Assembly (NCBI GenBank): GCA_022842845.1
Contig: JALHOT010000003.1
Location: 62,001-126,000, forward strand
DNA length: 64,000 nucleotides
Source of the DNA: Cyclobacteriaceae bacterium
GTDB taxonomy: Bacteria; Bacteroidota; Bacteroidia; Cytophagales; Cyclobacteriaceae
Direction of reading: 5' to 3'
Shown here: one piece after another, positions 1-64,000 of the stretch
How positions within the stretch are numbered: position 1 is the first letter of the stretch
How the letters are laid out: every line of letters starts with the position of its first letter
Translations under genes and position numbers: made by a program
The notes under the pieces: generated by a model
What the model was told of the DNA's origin: nothing
The model's input: only the letters and a program-made list of their open reading frames with translations
Databases searched by the model: none

Positions 1-1
1 C

Positions 2-997
2 GAAGCAATACGAATTCTTACTTCCGGACAAGTAGGCATAGGCTCCACGCCCATATCCGCTCAGCTGGATGTGTCCAGTGCCACTAACATCATTGGTATC
101 CATGCTGCCACTACTGCCCCTAGTGCAGTTCAAAACAGAGGGCTACAAGCAGATGCTGCTGGATCAACTGGCCAAAACATAGGTGTATATAGTACAGGTT
201 ATATTGACGGTTCGAACGGAGCCATAGGTGTGTACGGAGAGGCCATCGGCAATGGCACCAGTGATGCCTATGGGTTATACGGGGTAACAAACAATTTTAC
301 GGCCACCACCGGAAAGACCTATGGCGTATACGCTTCTGCGGAAAACGGCTCTACTAACTGGGCCGGCTACTTTAACAGTGGCAACGTACACATTAAAAAT
401 GCGCTTTCGGTAGGTGCTACCGATGGCACTTTTGGTACTGCCGGAGAGGTGCTTACTTCTCAAGGAAGTGGTGCGGCTCCTATATGGGCCCCCTTGTTGC
501 CCTACACTATCAACACAGCCTCTGCCGGTACGCTGCTGGATGTGACAAATTCTTCTGGTGGTATGGCTGCCTCTTTCACCTCTTCTAATGGCTCACAATC
601 CTTATATGTACTGAATACGGGATCAGGCCGCGCAGGCATGTTTAACGGAAGCCCCAATGCAGAGGGGGTATTAACCTCCCAGAGTGGTGGTGCCGGAGCA
701 GCACTCTCGCTATTTCACCTCGCTAATGGATATGCCATTGATATCCAATCGGGTGGATTGAGGTTATCCAATACTACTGTCGTAGCCCCCACTACCATCA
801 CCACAAAAGCAATTTTATATCGCGTAACTGGTTCCGGTAATGTGAACCTGATAGGGGGTGCTCAGATTGGAGAAACCTGCTGGGTATCTAATGAAACCGC
901 CACAGCTATTGACATTAACGGTGTTATTGGAGCCGTGGGACCCAACACTATCAGACAATTTGTATTCATTGGTAGTGGATGGAGAATCGTTAACTAA
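2..997 (+). CDS. Partial secreted/surface repeat protein, C-terminal part
   Basis: The frame stays open to the left edge of the window. The codons before the track's GTG at 71 read EAIRILTSGQVGIGSTPISA, so GTG 71 is not the real start and the N-terminus lies outside. The phrase 'VGIGSTPISAQLDV' is typical of the tail-fibre-like or collagen-like repeat proteins of Bacteroidota ('GNVGIGTTSPxAKLDV'). The rest is rich in Gly, Ser, Thr and Asn, with repeated YGVYA/YGLYG-type phrases and a 'GTAGEVLTSQGSGAAPIWAP' stretch, as in fibre and adhesin-type proteins. No T9SS sorting domain is visible; it ends in a beta-rich tail (FVFIGSGWRIVN). It is probably exported and cell-surface associated, but its function is unknown. 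It lies 77 bp upstream of a T9SS protein on the same strand. Confidence 0.75.
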   Translation, partial: EAIRILTSGQVGIGSTPISAQLDVSSATNIIGIHAATTAPSAVQNRGLQADAAGSTGQNIGVYSTGYIDGSNGAIGVYGEAIGNGTSDAYGLYGVTNNFTATTGKTYGVYASAENGSTNWAGYFNSGNVHIKNALSVGATDGTFGTAGEVLTSQGSGAAPIWAPLLPYTINTASAGTLLDVTNSSGGMAASFTSSNGSQSLYVLNTGSGRAGMFNGSPNAEGVLTSQSGGAGAALSLFHLANGYAIDIQSGGLRLSNTTVVAPTTITTKAILYRVTGSGNVNLIGGAQIGETCWVSNETATAIDINGVIGAVGPNTIRQFVFIGSGWRIVN

Positions 998-1074
998 TTA
1001 GTCAAATACTCAAAAGCAGGTATTGATTGTTTAGACTTTTAAGAAGAACTTGTCCCATTATTAATGGCTTTATC

Positions 1075-3492
1075 ATGAGAAGATTTTCACTGTTTGCCTT
1101 TGCTTTGATGCTGGCCTCGCAAGTGCAGGCACAATTCATTGTGAACAATGGCATTAGCATGACTAACAACACCAACATTGTTACCAACGGTGATTGGGTG
1201 AATAATGCCGGATCCATTACCAAAAACGATGGAATCATTACCACTTCTGAAACTTTTACGAATAATGGAACGCTCGATCCTGCTAGCACAGGGGGGTTCG
1301 TTTTAAATTATTCTACTAACAAAACTTTCAGCCCAGGGGGTACCAGCTTTGGTTTCTTAACCAAGGCAGGTACTGGTAATGCTACCATCATAGGCCAGTT
1401 TACCGTACGCGATAGTCTATCGTTGCAAGGTGGGCTCTTAACACCGGCCTCACCCACCGATTTAATTACAGTGGCAGAAACAGGTTCCGTGATTAGTGTT
1501 CCAGGGTCATTTGTAGATGGGGGCAATTTAGTGCGCAATGGAACTGGCGATTTATTCTTCCCGGTGGGAAAAGACGGAATCGAATTGCCCATCACTTTTT
1601 TGAATGTACGGGGAACTAACCCAAGCGTAACCGTTGAAGTGATTGATGCCCCCGCGGGGTACAGTGCTGGAGCCGGCATCGATGCCTTAATTGCTTTTCC
1701 TTACGCCTGGAGTACCACAAAATCGAATGTAGCCGATACAGCTTCTTACGTTGAAGTACAATACCCAAATACTTTACCCAATGCCACAAATGGAATTCTT
1801 ACAAGAAAAGTAGGAACAGCAAGTTATGAAGGTATGGGAGCCCGAATTTATTCAAACACGGGCGGTCTTGTGCGAATTCGTAGCTATTCACGTGGTTTAC
1901 AAGGTTTATTTTCTGTGGCCAGAGGCTTTGCAGGCAATCTTGAAACCGACTCACTGGCACTGGTTGATTTCTATAATGCCACAGGCGCCACTGCCTGGAC
2001 AAAAGACAACAATTGGCTTACCGGACCCATTAGAACCTGGCAGGGGGTAACGGAAACTGGAGGTGCTATCACTTCACTTAACCTAGATTCCGCCAATATA
2101 AGAGGAGTCATGAATGCAGAAGTAGCCGATATTCTCAGCTTGCAAAACGTGAATTTATCAAGAAATAACCTCACCTCTATTCCAGATTTCTCTTCCCTAC
2201 CCTTAATAAGCCTTAATGTATCTCGCAACAATTTGGATTTTTCTTCCTTAGAAGGAAATGCAAGCTTGGGAGGATCGGTAATTAATTACAGTAATCAAAA
2301 ACTAATAGACCTACAATTAGGTGACAGTGTTTTGGTTGCAGCAGGGACTAATTACACCTTGATGACCAATGTTGGCGGCACGCAAAATACTTATGACTTT
2401 AGACGGAATGGGGCCTCTGTTACTTCAGGTACCCAAGGAAGCTACACTATTTCTGCAATTAACAGAAATAACATGGGCACCTACCAGGTATCTGTTACAA
2501 ACCCCCTGGTTCCTAACCTTACGCTCCGCACCATCCCAACTCCCATTTTAGCGGTGGCAGATATCTCTGGTCGCATGCTCATAAACGCCACTACACCTGC
2601 TCAGGCAGGCACCATGGATTTATTCAGAATTACGACATCAGGCGGATATGATTCCATTAAGAACATCACCATTGCTAACAATGGAAGCTACCTTTTTGAA
2701 AAGGTTGTACTGGATGATTACCTGGTACTGTGTAAGCCAAGCGCAACCTTGTATCCGCTGGCTATCCCCACCTATTATGCCAATACCATTTTCTGGGAGG
2801 AAGCCAGCCCTTTAAACGTAACCGCTAATATTGCTGCCTTAGATATCACGGCACAGTTCATTGCTGCCAATGTTCCTAAAGGCACAGGTTCCCTCAGTGG
2901 GTATTTGGAAGAAGATGATGGCGCTGGTAGAGTAGAGAGAACGAAGCGTGTAGGGGGAGCTGGGGTCACCGCAAGAAGGGCCCAGGGAACTGGTCGTGGT
3001 GAAGAAACCATATATGAAGTAATCTCTTATGTAGAGACGGATGAGGACGGAGAATTCTCTATGCCAGAGTTGCCCAATGGCCAGTACAGACTGAATATTC
3101 AGTATCCTGGATTCCCTATGGACGAGAGCTCTTTTGTTGAGTTTACCATCAGCAGCAATCCCTTGGAAAATCAAATTCAAGTAGCTGCTGCGGTTGACGG
3201 TAATAAAATTACAGTGCGCCAATTGGTAATTACCGGATTGTATGAGACCATCGATTACCCTGTATCACTCTATCCAAATCCTGCTGTAGAAAGCATTCGG
3301 ATTAGCTTTGAAAGCGAGGCACAACAACGCGAGTTGATTTTGCTCGATGCTAATGGTAAGCCTTTGATCAAGCAAGAATCTAATGCCACAGAGGCCACGA
3401 TGAACGTTTCTGCAATGCCCTCAGGCACTTACTTGCTACAAGTAAAAGACAAGAATGCAGTAAAGAAAATAGTGCGGGTGGTGATTGAATAA
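1075..3492 (+). CDS. T9SS-secreted LRR/Ig-like protein with type A sorting domain
   Basis: An ATG at 1075 gives 805 aa starting with the clear signal peptide MRRFSLFAFALMLASQVQAQ. The track's TTG at 1027 would put 16 polar residues before it and is less likely. Residues about 20-290 are a beta-rich passenger. About 292-395 hold leucine-rich repeats that begin 'DSLALVDFYNATGATAW' and include NLSRNNLTSIPDF. About 420-493 is an Ig-like module ('NRNNMGTYQVSV'). About 600-700 is a carboxypeptidase-regulatory/SdrD-B-like domain containing EDDGAG and GAGVTARRAQGTGRG. The last 80 residues ('YPNPAVESIRI...SGTYLLQV') form a T9SS type A sorting domain. The protein is predicted to cross the outer membrane by T9SS and be surface-anchored or released. 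Its C-terminal half is paralogous to the 2355-aa protein downstream. Ligand and function are unknown. Confidence 0.88.
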   Translation: MRRFSLFAFALMLASQVQAQFIVNNGISMTNNTNIVTNGDWVNNAGSITKNDGIITTSETFTNNGTLDPASTGGFVLNYSTNKTFSPGGTSFGFLTKAGTGNATIIGQFTVRDSLSLQGGLLTPASPTDLITVAETGSVISVPGSFVDGGNLVRNGTGDLFFPVGKDGIELPITFLNVRGTNPSVTVEVIDAPAGYSAGAGIDALIAFPYAWSTTKSNVADTASYVEVQYPNTLPNATNGILTRKVGTASYEGMGARIYSNTGGLVRIRSYSRGLQGLFSVARGFAGNLETDSLALVDFYNATGATAWTKDNNWLTGPIRTWQGVTETGGAITSLNLDSANIRGVMNAEVADILSLQNVNLSRNNLTSIPDFSSLPLISLNVSRNNLDFSSLEGNASLGGSVINYSNQKLIDLQLGDSVLVAAGTNYTLMTNVGGTQNTYDFRRNGASVTSGTQGSYTISAINRNNMGTYQVSVTNPLVPNLTLRTIPTPILAVADISGRMLINATTPAQAGTMDLFRITTSGGYDSIKNITIANNGSYLFEKVVLDDYLVLCKPSATLYPLAIPTYYANTIFWEEASPLNVTANIAALDITAQFIAANVPKGTGSLSGYLEEDDGAGRVERTKRVGGAGVTARRAQGTGRGEETIYEVISYVETDEDGEFSMPELPNGQYRLNIQYPGFPMDESSFVEFTISSNPLENQIQVAAAVDGNKITVRQLVITGLYETIDYPVSLYPNPAVESIRISFESEAQQRELILLDANGKPLIKQESNATEATMNVSAMPSGTYLLQVKDKNAVKKIVRVVIE

Positions 3493-3516
3493 AAAGAGGC
3501 TATTACCACACCATAG

Positions 3517-3550
3517 TCCCATGGAGACAATATCTTCATGGGATTTTTTT
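3517..3550 (+). terminator. Rho-independent terminator after the 805-aa T9SS gene
   Basis: A perfect 7-bp inverted repeat TCCCATG/CATGGGA with a 13-nt loop is followed directly by a run of seven T. It lies 24 bp after the stop codon. Confidence 0.75.
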
Positions 3551-3747
3551 GAGCTCAGCAATAGCTAATGATACCAGTCAAGTCCTTGGCAAAGGCATTA
3601 TCAAATAGCCGGCTACTTTGTGGCTCAAAAGACCTTAGCTGATTTCTTGCGACTCATATGCACTGGCAATCCTAAAAAAATAGTTTGTTTAGCGGGTGAC
3701 CTTGGTCTGAAGATTTCCTAAAATACATATTAATAGGTATTGCAGAC

Positions 3748-3774
3748 ACCCTGTCTTCAGGGTATCTTAGATAC
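3748..3774 (+). repeat. Two adjacent short inverted repeats in the lipoprotein leader
   Basis: ACCCTG-TCTT-CAGGGT (3748-3763) and GTATC-TTA-GATAC (3762-3774) share two bases and end 15 bp before the ATG of the lipoprotein gene. The sequence shows two mutually exclusive or coaxial small hairpins, or a compact operator. No known regulator site is recognised. The rest of the 297-bp gap from 3493 holds only the terminator and no convincing ORF. Confidence 0.4.
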
Positions 3775-3789
3775 TCAAAATAGACCCTT

Positions 3790-4251
3790 ATGAAAACGAT
3801 ACGGATAGCACTTCTATTCTTTGCCCTTGGAACTCTATTGATCAACTGCGGTGACGATGGCCCAACAAAAACGAAAGCAGAAGTACGCGCGGCTATCCTA
3901 GCCAGTGGCACAGGCAAATGGACACCAAGCAGCGGGAGTCCGGTTACTGTTAATAATCTGGCCGTACCAGAGCTATTCGAAGACTTCACCATCACTTTTA
4001 CCAGCACTGGTAAAGGTGGTACTTATACCACCACCGGCACTACCCCTGTTTGGCCCCGCAGCGGCACTTGGGAGTTTGTGGATGATGAAGGCTTGAAGTT
4101 TAAAAGAGACGATGACCTTGAAATATCTATTAGTGATATCACTGACAAATCATTGAAACTAAGTTTGGAGTGGGATGCAACTACCTTTGAAGAACCTACA
4201 GGACGATCCAAGTCTTTAGCTGGCACAACGGTATTTACGCTCAGTAAATAA
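3790..4251 (+). CDS. Small lipoprotein, lipocalin-like beta fold suspected
   Basis: This is a 153-aa protein with a lipoprotein signal peptide whose lipobox is LINC (Cys20), followed by GDDGP. Asp directly after +2 Gly is common in surface-exposed Bacteroidota lipoproteins. The remainder is Thr/Ser rich and alternates short strands: a 'TGKWTPSSG' motif, 'FEDFTITFTSTGKGGTYTTT', then 'RSGTWEFVDDEGLKFKR'. That pattern resembles lipocalin-like or DUF5004-type proteins of the phylum (strand, W, GTW motif). No catalytic residues are evident. It stands alone between two large T9SS genes, with a terminator upstream and its own 138-bp spacer downstream. The function is not known; the lipid anchor is well supported and the fold is inference. 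Confidence 0.75.
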   Translation: MKTIRIALLFFALGTLLINCGDDGPTKTKAEVRAAILASGTGKWTPSSGSPVTVNNLAVPELFEDFTITFTSTGKGGTYTTTGTTPVWPRSGTWEFVDDEGLKFKRDDDLEISISDITDKSLKLSLEWDATTFEEPTGRSKSLAGTTVFTLSK

Positions 4252-4389
4252 TTGATCTGGTCCTTAAGTTTTATGGTATTGCACGAAGCGCTTTACTGTA
4301 AACTGTTTTATGATTGCTTTCTCTTGAACCCATTTTAGACTGATTCATTAGCTCTTTTTTTCCTTTTTCGTGGAATTAACCTGATTGAT

Positions 4390-7300
4390 ATGAGAACTCA
4401 AACTATGCTTTTGGTCTTTGTTTCAATGGTTTCAACAAGGCTCATGGCTCAGGAGCTACCCTATGCCTGGAATTTTACTTCCCAAACAATTACTCCTGAT
4501 GTCAACAGCACTTATAACGTAACAGGTTCTACAATTGATAACAGCGGAGACTTGTACATAGTTGGCTTCTTTACCGGTACATTAGATTTTGATCCAACCG
4601 CTGGAACATCCAATCTTACCTCCAGCGGTGGCAGCCAGGATATATTCTTTGCTAAGTACAACCCACAGGGCCAATTAGTAGGCACACCTAAGCGGCTAGG
4701 TACGGCAGGCGCTGAAACAAGTGGCAACATCTTTTTTGACAACGTAACAAGCTCAATTTATTTGACAGGATCGTTTACCGGCACTGCCGATTTCAATCCT
4801 TCCGGCACAGTTAATAACCTGGTTTCGGCAGGGGGCACGGATGCCTTTATTGCTCGGTATGACGCGGACGGAAATTTTCTGGGAGCGTCTGCAATTGGTG
4901 GAACTTTGGCAGATGCCGGAGGCAGCGTACGTGTTTATGGAGGAGATGTTTATATTACCGGCACCTACAACGGTACAGTGGACTTTGATCCGACTGCTGG
5001 TGTCACCAACCTCATCTCTGCAGGTAGTGCTGACGTATTCTTTGCCCGTTATACAGGTGCGGGCACCCTAGTGTGGGCTAAATCAATTGGTGGACTTGGT
5101 TTTGAAAATTTCGGTGCGCTTAGAATTGCCAACAATGCTATTTACCTATCAGTTCCGGTATCGGGATTTACGGTAGACTTCGACCCAGGACCAGGTGTAA
5201 GCAATCTTACAGGTTTTAATGGAACGTCAGATTTTACTTTTGCCAGTTATGATTTAAACGGAAACCTGAATTGGGCAAGGAAAATAGGAGGAGCAGGCTT
5301 TGAAAGTGGAACTCTTCACATCATTGATGGATCGGATTTATATGTAGCCGGTGGGTTTGAACAAACTGTTGACCTTGATCCCGGTGCAGGTGTAACCAGT
5401 GTAACGAGTAGTAGCGGACAAGATGCTTTTCTCTGCCGAATTAACGCTAGCGGTGATTTGGTATGGTCGAAGACATGGAGTGCTCCCGGCAATACAACGG
5501 CCAGTATTCAACAGGTACTGCCCAATAACACCTTACTTCTTACCGGTACTTTTGAAGGTACGATGGATTTAGACCCTAATAGCGGGGTATTCAATCAAAC
5601 CTCTAACGGGCTATCCGATGGGTATTTTCTGCGCATGACTACAGCCGGTAATTTAATCGATGGATTTTCTATGGGCAGTACGGCAGCAGACCCTGCTCCG
5701 GGTGCCATTTCAAATGTGGCCCTTACAAATTTTTATATGGCAGCCTTCTACACAACCCCAGTTGATCTTGACCCTACCACAGATGTCAATGGTGTTTCCA
5801 TCCTAAATGGCGGCTCTGGATTAAGCCAGTATTTTGCCACAAGCTATTCGCTGCTTTCTACGGTGCCCACAGCACAGCCGACAGGCCTTACCTTCAACAC
5901 ACCTACCGCTGACTCCTTTAACTTTCTATTTACCGCTGCCGCTGGAAGCCCTGATGGATACCTAGTAGTACGCAGAGCTGCATCATCACCTACAGGTGTG
6001 CCAAAAGATGGAAAGGAATACTTCCCTGGCGATCATCTGGGTGATGGTGTGGTGGTTCAATCCTCCGTTTTAACGAACGGCACTTCCACATTAATGGCAG
6101 CGAACACTACGTATCACCTTGATGTATTTGCATTCAACGGGGCAGGCAACTCTACAAATTACTTTACAATCGCCCCACTAGAAGGAAGTTTCACAACTTC
6201 CTCTATTGGTAACGATCGTGTTTCAGATTCTCTTGCCCTTCGAAGTATCTATACTGCTTTGGGCGGGCCGGGTTGGTTGAATAACTCGAACTGGCTTGTT
6301 GGTAGCATTGACACTTGGTTTGGGGTAACTGTTACTGCCAACAGGGTTACTTCAATCCAGCTTAGCGCCAATAGCATGTTTGGTCAGTTACCATCAACCC
6401 TGAATAACCTTACCAACCTGCAAACCTTAAACTTGTCTAACAACTTTATTTCTGGAGGTATACCCAGTGAGGTAGGAAATCTTCCAAATCTAGCAACGCT
6501 AAACTTATACAATAACCGACTCACGGGGAGTATTCCACCTACACTAGGCAACCTCAGCAACTTAACATTTTTGAGCCTTGGCGTAAATAAACTATCAGGC
6601 AGTATACCGATCTCTCTCGGAAATCTCGCGCTCCTTCAAATGTTGCATCTGGATGATAATATACTCAGTGGCTCAATTCCTATTGAGTTGGGGAACTTAT
6701 CAAACCTACTACAACTAAGATTAAGTAATAATGACTTAAGTGGGTCAATACCCTTGGAGCTTGCTGGCCTTACCAGTTTAACCAATTTTGAACTTGACCG
6801 AAATCTACTCACCGGTAGCATTCCTAACGAATTAGGCAATCTGACCGCTGCAACAATTTTTTATTTGTATTCCAATAAGCTATCCGGTTCTATACCCACT
6901 CAATTGGGGAACCTCGCCAGCGTACAGCAGCTAATTTTACACACCAATGATTTTACAGGTTCCATTCCAACAGAATTGGGTAACCTCACTAACTTAACTG
7001 ACTTAAGAATTTCAGCAACAAAAGTCTCAGGGGCAATACCCTCATCGCTCGGAAACCTCACCAATCTTCAGATTCTCTACCTCGGATTAAATAAAGATTT
7101 AACCGGAGCAGTACCTGCATCATTTACCAACCTTACCAACCTGGTACAATTAGATGTACAGGACAATAAGTTAGATTCCCTACCCAATTTATCAGGACTG
7201 GTTAACCTCACCACTTTAGTCGTTAGAAACAATAGGTTCACCTTCGAAGACTTAGAACCGAATATTTCAAAACTGGGAGCAGTCACTAATTATTCTCCGC

Positions 7301-10300
7301 AAGCAACTTTCGGTACACTACAAAGCATTGATGTAGTGGCAGGGCAAGCGTTGAATTTAACGGCCTCAGTAGGTGGTGTCAACAATATTTACCAATGGAA
7401 AAAAGTATCAACAAACGTGGGTACAAACTCAATCACCTTTACCATTCCTACAACGGTGTTGACCGATGCTGCAACGTATACCCTAACAGTTACAAATAGT
7501 ATTGTTCCATCCTTAACGCTTACTTCGGCAAATTTCAATGTTAAAATTAAAGCTGAATCCTTTTTTGAATGGATTTCCAACGCAGGGGATCTCACCACGG
7601 AAGGCTTGGCCCCCCCGGTTAACCAAGTTACTGACCAAAATTACAGTGGCAGTTGGGGAGATTTCAATAATGATGGACTTGAAGACCTTTATGTGATGGG
7701 CTTTGCAACCCAAGAAAGAGGATTTATCTATAAAAACAATGGCGATGGTACTTTTTCTAAACTGCCCAACAGTTCGTATTTCTTTGCTTCGGGCCGCAGT
7801 GCTACTTGGGCCGATTATAACAATGACGGATTCTTAGATTGCTTTGCTCCAGGTGGAAACACGACTGCCACTGATTCCATTTCTTTTGCCTCTGTCTATA
7901 AAAATAATGGCAACGAAACGTTTACACGGATTCCCTTACCTACAACCGCTTCGGCAGGCACCTGGTCTGATACGGATAATGATGGTGACGTGGATCTTAT
8001 CACCAATGGTGGTGGTGCCTTCCCCACACTTTTTCGAAACGAGGGGAACGATAGTTTTATGGCGCTTCCTGTATTCTCCACCAATGCCAGTGCCCAATGG
8101 AATATTATTACCGTGGATGTGAACAATGACAATATAGCAGACGTCTATATTCCTGACGACACGCAGCGAAATTTTTATGTTGGAAATGGAGACAACACCT
8201 TTACCCTAAACGCCACCACTCCGCTGGTGACAGATGTTCTGGCTGGCGCTCGAGGCATTTCGTGGGCCGACATTGACAACGATGGTGATTTCGATGCCTA
8301 CATCATGGGCAATTCCGTGGGCAATCGTTTCTATATAAATGATGGAGCCGGTAACTTTACCTTTCAGCCCACCACAACTATTTTAGGCGAAACCATAATA
8401 GGCTCTCGTGGTAGTGCCTTTGCCGATTATGATAATGATGGTTATGTAGATTTACTCAGTATACAAAGTCAGGCCCCTGCCGGGTGGTACTTATTTAAAA
8501 ATAATGGGAATGGCACCTTTACGAAACAACTAACTCAAAGCTTTAAAGGAGGTGGGGGTTTAGTAGGTGCCTCCTTTGGTGATTATGATAATGATGGGTT
8601 TTTGGATATTGTGTCCGCCTCCTTCGGTCTTGATTTTAACGGCCTCTACAAAAATAAAGGCAACAGCAACAACTGGTTGCAAGTGAAGTTAACCGGTACG
8701 ATGTCTAATCGCAGCGCCATCGGTGCCAAAGTGAGTGTAAAAGCTGGGGGATTCTGGAGACATGCGCAAGTGCTCACTGCCAATGGTTTTGCTAACCAAA
8801 ATTCACTGATTCAACAGTTTGGGTTGGGTGCTTCCACCACCGCTGATTCAGTCGTTATCAAATGGCCTTCGGGTGCCATTCAAACAGAATTGAACATAGC
8901 AGCCAACCAGCGTATTAACATCACGGAGGAAAATGCAGACTTAGAGGCCCTTGTGGCTCTTTACGACTCAACCGGTGGAGCAACCTGGACGAACAAAACG
9001 AACTGGCTGACGGGCCACGTTACTACTTGGTACGGTGTACGGGTGGCAAATGGAAGGGTGACCGATGTTAGGCTTCCAAATAACAACCTGACGGGCTCTA
9101 TTCCTCCAGCCATCGGCAACCTAAACGCCCTGGATTCACTGGAACTTGGCGGCAACCAATTGACGAATGGTATACCAGATGTTTTTTCAACTTTCAGCAA
9201 ACTGAAATACATCAATTTCGGTAGCAACCAACTTACTGGGGGCATACCCTCTACCCTGTTACAGTTAGATAGTTTAAGGACTTTAGGAATGGCCAGGAAT
9301 AATTTATCAAACACTATTCCGGCTGCCATTGGAAACCTCACGAGCCTTCGAAAGTTATGGTTAGATGAAAACCAGTTCAGCGGCCCTCTTCCAAACGAAT
9401 TGGGCAACCTCACGAGCCTAACTGATTTGTATGTACAAAAAAACCAATTAACCGGGGCCGTCCCTGCTTCCTTCGCCAACCTCACCAACCTGGTGGGTTG
9501 CGGATTGGATGACAACTCCTTTACCTCTTTACCCATTCTTACAGCACTTTCGAACCTAACCTACTTTAACATTACGGGTAATCAATTCACCTTCGAATCG
9601 TTAGAGCCCAATGTGGGTGTACCTGGAATCTTTTATACACCTCAAGATAGTCTGGGACTTGCTGACACCGTTTTAATTCCGACCAACCAGCCATATACCC
9701 TTAGCTATACCGTTGGTGGCAGTGCCAATACTTATGAATGGAAAAAGAACAATACCACCATCAATGGCATAACAGGTAACGGCCTTACCATCGGCACCCC
9801 TGTCTTTGCCGATGAAGGCACCTACAGACTTGAGGTACAAAGTCCATTGGTGCCCGGTCTTACCTTGTTTACTCGGCCAGTGCTGGTGAAAGTCTCATCA
9901 CTGAAAAGAGATTCCATCGCGCTAGCTAAATTGTATGCGGCAACAAACGGCAACAACTGGACCACCAAAACCAATTGGAATACTACTCCTATTTCCACCG
10001 GCAATTGGTTTGGGGTAACCATTACGGCTAATCGTGTCACACAAGTAAACTTGCCTTCAAACAAGTTGCAGGGACCAGTGCCCAGTGAATTTGCAGATTT
10101 GGAAGGAGTCACTACCATTAACCTGTCAAACAATTCCATTACCTCCTTACCCAATTTCACCACCTATCCTAACATTACCTCATTGAATGTGTCGGGAAAT
10201 AACCTTGACTTTGCCTCCTTAGAAGGAAATAGAAATCTGACCGGGATAAATTTTTCCGGCCAGAAAAATCCGGTGTTGGGTCCTGATACAATCCTCGTGG

Positions 10301-11457
10301 AGTCCGGAAAAGATTTTGTTTTACCTACTGATATTGGCGGTAGCGCAAATCGATATCAATGGAAAAGAGCGGGTGTAGCAGTGAGCGGTGCCATAGCCGA
10401 TAGTTTGGTCATTCAGGATATTGGCAGGGCAAATATGGGCATCTATGTAGTAGAGGTCAGCAATAACCTTGTTCCATCTCTCACATTAGTTTCTAAGCCT
10501 GTATCCATCTTAGCAACCGCTAACCTGTCTGGAAAGCTTCTGGTTGCTGAAGGCCCTGCAAAAGGAGGTATAGCCCGCTTATTAAGGGTAACCTCTTCCA
10601 ATGGCTATGATACTATTGATAATCAAAAAATAAATACAACGGGTGACTATGCTTTTAATCAGGTGGTATTGGATGATTATCAGATTGTGGGTTTTGCCGA
10701 TACCTTGGTAGCCGGACAAGAGCGTGCTTTACCTACTTACTACGAGAGCACCATTTATTGGGAGGAGGCTGATACGCTTTTTGTGCAGAACTCACTCATT
10801 GGCCTAAATATCACTTCGCTCCTAAAACCAGGGGCACCGCTCACAGGAAAGGGTTCTATCGCGGGTGTTGTGGTAGAAGATGATGGTGCAGGGGCGCGCA
10901 CGGCTAAAACCAAACGCGTTGGGGGAGCCGGAGTATCCGCCCGAAGAGTACAAGGGACGGGCCGCGGTCTCGTTCTAGGCCCCCTGGTAGCCTACGTTTT
11001 CACTAATGATGAAGGTGAATTTAATCTGGCAGATTTACCTGTAGGCACATACCGTATCAATATTCAGTACCCCGGTTATCCTATGGATCCTAACTCTTTT
11101 GTCGACATACCCATCGGCAGCTCAGCCCTCAATGAGAATGTGAATGTTGAGGCATTAGTAGCAGAGGGCAAAGTTACAGTACGGCAATTAATAATCACCA
11201 GCATAGAAACTGGCAGTTATGCGGCAGATGTCTATCCCAATCCCAGCACAGGTAACGTTGTCATAATCTTTGAAGAAAGTTCCTCACAGCGTAGCCTGAA
11301 CTTATTCGATATGCAAGGAATTGAAATATTAACGAAGCTTGCCGGTGAAAAAACAGTCAGCCTTGACCTGAATTCTCTTCAGGCTGGATTGTACCTGTTA
11401 AAGATAAAGATTGATGGACTCACCGCTAAATCTGTTCGAATATCCATTCAACGGTAG
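4390..11457 (+). CDS. Giant T9SS mosaic protein: SBBP, three LRR blocks, FG-GAP/UnbV, Ig, CTD
   Basis: A 2355-aa exported protein with signal peptide MRTQTMLLVFVSMVSTRLMAQ. Approximate order: 40-490 SBBP-like beta-propeller repeats ('VDFDPTAGVTNL', 'DVFFARYTGAGTLVWAKSIG'); 495-605 an Fn3-like spacer; 608-960 plant-type LRRs ('LSGSIPxxLGNLxNL'); 985-1050 Ig-like; 1086-1417 seven FG-GAP/VCBS repeats with EF-like loops (DFNNDGLED, DYDNDGFLD); 1427-1514 an ASPIC/UnbV domain; 1516-1741 a second LRR block; 1751-1834 Ig-like; 1837-1947 a third LRR block; 1957-2041 Ig-like; 2042-2264 the C-terminal module shared with the 805-aa protein; 2274-2355 a T9SS type A sorting domain (YPNPSTGN). It is predicted to be a Ca2+-binding, surface-displayed adhesion or recognition protein. 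The repeats argue against an enzyme; the ligand is unknown. Confidence 0.88.
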   Translation: MRTQTMLLVFVSMVSTRLMAQELPYAWNFTSQTITPDVNSTYNVTGSTIDNSGDLYIVGFFTGTLDFDPTAGTSNLTSSGGSQDIFFAKYNPQGQLVGTPKRLGTAGAETSGNIFFDNVTSSIYLTGSFTGTADFNPSGTVNNLVSAGGTDAFIARYDADGNFLGASAIGGTLADAGGSVRVYGGDVYITGTYNGTVDFDPTAGVTNLISAGSADVFFARYTGAGTLVWAKSIGGLGFENFGALRIANNAIYLSVPVSGFTVDFDPGPGVSNLTGFNGTSDFTFASYDLNGNLNWARKIGGAGFESGTLHIIDGSDLYVAGGFEQTVDLDPGAGVTSVTSSSGQDAFLCRINASGDLVWSKTWSAPGNTTASIQQVLPNNTLLLTGTFEGTMDLDPNSGVFNQTSNGLSDGYFLRMTTAGNLIDGFSMGSTAADPAPGAISNVALTNFYMAAFYTTPVDLDPTTDVNGVSILNGGSGLSQYFATSYSLLSTVPTAQPTGLTFNTPTADSFNFLFTAAAGSPDGYLVVRRAASSPTGVPKDGKEYFPGDHLGDGVVVQSSVLTNGTSTLMAANTTYHLDVFAFNGAGNSTNYFTIAPLEGSFTTSSIGNDRVSDSLALRSIYTALGGPGWLNNSNWLVGSIDTWFGVTVTANRVTSIQLSANSMFGQLPSTLNNLTNLQTLNLSNNFISGGIPSEVGNLPNLATLNLYNNRLTGSIPPTLGNLSNLTFLSLGVNKLSGSIPISLGNLALLQMLHLDDNILSGSIPIELGNLSNLLQLRLSNNDLSGSIPLELAGLTSLTNFELDRNLLTGSIPNELGNLTAATIFYLYSNKLSGSIPTQLGNLASVQQLILHTNDFTGSIPTELGNLTNLTDLRISATKVSGAIPSSLGNLTNLQILYLGLNKDLTGAVPASFTNLTNLVQLDVQDNKLDSLPNLSGLVNLTTLVVRNNRFTFEDLEPNISKLGAVTNYSPQATFGTLQSIDVVAGQALNLTASVGGVNNIYQWKKVSTNVGTNSITFTIPTTVLTDAATYTLTVTNSIVPSLTLTSANFNVKIKAESFFEWISNAGDLTTEGLAPPVNQVTDQNYSGSWGDFNNDGLEDLYVMGFATQERGFIYKNNGDGTFSKLPNSSYFFASGRSATWADYNNDGFLDCFAPGGNTTATDSISFASVYKNNGNETFTRIPLPTTASAGTWSDTDNDGDVDLITNGGGAFPTLFRNEGNDSFMALPVFSTNASAQWNIITVDVNNDNIADVYIPDDTQRNFYVGNGDNTFTLNATTPLVTDVLAGARGISWADIDNDGDFDAYIMGNSVGNRFYINDGAGNFTFQPTTTILGETIIGSRGSAFADYDNDGYVDLLSIQSQAPAGWYLFKNNGNGTFTKQLTQSFKGGGGLVGASFGDYDNDGFLDIVSASFGLDFNGLYKNKGNSNNWLQVKLTGTMSNRSAIGAKVSVKAGGFWRHAQVLTANGFANQNSLIQQFGLGASTTADSVVIKWPSGAIQTELNIAANQRINITEENADLEALVALYDSTGGATWTNKTNWLTGHVTTWYGVRVANGRVTDVRLPNNNLTGSIPPAIGNLNALDSLELGGNQLTNGIPDVFSTFSKLKYINFGSNQLTGGIPSTLLQLDSLRTLGMARNNLSNTIPAAIGNLTSLRKLWLDENQFSGPLPNELGNLTSLTDLYVQKNQLTGAVPASFANLTNLVGCGLDDNSFTSLPILTALSNLTYFNITGNQFTFESLEPNVGVPGIFYTPQDSLGLADTVLIPTNQPYTLSYTVGGSANTYEWKKNNTTINGITGNGLTIGTPVFADEGTYRLEVQSPLVPGLTLFTRPVLVKVSSLKRDSIALAKLYAATNGNNWTTKTNWNTTPISTGNWFGVTITANRVTQVNLPSNKLQGPVPSEFADLEGVTTINLSNNSITSLPNFTTYPNITSLNVSGNNLDFASLEGNRNLTGINFSGQKNPVLGPDTILVESGKDFVLPTDIGGSANRYQWKRAGVAVSGAIADSLVIQDIGRANMGIYVVEVSNNLVPSLTLVSKPVSILATANLSGKLLVAEGPAKGGIARLLRVTSSNGYDTIDNQKINTTGDYAFNQVVLDDYQIVGFADTLVAGQERALPTYYESTIYWEEADTLFVQNSLIGLNITSLLKPGAPLTGKGSIAGVVVEDDGAGARTAKTKRVGGAGVSARRVQGTGRGLVLGPLVAYVFTNDEGEFNLADLPVGTYRINIQYPGYPMDPNSFVDIPIGSSALNENVNVEALVAEGKVTVRQLIITSIETGSYAADVYPNPSTGNVVIIFEESSSQRSLNLFDMQGIEILTKLAGEKTVSLDLNSLQAGLYLLKIKIDGLTAKSVRISIQR

Positions 11458-11480
11458 TGTTTCAACGAAAACAGAACCTT

Positions 11481-11517
11481 TACCCCCTGCTTAATGATTA
11501 GCGGGGGGTATTTCTTT
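11481..11517 (+). terminator. Strong intrinsic terminator after the giant T9SS gene
   Basis: TACCCCCTGCT pairs with AGCGGGGGGTA (11 bp with one G-U) across an 8-nt loop and is followed by TTTCTTT. It lies 23 bp after the stop and before the CHAT gene, so the CHAT gene probably has its own promoter or receives only read-through. Confidence 0.8.
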
Positions 11518-11547
11518 GTATTTTTAAACTTCTTTAAAGCATATCCT

Positions 11548-14500
11548 ATGAAAACAGTCGTCTCCTGTTTTTTATCATTTTTGATCTCCCACGCAGTGTT
11601 GGCACAAGAGATTCCGAAACAATACATTGTATTGGAACAGCATTACAATAATGGAAACTACTCGGCTTGCAGTAAGATGGAACAAGACGTGTTATCGATG
11701 GCCTCACAAAGAAAAGATACACTGGTAGCCAATAGCCTCTTTTACATCGGAAGCGCCTTCTTAGAGTTAGGGAAATCAGAAAAAGCCATAGCCTACTTTG
11801 AGAAAGAAAAAAACCTGAGAGCCGAACTGGGCCTCACCTCTTCAGAAGACTATAGCAATAGTCTTTCTAATTTGGTTTTTCTTTACATCGAAACTAGAAA
11901 CTACGCAGAATCCGGCAAACTACTTTCGGAGCTAATAAGTAACGATAAAAAGATCTTTGGTGCTACAGGAGACACTTACATTCAAACCGTCATCAACGCG
12001 TCTGAAACATTGCTTAACCTGGATCGAGTGGACGATGCTGAAGCATTATTACAAACTACGCTCAAGCAACAAGCCAAGGGCTCTGGAAATTATGGACTCC
12101 TTTTATCCAAGATGGGAGATATTTACACCTACTCAGGAAAATACTCGAAGGCGAATGCCGCACTTGCGGAGGCCTTGCCTATTTTAGAAAAATCATTTGG
12201 TACCAACTCTAATGAACAAATTTTGGCCTTGTTCAACCTGGGAACTCTTTACATGGCGCAAGGCAAGTATCCAGAAGCTGAAGAAGTGTTTGACTCTGTT
12301 TTGGACTTGGCAGACCCTAAACAACAAACCTATATTTCTACTCTTAATAACCAAGCACTCGTTTATCGTAGGCTCGGCTTTTTGGAAAAAGCTGAGCATA
12401 CATTTTCTGAGATAAAAACACTTGATAGCGCAACAGTTGGAATTGGCCATCCAGATTATGCCATCACGCTATCCAACATTGCCTTGGTGCAGACAGATGA
12501 AGGGAAATATGCAGCAGCTGAAAAAAATCTGCTAGAGGCTATAGATGTTCAGAGAAAAAATAAAGAAACAAAAACTGTTTCGTATGCACGAAAGGAAACC
12601 AACTTGGCACGGGTTTACCAGCTTTCTGGTCAAGCTAATAAAGCCATTCCTCTGTTAGAACGAGCTGCGGCCTCTTTCAAAAGCAATATGGGAGAAAAGA
12701 GTCCTGAATATGCAACTGCCCTTTTCAATTTAGGCATGGCCTATTGGAAAGCTGGAAAGGGGACAGAAGGCATTAAACTACTTAAAGCGTCTTCATCTAT
12801 ACGAGCTTCTTTACTTGGAAAAAAACATCCACTCTACGCAGAGAGTGCACAAAAAATTGCGGAGTACCAATGGCTGCAAAAGCAAAATAAGGAAGCCCAG
12901 CAAACCTTTGGCGAGGTTTTTAATAACTATTACAACCAAATCGATCTTACCTTTCCTGCATTAACCGAAGAAGAGAAAGCAAAATTCTATTACAATAATA
13001 TTCGTCCTTCCTTCGATAAGTTCAATGCCTTTGCCGTGCAGACCAGAGCTGAAATTCCATCAGTGCTAAGCGAAGTGTACAACCATCAGCTCAATACCAA
13101 GGGGGTAATTATGATGGCAACCGAAAAGGTAAAGCAAGGCATACAAAGTATGAATGACCCTGCGCTACTTGCACAATTTGAAGCATGGCAAGATTTGAAA
13201 GAACAAATAGCCAAACTCTATGGTCAGCATGACCAACCTGAAGTTTTGGATTCTTTAGTGCAAAGAGCCAACCTACTTGAGAAAGAACTTACCAGGAAGT
13301 CAGCTGCTTTTGCGAGTCAGTATGTTAAGAAAAAATATACCTGGGAGGAAGTGCAGCAGAAATTAAAACCAGGAGAAGCGGCCGTGGAAGTGATCCGCTT
13401 CATCAACTACACTCCCGATTTAGGCGGTAGCTTTCTTGAAGAAATTAAATACGCATTTTTGGTCATCACCCCACAAAGCAAAGGCCAGCCCGATTTGATT
13501 TTACTTAACAATGGCAAAGAGCTTGAAACCAAATTCATTAATTTTTACCGCAATAGCATACGCTTTCAGCAAGAGGATCGCTACTCCTATAAAAATTATT
13601 TTGAGCCTTTGGCCGATTACCTGAAGAACAATACAATTCAAAAAGTATTCTTTTCACCAGAGGGTGTTTACAATCAGATTAATCTGAATAGTGTTCGCAA
13701 TCCATTTACCCAACAATATATTCTAGATGAGTATGACATCCACCTACTCACCAATACAAAAGACCTAATTGCGCCTATTGCCGATAAGCGTGTCGGGCAA
13801 AGCCCAGTGCTGTTGGGTTTCCCTAAATTCAATTTAGAAGATAGCGGAAACACGAAGATTGCCGAAACAAGAGGCACTCGTGGAACGACCAGAGGTGGCA
13901 CTACCCGTGGGGGTATCAGCCGTGGCTTCAGAGGAGGTTTGCTTCGTTACATGCGCGGAGAACAAGATGGCATTTCTGTTTTACCAGGCACGCAAAAAGA
14001 AATTAATGAGATCTCCACTTTGTTTACAGACGCCCCAGCGGTGTATATGGAAGCGCAAGCAGCAGAACATACCATTAAGGCAGTTAATAATCCACGCATT
14101 TTACACATTGCTACACACGGCTATTTTTTAGAAGATGAAGTGACCGCCAGCGAAGGCAATAAAGCGCAATACATATCCAATCCCTTGTTAAAGGCAGGAT
14201 TAATTTTAGCTGGTGCCGAAAACTTTCTTACAACGGGTGATCCGGTGAATGAAGCCGGTGATGACGGTATCCTCACTGCTTATGAAGCCATGAACCTGAC
14301 CTTAGACAATACAGATTTGGTGGTATTATCGGCTTGCGAAACAGGCTTAGGGCAGGTAAAAAATGGTGAAGGTGTATATGGCTTACAGCGCGCCTTCCGG
14401 TTGGCTGGCACCAAAAACATTGTGATGAGTTTATGGAGTGTAGATGATGAGGCTACACAAGAATTGATGTCTTTGTTTTATAAAGAGATGCTTACTAATC

Positions 14501-14598
14501 CATCGCAACACGATGCATTCCGCATTGCGCAACAAAAACTTAAAGAAAAATTCAAGCAGCCTTTTTACTGGGGTGCCTTCATCATGGTAGGTAGATAA
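11548..14598 (+). CDS. Secreted TPR-CHAT (caspase-like) protein with RG-rich insert
   Basis: The ATG at 11548 starts the signal peptide MKTVVSCFLSFLISHAVLAQ. The track's ATG at 11494 lies within the terminator hairpin and is rejected. The resulting 1016-aa protein has many tetratricopeptide repeats in its N-terminal half ('ALFNLGTLYMAQGKYPEAEE', 'TLSNIALVQTDEGKYAAAEK'), then a CHAT domain in about the last 350 residues. The catalytic pair is intact: His857 in HIATHGYF and Cys930 in LSACETGLG. Between them and the start of the CHAT fold is an Arg/Gly-rich stretch (RGTRGTTRGGTTRGG) absent from the other two CHAT proteins here. CHAT domains belong to the caspase/gingipain clan; TPRs usually mediate sensing or partner binding. 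Location is predicted periplasmic or extracellular. The substrate is unknown, but it directly follows two T9SS surface proteins. Confidence 0.88.
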   Translation: MKTVVSCFLSFLISHAVLAQEIPKQYIVLEQHYNNGNYSACSKMEQDVLSMASQRKDTLVANSLFYIGSAFLELGKSEKAIAYFEKEKNLRAELGLTSSEDYSNSLSNLVFLYIETRNYAESGKLLSELISNDKKIFGATGDTYIQTVINASETLLNLDRVDDAEALLQTTLKQQAKGSGNYGLLLSKMGDIYTYSGKYSKANAALAEALPILEKSFGTNSNEQILALFNLGTLYMAQGKYPEAEEVFDSVLDLADPKQQTYISTLNNQALVYRRLGFLEKAEHTFSEIKTLDSATVGIGHPDYAITLSNIALVQTDEGKYAAAEKNLLEAIDVQRKNKETKTVSYARKETNLARVYQLSGQANKAIPLLERAAASFKSNMGEKSPEYATALFNLGMAYWKAGKGTEGIKLLKASSSIRASLLGKKHPLYAESAQKIAEYQWLQKQNKEAQQTFGEVFNNYYNQIDLTFPALTEEEKAKFYYNNIRPSFDKFNAFAVQTRAEIPSVLSEVYNHQLNTKGVIMMATEKVKQGIQSMNDPALLAQFEAWQDLKEQIAKLYGQHDQPEVLDSLVQRANLLEKELTRKSAAFASQYVKKKYTWEEVQQKLKPGEAAVEVIRFINYTPDLGGSFLEEIKYAFLVITPQSKGQPDLILLNNGKELETKFINFYRNSIRFQQEDRYSYKNYFEPLADYLKNNTIQKVFFSPEGVYNQINLNSVRNPFTQQYILDEYDIHLLTNTKDLIAPIADKRVGQSPVLLGFPKFNLEDSGNTKIAETRGTRGTTRGGTTRGGISRGFRGGLLRYMRGEQDGISVLPGTQKEINEISTLFTDAPAVYMEAQAAEHTIKAVNNPRILHIATHGYFLEDEVTASEGNKAQYISNPLLKAGLILAGAENFLTTGDPVNEAGDDGILTAYEAMNLTLDNTDLVVLSACETGLGQVKNGEGVYGLQRAFRLAGTKNIVMSLWSVDDEATQELMSLFYKEMLTNPSQHDAFRIAQQKLKEKFKQPFYWGAFIMVGR

Positions 14599-14620
14599 AG
14601 CTTAAACTATCATCAAAATA

Positions 14621-14654
14621 AAAGGGGTTGTCCAACTTGTTGTACAACCCCTTT
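14621..14654. terminator. Bidirectional terminator between convergent genes
   Basis: AAAGGGGTTGT and ACAACCCCTTT form a perfect 11-bp stem with a 12-nt loop between the CHAT gene (+) and the OmpA lipoprotein gene (-). Read on the minus strand the stem is followed by TTTATTTT; on the plus strand only a short T run is present, so it should work best for the leftward gene. Confidence 0.75.
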
Positions 14655-14670
14655 ACGTATGCGACTATTC

Positions 14671-15618
14671 TTAATTACTTTCTAACAGTTTAAAGAGTTC
14701 ATCTAAATCAGGGGTAATGATAATCTCTGTTCTTCTGTTCTTCTGTTTATTTTGAGGCGTATCGTTACTCATCAAGGGTGAAAACTCACCTTTGCCTGCT
14801 GCCACAATCTGCTTAGGCGCTACACCACCTTTCACCAATATTTTGGTAATGGATGTAGCCCGCATCACACTCAAATCCCAGTTGTCCTGCATATAGGCAG
14901 ATTTCTTGGAAATCGGCACGTTGTCTGTATGGCCTTCTACCATAATATTGATATCGCGCTGATCTTTTAAGGCCTTCGCTAATTGCTGCAATGCCCCTAC
15001 CCCTTTTTGATCAACTTCAATACTACCGGAGCCAAAAAGCAACTGCTCTGCCAAGGAGACATATACTTTTCCATTCTTAACTTTAACCGTTAAATCATTT
15101 TCCTTAAAATTTAATAAGGCATTGCTGATGCGCGCTTTAAGGTCTTGTACCGCCTTGTCTTTGTTAGCAAGAATTTGCTCCAATTCATTTACCTTCTTTT
15201 CACGCTCCGCCAAACTGCTGCTCAATGAATCATTCTGCCTTCTTGTTTTTTCTAAACTTTCCTGAATGGCTAACAACTGCTGTTGTTGCTGGGTCAGATC
15301 GCGGTTCATTTTACCACTGTTGCTTAACAGATTTTTGTATAAAGTATTAAGCTGTTCATGCTCCTTTTCAAGTGAACTAAGCTTGCGCTGGTTCTGTCGC
15401 AGGTTAGTGCCTAAGGCCCCCGTATCAGCCTTTAATTGATCAAACTGCTGGTTTAAACTTGAATATTTACCGGTGAGTGAATCTAATTGGGCTGTTCTTT
15501 CGTTAAGGTCAGCCTCTGTCCTAACCTTTTGGGCCAGCATATCATCAAATTTCTTTTTAGAAACGATGCAGCTGCTTAAAAAAATGGTCAGTGTGAAAAA
15601 TAAAAAAATTCTTTTCAT
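14671..15618 (-). CDS. OmpA-family peptidoglycan-binding lipoprotein with coiled coil
   Basis: 315 aa. The N-terminus MKRIFLFFTLTIFLSSC has a lipobox (LSSC) followed by a Lys-rich +2 region. Residues about 25-180 are a long coiled coil rich in Gln, Leu and Glu ('LNERTAQLDSLTGKYSSLNQ'). The last 120 residues are an OmpA/MotB C-terminal domain, with 'VEGHTDNVPI' and 'NWDLSVMRATSITKILV' and the 'NRRTEIII' end. These are the peptidoglycan (meso-DAP) contact signatures. It probably tethers the outer membrane to the cell wall, with the coiled coil as a spacer, as in Pal/OmpA-like lipoproteins of Bacteroidota. It is transcribed alone, convergent with the CHAT gene. Confidence 0.88.
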   Translation of the reverse strand: MKRIFLFFTLTIFLSSCIVSKKKFDDMLAQKVRTEADLNERTAQLDSLTGKYSSLNQQFDQLKADTGALGTNLRQNQRKLSSLEKEHEQLNTLYKNLLSNSGKMNRDLTQQQQQLLAIQESLEKTRRQNDSLSSSLAEREKKVNELEQILANKDKAVQDLKARISNALLNFKENDLTVKVKNGKVYVSLAEQLLFGSGSIEVDQKGVGALQQLAKALKDQRDINIMVEGHTDNVPISKKSAYMQDNWDLSVMRATSITKILVKGGVAPKQIVAAGKGEFSPLMSNDTPQNKQKNRRTEIIITPDLDELFKLLESN

Positions 15619-15705
15619 ATGCTATTGACGGTTACTTCGTTAATACATTCAAAATTAATGACAATTCCCTTTAAATCTAGCTTACTATCACATTAACCTA
15701 TATAT

Positions 15706-16782
15706 ATGTCAAGACAAAGTATTTACCTGTTTACATTCTTTTTTACGGCCATGGTTCTTTTTACCAGTTGCGAAAAAGAAGAGACGATACGATTATCCTC
15801 CACAGATGCGAAAGAATCGTTCCGTGACGTAGACTTTACCCTTTCTGCAGAATTGGAAAACTTCAGCAATGCAGAAGGATTTAAAGCCCTGGAAACCCTT
15901 GCCTCCCTGACCAATGGTGGCTCTCTGTTTACGACAGCCCGGATGAAGGATGCCAGAAAAAATCCGGCTGCTTACGTAAGGAAAACGATTAGCAATTTTC
16001 AGCACATGATTAGCGAGCCTAGTGCTGAGAGCCGTGCGCAGGGCAATGAACCCTTTAATTATACCCAGCATAAAGGTATTTATACCTGGAAGCCTTCCAT
16101 TCAAGATTTTGAATACACCGGACAGTCAAACATTATTGAATTACGTTTCCCAACTAATGGAAGCACTACCAACAATGCCGTTTTCAGATTAACCAATTAT
16201 GCAGAAGTAGAAACGCCTTTTGGAGATGAAGCTTATAGTCCAACAGCCATCGAGGCCACCCTCGACATTAACAATGTTAAACAAGCCTCTTTAAGTTTAT
16301 CGGCAACTTACAAAGCCGATGGTACGGATGATCCGGTGTTTGCTGATATTTCCTATTTTGTAAGTCCTTATACATTGGATATTAATTTAGATGATACCAA
16401 ACCTTCCATCACCACATTTTCTCAATACCTGAGCAAGAATAATGATAAACTGATAGGATGGGCTTTAACCGCCAGCTATAAAGGGGCAAAAATTGAAACA
16501 AATCTCAGCAAGTTAGAAGGGACGGTTCAACTGGCTTCTGCCATCTTTACGATTGTTATCACAGCCCCTGAAGATCCAACAGGGGTACCTGATCTCAACG
16601 ATATCATTAAGATCAATGTAACGGTAGATGGCAAGCTTGCCGGAAAAGTGATTTGGGTGACCGAAGCTGGTGCAACTGAACCCAGCCCTTACCTTCAATA
16701 CAATGATGGCAGCCAACAAAAGCTATCAGATATTTTTAAATCGCTGGAAGTTGCCCTCAGCGGCTTAACAACGATGGTTTAG
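15706..16782 (+). CDS. Lipoprotein of unknown function
   Basis: 358 aa with a lipoprotein signal (MSRQSIYLFTFFFTAMVLFTSC; Cys22, then EKEE). The mature part starts with an acidic and helical region ('DAKESFRDVDFTLSAELENF'), followed by a beta-rich region with 'GIYTWKPSIQDFEYTGQ', 'IIELRFPTNGSTTNNAVFRL' and 'LSLSATYKADGTDDP'. I recognise no named family. The length and pattern fit lipoproteins of unknown function that are common in Bacteroidota. It is divergent from the OmpA lipoprotein (87-bp intergenic) and followed by a good terminator, so it is monocistronic. Confidence 0.75.
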   Translation: MSRQSIYLFTFFFTAMVLFTSCEKEETIRLSSTDAKESFRDVDFTLSAELENFSNAEGFKALETLASLTNGGSLFTTARMKDARKNPAAYVRKTISNFQHMISEPSAESRAQGNEPFNYTQHKGIYTWKPSIQDFEYTGQSNIIELRFPTNGSTTNNAVFRLTNYAEVETPFGDEAYSPTAIEATLDINNVKQASLSLSATYKADGTDDPVFADISYFVSPYTLDINLDDTKPSITTFSQYLSKNNDKLIGWALTASYKGAKIETNLSKLEGTVQLASAIFTIVITAPEDPTGVPDLNDIIKINVTVDGKLAGKVIWVTEAGATEPSPYLQYNDGSQQKLSDIFKSLEVALSGLTTMV

Positions 16783-16799
16783 GCTATTTAGAAATAGAT

Positions 16800-16830
16800 A
16801 AAAAGGAGCTCACGGGCTCCTTTTTTATTT
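16800..16830 (+). terminator. Intrinsic terminator after the 358-aa lipoprotein gene
   Basis: AAAAAGGAGC pairs with GCTCCTTTTT across a 6-nt loop and runs into TATTTTCT. It starts 18 bp after the stop codon. Confidence 0.85.
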
Positions 16831-16857
16831 TCTACCTTTCTGAAAAATTGCGTGTAT

Positions 16858-17712
16858 ATGGAAGGCATGTTAAAACCCGGATCATTAAAAGATAAAACAA
16901 TTGTTATTACTGGTGGTGGTACAGGCTTAGGACGTTCTATAGGTAAATACTGTCTCGAGTTGGGTGCTAATCTTGTCATCACCTCGCGGAAAAAAGAAGT
17001 CATTGATAAAACGGCTGCGGATCTCATGCAGGAAACAGGTGGGCAAGTACTGGCCATCCCAGCTGATGTACGCAAATATGAAGAAATAGAAAATGTATTG
17101 AAACAGGCAGATCAGCGCTTCGGTCAGATACATGCAGTATTGAATAATGCAGCCGGCAACTTCATCAGTCCTACCGAACGCCTATCGCACAGAGCCTTTG
17201 ATATTATTGTTGATATTGTATTGAAAGGAACCTACTACACTACCTTAGCTGCAGGCAAAAACTGGATCAACAAAAAACAAGGAGGTACTTTTTTAAACAT
17301 TGTCACCACCTACGCCTGGACTGGTTCCGGTTATGTAGTGCCCTCTGCTTGCAGTAAAGCAGGTGTATTGGCCCTTACGCGCTCACTGGCACAAGAGTGG
17401 GCCAAGTACGGCATCAGAAGTAACGCCATTGCTCCGGGGCCCTTTCCAACAGAAGGTGCGTGGAGCCGCCTGCTGCCTGGCGATCTCGTTAAGAAATTTG
17501 ATCCGGCAGAGCGCGTTCCCTTAAAACGGGTTGGTGAGCATCAGGAACTGGCAAACCTCGCAGCTTATTTACTATCTGACTATTCTGCCTATGTTAATGG
17601 CGAAGTCATCACGATCGATGGTGGGGAATGGTTGAGAAGTGGCGGTGAGTTCAGTCATCTGGAAGCCATACCGGATGACGTGTGGGATATGATTGAGAAA
17701 AATAGGAAGTAA
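16858..17712 (+). CDS. SDR-family 2,4-dienoyl-CoA reductase (DECR1-like)
   Basis: About 284 aa from ATG 16858; GTG 16852 and ATG 16867 are alternatives and no clear ribosome site decides. The Rossmann nucleotide motif is VITGGGTGLG and the NNAAGNF motif is present. Instead of the usual YxxxK the active-site segment reads 'TTYAWTGSGYVVPSACSKAG', which matches from memory the mitochondrial DECR1 pattern (Tyr, then Ser and Lys 11 and 15 residues later). The C-terminus 'VITIDGGEWLRSGGEF' also matches DECR1. The predicted reaction is NADPH-dependent reduction of 2,4-dienoyl-CoA during beta-oxidation of unsaturated fatty acids, in the cytosol. No other beta-oxidation gene is adjacent, although a hotdog thioesterase lies 10 kb away. 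A generic SDR is the alternative. Confidence 0.85.
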   Translation: MEGMLKPGSLKDKTIVITGGGTGLGRSIGKYCLELGANLVITSRKKEVIDKTAADLMQETGGQVLAIPADVRKYEEIENVLKQADQRFGQIHAVLNNAAGNFISPTERLSHRAFDIIVDIVLKGTYYTTLAAGKNWINKKQGGTFLNIVTTYAWTGSGYVVPSACSKAGVLALTRSLAQEWAKYGIRSNAIAPGPFPTEGAWSRLLPGDLVKKFDPAERVPLKRVGEHQELANLAAYLLSDYSAYVNGEVITIDGGEWLRSGGEFSHLEAIPDDVWDMIEKNRK

Positions 17713-17741
17713 ATAACAAGCCACATTATACTTTAATTTCC

Positions 17742-18563
17742 ATGCTGAATTTTATTAAACATAAAATCGAAAGATATAAATCAAAAAGAACATTTCAGGA
17801 ATACGGGTACCAGGTCAATGAATTTATTATTGACAAAGTAGGTAAAGTCAAATATGCACAGTGGCTTCATCCGCTGGAAAGCGTCAAGGAAATCACAAGC
17901 ACTAACGTGGGCTTTTATAAAGGCTTGGTTCGACCCGGTGCTACCATCATTGATATTGGCGCTCATACTGGTGACACTACCGTACCCATGGCACTAGCAT
18001 GCGGAAAAAATGGAATAGTCATAGCCCTTGAGCCTAACCCATATGTGTATAAAATACTTGAGGCTAACTCAAAACTTAATCCCGAAACAACCAACATCGC
18101 TCCGCATTGCTTTGCGGCCACTCAAACAGAGGGAGATTTTATTTTTAATTACTCTGACGCTTCCTTCTGTAATGGAGGGTTTCTGACACAACTAAAAAAT
18201 CAAAAACACAATCACAGCTATACGCTTACTGTAAAGGGTAAAAATCTGCAAGACTATCTATTTGATAATTATCAAGATCGCTTATCAAGACTTGAGTTGC
18301 TAAAGGTGGATGCAGAAGGTTATGACAAAGAAATATTAAAAACACTAACTAAAATTATTTCAACTTATAAACCTACCATAATGGCAGAGTGCTATAAAAA
18401 ACTCACTATTCAAGAGAGAGGGGAATTATTTGATGTCCTTGACGACTGTGGGTATGAACTTTTCTATTTGGAGAGTTTTGAAGAAAATTCAAAAAAAATA
18501 AAAATAGAGAAAGTAAATATGGGAGACAGGAAACACTTCGAAATTCTGGCATTTCCTAAATAA
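17742..18563 (+). CDS. FkbM-family SAM-dependent methyltransferase
   Basis: 273 aa, no signal peptide. The SAM-binding motif I is 'IIDIGAHTGDTTVPMALAC', motif II region 'VIALEPNPYVYKIL', and the FkbM signature 'LLKVDAEGYDKEIL' is present, followed by 'KPTIMAECY'. FkbM proteins O-methylate hydroxyl groups on sugars or natural products. No glycosyltransferase or polysaccharide locus is adjacent, so the substrate is unknown. It follows the SDR gene by 29 bp on the same strand and may be co-transcribed with it. The sequence looks somewhat more AT-rich and Lys/Asn-rich than its neighbours, which may hint at a separate origin (visual impression only). Confidence 0.85.
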   Translation: MLNFIKHKIERYKSKRTFQEYGYQVNEFIIDKVGKVKYAQWLHPLESVKEITSTNVGFYKGLVRPGATIIDIGAHTGDTTVPMALACGKNGIVIALEPNPYVYKILEANSKLNPETTNIAPHCFAATQTEGDFIFNYSDASFCNGGFLTQLKNQKHNHSYTLTVKGKNLQDYLFDNYQDRLSRLELLKVDAEGYDKEILKTLTKIISTYKPTIMAECYKKLTIQERGELFDVLDDCGYELFYLESFEENSKKIKIEKVNMGDRKHFEILAFPK

Positions 18564-18694
18564 ACCAGGACGTCTAAGTGTTTAATATGGGCCCATCCAT
18601 CAATGGTACCTTTTTTCACAAAGGCAAGAACAGAGATTAAGTATCACATTCTTTATATTGCGCAATCTATTCAACAGACATCAGAATAAACAAT

Positions 18695-19840
18695 ATGAAA
18701 TTCGCTACCAAAGCAGTACACGCAGGTGTTGCGCCCGATCCATCTACCGGTGCTATTATGACACCCATTTTCCAAACATCAACCTATGTGCAAGAGGGAC
18801 CGGCTCAACATAAAGGTTATGCCTATGCAAGAGGTGCTAACCCTACGCGCGCCAGTCTACAAAAAAGCATTGCCGCCCTGGAGAACGGGAAGTTTGCACT
18901 TTGTTTTTCATCAGGCATGGGTGCAACTGATGCGGTGGTTAAATTATTGAAGCCAGGCGATGAGGTGATTACCAGCAATGACTTGTATGGTGGTACTTAT
19001 CGCATGTTTACCAAGATCTATGAAAAATTTGGTATAAAATTTCATTTCATCGATCTGACCAACAGCGCTAACATACAGCCGCTGGTGAATGATAAAACAA
19101 AATTGATTTGGGTAGAGACCCCTACCAATCCTTTAATGAATATTGTTGACATCCGTGCATGTGCTGCTATTGCCAAAAAGCACAGCCTGTTACTGGCTGT
19201 CGATAATACTTTCGCTTCGCCTTATTTACAAAATCCATTAGACCTGGGGGCTGATATTGTCATGCACTCCGTGACTAAATATTTGGGTGGTCACTCCGAT
19301 GTGATCATGGGTGCATTGGTGGTTAATGATGAAAAACTTCACCAGGAGCTTGCCTTTATCCATAACTCTTGTGGTGCTGTACCAGGTCCCCAAGATTCTT
19401 TCCTGGTGTTGCGTGGTATCAAAACACTGCACTTGCGCATGGAAAGACATTGTATCAACGGAAAGAAAATTGCTGATTTTTTAAAAGCACATCCAAAAGT
19501 GGGGCGTGTATACTGGCCGGGTTTTACAGATCACCCCAACCATGCTATTGCTAAGAGTCAGATGAAAGATTTTGGTGGCATGCTGTCATTTACTTTAAAA
19601 GACGACAGCATTGAAAAAGCCCATACCTTGATGAAGAGTGTCGAGCTATTCGCCCTGGCAGAATCTTTAGGTGGTGTTGAATCATTGATCAATCACCCGG
19701 CTTCTATGACACACGCCAGTATTCCTAAAGAAGAAAGATTGAAAAGTGGTTTGGTTGATTCACTCATGCGCTTGAGCATTGGCGTAGAAGACGCTGATGA
19801 TTTAATCAGTGATCTGGAACAAGCCCTGACAAAAGTTTAA
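18695..19840 (+). CDS. Cystathionine gamma-synthase/lyase family PLP enzyme
   Basis: 381 aa, the normal length for the Cys/Met-metabolism PLP enzyme family. Seen in order: 'TKAVHAG' and 'TPIFQTSTYVQEGP' at the N-terminus, the 'YARGANPTRASLQ' segment, 'SSGMGATDAVV', 'DLYGGTYRM', the PLP-stacking and phosphate region 'VETPTNPLMNIVDI', 'VDNTFASPYLQNPLDLGAD', and the Schiff-base lysine in SVTKYLGGHSD. The C-terminus has 'SLGGVESLINHPASMTHASI' and 'LSIGVEDADDLI'. It either condenses an activated homoserine with cysteine (MetB) or cleaves cystathionine (lyase/CTH). The two cannot be separated reliably from sequence here. Cytosolic. It has its own 131-bp upstream region and a strong terminator after it. 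Confidence 0.88.
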   Translation: MKFATKAVHAGVAPDPSTGAIMTPIFQTSTYVQEGPAQHKGYAYARGANPTRASLQKSIAALENGKFALCFSSGMGATDAVVKLLKPGDEVITSNDLYGGTYRMFTKIYEKFGIKFHFIDLTNSANIQPLVNDKTKLIWVETPTNPLMNIVDIRACAAIAKKHSLLLAVDNTFASPYLQNPLDLGADIVMHSVTKYLGGHSDVIMGALVVNDEKLHQELAFIHNSCGAVPGPQDSFLVLRGIKTLHLRMERHCINGKKIADFLKAHPKVGRVYWPGFTDHPNHAIAKSQMKDFGGMLSFTLKDDSIEKAHTLMKSVELFALAESLGGVESLINHPASMTHASIPKEERLKSGLVDSLMRLSIGVEDADDLISDLEQALTKV

Positions 19841-19853
19841 ATTATATCAAATA

Positions 19854-19896
19854 AGAAAAGAGTCTCTTGGCGTTAAGCATCAAGAGACTCTTTTCT
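19854..19896. terminator. Strong bidirectional terminator between convergent genes
   Basis: AGAAAAGAGTCTCTTG pairs with CAAGAGACTCTTTTCT (16 bp, all but one pair matched) over an 11-nt loop, with T-rich flanks in both directions. It separates the PLP enzyme (+) from the small basic protein gene (-), whose stop codon is 1 bp away. Confidence 0.88.
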
Positions 19897-19897
19897 T

Positions 19898-20212
19898 TTA
19901 TCCTCGTTTCTGCATGTTGTTGTTTCGGGCTCTATGAATGGCATGATTGGCACGGTGCTGTTTACGTTGCAGTTCACGTCTTTCGTGCATAGTTACCACA
20001 CCATCTGCTTTAGCTATACACTCGCTATTTCTGATGTGTCTTTGTTGTTTATTTAAGAGAACTGCCTCTCCCGGTGTAATCTCACCCTGCTGTCTTCCCT
20101 GAGCTATGCGAACACGCTGTGCTCTTTGTCGGCTGTTAATAGGTGCGTTAACTTGTGCCTCTGCTATGATGACTCCCAATAACAGACCTGCGATAATGAC
20201 TATCTTTTTCAT
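19898..20212 (-). CDS. Small secreted basic protein
   Basis: From the ATG at 20212 this is 104 aa with signal peptide MKKIVIIAGLLLGVIIAEAQ; the track's start two codons earlier is less natural. The mature part is very rich in Arg, Gln and His and consists of helical motifs: 'RVRIAQGRQQGEITPGEAV', 'ECIAKADGVVTMHERRELQR', 'RANHAIHRARNN'. This 'G.ITxxEA..L...Q..I...E..AKADG.VT..ER..L' pattern is, as I recall, found in small secreted proteins across Proteobacteria and Bacteroidota. It superficially resembles two EF-hand-like half-sites. Function unknown; it is probably periplasmic. It is monocistronic, and 63 bp separates it from the stop of the histidine kinase gene upstream on the same strand. 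Confidence 0.72.
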   Translation of the reverse strand: MKKIVIIAGLLLGVIIAEAQVNAPINSRQRAQRVRIAQGRQQGEITPGEAVLLNKQQRHIRNSECIAKADGVVTMHERRELQRKQHRANHAIHRARNNNMQKRG

Positions 20213-20275
20213 AAGCATTTTTATGACTTTGACTTAAGAAGTCAGCAAAGGTTTAATACCGTAGTATAAATATTT

Positions 20276-22345
20276 TTAGGCGATGGGGAATTTGATGATG
20301 AACTCACTGCCCTTACCCGGTGCGCTGTTCAATATTATATCGCCTTGCAGGCGATCCACCAATGTCTTCACAATGGCTAAGCCCAGGCCATTAGAACTTT
20401 CCCCCCCTGTAGGCCTTGCGCTTAAACGCTTAAACTTTTGATATATCAGTTTTTTATCAAAATCCTGAAAGCCCGGCCCTTGATCTTTCACTGCAATCCA
20501 CGCCATATTTCCTTCTATACCAGATGACAGCTGAATTACTGAACCTTTTGGTGAAAATTTGATGGCATTAGAAATTAAGTTATCCAGAATTCTGCTCAGG
20601 TATTCAACATCCGATTGTACCTCTTCAAGGGCTCCATCTTCCAGTTTAATATCCATGCCTTTGGCAAGTGCAACTGATCGGAAAATATCAAGCCTGGCTT
20701 TCATAAAAGCATTGATATTGATGGGCGCCTTCAATACATTTCTATTCTCCTCTATTTCATGCACATCCAATAAATCGGTGATTAGGTCAATACCCGATTG
20801 TGTAGAACTCTCAATCATTTTGAGCAACTTGGCTTGTTCTTCATTCAGCTTGCCATCTAAACGAATTACTTCTACCAAACCCCGAATTCGATTAAGCGGT
20901 GATTTTAAATCGTGGGCCACAATACTCATCAAAGTATCCTTCTCATGATTCAAATCAGAGAGTTTATGATTCTGTCGCGCCAATTCCTCGTTTTGCTGGA
21001 GAATTTCAACACGCTGTTTTTCTATTTCAGCATTTTGCTGCGCCAAGGCATTGTTCACCGCTTCTCTTTTTCTTCCATTTCTCCAAATGACAAAACCTAG
21101 TAAAAGGAAAGATGAAGCCACTACAATTAAAGCAATGTTTTGATAACGTTGCTGTGTAATAATGGCCTGATTGCGCTCTTCATTAAGTTTCAATAACTTA
21201 TTCTCCTGATCCTTTTTCTCTATCTGTAATTCAAACTGTAGCCTTTCAATTTGCCTCGCAACATCAAGATCTTTCAACGAATCTCTCAAAATAAGATACT
21301 TATTATAGTTGCTTAACTGATCGGAGGGGAGTGATAATTTACCGGCTACCTTAGACAAATAAAGGTGTGCCTCCATTTGCAAAACAAGGTCTTTGATATC
21401 CTTGGCTATTCGAAGTCCCCTTTCGAATTCTGTTTTCGCTTTGGCGTAGTCACCCTTCAGAAAATTAATCTTACCCAAGGTAATGTGGGCTCTTGGTTGA
21501 AACCGAACGAGTGCACTTCTGCTAATAACATCGTATCCGATCTTAAAAATTTCTTCCGCTTCTTTAATTTTATTGTCTTCGATGAAATTCTCTGCCAGGA
21601 ATATTCTTATCTCCGCCAGGTTAATTTCATCATGCGTTGCCGTGTAGCCGGAGTCTGCCTTCAGATAACATTCTGTGGCTTTACCATAATCGCCCGCTTC
21701 ATTATACAGTCGACCCAGGTAAGTCCAGGCAGACATAATATCGCGGGTATTCTTTAAGTCCAGGCGTATGACCAATGCCTTTTTGAAGAATTCTTCAGAC
21801 TTGATGTAATCTCTCTGTGTTTTGTACAAACTGGCCAGGCTTTGATAGCCATAGGCCATGCCTGTTGAATCGGGCAATGATTCAAATAATGGGATTGCTT
21901 CAAGAAAATAATTGTAGGCGCGGGAGAGTAAGCCCTGATCAAAAAAGATACGCCCCAAATTATTTTTTGCATGGGCAATTTGAAGGGTATCTTTTTGTTC
22001 TATCCCAATTTCAAGGGCTTTGGTATAAGCATCATAGGCTGCCAGTCTATCGCCTTTATAATTGAAAGCAACCCCTATAAAATTATAAGGTCGGGCCAAT
22101 CCCAGGCCGAGCTTGAGCTTTTCGCCTAATTCCCTGGCTTTGTTGCTATAAAATATAGTGCTGTCGGGGTGTGCAAAACGATATTCAAAGGCCAGGTCAC
22201 CTAAAAGTGCAAACTGCTCTACGCCATCGGTGGTGGCTGCCAATTGTGCCTTTATTTTGTTGATTCGTTCATAATTCTGCGACCAAACTGCGAAAGGCAG
22301 TATTAAAAAAATGAAAACAGCGATTAAAGTAAATCTCAAAGACAT
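20276..22345 (-). CDS. TPR-containing sensor histidine kinase, orphan
   Basis: 689 aa from Met MSLRFTL (22345); the track starts three codons earlier. A signal peptide is followed by about 340 residues of periplasmic tetratricopeptide repeats ('AHAKNNLGRIFFDQGLLSRA', 'IMSAWTYLGRLYNEAGDYGK'), a transmembrane helix near 'YQNIALIVVASSFLLLGFVI', then a coiled coil. The HisKA H-box is 'SIVAHDLKSPLNRIRG' (His478), and the HATPase_c boxes are N 'LDNLISNAIKFSPKG', G1 'VKDQGPGF' and G2 'NGLGLAIVKTLVD'. It should autophosphorylate in response to a periplasmic signal read by the TPRs. No response regulator gene is adjacent. A second kinase of the same architecture lies at 42749-44632. Confidence 0.9.
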   Translation of the reverse strand: MSLRFTLIAVFIFLILPFAVWSQNYERINKIKAQLAATTDGVEQFALLGDLAFEYRFAHPDSTIFYSNKARELGEKLKLGLGLARPYNFIGVAFNYKGDRLAAYDAYTKALEIGIEQKDTLQIAHAKNNLGRIFFDQGLLSRAYNYFLEAIPLFESLPDSTGMAYGYQSLASLYKTQRDYIKSEEFFKKALVIRLDLKNTRDIMSAWTYLGRLYNEAGDYGKATECYLKADSGYTATHDEINLAEIRIFLAENFIEDNKIKEAEEIFKIGYDVISRSALVRFQPRAHITLGKINFLKGDYAKAKTEFERGLRIAKDIKDLVLQMEAHLYLSKVAGKLSLPSDQLSNYNKYLILRDSLKDLDVARQIERLQFELQIEKKDQENKLLKLNEERNQAIITQQRYQNIALIVVASSFLLLGFVIWRNGRKREAVNNALAQQNAEIEKQRVEILQQNEELARQNHKLSDLNHEKDTLMSIVAHDLKSPLNRIRGLVEVIRLDGKLNEEQAKLLKMIESSTQSGIDLITDLLDVHEIEENRNVLKAPININAFMKARLDIFRSVALAKGMDIKLEDGALEEVQSDVEYLSRILDNLISNAIKFSPKGSVIQLSSGIEGNMAWIAVKDQGPGFQDFDKKLIYQKFKRLSARPTGGESSNGLGLAIVKTLVDRLQGDIILNSAPGKGSEFIIKFPIA

Positions 22346-22354
22346 CTTATACAA

Positions 22355-22737
22355 AACTACCTAAAATAATGGCGTACCCGGAATGCTTTTGCTGAAGCCC
22401 TGCAAATTTTTTATGAGGTTTTTCAAAGTGTCCCTATTTATCTGGTGATACTGTTATCTGCCTCTTTTACAATTAATCAGCAGGAAGAACTTCAATAAAG
22501 GTAGAAAGCCCGTGCGTTCAAAGATTCTTTATTTCTTGTCTGCCTCAAATTCTTTCATCACTCCTCATCACGTAGATTTGGTAGTTAAGGTTTCAATTTT
22601 GTCCAAAGCTTTTGCTCAATTTTTCTTTGATACAATTCATCGGCTGAATTAAAGGTTGCTGAGTAAGATATCATTTCACCCAAAAAAAATGGCTTGCGGC
22701 CCAAGTGCTATGGGTAATGACATTGCTTTTAGATACA
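22355..22737. other. 383-bp intergenic region, mostly empty
   Basis: This is the only gap over 300 bp. It separates two leftward genes (MFS transporter and histidine kinase) and must hold the kinase promoter. I see no hairpin terminator, tRNA or repeat. The only thing of note is a pair of short open frames on the minus strand around 22585-22736, listed separately as a possible gene remnant. Confidence 0.5.
22585..22674 (-). pseudogene. Possible gene remnant or 29-codon mini-ORF
   Basis: On the minus strand ATG 22674 opens a 29-residue frame with protein-like composition, MISYSATFNSADELYQRKIE then QKLWTKLKP and a stop. Directly before it, another frame reads MYLKAMSLPIALGPQAIFFG and stops. 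The two frames meet at an 8-T run (CCATTTTTTTTGGGTG), which is where a one-base slip would fuse them into about 50 residues. It could be a decayed or frameshifted gene end, or chance. I recognise no family. Confidence 0.25.
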
Positions 22738-23961
22738 TTAATCCTTCTCGATAAAATTCAAGTCACGGGCAAAGGTTTCATTTAAAAAGCGCAAAGCAAT
22801 CAAGGCTATCACAATAGTCCCACTTCCTACAACAAAAGCACCCCAGGTAATACCCACAACAGGGCGCAGCAAGCCAAAAATGGCTACTAAAGGAACAACA
22901 GTGCCGCGGATGAAATTGGGAACAGAGGTAGCTACGGTTGAGCGCAAATTAGTGCCGAATTGCTCAGCTGCAATCGTTACGAATAAGGCCCAATAACCGG
23001 TGCCTACACCTAAGCCGAAGCAAATTACATAGAATACAGTAGGCGAATCTGATGGATTAAAAAGATAGGCTATGATAAACACAAAAGTGATGATGATGTA
23101 GAGCAACACCACTTTTCGCCTTGATTGTAGCCATTGACTGATCAAACCACTACTCAAATCGCCCACAGCTAAGCCGATATAACTAAACATCACGGCATCA
23201 CCTGCAATGATGGTACCTGTTACCCCAAGGGCTTTGGCAAATTCTGGTGAGAAACTGATAAGAATGCCAATGACAAACCAAATGGGCAAACCAATAAAAA
23301 TGCAAGAAACGAATCGTTGAAGCCTATCGCGATTGGTAAACAACTGAAAAAAATTACCCCGTGCTACATTCTCCGACTTTAGCTTTTCGAACATGCCCGA
23401 TTCAAAAATGCTTACCCGCGCAATCAATAATAATAAACCTAAGCCTCCACCAATAAAGTAGGCAACCTGCCAATCAAATTGACGCGCAACAATGTTGGCC
23501 AACACGGCACCCATTAAGCCCACAGAAGCTACAATGGTGGTACCATAGCCACGCAATTCTTTTGATAATACTTCTGATACGAGTGTAATACCCGCCCCTA
23601 ACTCACCTGCCAAACCAATACCTGCTATAAAACGAAGCAAGGCGTATTGATCTACCGTTGTAACAAAACCATTACCAATGTTCGCCAATGAGTAGAGTAA
23701 GATGGAACCGAAGAGCACTGATAAGCGACCTCGCTTATCTCCCATAATTCCCCAAATAATGCCCCCCACGAGCAAACCAAACATTTGTGCCTGTATCAGG
23801 AATTCACCTGTGCTCATCAAGGCATCTTCTGGTACCCCCAAACTTCTAAGGCTGGTAATGCGAACTATACTGAATAAGAGCAAGTCGTAGATATCTACAA
23901 AATAACCAAGTGCGGCAACGACAACTGGAACAGAATAGAGAGAACGGTAGTCTGGTTTCAT
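22738..23961 (-). CDS. Major facilitator superfamily transporter
   Basis: 407 aa with about 12 hydrophobic segments and no signal sequence. The MFS motif A lies between TM2 and TM3 as 'GDKRGRLSVLFGS'. The early 'VVVAALGYFVDIYDLLLFSI' and 'AGIGLAGELGAGITLVSEVL' resemble the metabolite:H+ symporter/aromatic-acid or sugar MFS groups, which have a conserved Asp in TM1 and a Gly/Glu-rich TM4. It is an inner-membrane secondary transporter, substrate not determinable. The gene stands alone, divergent from the BNR-repeat protein gene with a 192-bp intergenic region. That region contains the near-palindrome CCGATCAATCGG next to the divergent gene. Confidence 0.85.
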   Translation of the reverse strand: MKPDYRSLYSVPVVVAALGYFVDIYDLLLFSIVRITSLRSLGVPEDALMSTGEFLIQAQMFGLLVGGIIWGIMGDKRGRLSVLFGSILLYSLANIGNGFVTTVDQYALLRFIAGIGLAGELGAGITLVSEVLSKELRGYGTTIVASVGLMGAVLANIVARQFDWQVAYFIGGGLGLLLLIARVSIFESGMFEKLKSENVARGNFFQLFTNRDRLQRFVSCIFIGLPIWFVIGILISFSPEFAKALGVTGTIIAGDAVMFSYIGLAVGDLSSGLISQWLQSRRKVVLLYIIITFVFIIAYLFNPSDSPTVFYVICFGLGVGTGYWALFVTIAAEQFGTNLRSTVATSVPNFIRGTVVPLVAIFGLLRPVVGITWGAFVVGSGTIVIALIALRFLNETFARDLNFIEKD

Positions 23962-24153
23962 TATTTTTATGGGGTCATTCTTCTGCTAAGAAGCGTTTTT
24001 GGTAAATTATAAGGTTCAGCCAGTGTAAGCCTGACAGTAGTTAGGCTCCCAAAAAACGAAATTTACCATTCATAAAAAAGCACCATTTTCTCCGCCTCTT
24101 AATTAGTAACTCATTACTCGTAAAAAACCGATCAATCGGAAAACCAAAACACT

Positions 24154-27100
24154 ATGAAGAAAATTGTTCTACTCAGTTTCGTGCTGGCTTTTATGGCTTA
24201 TGCAGGCCTGGCACAGAAAAAGAGCAGTGCCCCCGCCAAGGCTACTGTTTCTTACGATGAAAAACTTTACGCAGGCATGGAGTGGCGCAGCATCGGCCCG
24301 TACCGTGGGGGCCGCTCAGCAGCTGTCACAGGAGTGCCTGGCAAGTCAAACCTGTTTTATATGGGATCTGTGGGTAGTGGTTTGTGGCGCACTACAGATG
24401 GTGGAGGTAGTTGGGAAAATATTTCCGATGGATTCTTCGGTAATTCAATAGGCGCTGTGGCCGTAAGCGAATGGGACAATAACGTGATTTACGTTGGTGG
24501 CGGAGAAGTAACGGTACGCGGTAATGTGTCTTTTGGTGAAGGTGTTTACAAATCACTCGATGCCGGTAAAACCTGGAGCCATATTGGTTTGAAAGACTCT
24601 AAGCATGTAGTGCGCTTGCGCATTCATCCAAAAAATCCTGATGTTGTATATGCTGCTGTGTTGGGTGATTTGTTTAAATCATCTGACGATAGAGGCGTTT
24701 ACAAAACAGAAGATGGTGGAAAAAGCTGGAAGCGTGTGCTCTTCGCCAATGCTGATGCCGGTGCAACCGATCTTTGCTTTGATCCTAACAACCCACGTGT
24801 GCTCTACGCGTCAACCTGGCGCATTCGCAGAACACCTTACAGCCTGGAGAGTGGTGGTGAAGGTTCTGCCCTTTGGAAAAGTACCGATGCCGGTGAAACA
24901 TGGACTAACATATCAGCTAACAATGGGCTACCCAAAGGTGTTTGGGGCATTTCTGGCGTAACTGTTTCTCCGGTTAATTCAAACCGCGTGTATGCTATTA
25001 TAGAAAATGACAATGGCGGTGTGTACCGCTCTGATGATGCAGGCAAAACCTGGAGAAAGATGAATGACGACCGTGCCCTTCGCCAAAGAGCCTGGTACTA
25101 CTCACGCATTTATGCTGACACTAAAGAGGAAGATATGGTATACGTTGTAAACGTAGCTTATCATCGTTCCAAAGATGGTGGCAAAACTTTCCAGGCATTT
25201 AATGCTGCGCATGGCGACCATCACGATATGTGGATTGCTCCAGAAGACAATCAGCGCATGATTATGGCAGATGATGGTGGCGGAAGCATTTCGTATGATG
25301 GTGGCAATAACTGGTCAACCTACCATAACCAGCCAACTGCTCAGTTCTACAGAGTGATCACAGACAACCACTTCCCCTACAGAATTTATGGTGCACAACA
25401 AGATAACTCTACCGTAAGAATTCTGCACCGTACGGATGGCTCCAGCATTGGTGAACGCGATTGGGAAGAAACAGCCGGAGGAGAAAGCGGACACATTGCT
25501 GTAGACCCAACTGATTTAGATGTGGTGTATGGTGGCAGTTATGATGGTTACTTAACACGTCTCAACCACCGTACAAAAGAAGAACGCAGCATCAATGCCT
25601 GGCCTGATAACCCTATGGGTCATGGGGCAGAAGGCGCTAAGTATCGCTTTCAGTGGAACTTCCCAATCTTCTTTTCTCCACACGACAATAAAAAATTATA
25701 TGCTGCCTCCAACGTATTGCACGTAACACGCAACGGTGGCGAGAGCTGGGAAATTATCAGCCCGGATTTAACCCGTAATGATGCCAGCAAAATGGGGCCG
25801 AGCGGTGGTCCTGTTACAAAAGACAATACTAGCGTTGAATACTACTGTACCATTTTTGCTGTGGGCGAATCGCCTTATGAAAAAGATGTTATTGTAGCCG
25901 GTTCAGATGATGGTTTACTACACATCACAAAAGATGGTGGTAAGAATTGGGAAAAGATTACACCAGCCGGCATGCCAGAATGGACGATGTTTAACAGTGT
26001 AGAGTTTGATCCGCATAGCAAAGGCGGTTTGTATGTTGCCGGTACGCGTTATAAGTCTGGCGACTATGAGCCTTACTTGTATAAATCAAAAGACTATGGA
26101 AAAACCTGGGCGAAAATTACTGATGGCATCAAAGCTCCGCACTTTACGCGTGTGTTGCGCGTAGATCCTAAAAGAGCAGGTTTGCTGTATGCCGGAACTG
26201 AGTTTGGCATGTACGTATCCTTTGATGATGGTGCCAGCTGGAAACCCTTCCAGTTAAACTTACCAAAAGTGCCCATAACAGATTTAACCATCAAGAACGA
26301 CAACCTGATTGCTGCCACTCAAGGTAGAAGCTTCTGGATTATCGATGATTTAACACCACTGCATCAGCTAAATGAAAATGTTGCGAAAGCAGATTTTCAT
26401 TTATTCAAACCTATGCCCAGCTACCGCATGAATGGCAGCCAGGGTGGATGGAGAGGCGAATCGAAAACCGAAGGAAAAAATCATCCTAATGGTGTTATGA
26501 TTCATTACTTCGTGAAAGACACCGCTAAACTTGCAGCTTCAATAGAGATTATGGAGTTAAATGGTACCCTGATTAAAAAATTCAGCACCAAGCCAGATAA
26601 AAAGGCAAAGGAAGAAGAGCTGCGCGTGAAAGCAGGTTTCAACCGATACGTCTGGAATATGCGTTATCCAAATGCTGATGGCTTCGATGGTTTGATTATG
26701 TGGGGCGGTGGTTTGAATGGACCAAAAGCGGTGCCAGGCAAATACAAAGCTCGCTTAACCGTTAATGGCAAAACACAAGAAACAGAATTTGAAATTGTAA
26801 AAGATCCACGCACTGAAGGTACCGCTGCGGATATGAAGGCGCAATTCGATTTCTTAATTCAGGTGCGCGACAAACTCAGCGAGACCAACAATGCAGTGAA
26901 GCGAATCCGCTCAGCACGCGAGCAGATCAATCGCGTAACTGAACCGATGAAGGGCAAAGAAGATATGAAGGATGTAACTGAACTTGCCAAAACCATTTTA
27001 AGCGATATGAAGAAAATTGAAGAAGCTTTGTATCAGACTAAAAACAGAAGCGGACAAGATCCACTAAACTTCCCTATACGCTTAAACAACAAACTTGCCG

Positions 27101-27291
27101 GCCTCAGCGGTGAAGCCAGTGGCAGCGATTACAAACCTACTGAACAAGTTAAAGCTGTTTATAAAGAAATCAGTGGTAAGATTGATGAGCAATTAGCAGC
27201 CTTCAATAAAATTGTAACCCAAGACGTACCTAAGCTGAACACTCTGGTGAAACAGAAAAATGTTGATGCCGTTGTGTTGTCAGAACAATAA
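24154..27291 (+). CDS. Secreted VPS10/sortilin-like BNR-repeat protein
   Basis: 1045 aa with signal peptide MKKIVLLSFVLAFMAYAGLAQ. Residues about 35-740 form a large beta-propeller with about eleven Asp-box/BNR motifs, for example DGGGSWENIS, DAGKTWSHIG, DGGKSWKRV, DAGETWTNIS, DGGKNWEKIT and DYGKTWAKITDG. The N-terminal 'WRSIGPYRGGRSAAVTGVPG' is the family signature. A C-terminal 250-residue helical part follows (IQVRDKLSETNNAVKRI). These proteins are usually annotated as 'glycosyl hydrolase' or 'VPS10 domain-containing', but sialidase activity is not implied. Periplasmic or extracellular; no T9SS sorting domain is seen. Monocistronic, with a terminator shared with the convergent thioesterase. 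Confidence 0.88.
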   Translation: MKKIVLLSFVLAFMAYAGLAQKKSSAPAKATVSYDEKLYAGMEWRSIGPYRGGRSAAVTGVPGKSNLFYMGSVGSGLWRTTDGGGSWENISDGFFGNSIGAVAVSEWDNNVIYVGGGEVTVRGNVSFGEGVYKSLDAGKTWSHIGLKDSKHVVRLRIHPKNPDVVYAAVLGDLFKSSDDRGVYKTEDGGKSWKRVLFANADAGATDLCFDPNNPRVLYASTWRIRRTPYSLESGGEGSALWKSTDAGETWTNISANNGLPKGVWGISGVTVSPVNSNRVYAIIENDNGGVYRSDDAGKTWRKMNDDRALRQRAWYYSRIYADTKEEDMVYVVNVAYHRSKDGGKTFQAFNAAHGDHHDMWIAPEDNQRMIMADDGGGSISYDGGNNWSTYHNQPTAQFYRVITDNHFPYRIYGAQQDNSTVRILHRTDGSSIGERDWEETAGGESGHIAVDPTDLDVVYGGSYDGYLTRLNHRTKEERSINAWPDNPMGHGAEGAKYRFQWNFPIFFSPHDNKKLYAASNVLHVTRNGGESWEIISPDLTRNDASKMGPSGGPVTKDNTSVEYYCTIFAVGESPYEKDVIVAGSDDGLLHITKDGGKNWEKITPAGMPEWTMFNSVEFDPHSKGGLYVAGTRYKSGDYEPYLYKSKDYGKTWAKITDGIKAPHFTRVLRVDPKRAGLLYAGTEFGMYVSFDDGASWKPFQLNLPKVPITDLTIKNDNLIAATQGRSFWIIDDLTPLHQLNENVAKADFHLFKPMPSYRMNGSQGGWRGESKTEGKNHPNGVMIHYFVKDTAKLAASIEIMELNGTLIKKFSTKPDKKAKEEELRVKAGFNRYVWNMRYPNADGFDGLIMWGGGLNGPKAVPGKYKARLTVNGKTQETEFEIVKDPRTEGTAADMKAQFDFLIQVRDKLSETNNAVKRIRSAREQINRVTEPMKGKEDMKDVTELAKTILSDMKKIEEALYQTKNRSGQDPLNFPIRLNNKLAGLSGEASGSDYKPTEQVKAVYKEISGKIDEQLAAFNKIVTQDVPKLNTLVKQKNVDAVVLSEQ

Positions 27292-27341
27292 ATTGATCTT
27301 TACGTAAGAGCCTTGCGCGATGCAGGATTCTTCAAAAGGTT

Positions 27342-27770
27342 TCAACTAATAACAGAAAGTAGCCGCTCAGGAATAGCGGCTACTTTTCTTTTTTCATAAT
27401 CAAAACAAACAATACCTGTTTTACCTCTTGCTACCTCTTTACCGCTTGCTTCATTCAACACGAGGTACAGTAAATCAAAACCATATTTGTTAATATCGGC
27501 TACAGCCAGTTGAATAGACAATACATCTCCCAAAAAGGCCTCTGCTTTATAAATCACCAAAGCATCTGATATAATCTGGCCCACACTGCCTTCAAAGCTT
27601 ACCTCATCTTTAAAACCATGCGCTCGGTAAAAATTAATACGGGCCTGTTGCATCAGCACCAGCATGTTATCATTGCCTACATGCGCTCCGTAGTTGAGGT
27701 CGTTCACACGTACGGTGAGGCTCGTAGCATAGATAAAGTGTTCAGGAAGGTCCAGTTGAAGGCGTGCCAT
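27342..27770 (-). CDS. Hotdog-fold acyl-CoA thioesterase (4HBT type)
   Basis: 142 aa, cytosolic, the usual length for a single-hotdog 4-hydroxybenzoyl-CoA-type thioesterase. The active-site segment is 'RVNDLNYGAHVGNDNMLVLM', with Asp and Asn where family members keep the catalytic Asp/Asn, then 'QQARINFYRAHGF' on the hot-dog helix. It should hydrolyse an acyl-CoA of unknown chain. Its last codons (RKVAAIPERLLSV) lie inside a hairpin that also terminates the convergent BNR gene. Upstream, 153 bp separate it from the divergent 2002-aa CHAT gene. Confidence 0.85.
   Translation of the reverse strand: MARLQLDLPEHFIYATSLTVRVNDLNYGAHVGNDNMLVLMQQARINFYRAHGFKDEVSFEGSVGQIISDALVIYKAEAFLGDVLSIQLAVADINKYGFDLLYLVLNEASGKEVARGKTGIVCFDYEKRKVAAIPERLLSVIS
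27356..27393. terminator. Terminator hairpin embedded in the 3' coding end of the thioesterase
   Basis: AAAGTAGCCGCT and AGCGGCTACTTT form a perfect 12-bp stem around a 7-nt loop and are followed by TCTTTTTT on the plus strand. That is a textbook terminator for the BNR gene 65 bp upstream. The hairpin lies within codons near the end of the leftward thioesterase gene. Confidence 0.85.
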
Positions 27771-27923
27771 ATTCTTTTTCCAAAACTACACAGCTTTAGG
27801 CATATCCAAATCAGGCTCCGTTACACGAATTGCCGATCATTGCAAAATACCGTCCAGCACGTATTGTTTTCATCATACCATACTATCACTTTTAGAGTGA
27901 ATTCTCTTCTGTTTTCTACCGGT

Positions 27924-30900
27924 ATGGCTGTTCTTCGTTTATCCATTTTTCTCCTGCTTCTGAGCTTCTCACTCACGGCTCAGCGCAATCCCTTTCCAGT
28001 ATCTGCTAACGCCTTAACAGCGAATGGAAAGAAAATAGGGCACTGGACCTTACTCTACACGAAAGAATGGAAACAAGTAATTGACCCGGACTCCGCTGAA
28101 TTTTACCGATTGATTTACTTCGAAGAGGGCATCCCCTCTGGCAAAGTGCGCGACTTCTTTCGCAACGGAACAAAACAATGGGAGGGCTATCTACAATCTG
28201 TAGATCCAGATATAAAAGTGAACGAAGCAAAATACTATTTCGAAAATGGAAAGGTGCAATACGAAGTAGTCTACAAAAACAATTTGCTGGATGGCCCTTT
28301 AAAAGAGTACAACCCTCAGGGAAAATTACTCTCTCAGGGACACATGAAAAGCGACACAGCCTACGGGCAATGGTCTACCTATCGGGAAGATGGGAGTTTA
28401 TTTACCGTGAACATTCGAAAACATGATGTAGTTGATGGTCCCCTTACGGTATACTATTCTTCCGGAAAAGTGGAAAAAAAAGGTACCAAGAAAATGGGGA
28501 AGACCCATGGCTGGTGGGACGAGTTCTATGAAAATGGTACGCTGAAAAGTCACGAGTACTTTGAGCATGACTTGATGGAAGGATTGGCCGAAACCTACTA
28601 TGAAAACGGACAGCTGGAAACAAAAGGTACTTACCTACACGGTAATAAAATTGGCGAATGGTGGTTTTACTACGAGAATGGTGTAGTCTCTAAAACAGGT
28701 TTGTACGACTCGGCAGGCAACACCACGGGACTGTGGCAATACAACTACACGAACGGAAATCGAAACTTACTAGCGGAGCGAAGAGATGGTAAATTACATG
28801 GCTTATATGAAGATTATTACGAAAGTGGTAAGCTAAAAAGTAAATCGCAATGTGTAAACGATTTATGGCAAGGTAATTTTGAAGCTTACTTTGAAAATGG
28901 TGTGCTGAGTAAAAAAGGCAACTACATTGGCGACAGTCTAACAGGAGAATGGGTTTACTACAATGAAAACGGAACCCTTGTTGTGCAAGGAAGTTTTATA
29001 GACAATAAGAAAAACGGAAAATGGATCTATAATTTTCCAAACGGCCAGACTGAATCCCTAGAGAACTTTGTGCTGGGTGCATTGGAGGGGGCCTATGAAT
29101 CTTATCACGAAAATGGAGTGCTTGCCAATAGAAAAACCTATCATCACAACCAGTTTCATGGTTTGTCAGAATCGTATTACAACAATGGTCAACTGGAGTC
29201 TGTTGGAGTTTATATTAACGGAAAAAGAAATGGGCTATGGAAGTGGTACCATGCCAATGGCCAATTAAAAACCGAAGAGAATTACTCACAAGGAATATGG
29301 GATGGGCCGTATACAGAGTATCATGTCAATGGAAACAAAAAATCAGAAGGCACTGCAGTGAAGCAGCTTCGTGAAGGCGCCTACACTGGTTACTATTATT
29401 CAGGGAGCAAGCGTAGCAGTGGTCATTACAAAAATGATGTACGCGATGGCTATTGGATCTACTATGATTCACTCAAGGGTTTCAAAGAATCAGAAGGGCT
29501 TTACGTAGCGGGAAAATTTCACAAACAGTGGAAGTTTTACGATGAACGTGGAAAGCGTACAGGAATTGGTTACTACACGAATGGTTTTTTGGAAAATTTC
29601 TTCTCTTTAGAAGACAGTTTAAAAACACTTTCACAACTAGGCCTGATTGAAAAGGAATGGGAAGTAGTAAAGCGGTTGGATGAGGTGAGAAAACGGGATT
29701 CTCCTAAGAACGAACTGCGCAAGAATATGATGTATTTCTGGAAAGGGTATGTCTATGGCGATGCCGGCAAACATGAAGAAGCCATTGCAGAATATGCCAG
29801 CTACATCCGAGGCTTGCGTAAATTAAAAGCAGATACCTCTTTCGACTACTCCAGCGCCATCAACAACATGGCTATTTCCTACAGCGCTCTTGGTAAGCAC
29901 CACGAGGCCCTGGCACACTACAATGACCTCACTCCCTTTTACAGCAAACGGAAAATAGAAAACAGAGACGAGGTGGTACACCACTGCAACATTGCCTACG
30001 AGAGAGGAAAGCTATACCACCTGAGGGACCAAGAACGTTACCTGATCAAGTACAAAGACTCACGAGAAAAAACAAGCAGAGTCAATCCGGAAAACACTCT
30101 CATTCTTTTAAATAATCTGGGAACATTTTATCTCAATGATACCAGCCTCTATGATCAAGCCATTTGCACATATGAACAAATACTTTCACTTACAGAAAAG
30201 CAAGCCTTAGAAAAAAAGGATCGCTATGGACTGGCACTTTACAATATTGGCTTAGCTCATAGAGCCAAGTACAACTTCACAGAAGCCATACGCTGGTTCA
30301 AAAAAGCAGAGCAGTTTTTTGCTACCGATCTTTCGAGTTGGGGTGGTGCCTATCTGAATGTGCTTGACAGGATGGGGAATACCTATGTGGGCAATCGACA
30401 ACTGGACAGTACACGCATGACGTATACAAGAATGCTTAACACCATCGAAAAGTTGGGATGGCAACACGACCGCTGGCAGGCCCTGGCGCTGGATGGGCTT
30501 GCTGAAGTCTATCATTATGAGTATGAAGAACAAAAAGCATACGAAATATGGATGGAAGCCAAACAATTGCTGGAAAAGCTTAATATGGAAAACAGCATAC
30601 TCTATGCAGACATACTTCAATCACTCAGCATTTGTCTTCCGCTTGTGCATCCGGCAGAAGTTGCCGTAGCTGAGCGGTACTTACTAAAAAGTCTTGGTCT
30701 GATGGAAAAGATCCAGGGCAAAGGGTGGCAATACAGAAATATTTTAATGGCCTTGGCCGAGTTCTACACAGGACGCGATCAATACGAAAAAGCCTATGCC
30801 CTTTTACAAGAAGTGTTAACACTCACAGAACAAATAGAAGGCAAGCAATCCTTAAAATATGCAGCAGCCCTTAACAGCTTAGGCGATTTATATTATGAAC

Positions 30901-33900
30901 AAGAAAGCTACTCGAAAGCAATTGACTCCTACCAGAAAGCCATACCCATTGCCAGACTCTATGAGAAGAATAACCCCAACACCCTCATTACCATTCTGGC
31001 CAACCTAAGTGCTGTAGAGCGTAAGTTGTTGCATTATGAAGTCGCAGAAAAGTATCAACGTGAGAGCATGCAACTGACTAAAAACACCAATGGCCTGCAA
31101 AGCACAGAGTACATAACCAAATTATTGGACATGGCTTTCTTAAAGAGAAGCCAGAACTTGTACACCGAGGCAGAACACTATTATATTGAGGCGCTACACC
31201 GAACCGATACCTTGATGGGCAAAAAAAGTTTTCGTTACGCATCCATTGTTCGCAACCTGGGAAAAGTGTACCAAGACAACGCTCAATACAAAAAGGCAGA
31301 AGCACAATACAAATTAAATCAGCAGTTGGTGCTGGAATTGGTAGGTGAAAAATCGTCTGAGAACCTATTGGTGATTTCTGACTTTGCCTTGCTTTATAAA
31401 TACATGGATAAGTTGAAGGAAGCTGAAGCTTATTACCTGCAGTCGGTTTCACTGGGTGGAGAAGTGTTTGGAAATTCCAGCATGGAGTATGCCTACAAAC
31501 TCAGCAACACCAGCAATTTTTATTTTCAGAATAATCAACTCTTTCTGGCAGAAAAATACGGCAGGCAAGCCATTGACATCGCCCTGTCTGTGCTAGGTGA
31601 GAATAGCATTGCCTATGCTGGTTTTTTGCTGGACATGGCTAGCATCTACATGCAAGTAGATAAAAATAAAGAAGCAGAAGAGGCCTACTTAAAAGCCATA
31701 GCCATTTACAAAATAAATCAAGTCGACAATTTTGGCGGGTATATAGCTGCACTTCAAAACATTCAGGGATTTTACCTAAAGTTTGGGCAGCATGAAGATG
31801 CGCTGCACTACTCATCTCTTGCCTTAACTCTTATTGACCAACGCTGGGGCAAAGAATACAAGTATGCTGAAAACTTGTTGAGTCGTGCACGCATCCATTT
31901 TGAGGTAGAAAATTATGACTCTGCGCGCCACTACGCTACCCAGGGGCTCTTGCTTTTTACAGATATAGTTAGCCCCAATCATTGGCAAGTATTGGAGGCC
32001 CACAATATTCTGGGGCTTGCCGATATTAAGCAACAAAATCTAACAGAAGCAGAACAACATTTTCGTTTCTGTATTGAGCAGCGAAACCTCTCCCATACGG
32101 CTGGCAGCTTTCAACAAGCCAGTTCGCTGCACAACTTAGCAGCGGTCTTACTGGAACGAGGGGAGTTCATTCAAGCAGAAAAACTCTACAATCAGTCGAA
32201 AGCGCTTTCCGATTCTCTCCAGATAGAAGATGCGAATACCTACGCCTCTTATCATCTTAACAAAGCAAAATTGTACAATGCCTGGGGAAAACCTGCATTG
32301 GCTGAAAAACACATGAGCCTGGCTACAGAGCGCATCAAAGCGTATGTGATGTCTAACTTCTACTTTCTGAGTGATAATGAAAAAGCACAGTATTGGAAAA
32401 ACTACCGTTTCTATTTTGAGTACTTTCAGTCAATGGCCGTACAGCATTCCAAACAGAATCCGTCACTGTTGGGTGATCTATATAACCTGCAATTAGAAAC
32501 AAAAGGTATCTTACTTTCTACCTCCAACAAAATACGAAAGCGTATCCTCAGCAGTGGCGATTCACTTATGACCAATCAGTACTATCAGTGGGTGAACCAA
32601 CGCAATCAGCTGGCACAATGGTATACACTCTCCAAAGAAGAGCAGAAAAAAAATAAGCTCTCCATCGACTCACTCGAACTTCTCTCCAGAAAAATTGAAA
32701 AAGAGTTGAACATCACCGCAGAAGAAGTGGAGAAAGACAGGGGAAAAAGCATTACCTGGCGCGATGTACAAAAGGCGTTAAAACCGGACGAGGCAGCCAT
32801 TGAATTTATGCGCGTTCGCCACCACACCACTCGCCCTACTGATAGCATTGTGTATGTGGCACTGATCTTAACAAGCGAAATGACGAAAGGTCCTGCTCTG
32901 GCGGTTTTACCCGATGGTATCACACTCGAAGGGCGCGTGTATCGCTATTACAAAAATGCTATGCAGGCGCAGGTAACGGACACTTCTTCTTATCACCAAT
33001 ATTGGGCGGCTGTGGCGCCTTTCGTAAAAACAAAAAACAGGCTTTACATTTCATTAGATGGTGTGTACAACTCTATCAACCTTAACTCCTTGTTACTACC
33101 TAATAACAATTTTCTGGCCGATGAGAAAACAATCAGTTTGTTGGCTAACACCAAGGAGTTGGTCTTGCTGAAAAAATCATCTGTACGCTTTACACGCATC
33201 AACGCCAGGCTATTCGGCTTCCCCAAATATTTCCTGGGTGCAGATAAAATGAAAGAGAAAGCGGGGGAAGAACGGAATGCCGACCTGAGTTTACTTTCGA
33301 CAGAAGATAATAGCGGCATTGCATCTTTGCCAGGTACAAAAACAGAAATTGAGAAAGTGTCGAACATTCTGGAGAGTCATCACTGGCAAGTCAATTCAAT
33401 GCTTGATGAACACGCCACAGAAGAAGCAGTAAAAGAAATTCGTCAACCACGCTTGTTGCACATTGCCACCCATGGATTTTTTACAGACGAGCGTAGCAGT
33501 AGTACGCTAGGTACTAACGATCCTATGCTTCGCGCGGGTTTACTCTTTAGCGGGGCGGCTAATTTTGTACAAGATCATCTTCAACTGCCGGGTGACAACG
33601 GAATTCTTACTGCTTATGAAGCGGCCAACCTAAATCTTGATAACACTGAAATGGTCGTGCTCAGTGCGTGCGAAACAGCTAAGGGTGAAATTCAAAATGG
33701 AGAAGGCGTGTATGGTTTGCAGCGTGCCTTCCAAACAGCCGGTGCTAAATCCATTATCATGAGTTTATGGAAAGTAGACGATGCTGCCACGCAAAAACTG
33801 ATGACGGGTTTTTATGAGCAATGGACCAGTGGCAAAACTAAATCGGAGGCTTTCAAAACAGCTCAGCTCAATCTTAAAAAAGAGTATCCGCATCCTTACT

Positions 33901-33932
33901 ATTGGGGCGCTTTTGTGTTGATGGGTGAGTAA
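27924..33932 (+). CDS. Secreted MORN/YwqK-repeat - TPR - CHAT fusion protein
   Basis: ATG 27924 gives 2002 aa with signal peptide MAVLRLSIFLLLLSFSLTAQ. The track's start at 27618 would overlap the divergent thioesterase and add unlike sequence. Residues about 45-560 consist of roughly 20 short repeats of the form YYENGxLexxGxYxxGxxxGxW (for example 'AETYYENGQLETKGTYLHGN'), which is the MORN-variant/YwqK type. Residues about 600-1500 are a long TPR array ('AAALNSLGDLYYEQESYSKA'). The last 350 residues are a CHAT domain with intact His1850 (HIATHGFF) and Cys1916 (LSACETAKGE). It is predicted to be an exported caspase-like protein with two large sensing or scaffold regions. Monocistronic; substrate unknown. 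The CHAT and preceding helical region resemble the CHAT gene at 11.5 kb. Confidence 0.9.
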   Translation: MAVLRLSIFLLLLSFSLTAQRNPFPVSANALTANGKKIGHWTLLYTKEWKQVIDPDSAEFYRLIYFEEGIPSGKVRDFFRNGTKQWEGYLQSVDPDIKVNEAKYYFENGKVQYEVVYKNNLLDGPLKEYNPQGKLLSQGHMKSDTAYGQWSTYREDGSLFTVNIRKHDVVDGPLTVYYSSGKVEKKGTKKMGKTHGWWDEFYENGTLKSHEYFEHDLMEGLAETYYENGQLETKGTYLHGNKIGEWWFYYENGVVSKTGLYDSAGNTTGLWQYNYTNGNRNLLAERRDGKLHGLYEDYYESGKLKSKSQCVNDLWQGNFEAYFENGVLSKKGNYIGDSLTGEWVYYNENGTLVVQGSFIDNKKNGKWIYNFPNGQTESLENFVLGALEGAYESYHENGVLANRKTYHHNQFHGLSESYYNNGQLESVGVYINGKRNGLWKWYHANGQLKTEENYSQGIWDGPYTEYHVNGNKKSEGTAVKQLREGAYTGYYYSGSKRSSGHYKNDVRDGYWIYYDSLKGFKESEGLYVAGKFHKQWKFYDERGKRTGIGYYTNGFLENFFSLEDSLKTLSQLGLIEKEWEVVKRLDEVRKRDSPKNELRKNMMYFWKGYVYGDAGKHEEAIAEYASYIRGLRKLKADTSFDYSSAINNMAISYSALGKHHEALAHYNDLTPFYSKRKIENRDEVVHHCNIAYERGKLYHLRDQERYLIKYKDSREKTSRVNPENTLILLNNLGTFYLNDTSLYDQAICTYEQILSLTEKQALEKKDRYGLALYNIGLAHRAKYNFTEAIRWFKKAEQFFATDLSSWGGAYLNVLDRMGNTYVGNRQLDSTRMTYTRMLNTIEKLGWQHDRWQALALDGLAEVYHYEYEEQKAYEIWMEAKQLLEKLNMENSILYADILQSLSICLPLVHPAEVAVAERYLLKSLGLMEKIQGKGWQYRNILMALAEFYTGRDQYEKAYALLQEVLTLTEQIEGKQSLKYAAALNSLGDLYYEQESYSKAIDSYQKAIPIARLYEKNNPNTLITILANLSAVERKLLHYEVAEKYQRESMQLTKNTNGLQSTEYITKLLDMAFLKRSQNLYTEAEHYYIEALHRTDTLMGKKSFRYASIVRNLGKVYQDNAQYKKAEAQYKLNQQLVLELVGEKSSENLLVISDFALLYKYMDKLKEAEAYYLQSVSLGGEVFGNSSMEYAYKLSNTSNFYFQNNQLFLAEKYGRQAIDIALSVLGENSIAYAGFLLDMASIYMQVDKNKEAEEAYLKAIAIYKINQVDNFGGYIAALQNIQGFYLKFGQHEDALHYSSLALTLIDQRWGKEYKYAENLLSRARIHFEVENYDSARHYATQGLLLFTDIVSPNHWQVLEAHNILGLADIKQQNLTEAEQHFRFCIEQRNLSHTAGSFQQASSLHNLAAVLLERGEFIQAEKLYNQSKALSDSLQIEDANTYASYHLNKAKLYNAWGKPALAEKHMSLATERIKAYVMSNFYFLSDNEKAQYWKNYRFYFEYFQSMAVQHSKQNPSLLGDLYNLQLETKGILLSTSNKIRKRILSSGDSLMTNQYYQWVNQRNQLAQWYTLSKEEQKKNKLSIDSLELLSRKIEKELNITAEEVEKDRGKSITWRDVQKALKPDEAAIEFMRVRHHTTRPTDSIVYVALILTSEMTKGPALAVLPDGITLEGRVYRYYKNAMQAQVTDTSSYHQYWAAVAPFVKTKNRLYISLDGVYNSINLNSLLLPNNNFLADEKTISLLANTKELVLLKKSSVRFTRINARLFGFPKYFLGADKMKEKAGEERNADLSLLSTEDNSGIASLPGTKTEIEKVSNILESHHWQVNSMLDEHATEEAVKEIRQPRLLHIATHGFFTDERSSSTLGTNDPMLRAGLLFSGAANFVQDHLQLPGDNGILTAYEAANLNLDNTEMVVLSACETAKGEIQNGEGVYGLQRAFQTAGAKSIIMSLWKVDDAATQKLMTGFYEQWTSGKTKSEAFKTAQLNLKKEYPHPYYWGAFVLMGE

Positions 33933-33993
33933 ATCTTTTGCTGCTTGCACCTGACATTGAAATTGGAGAAGATACTTTCCTAATAATAGCGAT

Positions 33994-34022
33994 TTTGTTT
34001 TGTTGACAAATCCCTAACTTCG
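33994..34022 (+). promoter_or_regulatory. Possible Bacteroidota-type promoter for the Crp/Fnr gene
   Basis: TTTG (33994-33997), a 17-nt spacer and TAACTTCG (34015-34022) resemble the phylum's -33 TTTG / -7 TAnnTTTG sigma-ABfr promoter, with one mismatch in the -7 element. It would give a very short leader before ATG 34034. Confidence 0.35.
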
Positions 34023-34033
34023 TTTCTCTTAAC

Positions 34034-34612
34034 ATGACTTCTCTTGAACAATACATCATCCAAAGCATAACTCTCTCGCCCGAGAATCTGAAGGCAATTG
34101 CCGCCTACTTTAAACCAAGTGAATTAAAGAAGGGCGATTTCTTTGCGCGGTCGGGCCGCTATTGCGAAAAGCTAAGTTTTATTCAGAGCGGATACATGCG
34201 AGTATTCTTTGAAGCGAATGATCGGGAAGTTACACAGTGGATATCACCACCCGGTTATTTCATGACAGATCTCTCCAGTTACATCTACCGCCAACCCGGG
34301 CGCTGGAATATTCAGGCACTCACCGATTGTACGATGTTGGATTTAAGTCGCGATGCCTATGATGCGCTCAGTAAAGAAGTACCCGTGTGGAAAGATCTCG
34401 ACCGACTCTTCATTGTAAAATGTTTTGGCATGCTGGAGGAACGCGTATTCAGTCATTTATATATGAGTACAGAGGAGCGTTTCAATCTCCTAATGAAAAC
34501 GCAGCCGGAACTCTTTAATATAGTTCCTCTGCAATACCTGGCCTCCATGTTGGGTATGACACCCGAAACCCTGAGCCGACTCAGAAAAAAATCCACTTCC
34601 CTCACTTCTTGA
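34034..34612 (+). CDS. Crp/Fnr-family transcriptional regulator
   Basis: 192 aa. Residues about 10-120 form a cyclic-nucleotide-binding beta-barrel ('KKGDFFARSGRYCEKLSFIQ', 'SGYMRVFF'). The C-terminal helix-turn-helix is 'IVPLQYLASMLGMTPETLSR'. The barrel lacks the RxA(S/T) phosphate-binding cassette of true CRP, so cAMP binding is unlikely. This short subfamily is very common in Bacteroidota and is often linked to stress or to an adjacent gene. It lies 62 bp upstream of an SRPBCC-domain gene on the same strand, and it may regulate that gene or be co-transcribed with it. No Fe-S cysteine cluster like that of FNR is seen. Confidence 0.85.
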   Translation: MTSLEQYIIQSITLSPENLKAIAAYFKPSELKKGDFFARSGRYCEKLSFIQSGYMRVFFEANDREVTQWISPPGYFMTDLSSYIYRQPGRWNIQALTDCTMLDLSRDAYDALSKEVPVWKDLDRLFIVKCFGMLEERVFSHLYMSTEERFNLLMKTQPELFNIVPLQYLASMLGMTPETLSRLRKKSTSLTS

Positions 34613-34674
34613 TTTTTGTCAAGAGCACGAGCGGTTAATTCGCACACCTTTGACGCATCAACAACACAGCCTGT

Positions 34675-35133
34675 ATGAGTCAAATAAAAAAAGAAATCCG
34701 CACCGAGTTAGTCATAAAAGCCAGTCCAGCCATTGTTTGGTCAGTGCTGACTGATTTTGAAAAATATCCTTCCTGGAATCCATTCATTAAATGGATCAAA
34801 GGCGAAGTCATAGAAGGATCAACAATCACAGCGCGCATCGAACCGCCCAATGCTTCGGGCATGACCTTTAAGCCTGTATTACTCAGTGTAAAACCACAAA
34901 AAGAATTTCGCTGGCTAGGTCATCTATTTATTCCTGGTCTTTTTGATGGCGAGCATATTTTTGAACTCTACGAAAACTCCGATGGTTCCACCACCTTTGT
35001 GCAGCGAGAAAAATTTAATGGATTACTGGTAGGTCTTTTCGCAAAAATGCTTGATACCAACACCTTACAGGGCTTTGATGCAATGAATAAAAAGTTGAAA
35101 GAAAGGGCAGAAGGGATGCTTATTGATGGCTGA
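34675..35133 (+). CDS. SRPBCC (START-like) domain protein
   Basis: 152 aa, cytosolic. The start 'TELVIKASPAIVWSVLTDFE' and 'YPSWNPFIKWIKGEVIEG' is the signature of the polyketide cyclase/dehydrase SRPBCC family. The C-terminal helix (MNKKLKERAEGML) would cap the hydrophobic cavity. These proteins bind or carry hydrophobic small molecules; no catalytic residues can be assigned. It follows the Crp/Fnr gene by 62 bp, which suggests a common transcript. The 274 bp after it contain no recognisable gene and lead into the TetR promoter region. Confidence 0.82.
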   Translation: MSQIKKEIRTELVIKASPAIVWSVLTDFEKYPSWNPFIKWIKGEVIEGSTITARIEPPNASGMTFKPVLLSVKPQKEFRWLGHLFIPGLFDGEHIFELYENSDGSTTFVQREKFNGLLVGLFAKMLDTNTLQGFDAMNKKLKERAEGMLIDG

Positions 35134-35364
35134 TTTCCCTCTTTAAAAATGTGCTGATTTGAAGGTTTGAGAATGGGTGTAGTGGAGTAATTTAGTGAGG
35201 TAGCTACTAAGACAATCATTCCGGAAAGAACTTCACTGCCACTGGCCTCAATCTTTACTAAGGTGGACAAGTCAGAATTAGAAGGTTGCTGACAATTCGT
35301 AGTAATAAATTATTATCCTCATTATCAGTTAGTTATGAATTTAAATGAAGAAATAATGCCAATT

Positions 35365-35381
35365 TACTAAACACTGTTCAT
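35365..35381. promoter_or_regulatory. Candidate TetR operator, copy 1 (upstream of tetR)
   Basis: TACTAAACACTGTTCAT: an imperfect palindrome CTAAACA-C-TGTTCAT centred 34 bp before the regulator's ATG. The reverse complement of the sequence before the tolC ATG (TACTAAACAGTGTTAAGT) shares 14 of the first 16 positions. The duplicated placement upstream of regulator and efflux genes fits autorepression plus operon control. Confidence 0.55.
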
Positions 35382-35407
35382 AAAATTTTCGTTGTTTTGT
35401 GTCAGAT

Positions 35408-36055
35408 ATGGGAGTAGCCGAAAGAAAAGAACGCCACAAGGAAGATCTGAAAAAAGATATCCTGACAGCTGCAAAGCAATTGTTTACTGAAAAAGGCTTT
35501 GAGGCAACGTCCATTCGTGCCATTGCAGAAAAAATTGAATACTCACCCGCTACCATCTACCTCTACTATAAAGACAAAAACGAAATTGTTCATGCCCTGC
35601 ATCAAGACGGCTTCAACTTATTGATGCAGCACTTTAGCAAAATCGATTTCTCTCAACCAGCCTTTGCAAGACTCATCGCCCTGGGAAGGGCATATATGCA
35701 ATTTGCCTTCGAACACCCTGATGTCTATGCACTGATATTCTCCATGAAAGAGCCCATGCAACATGTAGCAGAATGTGAAAAAGAATGGCATGAGGGAGAT
35801 CGTGCTTTTTCCATGCTATACAAAACGGTAGAAGCATGCAAAGAGGAGGGCTATTTTAAGCATATGGAATCCGTTGGTTTGTCTTTCATCATTTGGAGTA
35901 CCATGCACGGACTTTGCACTTTACATAAAACCGGACATTTAGAACATATGGCCCTTTCTTGTGCCGAGGTTACCACATTGAACATGGATGTAAATGCATT
36001 GCTCGATCACAACTTTGAAACCTTCGTCAACTTGCTTGAAAAACTAAAAAACTAA
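35408..36055 (+). CDS. TetR/AcrR-family repressor of the adjacent RND pump
   Basis: 215 aa from ATG 35408; the track uses GTG 35399. The N-terminal DNA-binding domain is 'ILTAAKQLFTEKGFEATSIR' followed by 'AIAEKIEYSPATIYLYYKDK', a canonical TetR HTH. The C-terminal ligand domain is of the TetR_C type with 'ARLIALGRAYMQFAFEHPDV'. It is the first gene of a four-gene set with the outer-membrane, adaptor and pump genes (33 bp before tolC). By location it should repress this efflux operon and respond to a pump substrate. Candidate operators are found 5' of this gene and at the tolC start. Confidence 0.88.
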   Translation: MGVAERKERHKEDLKKDILTAAKQLFTEKGFEATSIRAIAEKIEYSPATIYLYYKDKNEIVHALHQDGFNLLMQHFSKIDFSQPAFARLIALGRAYMQFAFEHPDVYALIFSMKEPMQHVAECEKEWHEGDRAFSMLYKTVEACKEEGYFKHMESVGLSFIIWSTMHGLCTLHKTGHLEHMALSCAEVTTLNMDVNALLDHNFETFVNLLEKLKN

Positions 36056-36071
36056 ATTTTTTACCCACACA

Positions 36072-36088
36072 CTTAACACTGTTTAGTA
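36072..36088. promoter_or_regulatory. Candidate TetR operator, copy 2 (at the tolC start)
   Basis: CTTAACA-C-TGTTTAG (6 of 7 arm positions pair) abuts the ATG at 36088 and matches copy 1 in inverted orientation. It lies between the regulator stop and the tolC start, where bound repressor would block an internal promoter or elongation. Confidence 0.5.
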
Positions 36089-37464
36089 TGAGAACACCAT
36101 TTATAAAAAGCCTCTCAACGCTCCTGCTAGGTGTTTTGCTTCTTGCTATCCCCGCAAAAGCACAAACAACTAGCGTACTAGATCAATACGTTGAAAAGGG
36201 CATTGCTTCAAACTTGGTTTTGCAGCAAAAGAACGTTGCTTTGGAAAAGGCCATACTCTCACTGAAAATAGCGAATGGCATGTTCGTACCCTCTTTGGCG
36301 CTTATTGGCAACTATACCACGGGCGATGGTGGCCGCAGTATTGCATTTCCGGTAGGTGACCTACTCAACCCGGTCTATGCTACCTTGAACCAACTCACCA
36401 GCAGTGACCAGTTTCCTCAAATAGAAAATGTGAATCAAAATTTCTTCCCCAGAAATTTCTATGATGTTCGCGTAAGAGCCTCTGTGCCTATTGTTAACAC
36501 AGACCTGGTTTTCAATAAAAAAATTCAGCATCAACAGCAACTAATGCAAGAATACGAGGTGCTGATTTATAAGCGAGAGCTTGTTAAAAACATAAAAGTG
36601 GCCTACTACAATTACCTCAGTGCAAACGAAGCTAAAGGCATTTATGAAAGCGCCCTGAAACGAGCTGAAGAAAGTAAACGTGTAAATGAATCTTTACTTA
36701 ACCATGGCAAAGGTCTGCCTGCCTACATACTTCGTTCTGAAAGTGAAATTGAAAATACCAGGGCTCAGCTTATAGAGGCAGAACAGCAGACCGTTAACGC
36801 TAAGTTGTATTTTAACTTTCTTTTAAACAGAGAAGCTGCTGAGGATATTTCCGTTGACCCCATAGAGCCGAAGGTGTTCGAAAATATTACTGGACTTATC
36901 AGTGGTACCAATACGCCTCTTCAACGAGAAGAACTTTTCCAAATAAAAGGAGCAGCAGAACTCAATACATTATCACTCAAAATGAAAGAAGCGTTTTGGG
37001 TACCAAAGCTAAGCGGCTTTGCAGACTTGGGTGCTCAGGCAGAAGATCTTCGTTATAATCAAAATGCTAATTATTACCTGATTGGTCTTCAGCTGGATAT
37101 GCCTCTGTTCAACGGATTTAATAACCGGCATCGCATACAACAATCCAGGCTTGATGTGAAGTCGACCGACTTAACAAAAAACCTGGTTCAAAATCAAGTT
37201 GCCATGAACACTGCCATGGCGCGGAATAGCTTAACCAGCGCATACCAACATTTTCTTTCTGCACAAAAACAAGTTGAGGCAGCGCAAAGCTATCAAAAGC
37301 TTATTGAAAAAGGTTTCAAAGAGGGTGTCAGTACATTTATTGAAAGTATTGATGCCCGAAATCAACTCACCAGTGCTCACCTTCTACTAAATATCAAACG
37401 CTATCAGGTACTAATGGCAGCTGCCCATGTAGAACGGGAATCAGCTTCGTATCAATTCAAGTAA
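36088..37464 (+). CDS. TolC-family outer-membrane efflux protein
   Basis: 458 aa with signal peptide ending LLAIPAKAQ. It has two repeated coiled-coil/helical halves typical of TolC: 'VASVPIVNTDLVFNKKI'-type strands, then 'AYYNYLSANEAKGIYESALK', and in the second half 'PKLSGFADLGAQAEDL' and 'GLQLDMPLFNGFNNRHRIQQ', which is the conserved TolC motif. It forms the outer-membrane channel of the tripartite pump encoded by the next two genes. Second gene of the TetR-TolC-adaptor-RND operon; 46 bp before the adaptor. Confidence 0.9.
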   Translation: MRTPFIKSLSTLLLGVLLLAIPAKAQTTSVLDQYVEKGIASNLVLQQKNVALEKAILSLKIANGMFVPSLALIGNYTTGDGGRSIAFPVGDLLNPVYATLNQLTSSDQFPQIENVNQNFFPRNFYDVRVRASVPIVNTDLVFNKKIQHQQQLMQEYEVLIYKRELVKNIKVAYYNYLSANEAKGIYESALKRAEESKRVNESLLNHGKGLPAYILRSESEIENTRAQLIEAEQQTVNAKLYFNFLLNREAAEDISVDPIEPKVFENITGLISGTNTPLQREELFQIKGAAELNTLSLKMKEAFWVPKLSGFADLGAQAEDLRYNQNANYYLIGLQLDMPLFNGFNNRHRIQQSRLDVKSTDLTKNLVQNQVAMNTAMARNSLTSAYQHFLSAQKQVEAAQSYQKLIEKGFKEGVSTFIESIDARNQLTSAHLLLNIKRYQVLMAAAHVERESASYQFK

Positions 37465-37510
37465 TCAAATTCGTATTCCATTAGATTTTAAAATAACAAA
37501 ACATATCATT

Positions 37511-38557
37511 ATGAAAGTCACCTCTCTCCTATTCACCTTTACCATGATTGGACTGCTGCAAGCATGCAGTACAGGCAATGGAAATGACCCAATACAACAA
37601 GTTGATGATGCTATTCCAGTAAGTACTATCCCACTACAAAAGGAGGCCATCGATGTTGAGATTCAAACTTCAGGCTTGTTCACCACAGATGATGAAACAA
37701 ATTTATCCTTTAAGACAGGCGGAATAATCGAAAAAATCTATGTTAAAGAAGGAGATGCGGTTAAGAAGAATCAGGTATTGGCAACCCTTAATCTTACTGA
37801 AATAGCTGCTCAGGTAAAACAAGCAAAGCTGGGATTTGAAAAAGCCAATCGCGATTATACCCGTGCGGAAAACTTGTATAAAGACAGTGTAGCCACACTT
37901 GAACAATTTCAAAATGCCAAAACAGCTATGCAGGTAGCACAGCAACAAGTAGAGGCTGCAGAGTTTAATTTATCGTATTCACAAATAAGGGCCAACAAAG
38001 ATGGATTTGTGCTTCGCAAAATGGCTAACGAAGGACAAGTTATTTCAGCAGGTACAACGGTTTTACAAATCAATGGTGCCGCAAACAAGTTATGGAAAAT
38101 GAAAGTGGGCGTAAGTGACCGCGAATGGAGCCGCATTAGTATTGGTGATGAGGCCCTTCTACAAAGTGATGCCTTTCCTGAAAAAGTAATGAAAGCTATT
38201 GTAAGTCGTAAATCTGAAGGCAGCGATGTGATGAACGGAACATTCAACATCGACTTGAGTCTTACTGAAAGCAATGATCAACTAGCCAGCGGATTATTTG
38301 GAACTGCTATTATAAAAACTTCTAAAAAGCAAGAAGGCTGGCGCATACCCTATGCTGCTTTACTAGACGGAAATGCCAAGCATGGTTATGTCTTTACAAG
38401 TAACGATCTGAAAACAGTTGAAAGGGTAAATGTTGTGGTTGGGTCTATTGAAAGAAATGAAGTTATAGTCATATCTGGCTTAGCCGAAAAAAAGCATCTG
38501 ATTGTAAGCGGTAGTGCCTACCTGAAAGATGGATCATCCATTCGCGCAAATCAATAA
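37511..38557 (+). CDS. RND efflux periplasmic adaptor (membrane fusion) lipoprotein
   Basis: 348 aa; lipoprotein signal MKVTSLLFTFTMIGLLQAC (LQAC lipobox). A lipoyl/biotinyl-like half is seen at 'GGIIEKIYVKEGDAVKKNQV', then an alpha-hairpin ('AKLGFEKANRDYTRAENLYK'), the second lipoyl half 'SQIRANKDGFVLRKMANEGQ', and beta-barrel and membrane-proximal domains. It links the RND pump to TolC. The hairpin is short, as in HAE1-type adaptors. 34 bp upstream of the pump gene. Confidence 0.9.
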   Translation: MKVTSLLFTFTMIGLLQACSTGNGNDPIQQVDDAIPVSTIPLQKEAIDVEIQTSGLFTTDDETNLSFKTGGIIEKIYVKEGDAVKKNQVLATLNLTEIAAQVKQAKLGFEKANRDYTRAENLYKDSVATLEQFQNAKTAMQVAQQQVEAAEFNLSYSQIRANKDGFVLRKMANEGQVISAGTTVLQINGAANKLWKMKVGVSDREWSRISIGDEALLQSDAFPEKVMKAIVSRKSEGSDVMNGTFNIDLSLTESNDQLASGLFGTAIIKTSKKQEGWRIPYAALLDGNAKHGYVFTSNDLKTVERVNVVVGSIERNEVIVISGLAEKKHLIVSGSAYLKDGSSIRANQ

Positions 38558-38591
38558 GCAAGTCAACCTCCTCATTAGCCGTTAAATTAAT

Positions 38592-41500
38592 ATGAAAATA
38601 TCTGACTATGCTGTAAAAAATTATCAGTTTACCCTGGTGATTTTTCTGATGATCGTTGCCTTAGGTATAACAACGATTGTAAACATGCCCCGCTCAGAAG
38701 ATCCGGAATTGCACGCTCCCCAATATCCAATTGTGGCGGTGTTTCCTGGTACCAGCCCTAAGGACATGGAAGAATTGGTGGTTGAACCACTTGAACAAAA
38801 AATTTCCGAGCTAGAAGGTATTAAGAGAATCAAAACTAATATTTCTGATGGCGTAGCTGTACTTTTTGTTGAATACAAATACGAAAGTGACGTAGACGAC
38901 AAGTATGCAGAGCTGGTAAGAGAAGTCAATGGATTACGCAGCAGCTTGCCTCAAAACCTATCAAGCCTTGAAGTACGCAGGGTTTTGCCTTCTGATGTTA
39001 ACATTATACAAATTGCCCTCGTATCAGAAAACGCCTCTCGTGATAAGCTAAAAAGTGCCGCTGAAGATTTACAAGACAAGTTGGAGCAAATCAAGTCACT
39101 GAAGAATATAAAAATTCATGGTTTGCCCGATCGTATTGTGCGCATCGACTTACAGCTTGATAAAATGGCACAATTGCGCATCCCGCTGGATGCAGTAACA
39201 GGAAACTTACAAAGCGAAATAGCCAACATTCCAGGAGGAAGTGTAGATGCTGGGAGTAAATCCTTTAATATCAAAACAAGTGGTAACTATAAAAGTGTTG
39301 AGGAAATACAGAATACCATTATTCTATCTGTTGGCAACAAAAATGTATTGCTTAAAGATATTGCCTCAGTCTATTACACATACGAAGAGGATACTCATAT
39401 CACAAGGTTAAACGGCCATCGTAGTGTATTTATCACAGCTGCACAAAAGCCAGGTGAAAACATTTCAAAAACCCAGGAGATGTACCAGCCGGTGATTGCT
39501 GCATTTAAAGAACAGTTACCTGCTAATATCGACTTAGTACATCATTTCGATCAAGCTAATAATGTGAACAAACGCTTGAGTGGACTGGGCTTTGATTTTG
39601 TGATTGCAATTTTATTGGTAGCGATCACTCTTTTACCCTTAGGGCAACGCGCTGCTGTTATTGTAATGATCTCCATACCCCTTTCGTTGGCCATCGGCAT
39701 TGTGTTAATGAATGCCTTGGGTTATAACTTGAATCAGCTCAGCATTGTTGGCTTAGTAGTGGCTTTGGGTCTTCTGGTTGATGATAGCATTGTTGTTGTC
39801 GAAAATATTGAGCGATGGCTGAGAGAAGGCTACTCCAGAATGGAGGCAACACTAAAAGCCACCCAGCAAATTGGCTTAGCGGTAATTGGATGCACCGCAA
39901 CCTTAATCATTGCCTTCCTTCCCCTTGTTTTCTTACCTGAGGCAGCTGGAGAATTCATCAGAAGCTTACCTATGGGAGTCATTACTTCGGTATTAGCCTC
40001 GATGCTTGTTTCGCTCACCATCATTCCTTTTTTATCAAGCAGATTGTTAAAAGAGAATCATGGACATCCGGATGGAAATATATTTATGCGCGCCTTAAAG
40101 AAAGGAATACAAGGAAGCTATGCACCATTTCTTGATAAAGCGCTGGCTAAACCCTGGTGGACGATTGGCATTGCTGCAGTAATCTTCATCGGATCTCTAC
40201 AGTTATTTCCGGTTATTGGTTTCAGTTTATTTCCAGCCTCAGAAAAGCCACAGTTCTTAGTAGAAATTACTACACCACTTCAATCAAACTTGAGTTATAC
40301 AGACAGTATTACCAAGATTATTGAAAAAGAACTGCGCACCCATAAAGAAATACAGTACGTAGCTACCAATGTTGGTAAAGGTAATCCTCGCATCTATTAC
40401 AATGTAATTCCCGAAAATGAGCGTACTGACTATACACAAATCTTTGTTCAATTATATGAAAATACATCTCCTATAAGAAAACTGGAACTTATTGAAGAAT
40501 TGCGCAAGCTTTGGACACCCTACCCGGGCGCAAAAGTGGAAGTGAAAAATTTTGAGCAAGGTCCACCCATAAATGCCCCTGTAGAAGTACGGCTCTTTGG
40601 TGATAATCTAGACACGCTGCGCAACTTGGCTGCGCGAGTAGAGAAATCCTTGGAGCAAACACCCGGTACTTTATACATCAACAACCCTGTGATGCATTTG
40701 AAATCTGACATAAAGGTAGATATACAAAAAGAAAAAGCACAGATGTTGGGTATCCCCACCGTCACAATAGATCGAACTGTGCGTTTAGCAGTAGCGGGAT
40801 TGAATGTAGGTAAATTCTCCGATGAAAACGGTGATGATGTTGAAATCATTGTTTCAAAAGCCAACGCAGGACAATCAACCTTACGGGCCTTGGAAAATTT
40901 ATACGTTAATAATCAGCAGGGCAGAGCCATTCCACTAAACCAGGTAGCCAATCTTCATCTTGAATCCTCTCCCATCAGCATCAATCACTTCGATAAGATC
41001 AGAATGGTATCAATAACAGCTTTTGTTGGTAAAGGATTTTTGGTAGACAAGGTTATCAATGAAGTAACTAAAAATATGGATGCCATGTCACTGCCCGCAG
41101 GTTATACATATGCGATGGGCGGAGAGGTGGAAAGCAGACAAGAATCGTTTGGAGGTTTTGAAAGTGTTATCATCGTTACCATATTTTTATTCATTGCAGT
41201 GCTCATTCTTGAATTCAGAACCTTTAAAAGTACGCTCATTGTTTTATCGGTTATTCCGCTGGGTATAGTGGGGGCAGTACTAGCCTTGCTAATTACTGGT
41301 AATTCACTCTCCTTTGTTGCCATCATTGGGTTAATAGCTTTAGCCGGTATTGAAGTAAAGAATACCATTTTACTTGTTGATTTCACCAATCAACTAAGGG
41401 AACAAGGTAAGTCATTAGAAGAAGCCATTCGTGAAGCCGGGGAAGTTCGCTTCCTTCCAATTATTCTCACATCAATGACAGCCATTGGTGGACTATTACC

Positions 41501-41639
41501 TATTGCATGGTCATCTAATCCGCTCATTTCACCATTGGCAATCGTACTCATCGGTGGGCTTATTAGTTCAACTCTATTATCGCGAGTCGTAACACCTGTA
41601 GTTTATAAGCTAATCCCTCCTCGTATAGAGCGCGCATAA
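38592..41639 (+). CDS. RND-family (HAE1-like) efflux pump permease
   Basis: 1015 aa, full length for an AcrB-type pump. TM1 is near the N-terminus (FTLVIFLMIVALGITTIVNM), followed by 'RSEDPELHAPQYPIVAVFPG'. The TM4 proton-relay pair is in 'ALGLLVDDSIVVVENIERW' (DD). The repeated second half has 'GLIALAGIEVKNTILLVDFT', and the C-terminal 'AIVLIGGLISSTLLSRVVTP' is the usual end motif. It is an inner-membrane proton-driven exporter of lipophilic drugs or metabolites, acting with the adaptor and TolC upstream. The 'RSEDPEL' start is characteristic of a subgroup distinct from AcrB. Regulated by the TetR gene by inference. Followed by a strong terminator. Confidence 0.92.
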   Translation: MKISDYAVKNYQFTLVIFLMIVALGITTIVNMPRSEDPELHAPQYPIVAVFPGTSPKDMEELVVEPLEQKISELEGIKRIKTNISDGVAVLFVEYKYESDVDDKYAELVREVNGLRSSLPQNLSSLEVRRVLPSDVNIIQIALVSENASRDKLKSAAEDLQDKLEQIKSLKNIKIHGLPDRIVRIDLQLDKMAQLRIPLDAVTGNLQSEIANIPGGSVDAGSKSFNIKTSGNYKSVEEIQNTIILSVGNKNVLLKDIASVYYTYEEDTHITRLNGHRSVFITAAQKPGENISKTQEMYQPVIAAFKEQLPANIDLVHHFDQANNVNKRLSGLGFDFVIAILLVAITLLPLGQRAAVIVMISIPLSLAIGIVLMNALGYNLNQLSIVGLVVALGLLVDDSIVVVENIERWLREGYSRMEATLKATQQIGLAVIGCTATLIIAFLPLVFLPEAAGEFIRSLPMGVITSVLASMLVSLTIIPFLSSRLLKENHGHPDGNIFMRALKKGIQGSYAPFLDKALAKPWWTIGIAAVIFIGSLQLFPVIGFSLFPASEKPQFLVEITTPLQSNLSYTDSITKIIEKELRTHKEIQYVATNVGKGNPRIYYNVIPENERTDYTQIFVQLYENTSPIRKLELIEELRKLWTPYPGAKVEVKNFEQGPPINAPVEVRLFGDNLDTLRNLAARVEKSLEQTPGTLYINNPVMHLKSDIKVDIQKEKAQMLGIPTVTIDRTVRLAVAGLNVGKFSDENGDDVEIIVSKANAGQSTLRALENLYVNNQQGRAIPLNQVANLHLESSPISINHFDKIRMVSITAFVGKGFLVDKVINEVTKNMDAMSLPAGYTYAMGGEVESRQESFGGFESVIIVTIFLFIAVLILEFRTFKSTLIVLSVIPLGIVGAVLALLITGNSLSFVAIIGLIALAGIEVKNTILLVDFTNQLREQGKSLEEAIREAGEVRFLPIILTSMTAIGGLLPIAWSSNPLISPLAIVLIGGLISSTLLSRVVTPVVYKLIPPRIERA

Positions 41640-41666
41640 TTTAAATTCTATATCACATTCGTTAGT

Positions 41667-41709
41667 ATATGCTTGCTTTCATCGCTGATGAGAGCAAGCA
41701 TATTTTTTG
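41667..41709 (+). terminator. Strong terminator after the RND operon
   Basis: ATATGCTTGCT pairs with AGCAAGCATAT (11 bp). The inner stem TCATC/GATGA around a GCT loop extends it, and TTTTT follows. It ends the efflux operon 28 bp after the pump stop codon. Confidence 0.9.
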
Positions 41710-41829
41710 GGCTTAGTATAGCGTTTATTGATTCTGGAGTACGTTTATCGAAGCATGCGGTTAATGATCTGTGAAACAGGTTAAAATACCCTATTGGTTG
41801 CGTTATAATGCCAACTAAATAAACAACCT

Positions 41830-42582
41830 ATGGATACATTAAAAAATTTAGCAATTAGCGCTGGCATTATGGTAATGATCTGGGGCTGTAACGTGAAAGA
41901 GAACAAACAACTCAGGGCTACTGTGGATTCTCTTAAAACCGAATTACAAACAAGTGTAGAGATTGCGCAAACACTGAATGATGTCGGTGTTCTCATTGAC
42001 TCCATTGATATCAGTCGCAATTCATTAAACTTAAATATGGTAGAAGGGACAAGCTATGCCAATTATACGGAGCGGCTGAACAACATCAATGACTATGTCA
42101 AAGTGACGATGAGCAAGATTGCCAGCATGGAGGCTACAATCAAAAAGTCAAAAGTGGATAATCGTTACTATGCCAATGCCATTAAAAAGCTGAAGGAAAA
42201 TCTTGAATCAAGTACTGCGCAATTAGCAGCCCTACAAGAAGAAGTACAAAGAGTAAGACAAACAAATAGTGAGCTCCTGCTAAGCGTTAAGAGCAAAGAG
42301 GAAGAGTTAGTCCAAAAAAATGAAATTATCCAGCTCAATCAACAGAGCATTACTTCTTTGCAAGAAAAAGTTGATGGATTAGTTCACAAGACTTCAGATA
42401 CACAAGCTGAATCCTATTTCAAACAGGCTCAGGCCTTAGAAACAGCGGCACAAAGAACGAAACTCGCTCCGCGTAAAAAGAAAGCAACGCAGCTAGAAGC
42501 ACTTGAGCTTTATAAGCTAGCCGCAACCATGGGCTATCCGGAAGCAGATCTAAGAGTATTAGTGCTGGAAAAAAGTATTTAA
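41830..42582 (+). CDS. Coiled-coil lipoprotein of unknown function
   Basis: 250 aa. The N-terminus 'AISAGIMVMIWGC' carries a lipobox-like IWGC (Cys20), so it is probably lipid-anchored. Residues about 25-195 are strongly heptad-patterned coiled coil ('LESSTAQLAALQEEVQRVRQ'). The tail has a basic patch (APRKKKATQ) and a single SEL1/TPR-like motif 'ALELYKLAATMGYPEADLRV'. No named family is recognised. It is monocistronic between two terminators. Confidence 0.7.
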   Translation: MDTLKNLAISAGIMVMIWGCNVKENKQLRATVDSLKTELQTSVEIAQTLNDVGVLIDSIDISRNSLNLNMVEGTSYANYTERLNNINDYVKVTMSKIASMEATIKKSKVDNRYYANAIKKLKENLESSTAQLAALQEEVQRVRQTNSELLLSVKSKEEELVQKNEIIQLNQQSITSLQEKVDGLVHKTSDTQAESYFKQAQALETAAQRTKLAPRKKKATQLEALELYKLAATMGYPEADLRVLVLEKSI

Positions 42583-42590
42583 CAGGTTAT

Positions 42591-42623
42591 AAGCCATCGG
42601 AGATGATCTCCGATGGCTTGTTT
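42591..42623 (+). terminator. Terminator after the coiled-coil lipoprotein gene
   Basis: AAGCCATCGGAGA pairs perfectly with TCTCCGATGGCTT (13 bp) over TGA, then GTTTAAG. The T run is short, but the stem is exceptionally stable. Confidence 0.75.
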
Positions 42624-42748
42624 AAGATCTAAAAATAAATAGTAAGAGGGTTGTTAGCCTGGAAAATGGCCTAAATGCTCCTTAATTCATAAGTTTAATT
42701 GAGTTAATACTTCTTTAAATTAATGGAGTTCATTACTTTTCAGGAGTA

Positions 42749-44632
42749 ATGAAAAGTACTGGCTTTTACATCTTCTTAATAATATTTGCAGGCACAATTT
42801 GTCATGCCCAAATCAAAGAGGATAGTACCGCTATTTACCGTTTATTGCAAAACGCCCAAAACATTCGTCTCAACAAACCCGACAGTACTATTTACTATGC
42901 CAAGCAAGTACTGCCCCAGTTGACTCCAGAGAATTATTACCTCAATGGTTTTGCCTATTACCAACTTGCCTACAGCAATTGGGTAAAAGCCAATTATAAG
43001 TTGAGTGCCGAGTATGGCTACCGAGCCTTGAAATACATGGAACATACAGACCATGATTATGAAAAGTCACTCATATTACTCGAACTAGCGCGCACATTTA
43101 TTGATCTTAATAATGATGTGGAAGGCCGTAAATATTTATCTAAAGTTTACAAACTGGCCATGAATCATCCGGAAAACCCTGTAATACTCGCAAACTATTA
43201 TCGTGAATTGTCGCTTTACTATGCAGAAACAAACCAAAATGATTCAGCCTTGTATGTATCCGATAAAGCGATTGAAATTTATGAACTCCGCGGAGACACA
43301 CTGAACAAAAGTGTGTTGATAGGTCGTAAGGCGCGTATACTCTTATCGCAGCTTAAATTCAAAGAAGCCATGGCTTTATCGCGTAAAGCCACCATACTCG
43401 ATAGTCTGGTTAATAACAAACGAGCCCTGGGTATTAGCAACCTGCAGATGGCTACTGCCTTGGTGGGACTTAAGAATTATGATAGCGCGATTATATACCT
43501 TAATAAGTCCATAAGACTTAGCGGAGAACTTAACAATTGGCTCGCGCTCTACAGAGCTCACAATACGATGAGTAAAGTATACTTAGAAAAGAAAGAGCCC
43601 TATTTAGCCATCAATCATTTGAAACAAGCTGAGCAATATAAAGACAGCATGTACAACGCAAGTGCCTCAGGACAAATTGAGGAAATGAAAATTTTATATG
43701 AAACAGAGCAGAAGGACAATATGATTACTCTGTTGGAAAAAGAAAATGAGTTAAAACAACAACAAGGTAAAACACAAAAAATCCTTGTCATCTCCTTAGT
43801 TCTCTTTATTATTTTATTATGGGCCCTGTTGTTTCTTCAAATGCGATCACAGCGCATTCAAAGAAAAGCCAATGAAGAATTATTTCTTCGAAATGTTTCA
43901 ATAGAACAGCAGAAAGAGGAAATGCAATTGCAAGCCGAGAAATTACAAGACCTTAATCAACTTAAGTCAAAGTTATTCTCCGTTATCAGTCACGATTTGC
44001 GTGGCCCTATCAATAATTTACAATCACTACTTGATCTATTATCGAGAAACCTCCTTTCGCAAGAAGAGTTTTTGAAACACTCTGATAAGTTACGGGCCAG
44101 TGTTAATGTAACGCAACGCACCCTTGAAAATCTGCTGAATTGGTCATTAAGCCAAATGGAAGGCATACGCACCCGTCCCACTATCATTGATATCAAGAAT
44201 TCAATAGAGGAAGCCTCACGCTTGCTTAATGATATCGCTTCAAGAAAAGAAATCTGTATTAAAAATGAATTGAAGGATTCTCTGCTTGTTTATGCAGACC
44301 CCGATCAGGTGCAGGTTATTTTAAGAAACTTAATTCACAACGGCATCAAATTTTCCAAAGCTGGAACGTGCGTTACTATTACTGCACTTGTTCAGGACAA
44401 AATGTGCTCCATCACTGTTCAGGATCAGGGCATTGGCATGTCACCAGAAGAATTGTTGCGCCTGGAAATTAGCAAAGATCATTTTACTAAAATTGGTACA
44501 CTCCAGGAAAAGGGAACAGGTCTCGGATTTTTGTTGTGTCGCGAATTTGTTCACCATAACGAAGGCAAACTCAGTGTGAGCAGTGAAACAGGTGCAGGCA
44601 CAAAAGTTACTTTTACCCTGCCACTCGCTTAG
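42749..44632 (+). CDS. TPR-containing sensor histidine kinase, second copy
   Basis: 627 aa. Signal peptide MKSTGFYIFLIIFAGTICHAQ, periplasmic TPRs over about 300 residues ('ISNLQMATALVGLKNYDSAI'), one transmembrane helix (ILVISLVLFIILLWALLFLQ) and a coiled coil. The H-box is 'SVISHDLRGPINNLQSLL' (His415), and the ATPase boxes are N 'LRNLIHNGIKFSKAG', G1 'VQDQGIGM' and G2 'KGTGLGFLLCREFV'. Same architecture as the kinase at 20-22 kb. No response regulator is adjacent. Its last 4 bp overlap the stop of the convergent CDGSH gene. Confidence 0.9.
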   Translation: MKSTGFYIFLIIFAGTICHAQIKEDSTAIYRLLQNAQNIRLNKPDSTIYYAKQVLPQLTPENYYLNGFAYYQLAYSNWVKANYKLSAEYGYRALKYMEHTDHDYEKSLILLELARTFIDLNNDVEGRKYLSKVYKLAMNHPENPVILANYYRELSLYYAETNQNDSALYVSDKAIEIYELRGDTLNKSVLIGRKARILLSQLKFKEAMALSRKATILDSLVNNKRALGISNLQMATALVGLKNYDSAIIYLNKSIRLSGELNNWLALYRAHNTMSKVYLEKKEPYLAINHLKQAEQYKDSMYNASASGQIEEMKILYETEQKDNMITLLEKENELKQQQGKTQKILVISLVLFIILLWALLFLQMRSQRIQRKANEELFLRNVSIEQQKEEMQLQAEKLQDLNQLKSKLFSVISHDLRGPINNLQSLLDLLSRNLLSQEEFLKHSDKLRASVNVTQRTLENLLNWSLSQMEGIRTRPTIIDIKNSIEEASRLLNDIASRKEICIKNELKDSLLVYADPDQVQVILRNLIHNGIKFSKAGTCVTITALVQDKMCSITVQDQGIGMSPEELLRLEISKDHFTKIGTLQEKGTGLGFLLCREFVHHNEGKLSVSSETGAGTKVTFTLPLA

Positions 44633-45057
44633 GCAATAAAATCTATTTTTTTGTGGCTACCATCACAGAAAGGCTTATTACCTGAAGCTCCGCAACGACA
44701 GAAGGCTGTTACATTATTCTTTTTGCTCAGCACACCATCAGCATTTTTAATCACCACATTGCCATAAACAAGCAGCGGGCCATTAGGTGATGGCTCTACG
44801 ATGGTTTCAGCATGAACCGAAACGGGTGCACTATCGGCTGACTGATTCATGAAATAACTAAGTGCACCACTAGGACACTTCTTTACTTGTTCAATAATTT
44901 TTTCTGTTGTGGATTTCTCAGGGGTAACCCAGGGTCTTTTTCTTGGATCAAACACTTCTCCCAAGCCTTTAAAGCAAATAGTAGAATGAATACAGGCTTT
45001 TGGTTTCCAAACAATCGTTACTTCACCATTGCTATATTTTTTTTCAATGTCCTTCAT
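44629..45057 (-). CDS. Fer4_19 + CDGSH iron-sulfur protein
   Basis: 142 aa, cytosolic. The N-terminal half is a divergent mono-cluster 4Fe-4S domain (YjdI/Fer4_19 type) with 'WKPKACIHSTICFKGL' and a later 'VKKCPSGAL'. The C-terminal half has a complete CDGSH signature 'CRCGASGNKPFCDGSH', which binds a redox-active, labile 2Fe-2S cluster through three Cys and one His. It is the last gene of the six-gene leftward operon from 48.2 kb. Its start overlaps the OsmC stop by 4 bp (ATGA), and it ends 4 bp inside the convergent kinase gene. A role in redox or electron transfer for the detoxification operon is inferred. Confidence 0.85.
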   Translation of the reverse strand: MKDIEKKYSNGEVTIVWKPKACIHSTICFKGLGEVFDPRKRPWVTPEKSTTEKIIEQVKKCPSGALSYFMNQSADSAPVSVHAETIVEPSPNGPLLVYGNVVIKNADGVLSKKNNVTAFCRCGASGNKPFCDGSHKKIDFIA

Positions 45058-45470
45058 GCCTTTGACGATTCGTTGATGACTGAAAGCATAGTATTAATCT
45101 CTATCGGATGCGTTAATGCTTTATGAACAGGACATAATTTAGCAATTTGAAGCATGCGCTGGCGCTGAGCTTCCTGTAAATCTCCAAAAATCTGGATGTC
45201 GGAATCAAAAGCAGTGCCTCCTTCTACCTCTCTGGAAGTTACTGCTACTTCAATTCGGTTTACGGCAAAACCTTTTCTGTTAGCATACATGCGCAAGGTG
45301 ATGGCCGTGCAAGAGGCTAGCGACATCCTTAAAAAATCGCCAGGCCTTGGGCCAGTATCCTTTCCCCCCGCATCTAAAGGTTCATCGGCAATTACATGAT
45401 GTTGTCTTGCCACCATCTCTGTTCTATAAAGGTCTGTACCAATGGTGGCAACCGCAATTTTTTCTTCCAT
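45054..45470 (-). CDS. OsmC-family thiol peroxidase-like protein
   Basis: 138 aa from ATG 45470 (MEEKIAVATIG). The longer track start would overlap the nitroreductase stop. The OsmC/YhfA-type pattern is seen: 'DFLRMSLASCTAITLRMYAN' carries the first conserved Cys, and 'MLQIAKLCPVHKALTH' the second. That Cys pair is the redox-active one in OsmC/Ohr proteins that reduce organic hydroperoxides. Cytosolic. Start and stop are tightly coupled to both neighbours (1-bp gap upstream, 4-bp overlap downstream), which supports co-translation in the pirin-to-CDGSH operon. Confidence 0.85.
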   Translation of the reverse strand: MEEKIAVATIGTDLYRTEMVARQHHVIADEPLDAGGKDTGPRPGDFLRMSLASCTAITLRMYANRKGFAVNRIEVAVTSREVEGGTAFDSDIQIFGDLQEAQRQRMLQIAKLCPVHKALTHPIEINTMLSVINESSKA

Positions 45471-45471
45471 G

Positions 45472-46077
45472 CTAGAAGATACCATTTTTTATAAAGGCTT
45501 CTTGCGCATATCGTTCGCGCGCAGCAAGCTCTTTTGTTCTTACCGCTTCTGGTAAGGTATCAACGGGTGCCGGATAACCGACCGCTAACATCACACCCAG
45601 GTCAAACTCATCAGGAATATTAAGTACCTGGCGGGCCTTCTCATGATCATAACCAGCCATCTGTCTTACCTGCAAACCAAGGGCTACTGCCTGCAAAGCA
45701 ATGGATGTGTTAGCTGCTCCCAAATCATACAATGCGTAGGCATTGGGTGAATTAAAGCGTTTGAAACTTTTTCTACTAATACTAAAAATTAAGAGAGGTA
45801 CATTTTCAACCCAAACCTTATTTCCATCATTCAATAGGCTAAAGAATTTTTCCCACAAAACACTCTGATCTCTGGTAGCATATAAATAATGCCAAGGCTG
45901 CTCATTCATACTTGATGCTGACCAACGGGCGGCTTCAAATAAGGAATTAATTTTTTCTGACTCTATGGCTTTACTAGAAAAGGCCCTGGTGCTTTTTCTG
46001 TTTTTAATCAAATCTGCTATCTCAAACTGGACAGCGCTGGATTTCTGTTTCTCCACAATTTCTGTTGTCATAACCAT
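45472..46077 (-). CDS. Nitroreductase-family FMN oxidoreductase
   Basis: About 201 aa; ATG 46077 or two codons later (MTTEIV). The FMN-binding N-terminal segment is 'NRKSTRAFSSKAIESEKINS' with 'AARWSASSMNEQPWHYLYA', and 'DLGAANTSIALQAVALGLQV' is the dimer and flavin helix. The C-terminal 'LGVMLAVGYPAP' is typical. Such enzymes reduce nitroaromatics or quinones with NAD(P)H. Bacillus MhqN, in a quinone-response operon, belongs to this family; that parallel is inference here. Fourth gene of the leftward operon. Confidence 0.88.
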   Translation of the reverse strand: MVMTTEIVEKQKSSAVQFEIADLIKNRKSTRAFSSKAIESEKINSLFEAARWSASSMNEQPWHYLYATRDQSVLWEKFFSLLNDGNKVWVENVPLLIFSISRKSFKRFNSPNAYALYDLGAANTSIALQAVALGLQVRQMAGYDHEKARQVLNIPDEFDLGVMLAVGYPAPVDTLPEAVRTKELAARERYAQEAFIKNGIF

Positions 46078-46101
46078 CTAACAAGTTGGAATGCATTCGG
46101 T

Positions 46102-46506
46102 TTACTTACTCCACTTAGGAATTCCCCAAATAGCCAGAAATCCTGAGAAAAGGTGCATAGGACCTGTTAAAAGAGGAAAAGTTTCATCCAATACAGTACC
46201 ATCGGGAAGTTGTGTGCTGGTAAAAACTGGGTAAAAGCTAAAGAGTACAAAGGCGATGCTAATGACCATCCAAAGTAATTGGCCTTTGGGCATATATCGC
46301 TTAAAAATAAAGTACAAGAAAGCCCCAATGAGGACAGGAAGCAGAGAGGAGATTGTAACGGCCACCGCAAAACCCGGAGGAATGGTAGCACCAAGTACGC
46401 CAGCCAAAAAACTCCATAAGTGATTGACGCCAGCACCGATCAGTCCGGCTATTAATCCAGCCTTCAGTGCGCTTGATAATGTAATCGTGTTTGATTGTGT
46501 CATCAT
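46102..46506 (-). CDS. Four-TM membrane protein, DUF6069-like
   Basis: 134 aa, four hydrophobic helices: 'GLIAGLIGAGVNHLWSFLAG', 'FAVAVTISSLLPVLIGAFLY', 'LLWMVISIAFVLFSFYPVFT', and a C-terminal helix 'PMHLFSGFLAIWGIPKW'. The pattern matches DUF6069-type inner-membrane proteins, function unknown. It has 6 bp between it and the pirin gene upstream and 24 bp before the nitroreductase, so it is in the operon. A DoxX-like redox-linked role is an alternative guess only. Confidence 0.75.
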   Translation of the reverse strand: MMTQSNTITLSSALKAGLIAGLIGAGVNHLWSFLAGVLGATIPPGFAVAVTISSLLPVLIGAFLYFIFKRYMPKGQLLWMVISIAFVLFSFYPVFTSTQLPDGTVLDETFPLLTGPMHLFSGFLAIWGIPKWSK

Positions 46507-46512
46507 ATATAT

Positions 46513-47382
46513 TTAGGATTCAATTAGTACACCCATTTTTCCCATTTGATAATCTCGCATGGCTTCCATGATTTGGGTTTGATTGTTCATCACAAAAGGT
46601 CCATGCGATACGACTGGTTCATCCAATGGTTCACCACTTAACACCAGCATGCGTGTATCTTCCAATGCTTCGAAGGATATTCCATCACCATCCTGTTTAA
46701 AAAATACTGCATGCAATCCTTCCACCAGGCCATATCCTTCTAATGAAATTTTACCATCGAGTAAATACAACAGCACCTGGTGGTTGTCTGGGAGCTGATA
46801 ACTCATCTTACCACCTTTTTTAGCATAAACAGTAGCTGCATTTACTGGACTGAGCGTGGGTATTTTTCCATTAACACCAGCCAAGGTTCCTGCAAATACA
46901 TGATTGCTTACCAGCCCGTCATCAGAAAGTACAGTGGGCACTTCTGCTGTTTGAATTGGAAAGTATGATGGTTGATCCATTTTATGCTTCGCTGGACTGT
47001 TGATCCATAGTTGTATGATCTCCTGTCTTCCACCAATTTCATGAATATCGTGAGGCGGCCTTTCACTATGAATGATACCTCTGCCTGCATGCATCCATTG
47101 AGCCCCTCCTGCATATACAACATTGTTATTACCACGGCTGTCGCGATGGTGAACTCCTCCTTGAAAAACAAAGGTTACCGGAGAGAAGCCACGATGTGGA
47201 TGTGGATCTACACCACTGTGCAGCGCTGAACGCAACACCGGTACTTTTATGTTAGCATGATGCAATAATAAGAAAGGATCAACCTGTTGTACATTTTGCG
47301 TTGGCAAAGGTTGCCGTATAGGTAGACCACCCATATCCATCGGGTGGGCATATAATAAATGAGAGACAGTTCTTGATTTCAT
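46513..47382 (-). CDS. Pirin-family protein (cytosolic)
   Basis: 289 aa, bicupin. Metal ligands sit in the N-terminal cupin motif 'SGVDPHPHRGFSPVTFVFQG' and in 'WMHAGRGIIHSERPP' (HxH and later E/H). This matches human pirin and E. coli YhhW, which can oxidise quercetin. There is no signal peptide. It follows the second pirin gene by 24 bp in the same operon. Quercetinase or quinone-related oxygenase activity is plausible from the family; in several bacteria pirins act as redox-sensitive regulators instead. Confidence 0.88.
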   Translation of the reverse strand: MKSRTVSHLLYAHPMDMGGLPIRQPLPTQNVQQVDPFLLLHHANIKVPVLRSALHSGVDPHPHRGFSPVTFVFQGGVHHRDSRGNNNVVYAGGAQWMHAGRGIIHSERPPHDIHEIGGRQEIIQLWINSPAKHKMDQPSYFPIQTAEVPTVLSDDGLVSNHVFAGTLAGVNGKIPTLSPVNAATVYAKKGGKMSYQLPDNHQVLLYLLDGKISLEGYGLVEGLHAVFFKQDGDGISFEALEDTRMLVLSGEPLDEPVVSHGPFVMNNQTQIMEAMRDYQMGKMGVLIES

Positions 47383-47406
47383 GATGACAAAACAGTTAAT
47401 GATTGT

Positions 47407-48210
47407 TTATTTCATGGGTACTTCCATTAATAAAATTTGCGCATCGCTTTCTGCTGTGAAGTTTAGCTTGTCTACATCCCATACACCGAGTCCGTCACGC
47501 TTATTCAATTTCTGATCATTGACAGTGACATCGCCTTCTATAATAAAGATATACACACCATGGCCGCTCTTGTTAAGCTTGTATTCGGTTCGCTTTCCCT
47601 TCAAGAAATTACCCAGTGAAAACCAGGCTTCCTGATGGATCCAAAGTGCCTCTGTATTTTGAAATGGCGATACAATGTTTTGCCATTGATTATTGCGCCC
47701 TTCGACTTGAAAAGACTTTTGATCGTATCGTGGCTTTACATTTCTCACATTTGGGAACACCCATATCTGAAGCAGGTTCACTTCTTCTTTTGCTGAAGCA
47801 TTCACTTCACTGTGCAAAACCCCGGTGCCTGCACTCATTACCTGCACCTCTCCTGCTTTAATAATGCCTTGACCTCCTGTATTGTCTTTATGCTGCAGGG
47901 CTCCTCGCAAGGGGATTGTAATAATCTCCATATTATCATGGGGATGCTCGCCAAAACCACGGCCACCAGCTACGATGTCGTCATTCAATACACGCAAGGC
48001 ACCAAATTGAATGCGGTTGCGATCATAATAATTGGCAAAACTGAAAGTATGGTGTGCATCCAACCAGCCGTGGTTGGCATGACCGCGCGTATTCGCTTTG
48101 TGTAATACACTTTTCATCATCTTTTGATTGCTATTTGAGCCCTGGCCCTGTGCGGAAAACACGACAATCGTTAACAAAAGGGCAAAAGCGCTGTTTTTTA
48201 ATGTTTTCAT
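47407..48210 (-). CDS. Pirin-family protein with predicted signal peptide
   Basis: 267 aa. The first 22 residues, MKTLKNSAFALLLTIVVFSA(QG), look like a cleavable signal peptide, which is unusual for a pirin. The cupin starts after it: 'NHGWLDAHHTFSFANYYD', then the metal motif 'GFGEHPHDNMEIITIPLRGA' and 'MSAGTGVLHSEVNAS'. If translation began at the internal MMKSVLHKA the protein would be a typical cytosolic YhhW-like pirin. It is the first gene of the six-gene leftward operon, with its start 53 bp from the palindromic MarR-type operator. Confidence 0.85.
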   Translation of the reverse strand: MKTLKNSAFALLLTIVVFSAQGQGSNSNQKMMKSVLHKANTRGHANHGWLDAHHTFSFANYYDRNRIQFGALRVLNDDIVAGGRGFGEHPHDNMEIITIPLRGALQHKDNTGGQGIIKAGEVQVMSAGTGVLHSEVNASAKEEVNLLQIWVFPNVRNVKPRYDQKSFQVEGRNNQWQNIVSPFQNTEALWIHQEAWFSLGNFLKGKRTEYKLNKSGHGVYIFIIEGDVTVNDQKLNKRDGLGVWDVDKLNFTAESDAQILLMEVPMK

Positions 48211-48256
48211 CGTTATTGTCTAGCTAGTACACGTAAAGCATAAATTAAAGTTACAA

Positions 48257-48280
48257 CAATTATTGTATATACAACTATTT
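48257..48280. promoter_or_regulatory. Candidate MarR operator, copy 1 (divergent promoter region)
   Basis: The perfect 12-bp palindrome TTGTATATACAA (48263-48274) lies in the 139-bp gap between the divergent pirin and dioxygenase operons. The extended 24-bp block 5'-CAATTATTGTATATACAACT-3' plus ATTT is identical at 21 of 24 positions to the block upstream of the MarR gene at 54128-54151. Conservation outside the palindrome argues against a chance AT-rich match. Confidence 0.72.
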
Positions 48281-48349
48281 TCCCGGTAATTCGTTCATTA
48301 ATTGTAAAAGGTCTAAAAGATCTTTATCAAACAAAAGCTACGAGACACT

Positions 48350-49309
48350 ATGAATAAACAATTGATAACCGGCATACACCACGTAACGGCACTGGCCGAT
48401 GACGCCCAAAAAAACGTTGATTTCTACACAGGCATATTAGGCTTACGCATGGTGAAGAAAACAGTAAACTTCGATGCACCGGATGTTTACCACCTATATT
48501 ATGGTAACGAAACAGGCAGTCCCGGTACTATCATGACCTTCTTTCCCTTTCAGGGGATGATGAAGGGAAGACACGGCAAAGGCCAGATGACGGCCACTTC
48601 GTTTTCTGTACCCGATACAAGCCTTGACTACTGGTTAAAACGCCTTAAAAAATTCGGTATACAACACACAGCACCCCAACAACGCTTTGATGATGAGCTA
48701 TTCATCTATTTTGAAGATATACACGGCTTAGGCTTAGAGCTTGTCTTTAATAAGGAAGACCAAAGACCCGGATTTACCTATGGTCAAACTCCCATGGAAC
48801 ATGCCGTGAAAGGTTTCCATGGTGTGGCACTAACTGAAGAGGGCTACGAACGCACTGCTGCTTTGCTTTTACAAGGGATGGATCATCAGCTCGTAAAAGA
48901 AAAAGGAAATCGTTACCGTATGTCTGCCAGCGGTGTACCTGGCGATTTTGTTGATATCATTCATTCACCGCAAGACAGTCGAGGGTTGGGTGGCAGCGGC
49001 ACCATTCATCACTTAGCCTTTGCCACACCCGATGATGATACCCAACTCCTTGTCAGGGATAAACTATTATCTAAAGGATTTAATGTTACGCCAGTACTCG
49101 ACCGGCAATATTTTCATAGCATTTATTTCCGCGAACCGGGAGGTATTTTATTTGAAGTAGCCACTAATCCACCAGGCTTTGCCATTGATGAACATCCTGC
49201 ACACTTAGGGGAAGCGTTGAAATTACCACCTTGGCAGGAAGCATCCAGAGCAACGATTGAAAAAGGATTACAGCCTATACAAGTCAACACCGATAAATTT
49301 ATGGACTAA
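48350..49309 (+). CDS. Ring-cleaving dioxygenase (VOC superfamily, MhqO-like)
   Basis: 319 aa, tandem VOC domains. The N-terminus 'GIHHVTALADDAQKNVDFYTG' gives the first His ligand, 'HGLGLELVF' follows, the second domain has 'GTIHHLAFATPDDD', and the end 'GGILFEVATNPPG' carries the Glu ligand. This is the organisation of Fe(II) hydroquinone/catechol ring-cleaving dioxygenases such as Bacillus MhqO and LinE-type proteins. Substrates are probably hydroquinones or catechols. It starts 76 bp from the operator and overlaps the esterase start by 1 bp (TAATG). Confidence 0.88.
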   Translation: MNKQLITGIHHVTALADDAQKNVDFYTGILGLRMVKKTVNFDAPDVYHLYYGNETGSPGTIMTFFPFQGMMKGRHGKGQMTATSFSVPDTSLDYWLKRLKKFGIQHTAPQQRFDDELFIYFEDIHGLGLELVFNKEDQRPGFTYGQTPMEHAVKGFHGVALTEEGYERTAALLLQGMDHQLVKEKGNRYRMSASGVPGDFVDIIHSPQDSRGLGGSGTIHHLAFATPDDDTQLLVRDKLLSKGFNVTPVLDRQYFHSIYFREPGGILFEVATNPPGFAIDEHPAHLGEALKLPPWQEASRATIEKGLQPIQVNTDKFMD

Positions 49310-49929
49310 TGGAACACATTAAGCAGTTAGTAGAAATTGGTTTACCTCTTAATCAAGCGAAGAAAGCTTTGGTATTGTTACATGGAAGAGGAGGATCAGC
49401 AGAAGACATTATTAGTCTTGCCAGCCATTTACCTGTCCAGGATTTTTATGTGGTAGCTCCACAAGCCACTAACCATACGTGGTATCCTTACAGCTTTTTA
49501 GCGCCTATTCCTCAAAACGAACCTTGGTTTAGCAGCGCCTTAAAACTTGTTAAAACTATAACTGACAATATACAAAAAGCAGGTATCAATGCTGAGAATA
49601 TTTATATCGGTGGGTTCTCGCAAGGTGCCTGCCTTACTTTAGAATTCTCCACCCGATATGCCCAGCGCTGGGGTGGTATTTTTGCATTAACAGGTGGCTT
49701 AATTGGAGATAACATCTATCCCAATCACTATCAGGGCAACTTTGCAGGAACATATGTTTTCATTAGCAATAGCCAGAACGACCCACATGTGCCGCTGAGC
49801 AGAAGCGAAGACTCAAAGCGACTGATGGAAAAAATGGGCGCCAATGTTACGCTGGATGTGTATCATAACCGACCGCACACCATTTTGGCTGAAGAGTTAC
49901 AAAAGGCATCTGTTCTATTTAAAGGTTAA
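49309..49929 (+). CDS. Phospholipase/carboxylesterase-family hydrolase (MhqD-like)
   Basis: 206 aa, cytosolic alpha/beta hydrolase. Oxyanion segment 'ALVLLHGRGGSAEDIISLAS', nucleophile elbow 'IGGFSQGACLTLEFS' (GxSxG), Asp near 'SQNDPHVPLS', and catalytic His in 'VYHNRPHTI'. It is translationally coupled to the dioxygenase (shared A of TAATG). The pairing of ring-cleaving dioxygenase and carboxylesterase copies Bacillus mhqO/mhqD. It convergently faces the NRAMP-like gene with only 20 bp between stops. Confidence 0.88.
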   Translation: MEHIKQLVEIGLPLNQAKKALVLLHGRGGSAEDIISLASHLPVQDFYVVAPQATNHTWYPYSFLAPIPQNEPWFSSALKLVKTITDNIQKAGINAENIYIGGFSQGACLTLEFSTRYAQRWGGIFALTGGLIGDNIYPNHYQGNFAGTYVFISNSQNDPHVPLSRSEDSKRLMEKMGANVTLDVYHNRPHTILAEELQKASVLFKG

Positions 49930-49949
49930 TACGTAGGCTTGTTGTATGA

Positions 49950-51128
49950 TTAGCTCAACCACTTGAGTATGGCTATCACACTCATGCCACTCATGGCCAT
50001 GACCACTAGCCAACCAAAAACGACAAGCCATCGAGGATGTTTGTAATCAGGCATCATCGAATGTTTTGTAGCAGCTATTAAAACAACGGCTAAGGCTACT
50101 GGCAAAATTAAACCGTTAATAGCTCCGGCTGATACCAAGAGTCGAACAGGATTGCCCAAGTACATAAAGAGTCCGCAGGAAAGAACAATAAAAAAAGAAA
50201 TCATGCTGCGCTGATGGCGATCAAAAAAAGGATGGAGGCCTTTTAAAAAAGATACAGAGGTATATGCGCAACCCACCACAGAGGTGATAGCAGCACACCA
50301 CATAACAATACCAAAAAATTTGTAACCTACATTTCCGGCTGCGTATTGAAAGACAGATGCCGCGGGATTTGTACTCGTGAGTACTGCCCCACCACTCACT
50401 ACACCAAGTACTGCCATAAATAATATGATACGCATAATACCGGTAATGATGATACCACTCACAGCACTGTTACTCACAGCGGGTAAATGCTCTTTACCCT
50501 TCATGCCCGCTGCCAACAAGCGATGTGCCCCCGCAAAACTGATATAGCCACCAACGGTCCCGCCTACCAATGTAACAATGGCTAAGGCATCTATCCTCTC
50601 AGGAATAAAAGTTTTAAAGACTGCCTCCACCAAAGGTGGTTGTGATGCAATGGCCACATAAAGTGTGAGCACTATCATGGTAATGCCCAACCATTTGGTG
50701 AATACATCTAATGCTTTACCAAATTCTTTTATCCAAAATAAAGTTAAAGCTACGAGACAACTAATGCCTGCGCCCACCTCGTTACTGAGGCCGGTAATAA
50801 CGGACATACCCAAACCACATCCACCCATGTTGGCTATGTTGAACACGAGGCCCCCTGCCAAAATTAAAAATGCTAAGCAATAGCCTAATCCCGGCAATAC
50901 ATGATTGGCCAATACTTGCGCATGCATTTCACTTTGCGTTAGTATTCTCCAGATATTTAACTGAGCGCCAATATCCAGTAGAATAGAAATTAAAATGACG
51001 AAGCCAAAACTGGCCAGCAGACTTTGTGTAAATACAGTTGTTTGCGTAAGAAAACCAGGACCAATAGCAGAGGTGGCCATTAAAAAGGCAGCACCTATCA
51101 GAGCCGATGAACGTTTAATTTTTGTCAC
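49950..51128 (-). CDS. NRAMP-fold transporter lacking metal-binding motifs (YcsG-like)
   Basis: 392 aa, about 11 hydrophobic helices. TM1 reads 'ATSAIGPGFLTQTTVFT', where NRAMP metal transporters have DPGN. The TM6 region 'GGYISFAGAHRLLAAGM' lacks the MPH(N) metal Met. The fold is related, but the Asp and Met ligands for Mn/Fe are missing, so metal transport is unlikely. It overlaps the pxpA stop by 4 bp. The same pair (ycsF-ycsG) is found in Bacillus near kipI/kipA. I infer 5-oxoproline or a related small-molecule uptake, which must be tested. Confidence 0.82.
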   Translation of the reverse strand: MTKIKRSSALIGAAFLMATSAIGPGFLTQTTVFTQSLLASFGFVILISILLDIGAQLNIWRILTQSEMHAQVLANHVLPGLGYCLAFLILAGGLVFNIANMGGCGLGMSVITGLSNEVGAGISCLVALTLFWIKEFGKALDVFTKWLGITMIVLTLYVAIASQPPLVEAVFKTFIPERIDALAIVTLVGGTVGGYISFAGAHRLLAAGMKGKEHLPAVSNSAVSGIIITGIMRIILFMAVLGVVSGGAVLTSTNPAASVFQYAAGNVGYKFFGIVMWCAAITSVVGCAYTSVSFLKGLHPFFDRHQRSMISFFIVLSCGLFMYLGNPVRLLVSAGAINGLILPVALAVVLIAATKHSMMPDYKHPRWLVVFGWLVVMAMSGMSVIAILKWLS

Positions 51129-51877
51129 GCTCGTATTGTTTGAATATCAATTGCATTCGCTTCCAGAAAATGTCGGATGATTTGCGCAAACGAAACGGCA
51201 TGATCACCATCACCATGCAGACAAATGGTTTCTACCGCTAAGGATATTTCTTGCCCCGACACTGCCTTAACACGCTTTTGCTTTACCATCATCATTACTT
51301 GTGCCAGCGAGGCCTGTTGATTTGTTATCAGTGCATTAGGTTGTGTGCGGGGTGTTAATGATCCGTCATCCTGATACGTTCGGTCCGCAAATACTTCGCT
51401 GGCTGTAATCAAACCTTGAAGCGATGCCTGTAAAGTAGTTTGGCTACCGCTTAAGCCATACACAATCAGCGATGCATCAATTTCTCTCACGGTCCGCGCA
51501 AAAACCTCACTGATCTCTGCACTTCTTGCAGCCATATTGTACAAAGCACCATGGAGTTTTACATGGTGTAACCTGGCGCCTGCGCTTGCACAATGCTTCC
51601 TTATTAAATGTATTTGTTCTGCAATTAAATCTTGCAGGGCAACCGATGATAAAGACATTTCTACTCTGCCAAAATTTTCTTTGTCACGAAAACCAGGGTG
51701 AGCGCCAATGGCCACTTGATGCTTCAAACAAAGTTCTATGGTTTTCTGCATGGTTGCCTCAGTACCAGCATGAAAGCCACAGGCAATATTAGCACTGCTC
51801 ATATAATTCATCAGCGCTTCATCGTTGGGCATGTCTTCCCCCACGTCACAATTCAAATCAATTGTCTGATTGCTCAT
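51125..51877 (-). CDS. pxpA: 5-oxoprolinase subunit PxpA (LamB/YcsF family)
   Basis: 250 aa, cytosolic. Family motifs: 'IDLNCDVGED' at the start, 'IACGFHAGTEATM', 'IGAHPGFRD', 'HHVKLHGALYNMAARS', and 'CLHGDGDHAVSF' at the end. With PxpB and PxpC it forms the prokaryotic ATP-dependent 5-oxoprolinase that opens pyroglutamate to glutamate. It overlaps pxpC by 20 bp and the transporter start by 4 bp, which indicates tight coupling. Confidence 0.93.
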   Translation of the reverse strand: MSNQTIDLNCDVGEDMPNDEALMNYMSSANIACGFHAGTEATMQKTIELCLKHQVAIGAHPGFRDKENFGRVEMSLSSVALQDLIAEQIHLIRKHCASAGARLHHVKLHGALYNMAARSAEISEVFARTVREIDASLIVYGLSGSQTTLQASLQGLITASEVFADRTYQDDGSLTPRTQPNALITNQQASLAQVMMMVKQKRVKAVSGQEISLAVETICLHGDGDHAVSFAQIIRHFLEANAIDIQTIRA

Positions 51878-52853
51878 AAAGCTCCGATATTACATCTTTT
51901 AACCGAAATGAAATAGAAAAGGCAAGCTGCTCTATGTGGGTGACTTGCTGCATGAAATACATTTCAGCTTCCTGATGGCTGACAACACTAAAATAAAGCG
52001 ATGCACCAATAGCCCTTTGTGCCAACCGGCTGCGGTCTGCACTCGCCACATGGGCGATACGCGGATAGCCACCCGTTGTCTGGTGGTCGGCCATTAAAAT
52101 AATCAACTGACCATCGGGCAATAATTGAACGGTGCCAAAGTTCACTGCAGCAGAGGGTAACTCCTCATTTTTGCTTTTTAGCAGAGCCTTACCAAGCAGC
52201 CGATAGCCCATGCGATCGCTTTGTTTGCTCACCACAAACTTTATTTTACAAAAGTCCTTCTGTGCAGACTTGTTTAACCACAACCACTCTATTCCGGTAA
52301 CACAACGAATCGTATCAGATTCCTGCATAAATTGCCTGACATCTGCATACCAGGGAAATATTCTCAGGGTATTAACTTCTCTGGCCTTTCTTTTAAAATT
52401 AATAACATCACCCTTTAAGAGCCTCCTGCCATTAAAACCACCTGCCTTTACTTTTGTATGAGTACTTGTACTTGCTAACCAGTCATCAAGTTCATATCCT
52501 CCATGTACGGCCAGATAAGCGTAAGCGCCTTGTTTCCATGTTGCAAAAGATAATACAGTACCTGCTGCTACAACGAAAGGCTTGCATCCAACCAAGTGAG
52601 CATTGTTGAGCTTCGCCTCAAAATCAGCTCCTCCTACTACTAACAGAGCGGCCTGGTTAAACTGAATAACGGGAGCTGGAAAAGTGAACTCCAAAACACC
52701 TTCATCGGGCTTGTTGCCCACCACTATATTGGCCACTTGCATAGATGCCAGATCCATGGCTCCACCAACGTTAATCCCTACATGCTGCCACCCCTTTCTT
52801 CCTCCATCCTGAAAGGTATCATGCAAGCCAGCTTTAAGAATCAACATACTCAT
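51858..52853 (-). CDS. pxpC: 5-oxoprolinase subunit PxpC (KipA-like)
   Basis: 331 aa, biotin-dependent carboxyltransferase-like/KipA family. Motifs: 'LHDTFQDGGRKGWQHVGINV' at the N-terminus, 'NKPDEGVLEFTFPAP', 'YLAVHGGYELDDWLAS' in the middle and 'MADHQTTGGYPRIAHVAS' near the end. It partners with PxpB. Its start overlaps the pxpB stop by 4 bp. The order B-C-A with a transporter last is common for this operon type. Confidence 0.92.
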   Translation of the reverse strand: MSMLILKAGLHDTFQDGGRKGWQHVGINVGGAMDLASMQVANIVVGNKPDEGVLEFTFPAPVIQFNQAALLVVGGADFEAKLNNAHLVGCKPFVVAAGTVLSFATWKQGAYAYLAVHGGYELDDWLASTSTHTKVKAGGFNGRRLLKGDVINFKRKAREVNTLRIFPWYADVRQFMQESDTIRCVTGIEWLWLNKSAQKDFCKIKFVVSKQSDRMGYRLLGKALLKSKNEELPSAAVNFGTVQLLPDGQLIILMADHQTTGGYPRIAHVASADRSRLAQRAIGASLYFSVVSHQEAEMYFMQQVTHIEQLAFSISFRLKDVISELYEQSDN

Positions 52854-53572
52854 GACTTGTTGGATTTTAAAGACGACACTTCCTCAAACTCACTTTTTGA
52901 AATTTCATAAAACCGTACCGAATCTCCTGGTTGCAGATAAGAAGGCTCCTCTTTTGAAATATCAAACAATTGAATCGGGGTTCTGCCTATGATATTCCAG
53001 CCGCCTGGTGATTGCAATGGATAGATTCCTGTTTGATTCGCTGCTATGCCAACACTGCCAGCAGGAACAGCAGTTCGTGGCTTATCCAGTCGCGGGCCTG
53101 CGATGCGTTTATCAACGGTGCCCATATAGGCAAAGCCAGGAAGAAAACCCAACATGTAAACATGATATCGAATACCGGTATGCAGTTGAATAAGTTCTCG
53201 TACACTTATGCTGCACTTCTTGCTATAAGCAACTATATCTAAACCGTATTCAGGATGGTAACATACAGGCATATCAACACTTCTGGCAGATCGTGTTTCC
53301 GTTGGGAGCAGGGATGCCAGGCAGGTAGCTACATAACCCTTCACAAAGTGGTAGGGAGATTGTCCGTACTTTTTAAATAAAGTAGAAGCATCATACAAGA
53401 GTGTTAGTGAATTGTAAGCAGGAATCAAGTCAGTCCAGCACGGCTCAGCATCATTTAACAATGTAGCGTAGAGTTGATAGACGGCTTCATTGATCTCTAG
53501 ATTAATTTCATGACCAAAGCTTACTAGAAGCGCCTGATCACCTAATGGATGGAATGTAGGCTTGGTTTGCAT
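52850..53572 (-). CDS. pxpB: 5-oxoprolinase subunit PxpB (KipI-like)
   Basis: 240 aa, carboxyltransferase C-like/KipI family. 'HPLGDQALLVSFGHEINLEI' at the N-terminus and 'GIRYHVYMLGFLPGFAYMG' followed by 'PRTAVPAGSVGIAANQTGIY' are the family signatures. 'GWNIIGRTPIQLFDISKEEP' closes it. First gene of the four-gene operon; 77 bp downstream of the MarR stop. No copy of the MarR palindrome is seen in that gap. Confidence 0.92.
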   Translation of the reverse strand: MQTKPTFHPLGDQALLVSFGHEINLEINEAVYQLYATLLNDAEPCWTDLIPAYNSLTLLYDASTLFKKYGQSPYHFVKGYVATCLASLLPTETRSARSVDMPVCYHPEYGLDIVAYSKKCSISVRELIQLHTGIRYHVYMLGFLPGFAYMGTVDKRIAGPRLDKPRTAVPAGSVGIAANQTGIYPLQSPGGWNIIGRTPIQLFDISKEEPSYLQPGDSVRFYEISKSEFEEVSSLKSNKS

Positions 53573-53649
53573 GGCGAGCTAAAAGATACAGAAAACAACA
53601 TGCCACAGCAAACTTATTGATACTCACTTAATACAACTATCCTAAAAAA

Positions 53650-54102
53650 TTATGAGCTCCTCAATTTATCCAACATTCTATTCAGCTCTCGCGCTTCCTG
53701 CTTCGAAAGTTTATCCATCGCTTCTTTGAGTAGTGATGAATCTGCATCAATTTTTTTTAACAAGGTCAAGCCCTTGTCTGTGATGGAAATATCAACCTGC
53801 CTGCGGTTATTCTCACAAATTTCTCTTTGCACAAAATGCTTTTGCCTGAGTTTTTCTACAAGCCTGGTACAGTTACTGCTTTTATCAATCATTCTGCCAG
53901 TAATCTCAGATAGCATCAGTTTTTTAGGATGACTCCCCCTCAGAATACGCAATACATTAAACTGTTCAGGGGTGATATCAAATTTCTTCAGGTAAGAAGC
54001 ATTGATGCTATGCAGCCAGCTACTGGTAAACATGATGTTAATGGCTGCTTTGTGCTGCTCACTCTGAAACTTATCCTGTTTAATATCCTCTTCTAACGAC
54101 AT
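53650..54102 (-). CDS. MarR-family regulator, probable electrophile/quinone sensor
   Basis: 150 aa, the usual MarR size. The winged helix-turn-helix includes 'LMLSEITGRMIDKSSNCTRL' and 'LRQKHFVQREICENNRRQVD', with 'ISITDKGL' as the wing end. It has two Cys only: Cys78 in the recognition helix and Cys96 at the wing base, positions suited to redox or quinone modification. Upstream is an exact TTGTATATACAA that recurs at the pirin/dioxygenase promoters, so autorepression plus control of those operons is the likely role. The pxp genes follow in the same direction after 77 bp. Confidence 0.88.
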   Translation of the reverse strand: MSLEEDIKQDKFQSEQHKAAINIMFTSSWLHSINASYLKKFDITPEQFNVLRILRGSHPKKLMLSEITGRMIDKSSNCTRLVEKLRQKHFVQREICENNRRQVDISITDKGLTLLKKIDADSSLLKEAMDKLSKQEARELNRMLDKLRSS

Positions 54103-54127
54103 ATGCCTTCTAACGTGAAATTACCAT

Positions 54128-54151
54128 CAATTGTTGTATATACAAGTATTT
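54128..54151. promoter_or_regulatory. Candidate MarR operator, copy 2 (upstream of marR)
   Basis: TTGTATATACAA (54134-54145), 31 bp before the MarR start codon, inside a 24-bp block CAATTGTTGTATATACAAGT plus ATTT. It is 21/24 identical to the block at 48257. It also lies only a few bases 5' of the annotated ATG of the divergent ClC gene, which it may control as well. Confidence 0.72.
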
Positions 54152-54153
54152 AG

Positions 54154-55980
54154 ATGATAATCTGCTTGCATGGTTGCCCATATCATTTCATTTTTGGAGT
54201 AAATCTACTGGCATTGATAGAAAGGATTAATCGATTGGCCCGCGCAGCCATTTATCTGAGACATCATTTAAGTGATAAGCAGTTTCTGATTGTCAGTAGT
54301 ATTATTGTTGGTTTACTTTCGGGTGGAGCGGCTGTTGTCTTAAAATCATTTGTACACAGCATACAACATTGGCTTGAGCGTTACTCGTATCAGGACTTCT
54401 TACTGGTAAGTTTCTTCCCGTTGCTGGGGATTATATTGACCGTATTACTTATTCATACTTTCTGGAAAGTCTCCTTCAAAAAAGGCAGTGCAGAGATTAC
54501 TTATGCCATCACTAAGAAATCAAGTCAGTTACCACTCAGCCAAAGTTACTCGCACATTATAACCAGTGCCCTTACAGTAGGCTTTGGTGGTTCCACCGGA
54601 TTGGAGTCTCCCATGGTAAGTACTGGTTCTGCCATAGGTTCGAACGTAGCCCGTGGGTTCCGTCTATCATATAAAGAGAAAACAATTTTACTAGCCTGTG
54701 GCGCTGCTGCGGGTATAGGGGCAGCCTTCAACTCTCCTATTGCTGGTGTTTTATTCGCCATTGAAGTATTACTGGCCGATATCAGTGCAGCAGCTTTCAT
54801 TCCGCTCATTATTGCGGCAGCTACCGGTGCGCTGCTATCAAAAATTATATTAGCCGAAGGTGTACTACTCTCTTTTGTATTGGTCAGGCCTTTCGATTAT
54901 TACAATACACACTATTACCTATTACTTGGATTTCTATCTGGCCTGGTGGCTTTGTATTATGCAAAGTCCTTTGAGTTCTTTGATCAAATAATGAAAAATA
55001 TTTCGCGTACCTGGTTACGTGTAGTAATCGGTGGTGTGGTGTTAGCTTTTCTGATCATGCTCTTCCCTTCCTTGTTTGGTGAGGGGTATGATTCCATCAA
55101 AACTTTGGCCAGCCTGCAAACCGAAACGATTTTTGATCGCAGCTTGCTAGCCCCTTGGATACAAAATGACTACGCTATCCTTATTTTTTTAGCACTTGTT
55201 ACGATGCTGAAATCGGTGGCAGCGGCCATTACTATTGGCAGTGGTGGTAATGGAGGAAGTTTTGGACCCTCTCTCTTTATGGGTGCCTACATGGGCTTTG
55301 TGTTCGCACGCCTGCTCAATATTACGCTGGGTACTGACATACCCGAAGTGAACTTTGCCCTGGTGGGCATGGCAGGTATGTTGAGTGGTGTTTTCTATGC
55401 GCCCCTTACAGCCATATTTCTAATTGCAGAAATTACCGGAGGCTATGGGCTCATCATTCCCCTCATGATTGTTTCAGCCATCAGTTTAGCTGTTGCCAAC
55501 TATTTCCAGCCCAAAAGCATGGAAGCAAAAAAATTAGCCAAACTTCTGAACGCCAACATCGATGACCGCGATCAGTATTTATTAAGCAGGCTCGACCTGA
55601 CTCAACTCATTGAAACCAACTTTTTGACTTTGCGCCCTAACGATAACCTCCATGCACTGCGTAAAGCCATTGCGGCCTCCAGCCGTAATACGTTTGCTGT
55701 TACAGGCGAACAGGGTGAACTCCTGGGAATCATTCAGCTAGATGATGTGCGGCAAATCATTTTCTCTAGCGAAGGAGCAGAATCAATTGTAGTAAAAGAC
55801 CTGATGAACCTCCCCTCCGGCCAATTAACTACAGAAGATAATCTGCAAACTGCTCTGAAAAAATTTGATAGCACCGGTTTATGGAATCTGCCAGTGGTGG
55901 AAGGTAAGCGTTATGTCGGCTTCATCTCCAAATCATCATTACTAGCACGATACCGAACTGAATTGATTCGGTCTACCTAG
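54154..55980 (+). CDS. ClC-type chloride channel with C-terminal CBS pair
   Basis: 608 aa from ATG 54154; this ATG nearly touches the operator, and the first 20 residues are atypical. TTG 54214 (about 588 aa, starting MIERINRLARAA) is a plausible start. The ClC core has 'VGFGGSTGLESPMVSTGSAI' (filter region with the gating Glu, the GREGP equivalent), 'AFNSPIAGVLFAIEVLLADI', and 'GSGGNGGSFGPSLFMGAYMG'. The position of the E. coli proton glutamate (E203) is Val, as in ClC channels. The C-terminus has two CBS motifs ('LLGIIQLDDVRQIIF', 'YVGFISKSSLLARYR'). Inner membrane anion conduction is predicted. Confidence 0.88.
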   Translation: MIICLHGCPYHFIFGVNLLALIERINRLARAAIYLRHHLSDKQFLIVSSIIVGLLSGGAAVVLKSFVHSIQHWLERYSYQDFLLVSFFPLLGIILTVLLIHTFWKVSFKKGSAEITYAITKKSSQLPLSQSYSHIITSALTVGFGGSTGLESPMVSTGSAIGSNVARGFRLSYKEKTILLACGAAAGIGAAFNSPIAGVLFAIEVLLADISAAAFIPLIIAAATGALLSKIILAEGVLLSFVLVRPFDYYNTHYYLLLGFLSGLVALYYAKSFEFFDQIMKNISRTWLRVVIGGVVLAFLIMLFPSLFGEGYDSIKTLASLQTETIFDRSLLAPWIQNDYAILIFLALVTMLKSVAAAITIGSGGNGGSFGPSLFMGAYMGFVFARLLNITLGTDIPEVNFALVGMAGMLSGVFYAPLTAIFLIAEITGGYGLIIPLMIVSAISLAVANYFQPKSMEAKKLAKLLNANIDDRDQYLLSRLDLTQLIETNFLTLRPNDNLHALRKAIAASSRNTFAVTGEQGELLGIIQLDDVRQIIFSSEGAESIVVKDLMNLPSGQLTTEDNLQTALKKFDSTGLWNLPVVEGKRYVGFISKSSLLARYRTELIRST

Positions 55981-56073
55981 GTGGCTTCATACTTCCTTTC
56001 AAAAAAAATCGTTCATTATCAACGCTTTGCTATCAAAGCAAGTACTGGCAAATTAGAGTGGGCAGGGTAAGAA

Positions 56074-56103
56074 ACAAAAAAAGCCTCAGTTTCCTGAGGC
56101 TTT
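56074..56103 (-). terminator. Terminator of tRNA-Val
   Basis: Read on the minus strand, AAAGCCTCAG-GAAA-CTGAGGCTTT is a perfect 10-bp stem with a GAAA tetraloop, followed by TTTTGTTTC. It begins 2 bp after the 3' end of the tRNA. Confidence 0.85.
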
Positions 56104-56104
56104 G

Positions 56105-56179
56105 TGGGAGTTGAGGGATTCGAACCCCCGACCCTCTGCTTGTAAGGCAGATGCTCTGAACCAGCTGAGCTAAACTCCC
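56105..56179 (-). tRNA. tRNA-Val (anticodon TAC)
   Basis: On the minus strand GGGAGTT...AACTCCC forms the 7-bp acceptor stem with discriminator A. The D-arm is TAGCTCAGCTGGTTCAGAGC, the anticodon arm CTGCCTTACAAGCAG with anticodon TAC (valine), and the T-arm GGGTTCGAATCCC. CCA is not encoded. It is 75 nt long and standard in every arm. Confidence 0.96.
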
Positions 56180-56288
56180 TTCGATTTGGGACTGCAAAAG
56201 TAGTACAGTTTTTGATTTGTACAAATCTGATCAAGCCTAAGCAATAATTTTTTTAAAAAAACTACCTTTATACGTCATTTTTTAAGCT

Positions 56289-58757
56289 TTGAAGAACCTA
56301 AAGAGAATTTTTCTGTATGCCATCGCCTTGTTGGCAGCCCTGGCCTTGGGCTTAACCATATCGGTATTCCTGTTTAAAGACAGGATCATCCAGCAATTTA
56401 TACGAGAGGCGAACAAAAATCTGAACACACCTGTCAGCATTACTAAAATAGAAGTAACCCTGCTGGAAGATTTTCCCAACTTGAGTATCGTATGCAGGGA
56501 GGTGAGTATTGAGGATAGTTATCCCGGTAAAGAAGCCTTGTTCACTGCTAAGTCGGTAGCTTTTCAGCTGCATCCCTGGGAAGTGTGGAAGGGAAATTAT
56601 ACCATTAAGGGTCTCACCATCCGCGATAGCGAAACACATTTAAAAATTAACCGAAAAGGCGAAAGCAATTTTAATATTCTGAAAAAAAGTGAGGATGCCA
56701 AGACTACTTCTTCAGTCCGGTTTTCGCTCAAAAATGTACGCCTGTCCAGCAGTGTGGTGTACTATACCGATACAAAATCGGCATATGATTTCGAATTGAT
56801 TACCACAGAACTCATATCAAGCATCAGCAGCCAGGATGATGTTTATCTAATCGATGCCAAGGGCGATCTTTCAACAGGCCAGTTCAAAGTTGGCAAAACC
56901 GAGATAATGGCCAATAAAGATTTCGATATCGAGACGAGCATCCGCTATTTTGATAAAGACCTTCGACTGCAAATTGAACCTAGTCTGCTAAAATTAGCTC
57001 AAGCTGCTTTTGAAATAAAAGGAGAATATGCCTGGCAATCAAAAAATGTGATTGATCTGAAAGTTGAAGGACAGCAAAGTGATATTCAAACTTTACTATC
57101 TCTACTCCCTGCGTCTACAGCCGCTTCATTAAGCAAGTATCAAAGTGCAGGTGATGTTTACTTTAAAGGATCGCTACGCGGAGAAATCAGTCAGCAAAAG
57201 AATCCGGCTATATCTGTTGAATTCGGATTTAACAAAGCCACGATTTCGCATCCTGATTATCCTGTTAAAGTTGAAAATGCTGTGTTGAATGGATCGTATG
57301 CCAGCAACGATGTAATGAAAACAGAGGAAGCTTCCCTAATCCTGAACGACATCAGTGGTTCCTTAAACGGTGAAACCTTCAATGCAAAACTTATTTTTCA
57401 AAATTTATCCGATCCGGATGTCATGCTTCAATTTAAAGGAAGTCTAGATGCACAATCGCTTCTTGCTTTCTACCCTGTTCCAGGCCTCAGTGAGGCATCT
57501 GGCAGCATTTTGGCGGATATTGCCTTTGAAGGCAAACCTTCCTGGCTACAGTCCAAAAGCACAGCACAAAAAGCGACCGCTACCGGTACCATAGAAATTA
57601 ATAATCTAAGTTTTGTTTATGGCACTGCGCAAATACCATTCAAAAATCTACAAGGTAATCTGCAGTTTAATAACAACGACTTAGCATTGAGTGGGCTGAA
57701 AGGCGAAGTAGGCAAGAGCGATTTTGTCATGAATGGCTTCTTTAAAAATATCATCACCTTTTTGTTATTTGAAAATCAGCCGATAGGCATTGAAACAGAT
57801 TTAAAGTCGCACTTTATTGATTTGGATGAACTGTTTGCCTATGGATTTGCCACCGAACAGGAAGGAAAAGAATACGAATTCAATATTTCTCCCAACATAT
57901 ACTTAAACTTTAATTGCCAAATTGACCAACTTAATTATAAACGCTTTAATGCCTCTGCCATTAAAGGAGATTTGCTTGTTAAAAATCAAGTGGCGGTATC
58001 ACGCAACCTAACGCTGAACACCATGCAGGGCAACATGACCCTTAACGGAATTATGGATGCTAACAACCCTAAGGCGATTGATGTGGTGAGCTCTTTTAAG
58101 ATGAATGAAATTGCTGTCGATAGCGTTTTCTATGTGTTTGAAGATTTTGATCAGGAATTTATCAAAGCAAGCCATTTAAAAGGCATCACCACAGCTGATG
58201 TTTCACTGGAGATGACACTGGACCAGCATCTACAATTATTTCCAGAAACCTTGGTTGCTGATATCAGCGCCACCATACGAAAAGGCGAGCTCAATAATTT
58301 CGAACCCTTGCAGGCCTTAAATAAATACCTGGATGACGAAGGCCTGGCACAACTTCGCTTCGCTGAGTTAAAAAATGATATCCATATAGAAAACAAAACC
58401 ATTTACATACCACAAATGGAAATACGGAGCAACGTAACCGTTATGCAGCTGAGTGGCACCCATACTTTCGATCAGCAGTTGAACTACCGGGTAGTGGCAC
58501 CCTTGCGCAATAAAAAGAAGATTAACATAGAAGAAGCTGGCAGTGCCCTCGAAGAGATGGAGGGAAAAACCAAGGTGTATTTAAAAATAACCGGCACTAC
58601 GGATGACTACGATGTACAGTATGATACAGAGGCCGTCAGAAAAAAATTAGCCAATGATTTTAAGAAAGAAGTACAGGAACTAAAAGACGCTTTCAAGCTA
58701 AAAGGCAAACAAAAAAAGAAAGAGTTAGAAGTGTCAGACGAAGAGTTTGATTGGTAG
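56289..58757 (+). CDS. AsmA-family envelope protein (TTG start)
   Basis: 822 aa from TTG 56289; an in-frame TAA lies 6 bp upstream and no ATG precedes the membrane helix, so TTG is the only start that keeps the N-terminal anchor 'RIFLYAIALLAALALGLTIS'. The AsmA N-terminal pattern 'TPVSITKIEVTLLEDFPNLS' and 'HPWEVWKGNYTIKGLTIRDS' is clear. The C-terminal AsmA-2 region carries 'LSGTHTFDQQLNYRVVAPLR', then a Lys/Glu-rich tail. Related AsmA/TamB-like proteins bridge the inner and outer membranes and move phospholipid. Single anchor, rest periplasmic. Monocistronic; its stop is 4 bp from the convergent CHAT stop. Confidence 0.88.
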   Translation: MKNLKRIFLYAIALLAALALGLTISVFLFKDRIIQQFIREANKNLNTPVSITKIEVTLLEDFPNLSIVCREVSIEDSYPGKEALFTAKSVAFQLHPWEVWKGNYTIKGLTIRDSETHLKINRKGESNFNILKKSEDAKTTSSVRFSLKNVRLSSSVVYYTDTKSAYDFELITTELISSISSQDDVYLIDAKGDLSTGQFKVGKTEIMANKDFDIETSIRYFDKDLRLQIEPSLLKLAQAAFEIKGEYAWQSKNVIDLKVEGQQSDIQTLLSLLPASTAASLSKYQSAGDVYFKGSLRGEISQQKNPAISVEFGFNKATISHPDYPVKVENAVLNGSYASNDVMKTEEASLILNDISGSLNGETFNAKLIFQNLSDPDVMLQFKGSLDAQSLLAFYPVPGLSEASGSILADIAFEGKPSWLQSKSTAQKATATGTIEINNLSFVYGTAQIPFKNLQGNLQFNNNDLALSGLKGEVGKSDFVMNGFFKNIITFLLFENQPIGIETDLKSHFIDLDELFAYGFATEQEGKEYEFNISPNIYLNFNCQIDQLNYKRFNASAIKGDLLVKNQVAVSRNLTLNTMQGNMTLNGIMDANNPKAIDVVSSFKMNEIAVDSVFYVFEDFDQEFIKASHLKGITTADVSLEMTLDQHLQLFPETLVADISATIRKGELNNFEPLQALNKYLDDEGLAQLRFAELKNDIHIENKTIYIPQMEIRSNVTVMQLSGTHTFDQQLNYRVVAPLRNKKKINIEEAGSALEEMEGKTKVYLKITGTTDDYDVQYDTEAVRKKLANDFKKEVQELKDAFKLKGKQKKKELEVSDEEFDW

Positions 58758-58761
58758 GGCA

Positions 58762-61587
58762 TTATCTTCCATAATAAACGAATGGCGCCCAGTAATTAGG
58801 ATGCTTAAATGCATCGCCAAATGCACCTTTTATAAATTTTCTTTTCAATTCATTAATGACAGGTACATAGGTCTTACCCTTGGCACTCTCTCTGTATAAA
58901 CCTGTCATAAATTGCATGGTGGCATTGTCGTTTACAGGCCATAAAGAAACCAAAGCAGCATTTGAACCTGCCACTAACAGTGATTGAGTAAGGCCTGTTA
59001 CACCTTCGCCCGAATAAATTTTACCTAAAGCGGTCTGGCAAGCCGAAAGAACTGTTAAGTCTGCATTCAATTGCAAAGAGGCAATTTCATCAACAGTCAC
59101 GTAGCCATCTTCTCCAGCTTGCTCATTGGCAAAAATGCTCATGGCAATGCCGGATAAATCAGGAATGTCATTCACCACGAAACCATGAGTGGCTAAATGT
59201 AAAACCTTGTAACGCGTTAACTGGCCACTGACAGAGAGTTGTTTCAATCTGTTCTCCGTCATCTGTGCTCCTAAAAAGATATCTGCCTGTGGTACTATGG
59301 CGCTGATATTCTTAACCTCTTCCACAGTACCTGGCAAAGCATCCATGGCTTGTGTACCAAAAATTGCTGCGTATGCTTTTCGCTGCGACAATTTTTTACT
59401 CAGATTTTCGGCTACATCAATTTGCAATTGGTTTTTATCTTTCTGGTTTTTTAAAGGTGCCGCTTCTATCTTCATATCTTCAAAAACTGCACCTCCCATA
59501 GCAAGCAGTCCCTTTCGATCAGCAGCATAGTTACGTTGTTGCAATTGCTGCAAAGCGCCTACTGAATGCAGGTATTTAACATCATATTTTTCAACCAGGT
59601 ATTTACCATCCTGCGCCATGAGTGCCTCAAAAGGCAGGAAGTTCAATACACCATCGGGAGAAATCATTAGCTTTTTAATGCCAGTCAACCGATTTAATAT
59701 CGGAACAATTAAAAAGCGGTAGTAACCCTGCAAATACTCCTGCAAAATATTATCTGCCATTCCTGGCCGCTCGAAAAATTTGCGTGTTAACTGTGTAACT
59801 TTATTAAAGTCAGACACCTGCACTCGTCTGTCAGGATCGTAATCCTCTTCTCCTTCCAAACCTTTGCGCTCACCATGCTCCTGGTTCAATTTATCAAGGT
59901 ACTTATCTTTTATACCTCCCATAAAAGTATTGTCGCTATGAAAAAGAACTTGGGCACTTTTTTTGGTGACCACCAAAATGGAAACCTCATGCCCTGAAAA
60001 AAGAGAATACATAAGGCAAGCTTCATCAGCTGCCAACATGTTTTGTAAGTCAGACAAAGCAGCACGCTTTATTGCTTTACCCTTTGCCAGTCTTTCGGTT
60101 AATACCCGGCTGCGACTCGCCTCCATGCTTTGAAATGCCCTTGCTGGCTGATTGAGATGCGCATAGCTAGCCGTTAGAAAGTCGTACGCTCCAATCTGTG
60201 CCTGGTAAAAACTTAATTTATCTTCAAAGGAGAGTTGGCCTATTTCACGCTCTGCCATCCTGATCGACTCTTCAAAAATTTTAGCAGCCTCTGCATAATC
60301 CTTACCCTGATGAAACATAATGGCTCCATAATTATTCATGGTTTCGGCTGCCCGATTATATTGCCCCTTTGCCTTGTAGTATTTGGTTAAACCACCAAGG
60401 GTGGTAAAGCACTTGGCCACACCATCAGTAGTACCCAGTCGTAAATAAGCAATGGCTAAATAGTTATACATACCATAGGCTACATCATCAAAGTGGTATG
60501 AGAATGCATAATCCTGAGCCATCTCACCAAATTGAACTATTTCTGTAGGCGAGAGCACGCCAACTTTAAACGCGTTGACAAAAACTGCTTCGTAACCCAA
60601 TACCAAAGCATAGCCGAAGCCATATTTCTGTGCAAACTGAACCGTGAGCCCTGCCAAGGTTTTGGCTTCTTCAGGTTTATTCAAACCATCATAAGCTTTG
60701 CTTGCGGCCAACAAGCCGAGTATATCATACACATGGAGATCGCATTTTGTAGCCAGGGTGGTTAGTTCTTCCACATGTTGAATCACTCTTTCATAATTAC
60801 CTACAGCATCGTATGATGCGATAAGTTGATAAATCATACAAGAGGCTATCAAAGCATTTTGACGATACCCATTTTTATAGTAGTATGAATAGCCCTTTTG
60901 CGCCACCTCTAATGACTGGCTTAAATGTCCGTAACCTCTTAACCAATTTGCAGCGCTTACGTAGGCAGCCAATGCCATTTCGTGCCAAGCTTGTTGTTCA
61001 TAGATGGCAGCATAACGATTGGCCTCTTGCAGCAAACCAGCAGGGTTGTTCTGCACCAATTGAGCATAATGTGCGTTTACCTGATCAAGACTTATGTAGC
61101 GTTCAGTTACCTTACGCTGTTCTTGTTCATACCAACTGGCCAGTGCATTAAATTGTGCATCCATTTTGAGTACCTGGCCAACAGCGACTATGTCCTCCTT
61201 CGCTTCGTGCATTGTGAAATTCTGAGGGAAAACTTTTAATGATTCCTTCAAATAAGATTGTGCCGAAGTTTCATTACCCTTTGCCGCGAAATAAAGGCCA
61301 CAGTTTACAAACATGGCATAAGCGCTTGGGTCTAATTGCAATCCAAGAGTGATATAAGGACCTGCCTCATCTACCTTCCCTAAATGCAATAAATTATGGG
61401 AAGAGAGAATGTAAACATTGAGCATATCCGGTTGAGCTGCCCTCACCTTTTCAACCATCTCTTGCGATGCACTAAATTTCTTGTCTCCTGATAAACGAAA
61501 AGCCACTTGCATGAGGCTATCGTAGTATTGCCCATAGACATTACCGACTGTAACTACCGCTAAAAGAAATAAAAACAGTTTTCTCAT
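58762..61587 (-). CDS. Secreted TPR-CHAT protein in a secretory cluster
   Basis: 941 aa with signal peptide MRKLFLFLLAVVTVGNVYGQ. About 430 residues of TPR-like helical repeats follow ('AMFVNCGLYFAAKGNETSAQ', 'TMNNYGAIMFHQGKDYAEAA'). The C-terminal CHAT domain is intact: His801 in HLATHGFV and Cys850 in LSACQTALGK, ending 'PNYWAPFVYYG', the usual CHAT terminus. It is more distant from the other two CHAT proteins than they are from each other. It is the last gene of a leftward cluster (63.9-58.7 kb) of exported proteins, 6 bp after the 375-aa gene, so it is almost certainly co-transcribed with that gene. The substrate is unknown; the neighbours are candidates. Confidence 0.9.
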   Translation of the reverse strand: MRKLFLFLLAVVTVGNVYGQYYDSLMQVAFRLSGDKKFSASQEMVEKVRAAQPDMLNVYILSSHNLLHLGKVDEAGPYITLGLQLDPSAYAMFVNCGLYFAAKGNETSAQSYLKESLKVFPQNFTMHEAKEDIVAVGQVLKMDAQFNALASWYEQEQRKVTERYISLDQVNAHYAQLVQNNPAGLLQEANRYAAIYEQQAWHEMALAAYVSAANWLRGYGHLSQSLEVAQKGYSYYYKNGYRQNALIASCMIYQLIASYDAVGNYERVIQHVEELTTLATKCDLHVYDILGLLAASKAYDGLNKPEEAKTLAGLTVQFAQKYGFGYALVLGYEAVFVNAFKVGVLSPTEIVQFGEMAQDYAFSYHFDDVAYGMYNYLAIAYLRLGTTDGVAKCFTTLGGLTKYYKAKGQYNRAAETMNNYGAIMFHQGKDYAEAAKIFEESIRMAEREIGQLSFEDKLSFYQAQIGAYDFLTASYAHLNQPARAFQSMEASRSRVLTERLAKGKAIKRAALSDLQNMLAADEACLMYSLFSGHEVSILVVTKKSAQVLFHSDNTFMGGIKDKYLDKLNQEHGERKGLEGEEDYDPDRRVQVSDFNKVTQLTRKFFERPGMADNILQEYLQGYYRFLIVPILNRLTGIKKLMISPDGVLNFLPFEALMAQDGKYLVEKYDVKYLHSVGALQQLQQRNYAADRKGLLAMGGAVFEDMKIEAAPLKNQKDKNQLQIDVAENLSKKLSQRKAYAAIFGTQAMDALPGTVEEVKNISAIVPQADIFLGAQMTENRLKQLSVSGQLTRYKVLHLATHGFVVNDIPDLSGIAMSIFANEQAGEDGYVTVDEIASLQLNADLTVLSACQTALGKIYSGEGVTGLTQSLLVAGSNAALVSLWPVNDNATMQFMTGLYRESAKGKTYVPVINELKRKFIKGAFGDAFKHPNYWAPFVYYGR

Positions 61588-61593
61588 GACTGC

Positions 61594-62721
61594 TTAATTA
61601 CAAAGTGCTGTATTATAACGAACACTACTTTTGTTTTTATTACCGTTATGGAAAGTTTCTGTTGCCTCGATATTCATCACTTTGGCGTCTTTATAGACTT
61701 TAAAATCAATGACTTTGAAAAAATCACCATGTTCTTTTACCATAGATCCAATTTCACGCTCTTGGATCAACTTCCCATTACTATCAAAAACAGCCACAAA
61801 AAAACGTGAAATATCCTGGCTGTTGATTTGGTAACGGTTCATCATCAACAAAGCTATGCCATCGCCACATTCGCTCAGCTGGCACATAGCCCACATTTGA
61901 TTGTTCCTTACACTAGCTGTTACGTATTGATAAAAGCTTTCCTGCACCAGTGGTATTGAAGACACATCAACGCCTTGCGCATTTTGTGGCGAGAAATAGT
62001 AAGGAAAGGCTACGCGTGGAAATTGATCAAGAAAGTTTTGAAAATCTGTAGAATAACTCTTTCTAGAATTACCAAGGCCACTATCAAACATACTATTTGA
62101 AGCTTGCACGATTTCCTGACGCCCCTGCTTCGGATCATAGAGCTGAACTTCATCTGTCTTCATTAACAGATTCTGATTAGCCATAACACCAAAAAGCGGC
62201 CCGTGAAAACTTTTAATCTTGGCTTCGTGCACCTGTTTATCGTTAATTAGAAATTTATAGGTGCTGCCTTTCTTAATAACCGTAAGCGAATTATAATCGT
62301 AGGGCTTTACAACTTGCGAAACGGATTGTCTTATTACTTCATACTTTTTGCCTACTCTTTCTGAAATCAGAAAACCCTTATCGTTATTGTAAGTAAAAGT
62401 GCAATAGCGGTCTGCTTCTGCATTCATATTAAAGCGTATGCCCATCCAGCCTGTATGATCACCCTTTAAGAAAATCATATTGGCGTGATAGACAACCTCG
62501 TCATCTTCATGCAGGTCAAAAGACTTAAAGGTATGAATGGCACTGCCATACGCGTTCATGACTAAATGCCCCTCCTCGATACTGATACTATAGTTTTCGC
62601 CCACACCCAAGAAGGGCCATTGATGTTGATTATTAGTAAAATCCTCTACAAAAGGTTGTATCTGACCTGTTGCAGAAAAAATCGTTAGTAAACTAATTGC
62701 TAATGAATTGATGAGTTTCAT
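61594..62721 (-). CDS. Secreted protein with LamG/3-keto-disaccharide-hydrolase-like domain
   Basis: 375 aa with signal peptide MKLINSLAISLLTIFSATGQ. The first 180 residues have the jelly-roll pattern of concanavalin-like family-16 or DUF1080 domains: 'FVEDFTNNQHQWPFLG', 'GWMGIRFNMNAEADRYC', 'NSLTVIKKGSTYKFLINDK' and 'VMANQNLLMKTDEVQLYD'. The second half has no family that I recognise. It sits 6 bp upstream of the CHAT gene and 8 bp downstream of the barrel-like gene. Binding of a carbohydrate or protein ligand is a fair guess; enzymatic activity cannot be claimed. Confidence 0.72.
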   Translation of the reverse strand: MKLINSLAISLLTIFSATGQIQPFVEDFTNNQHQWPFLGVGENYSISIEEGHLVMNAYGSAIHTFKSFDLHEDDEVVYHANMIFLKGDHTGWMGIRFNMNAEADRYCTFTYNNDKGFLISERVGKKYEVIRQSVSQVVKPYDYNSLTVIKKGSTYKFLINDKQVHEAKIKSFHGPLFGVMANQNLLMKTDEVQLYDPKQGRQEIVQASNSMFDSGLGNSRKSYSTDFQNFLDQFPRVAFPYYFSPQNAQGVDVSSIPLVQESFYQYVTASVRNNQMWAMCQLSECGDGIALLMMNRYQINSQDISRFFVAVFDSNGKLIQEREIGSMVKEHGDFFKVIDFKVYKDAKVMNIEATETFHNGNKNKSSVRYNTALCN

Positions 62722-62729
62722 TCTTTACA

Positions 62730-63476
62730 TTAATCATACCGTAACCTGCGATAGCCTATAGAAAAATCTACGCGTGTGGCGGATCGCTTATTATCACCCC
62801 TGTCTAATAGTTGATTGATACGAATTCCGCCAAAAATATTTTTACTGGTACACACATTCACTGTGAGGTTTACAAAGAATGGTCTCGGATAGCCTACAAT
62901 TCTTTCATACCTGTTTCTATCGCTACTGTGTTTAACACCTGCACCGATATCCCAATTCAAGAAACCATCAAGCCAAACATCTTTGTTAAGCAAATAGCTG
63001 GCTTTAACTGCTGGCCCTATATGCAAATAGTAACCATTGGGCTCAAGGGTATAGGCAGTATTATCCCCAAAAATATAATCACCAAAACTTAAACCTGGTG
63101 CTACTATTAACCTATCCTCCGAAACGACATTGTAGTATGATTGGAACCAACCTAACAAGCCAGAAGTAAACACCTGGGTATTTGTGGTGGACTTTCCGTA
63201 ATTTAATATTCTCCAAATCAAATCACCGGCCCAGGGATTTTCCCAATAAAAACTGATCTCTCCCTTTTCATGGTCAACCTCTGCTATTGATGCGTTTATG
63301 GTAAATCCATTAACCGAGGTAGTACCCTTACCACTAATTGAAGTGTACCTAAGCATCCAGTTAACATAAGCATTATCATATGGATTTCTGCCTTTGGCAG
63401 TTTGCAAGTCGGTAAAAGATTGAGCATTTACTTCACATGAAATAAAAAAAATAAGCAGCAGAAAGCAGCATTTCAT
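62730..63476 (-). CDS. Secreted/outer-membrane beta-barrel-like protein
   Basis: 248 aa from ATG 63476, whose signal peptide is MKCCFLLLIFFISCEVNAQ; the track's start 29 codons earlier is unlikely. The mature part alternates aromatic strands and turns ('GEISFYWENPWAGDLIWRIL', 'VKASYLLNKDVWLDGFLNWD') and ends with 'RVDFSIGYRRLRYD'. An aromatic residue close to the end and amphipathic strands suggest an outer-membrane beta barrel of about 8-10 strands. No named family is seen. It is upstream of the 375-aa secreted gene in the CHAT cluster. Confidence 0.65.
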   Translation of the reverse strand: MKCCFLLLIFFISCEVNAQSFTDLQTAKGRNPYDNAYVNWMLRYTSISGKGTTSVNGFTINASIAEVDHEKGEISFYWENPWAGDLIWRILNYGKSTTNTQVFTSGLLGWFQSYYNVVSEDRLIVAPGLSFGDYIFGDNTAYTLEPNGYYLHIGPAVKASYLLNKDVWLDGFLNWDIGAGVKHSSDRNRYERIVGYPRPFFVNLTVNVCTSKNIFGGIRINQLLDRGDNKRSATRVDFSIGYRRLRYD

Positions 63477-63525
63477 AAAGAGGGTCTTTAGGTGGATTGA
63501 GCTACAATGATCAAGAGACACAAAT

Positions 63526-63555
63526 AAACCAGATGCTGATAGCAGCACCTGGTTT
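63526..63555 (-). terminator. Weak terminator-like hairpin
   Basis: Minus-strand AAACCAG...CTGGTTT pairs over 7 bp, with an inner TGCT/AGCA stem, followed by ATTTG. It lies 14 bp after the stop of the partial gene and could end or attenuate it. Confidence 0.4.
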
Positions 63556-63568
63556 CCTTGCAAGTCAA

Positions 63569-64000
63569 TTATTTATCAAGGTTTACACGTACAAACCAGA
63601 GCACACTTCCCTTTTTGTTTTCTCCCAAAAAACTAACCTGGTTGGTGTTGGTAAACTTCAGATAATTAAGCGTGTTGTAGTGTACAAAATTTTCGCCTTT
63701 ACCATACTCTGTGTATTTATCAAATGTGCCTGTTGCTAAATTGATCTTACCCATTTTTGGAACCGCCAAAGGCTTTTCTACTATCAGATCCAGTTCTTTC
63801 ACCTGTTTGGTTGATACATTATCGAAGTACGACCAATATAAAGACTTGCCATCTGAACTGAATTCAAAGAACTGTCCATCGGGGGCGATGCTCTTTTGTT
63901 TCTTGTTCATGGTGTACTGCGAAATCAGTTGTCCCTTGCTATCGAAATGGAACATAACCAGATCTTCATACTCTCTACCAATAGCCTGGCCTTTAGCATT
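63569..64000 (-). CDS. Partial protein, 3' end of a gene running off the window
   Basis: The frame stays open to the right edge: before the track's ATG (63955) it reads NAKGQAIGREYEDLV, so the gene continues outside. The visible 143 residues are soluble and strand-rich: 'FHFDSKGQLISQYTMNKKQK', 'FFEFSSDGKSLYWSYFDN' and 'SFLGENKKGSVLWFVRVNLD' at the C-terminus. The pattern resembles WD40/PD40 or 6-bladed propeller tails of exported proteins. Identity unknown. It probably belongs to the same leftward cluster as the CHAT gene. Confidence 0.7.
   Translation of the reverse strand, partial: NAKGQAIGREYEDLVMFHFDSKGQLISQYTMNKKQKSIAPDGQFFEFSSDGKSLYWSYFDNVSTKQVKELDLIVEKPLAVPKMGKINLATGTFDKYTEYGKGENFVHYNTLNYLKFTNTNQVSFLGENKKGSVLWFVRVNLDK

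Follow-up and report, generated by a model that had tools for sequence, protein, structure and literature searches.

Paired palindromic sites as putative operators of a MarR-family repressor and its candidate detoxification genes in a near relative of Chryseotalea

The 64,000-nucleotide stretch of DNA analysed here (the window) belongs to the 3,757,720-bp genome of a near relative of Chryseotalea (Cytophagales), the genome under study (G000). A six-gene operon on its reverse strand is headed by pirinB (47407-48210), a quercetinase-like pirin whose N terminus carries a signal-like extension (PF02678, PF17954; YhhW-like 1tq5, E = 2.3e-65). It continues with pirinA (46513-47382; PF02678, PF05726), a DUF6069 membrane protein (46102-46506; PF19545), a nitroreductase-family protein (45472-46077; PF00881), an OsmC-like protein (45054-45485; PF02566) and a Fer4_19 and CDGSH iron-sulfur protein (44629-45057; PF06902, PF09360). 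The place of the DUF6069 gene in this order is the same in L061, L067, G004 (C. sanaruensis) and G028, and that of the fifth and sixth genes in L061. On the forward strand, divergent from pirinB, lie a ring-cleaving dioxygenase (48350-49309) resembling Bacillus subtilis MhqO (3oaj, E = 9.8e-85) and 2,6-dichlorohydroquinone dioxygenase (4huz, E = 5.8e-53), and a carboxylesterase/phospholipase with an MhqD-like role (49309-49929; PF02230; 4h0c, E = 1e-66). The esterase was rejected as an MhqD equivalog (NF047577, 35 bits against a cut-off of 325).

Further along, marR (53650-54102, reverse strand) encodes a 150-residue MarR-family repressor (PF01047, E = 9.6e-8, above the cut-off). Its AlphaFold model (pLDDT 91.9) has the MarR order of elements, the top Foldseek matches are all of the MarR family, and, as expected of that family, palindromic candidate operators lie at the gene's own promoter and beside neighbouring target genes. 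The protein has only two cysteines, at positions 78 and 96, and its recognition helix holds Cys78-Thr79. Its orthologues form a clade with support 97/97, and the genome encodes a second family member, MarR2 (C26:29095), of 42% identity. Two features of this region had been overlooked in the preliminary description. One is that marR heads a gene string comprising pxpB-pxpC-pxpA (5-oxoprolinase) and an NRAMP-like transporter (49950-53572, reverse strand), which begins after a 77-bp gap and may be transcribed with marR as the distal part of one unit; the marR-pxpB adjacency is kept in L055 and L059. The other is that the palindromic site before marR (site 2, below) also lies upstream of a conserved, divergent ClC-type channel/transporter gene (54154-55980, forward strand; PF00654). 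Homology there begins at residue 21, and the true start is perhaps the TTG at 54214.

The 12-bp palindrome TTGTATATACAA occurs exactly at 48263-48274 (site 1) and at 54134-54145 (site 2), as first described, and a whole-genome pattern search gave these two exact matches only. Site 1 lies 52 bp upstream of the pirin ATG and 75 bp upstream of the dioxygenase ATG, and site 2 lies 31 bp upstream of the marR ATG, in agreement with the reported placement of one copy before marR and the other between the two divergent operons. The surrounding 24-bp blocks, 48257-48280 (CAATTATTGTATATACAACTATTT) and 54128-54151 (CAATTGTTGTATATACAAGTATTT), are identical at 22 positions out of 24. The earlier figure of 21 was slightly off, since the last flank does not differ between the two. 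With up to three mismatches allowed, the 24-bp pattern matched only these two blocks in the window, which upholds the earlier impression that there is no third copy, and it matched nothing in 100 shuffles of the window. The extended pattern TTGTNNNNACAANWATTG has two zero-mismatch matches genome-wide, both at these sites, and the sole one-mismatch copy of the palindrome in the window (TTGTATGTACAA, at 9427) falls within a 2355-residue coding sequence.

Base composition alone predicts about 0.67 copies of TTGTATATACAA per genome, so that finding the bare 12-mer is unremarkable. Across the relatives its exact total is roughly that of the reversed palindrome, no higher than the control, and counts alone therefore prove nothing. 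Scatter at unrelated genes, which the preliminary description had named as grounds for abandoning its reading, is absent from this genome; in distant relatives some copies do lie at such genes, at background level. The reversed palindrome, AACATATATGTT, was itself rejected as a clean control: it marks the YceI-marR2 promoter in G000 and three congeners (G001, G003, G004), and is therefore evidence for the paralogue's own operator. A literature search for TTGTATATACAA returned a single match, in an unrelated Bacillus promoter review.

What goes beyond chance is where the sites lie, how far their flanks agree and how well they are conserved. The genome and its relatives were searched, as had been proposed, and besides the two genomic sites this revealed TTGTNNNNACAA no more than 100 bp upstream of 18 of 21 marR orthologues, whereas 500 shuffles gave 0.16 on average and never more than 3. 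C. sanaruensis has exactly two perfect sites, 26 kb apart, at the same two positions, before marR and between the dioxygenase gene and pirinB, and its extended block at site 1 is identical to ours amid otherwise barely alignable intergenic DNA. That an AT-rich palindrome should have been met twice near one MarR gene by chance is thus rejected as vanishingly improbable, given the upstream conservation, the flank match absent from shuffles and the agreement between these two genomes. The core also precedes pirinB in G002, G028, L058 and L063. In four genomes (L048, L061, L063, L067) the pirin operon directly follows marR and has its own site, and in L061 the order is marR, pirin, pirin, DUF6069, nitroreductase, OsmC and CDGSH, the same six-gene order as here. 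Phylogenetic footprinting thus very strongly supports the original view that MarR is autoregulated and that the pirin operon is its target.

Both sites are embedded in conserved TTG-N18/19-TAnnTTT promoters; the -7 consensus of flavobacteria is TAnnTTTG (PMC9723704). The predicted pirin promoter (48246-48274, reverse strand) has its -33 TTG (48274-48272) within the operator, followed by N18 and the -7 element TAACTTTA (48253-48246), and is supported by a 39-bp run identical in C. sanaruensis. The predicted marR promoter (54116-54145, reverse strand) likewise has its -33 TTG (54145-54143) in the operator, then N19 and TAATTTCA (54123-54116); the upstream regions of marR orthologues align as TTG-N19-TTAYTTT, and the promoter is conserved in G004 and G002. 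A sigma-70 promoter scan gave nothing informative for this phylum. Judged from these sequences, the operator most likely overlays the -33 box of both promoters. Secondary, degenerate dyads accompany each core on the reverse strand: TTGTTGTAACTT at 48248-48259, 15 bp downstream in the pirin orientation and with a perfect TTGT half-site, and TTGATGGTAATT at 54119-54130. In aligned marR upstream regions ATTG at +14 to +17 is kept in most orthologous operators, and L145, L152, L035 and L037 have full tandem dyads at 15-bp steps.

Whether site 1 also serves the dioxygenase-esterase operon bears on a second reading, in which the sites control marR and the pirin operon only, while the dioxygenase-esterase operon is controlled in another way and simply happens to border the same intergenic region. 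The conserved promoter and the half-site asymmetry face pirinB, the sequence on the dioxygenase side diverges immediately past the operator between G000 and G004, with no promoter conservation seen there, and the pirin operons of G002 and G028 have the site without an adjoining dioxygenase gene. A dioxygenase 71% identical, in G050, has no such site. Against this, in both species found to have the dioxygenase-pirin arrangement the genes still diverge around the site, and G039 has a perfect site ahead of its OsmC-dioxygenase operon. Members of the sister MarR clade are encoded next to the same dioxygenase-esterase pair, in marR-YceI-dioxygenase-esterase units that have operators of their own. 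We consider this restricted reading unlikely, and the earlier assignment of the dioxygenase-esterase operon as a target well supported, if less directly than that of the pirin operon, conservation of the intergenic site being confined to two species.

A similar question arises at site 2, which could act mainly on the divergent ClC gene, with marR autoregulation incidental. The site does lie between the two genes, and the pair is divergent in at least seven genomes (L018, L046, L049, L051, L052, L053, L056). However, the orthologues in L048, L054 and L057-L063 keep the site 20-50 bp from marR with no ClC gene detected alongside, and the conserved promoter elements point to marR, which makes a site devoted to ClC highly improbable.

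The operators and their presumed regulators change together. In all 10 cases with a T-clade MarR the pirin operator is of the T-type. Of the cases without one, eight have an A-type and two a T-type operator, and other T-type MarRs are encoded in both of the latter genomes. In two congeners devoid of this MarR, the same pirin promoter carries the sister-clade operator ATGTTTAAACAT. A threonine at recognition-helix position 78/79 is found in 32 of 32 T-type and 0 of 18 A-type cases. An independent-pair test of this correlation on the tree was not significant (one supported contrast, three in all); as independent contrasts were too few, a held-out set was examined, in which Thr78/79 tracked the outer operator base correctly at 8 of 8 loci. 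These observations also bear on whether MarR2, or both proteins, might bind the sites. MarR2 is of the same family, at the identity given above, the operator that it presumably uses at YceI (ATGTTAAAACAT type) departs from the T-type at the outer bases and the centre only, and sister congeners have the A-type at the pirin operon. Yet MarR2 lacks a Thr at 78/79 and is found beside A-type sites, operator types segregate with the regulator, and the T-clade marR genes are themselves preceded by T-type sites; a role for MarR2 here is accordingly rather improbable. It is tempting to speculate further that within one genus the pirin promoter has been handed between paralogous MarRs by a change in the operator core alone (TTGTATATACAA versus ATGTTTAAACAT, with the adjoining TAATTGTTGTAAC kept), and that Thr78/79 largely sets specificity, which would amount to a legible code of protein-DNA recognition across a large group of Cytophagales MarRs. 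We regard this tentatively, as an idea with nearly even prospects that falls just short of being probable.

The system resembles the MhqR regulons of B. subtilis and Staphylococcus aureus (PMC6798810, PMC12893000) in having a MarR-type protein that would repress its own operon, genes for a ring-cleaving dioxygenase homologous to MhqO, a carboxylesterase (MhqD in those regulons) and a nitroreductase-type enzyme, and an operator predicted to overlap the promoter region. MhqR, in contrast, has a 9-9 repeat, TATCTCGAA-ATCGAAATA, published as TATCTCGAA-aTCGAaATA (PMC6798810), where the operator here is TTGTATATACAA. The MhqR loop/helix motif L61IASSSI67-S68-Y69 (PMC12893000) corresponds to ITGRMIDKSSNCTRLVEKL in this MarR, which is not an MhqR-type sequence. 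Similarity to S. aureus MhqR is of the general MarR kind (9qdr, E = 1.9e-5; 23% identity by fold), the proposed regulon consists largely of pirin, OsmC and CDGSH genes, and the esterase falls far under the MhqD cut-off. Membership of MhqR was rejected on operator and sequence, even though genes for an MhqO-like dioxygenase, an esterase and a nitroreductase adjoin the operators that presumably control them. The DUF24 MarR-type regulators YodB, QsrR and CatR govern similar kinds of enzyme, namely ring-cleaving dioxygenases, the nitroreductase YodC and quinone reductases, and they are redox sensors marked by a conserved cysteine near the N terminus, Cys6 in YodB and CatR (PMC6798810). Having Cys78 and Cys96 only, and no N-terminal Cys6/7, this MarR was excluded from that group. 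OhrR-type organic peroxide sensors have an N-terminal reactive Cys and a TACAATT-type operator; this type was likewise rejected (no N-terminal Cys; NF052638, 24 bits against 200). In the parts of the account we draw on, SCO3205 of Streptomyces coelicolor is a MarR whose gene is preceded by two operators for it (12-bp consensus TTnAAnnnTCAA), predicted from conservation upstream of orthologues and proven by SPR and crystallography; its operator sequence differs, and neither a detoxification theme nor a paralogue operator switch is described there (PMC3737563). E. coli MarR shares the fold (3voe and 5h3r are among the nearest structures), but its targets (marRAB) and inducers are other, and identity by fold comparison is about 22%. 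Its operator marO, TTGCC..GGCAA, has the same 12-bp TTG/CAA geometry.

We propose that both blocks are, very probably, operators of this MarR, an assignment that draws on the co-variation of regulator type with operator. A MarR dimer would bind the 12-bp dyad TTGTATATACAA, aided by half-sites at a 15-bp step. Occupancy of site 2 would cover the -33 box of the marR promoter, giving autorepression, and occupancy of site 1 would likewise cover the -33 box ahead of the six-gene pirin operon, with the divergent dioxygenase-esterase operon probably silenced too. A quinone or related electrophile may then release MarR, which would allow joint production of the ring-cleavage, ester-hydrolysis, nitroreductase, OsmC and pirin functions. 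The promoter consensus and the enzyme content suggest this mode of repression and induction; the inducer is a guess, as this MarR is not close to MhqR. Derepression on quinone or electrophile stress is most likely, as for Bacillus MhqR and YodB, with a different operator and a non-orthologous regulator.

The kind of circuit is ordinary; its distinctive part is an operator that changes in step with regulator type in related species. None of the papers searched describes a MarR detoxification regulon for Bacteroidota, and the locus supplies this phylum with a specific candidate operator, regulator and regulon. The mixed set of pirin, nitroreductase, OsmC and dioxygenase genes may be read as a single electrophile response. 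Further, with congeners that naturally differ in operator and a threonine that correlates with operator type, MarR specificity becomes testable with two proteins and two short DNA duplexes.

The two copies of a 24-bp palindromic block in the preliminary description, said there to link a MarR gene to two divergent detoxification operons, were found at 48257-48280 and 54128-54151. They are nearly identical, although on recount they agree at 22 of 24 positions and not at 21. Site 1 (core 48263-48274) lies between pirinB (start 48210, minus strand) and the dioxygenase gene (start 48350, plus strand), and site 2 (54134-54145), 31 bp ahead of marR (start 54102, minus strand), also precedes a divergently oriented ClC gene. 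No further copy had been noticed in the window; the proposed genome search (3,757,720 bp, 47 contigs) for the 24-bp consensus was run with the exact 12-mer, which has no occurrence besides these two, and with an extended pattern derived from relatives' sites, TTGTNNNNACAANWATTG, whose zero-mismatch matches are the same pair. The one-mismatch sequence TTGTATGTACAA at 9427-9438, within a repeat-rich coding sequence of 2355 aa, is probably due to chance.

Autoregulation of marR was examined in the 100 bp upstream of the start in 21 orthologues of at least 62% identity, the closest named relative being Chryseotalea sanaruensis (MarR 88% identical). The operator TTGTNNNNACAA is present in 18 of these, against a mean of 0.16 and a maximum of 3 in shuffled sequences, and one-base variants occupy the equivalent place in three more (L049, L050 and L056); neither form was found upstream of a single further clade member, L021. 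The observation of a shared site is confirmed, and its interpretation as an autoregulatory MarR operator system is supported. When the orthologue operators are aligned on the dyad, the outer four bases per side are nearly invariant and the centre is TATA-like but free, with AA at -5/-4 ahead, ATTG at +14 to +17 and a conserved TTAYTTT at +21 to +27. The conserved columns fit the Bacteroidota promoter form TTG-N19-TAnnTTTG, with the TTG supplied by the operator's left arm; the -7 part of this consensus has been described for Flavobacterium (PMC9723704). The same layout is found ahead of pirinB, and there a 39-bp run is shared without change by the source genome and G004, taken as C. sanaruensis, in DNA that is otherwise barely alignable. 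With an operator arm serving as promoter TTG before both genes, the natural reading is that bound MarR would cover the -33 box and repress transcription. Dyads recur at exact 15-bp steps, about 1.4 helical turns, upstream of marR and pirin genes at four relatives' loci (L145, L152, L035, L037), and in the window a degenerate second dyad follows each operator at the same step (48248-48259 and 54119-54130), which suggests cooperative or extended binding.

The pirin operon runs on the minus strand from 48210 down to 44629 (pirinB-pirinA-DUF6069-nitroreductase-OsmC-Fer4/CDGSH), and its proposed place as a MarR target is supported by the 39-bp run and by relatives. At locus L061, marR is followed directly by all six of these genes in unchanged order, apart from a small additional ORF that separates the two pirins, and operators stand ahead of both marR and pirinB; L067, L063 and L048 carry variants of this layout. 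Three genomes (G004, G002, G028) have a perfect TTGTATATACAA at the pirin operon, with marR located elsewhere. The N-terminus of pirinB (48130-48210) carries a signal-peptide-like extension ahead of the usual pirin start, MMKSVLHKANTRGHANHGW (loci L156, L099, L101), with similar extensions in the same three genomes and a canonical Met start in L048, L058, L061 and L063; an exported pirin is possible.

Direct control of the dioxygenase-esterase pair is supported, less strongly than that of the pirin operon because the dioxygenase-side promoter showed no conservation in the intergenic comparison with G004. In favour of it, the site in the dioxygenase/pirin gap is common to two species, a perfect site precedes an OsmC-dioxygenase operon in G039, and a sister MarR clade is encoded in marR-YceI-dioxygenase-esterase units (L066, L075) or marR-YceI-dioxygenase (L036). 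The dioxygenase is homologous to Bacillus subtilis MhqO (E 9.8e-85) and to 2,6-dichlorohydroquinone dioxygenase, and the esterase is a carboxylesterase/phospholipase. The G058 dioxygenase homologue (L169:1862-2734), spread over frames with internal stops, is apparently decaying, and a perfect site is retained ~490 bp upstream.

The genes around site 2 include further possible regulon members. After marR, across a 77-bp gap on the same strand, lie pxpB-pxpC-pxpA (5-oxoprolinase) and an NRAMP-like transporter gene (49950-53650); marR-pxpB adjacency is kept in L055 and L059. The divergent ClC-type channel gene (54154-55980) recurs beside marR in at least seven relatives, and since the first 20 residues lie outside its region of homology, which starts at residue 21, translation may in fact begin at TTG 54214 and not at ATG 54154. 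Perfect copies of TTGTATATACAA ahead of YceI genes in four genomes (G056, G016, G058, G039; loci L150, L153, L168, L170) suggest that YceI belongs to a wider regulon. G026 has three perfect palindromes (L157, L158, L179), at least one inside an open reading frame, yet the search of this 94% complete genome gave no member of this regulator's family.

The gene set resembles in composition the MhqR and YodB/QsrR quinone regulons (PMC6798810). That the regulator is MhqR itself is ruled out by its different operator, the absence of the MhqR helix signature and an esterase that scores far below the MhqD cut-off; the regulator's cysteines rule out a DUF24 or OhrR protein. Within the published account of SCO3205, a MarR dimer bound to a 12-bp operator with TTn...CAA arms is established (PMC3737563). 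The literature searched yielded no earlier description of either the Cytophagales regulon or its operator.

Operator type appears to follow regulator type. In a tree of 53 family members, orthologues of the window's MarR form one group (support 97/97) with T-type operators, TTGTNNNNACAA; their sister group (97/90) has A-type (ATGTNNNNACAT) or mixed operators, or none found. The source genome encodes one A-type relative, MarR2 (C26:29095), after a YceI gene whose promoter holds ATGTTAAAACAT-like repeats (L177:2453-3533), an order kept in the congeners G001, G003 and G004. MarR2 alone is present in G001 and G003, and their pirin promoters read ATGTTTAAACAT-TAATTGTTGTAAC or, in G003, a close variant, against TTGTATATACAA-TAATTGTTGTAAC in the source genome and G004. 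Among the loci examined, the pirin operator is T-type in 10/10 cases with a T-clade MarR; without one, eight are A-type, two T-type and others lack a clear site (Fisher 0.0007, a guide only, since related genomes are not independent). These two T-type genomes, G016 and G056, contain other MarR genes with T-type sites.

A threonine at position 78 or 79 of the recognition helix is present in all 29 T-type regulators and none of the 13 A-type. Because this correlation was a post hoc observation and largely follows the tree, a held-out set of 40 additional family members was retrieved; of the eight with a clear operator of their own, T-type proteins had the threonine (3/3) and A-type proteins lacked it (5/5; Fisher 0.018). 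Mixed sites accompanied one protein with the threonine and one without it. Base recognition by Staphylococcus aureus MhqR is predicted to involve residues from the beginning of this helix (PMC12893000), and the threonine is a possible specificity residue. What is otherwise a familiar kind of MarR circuit gains interest from the operator switch and from the threonine correlation.
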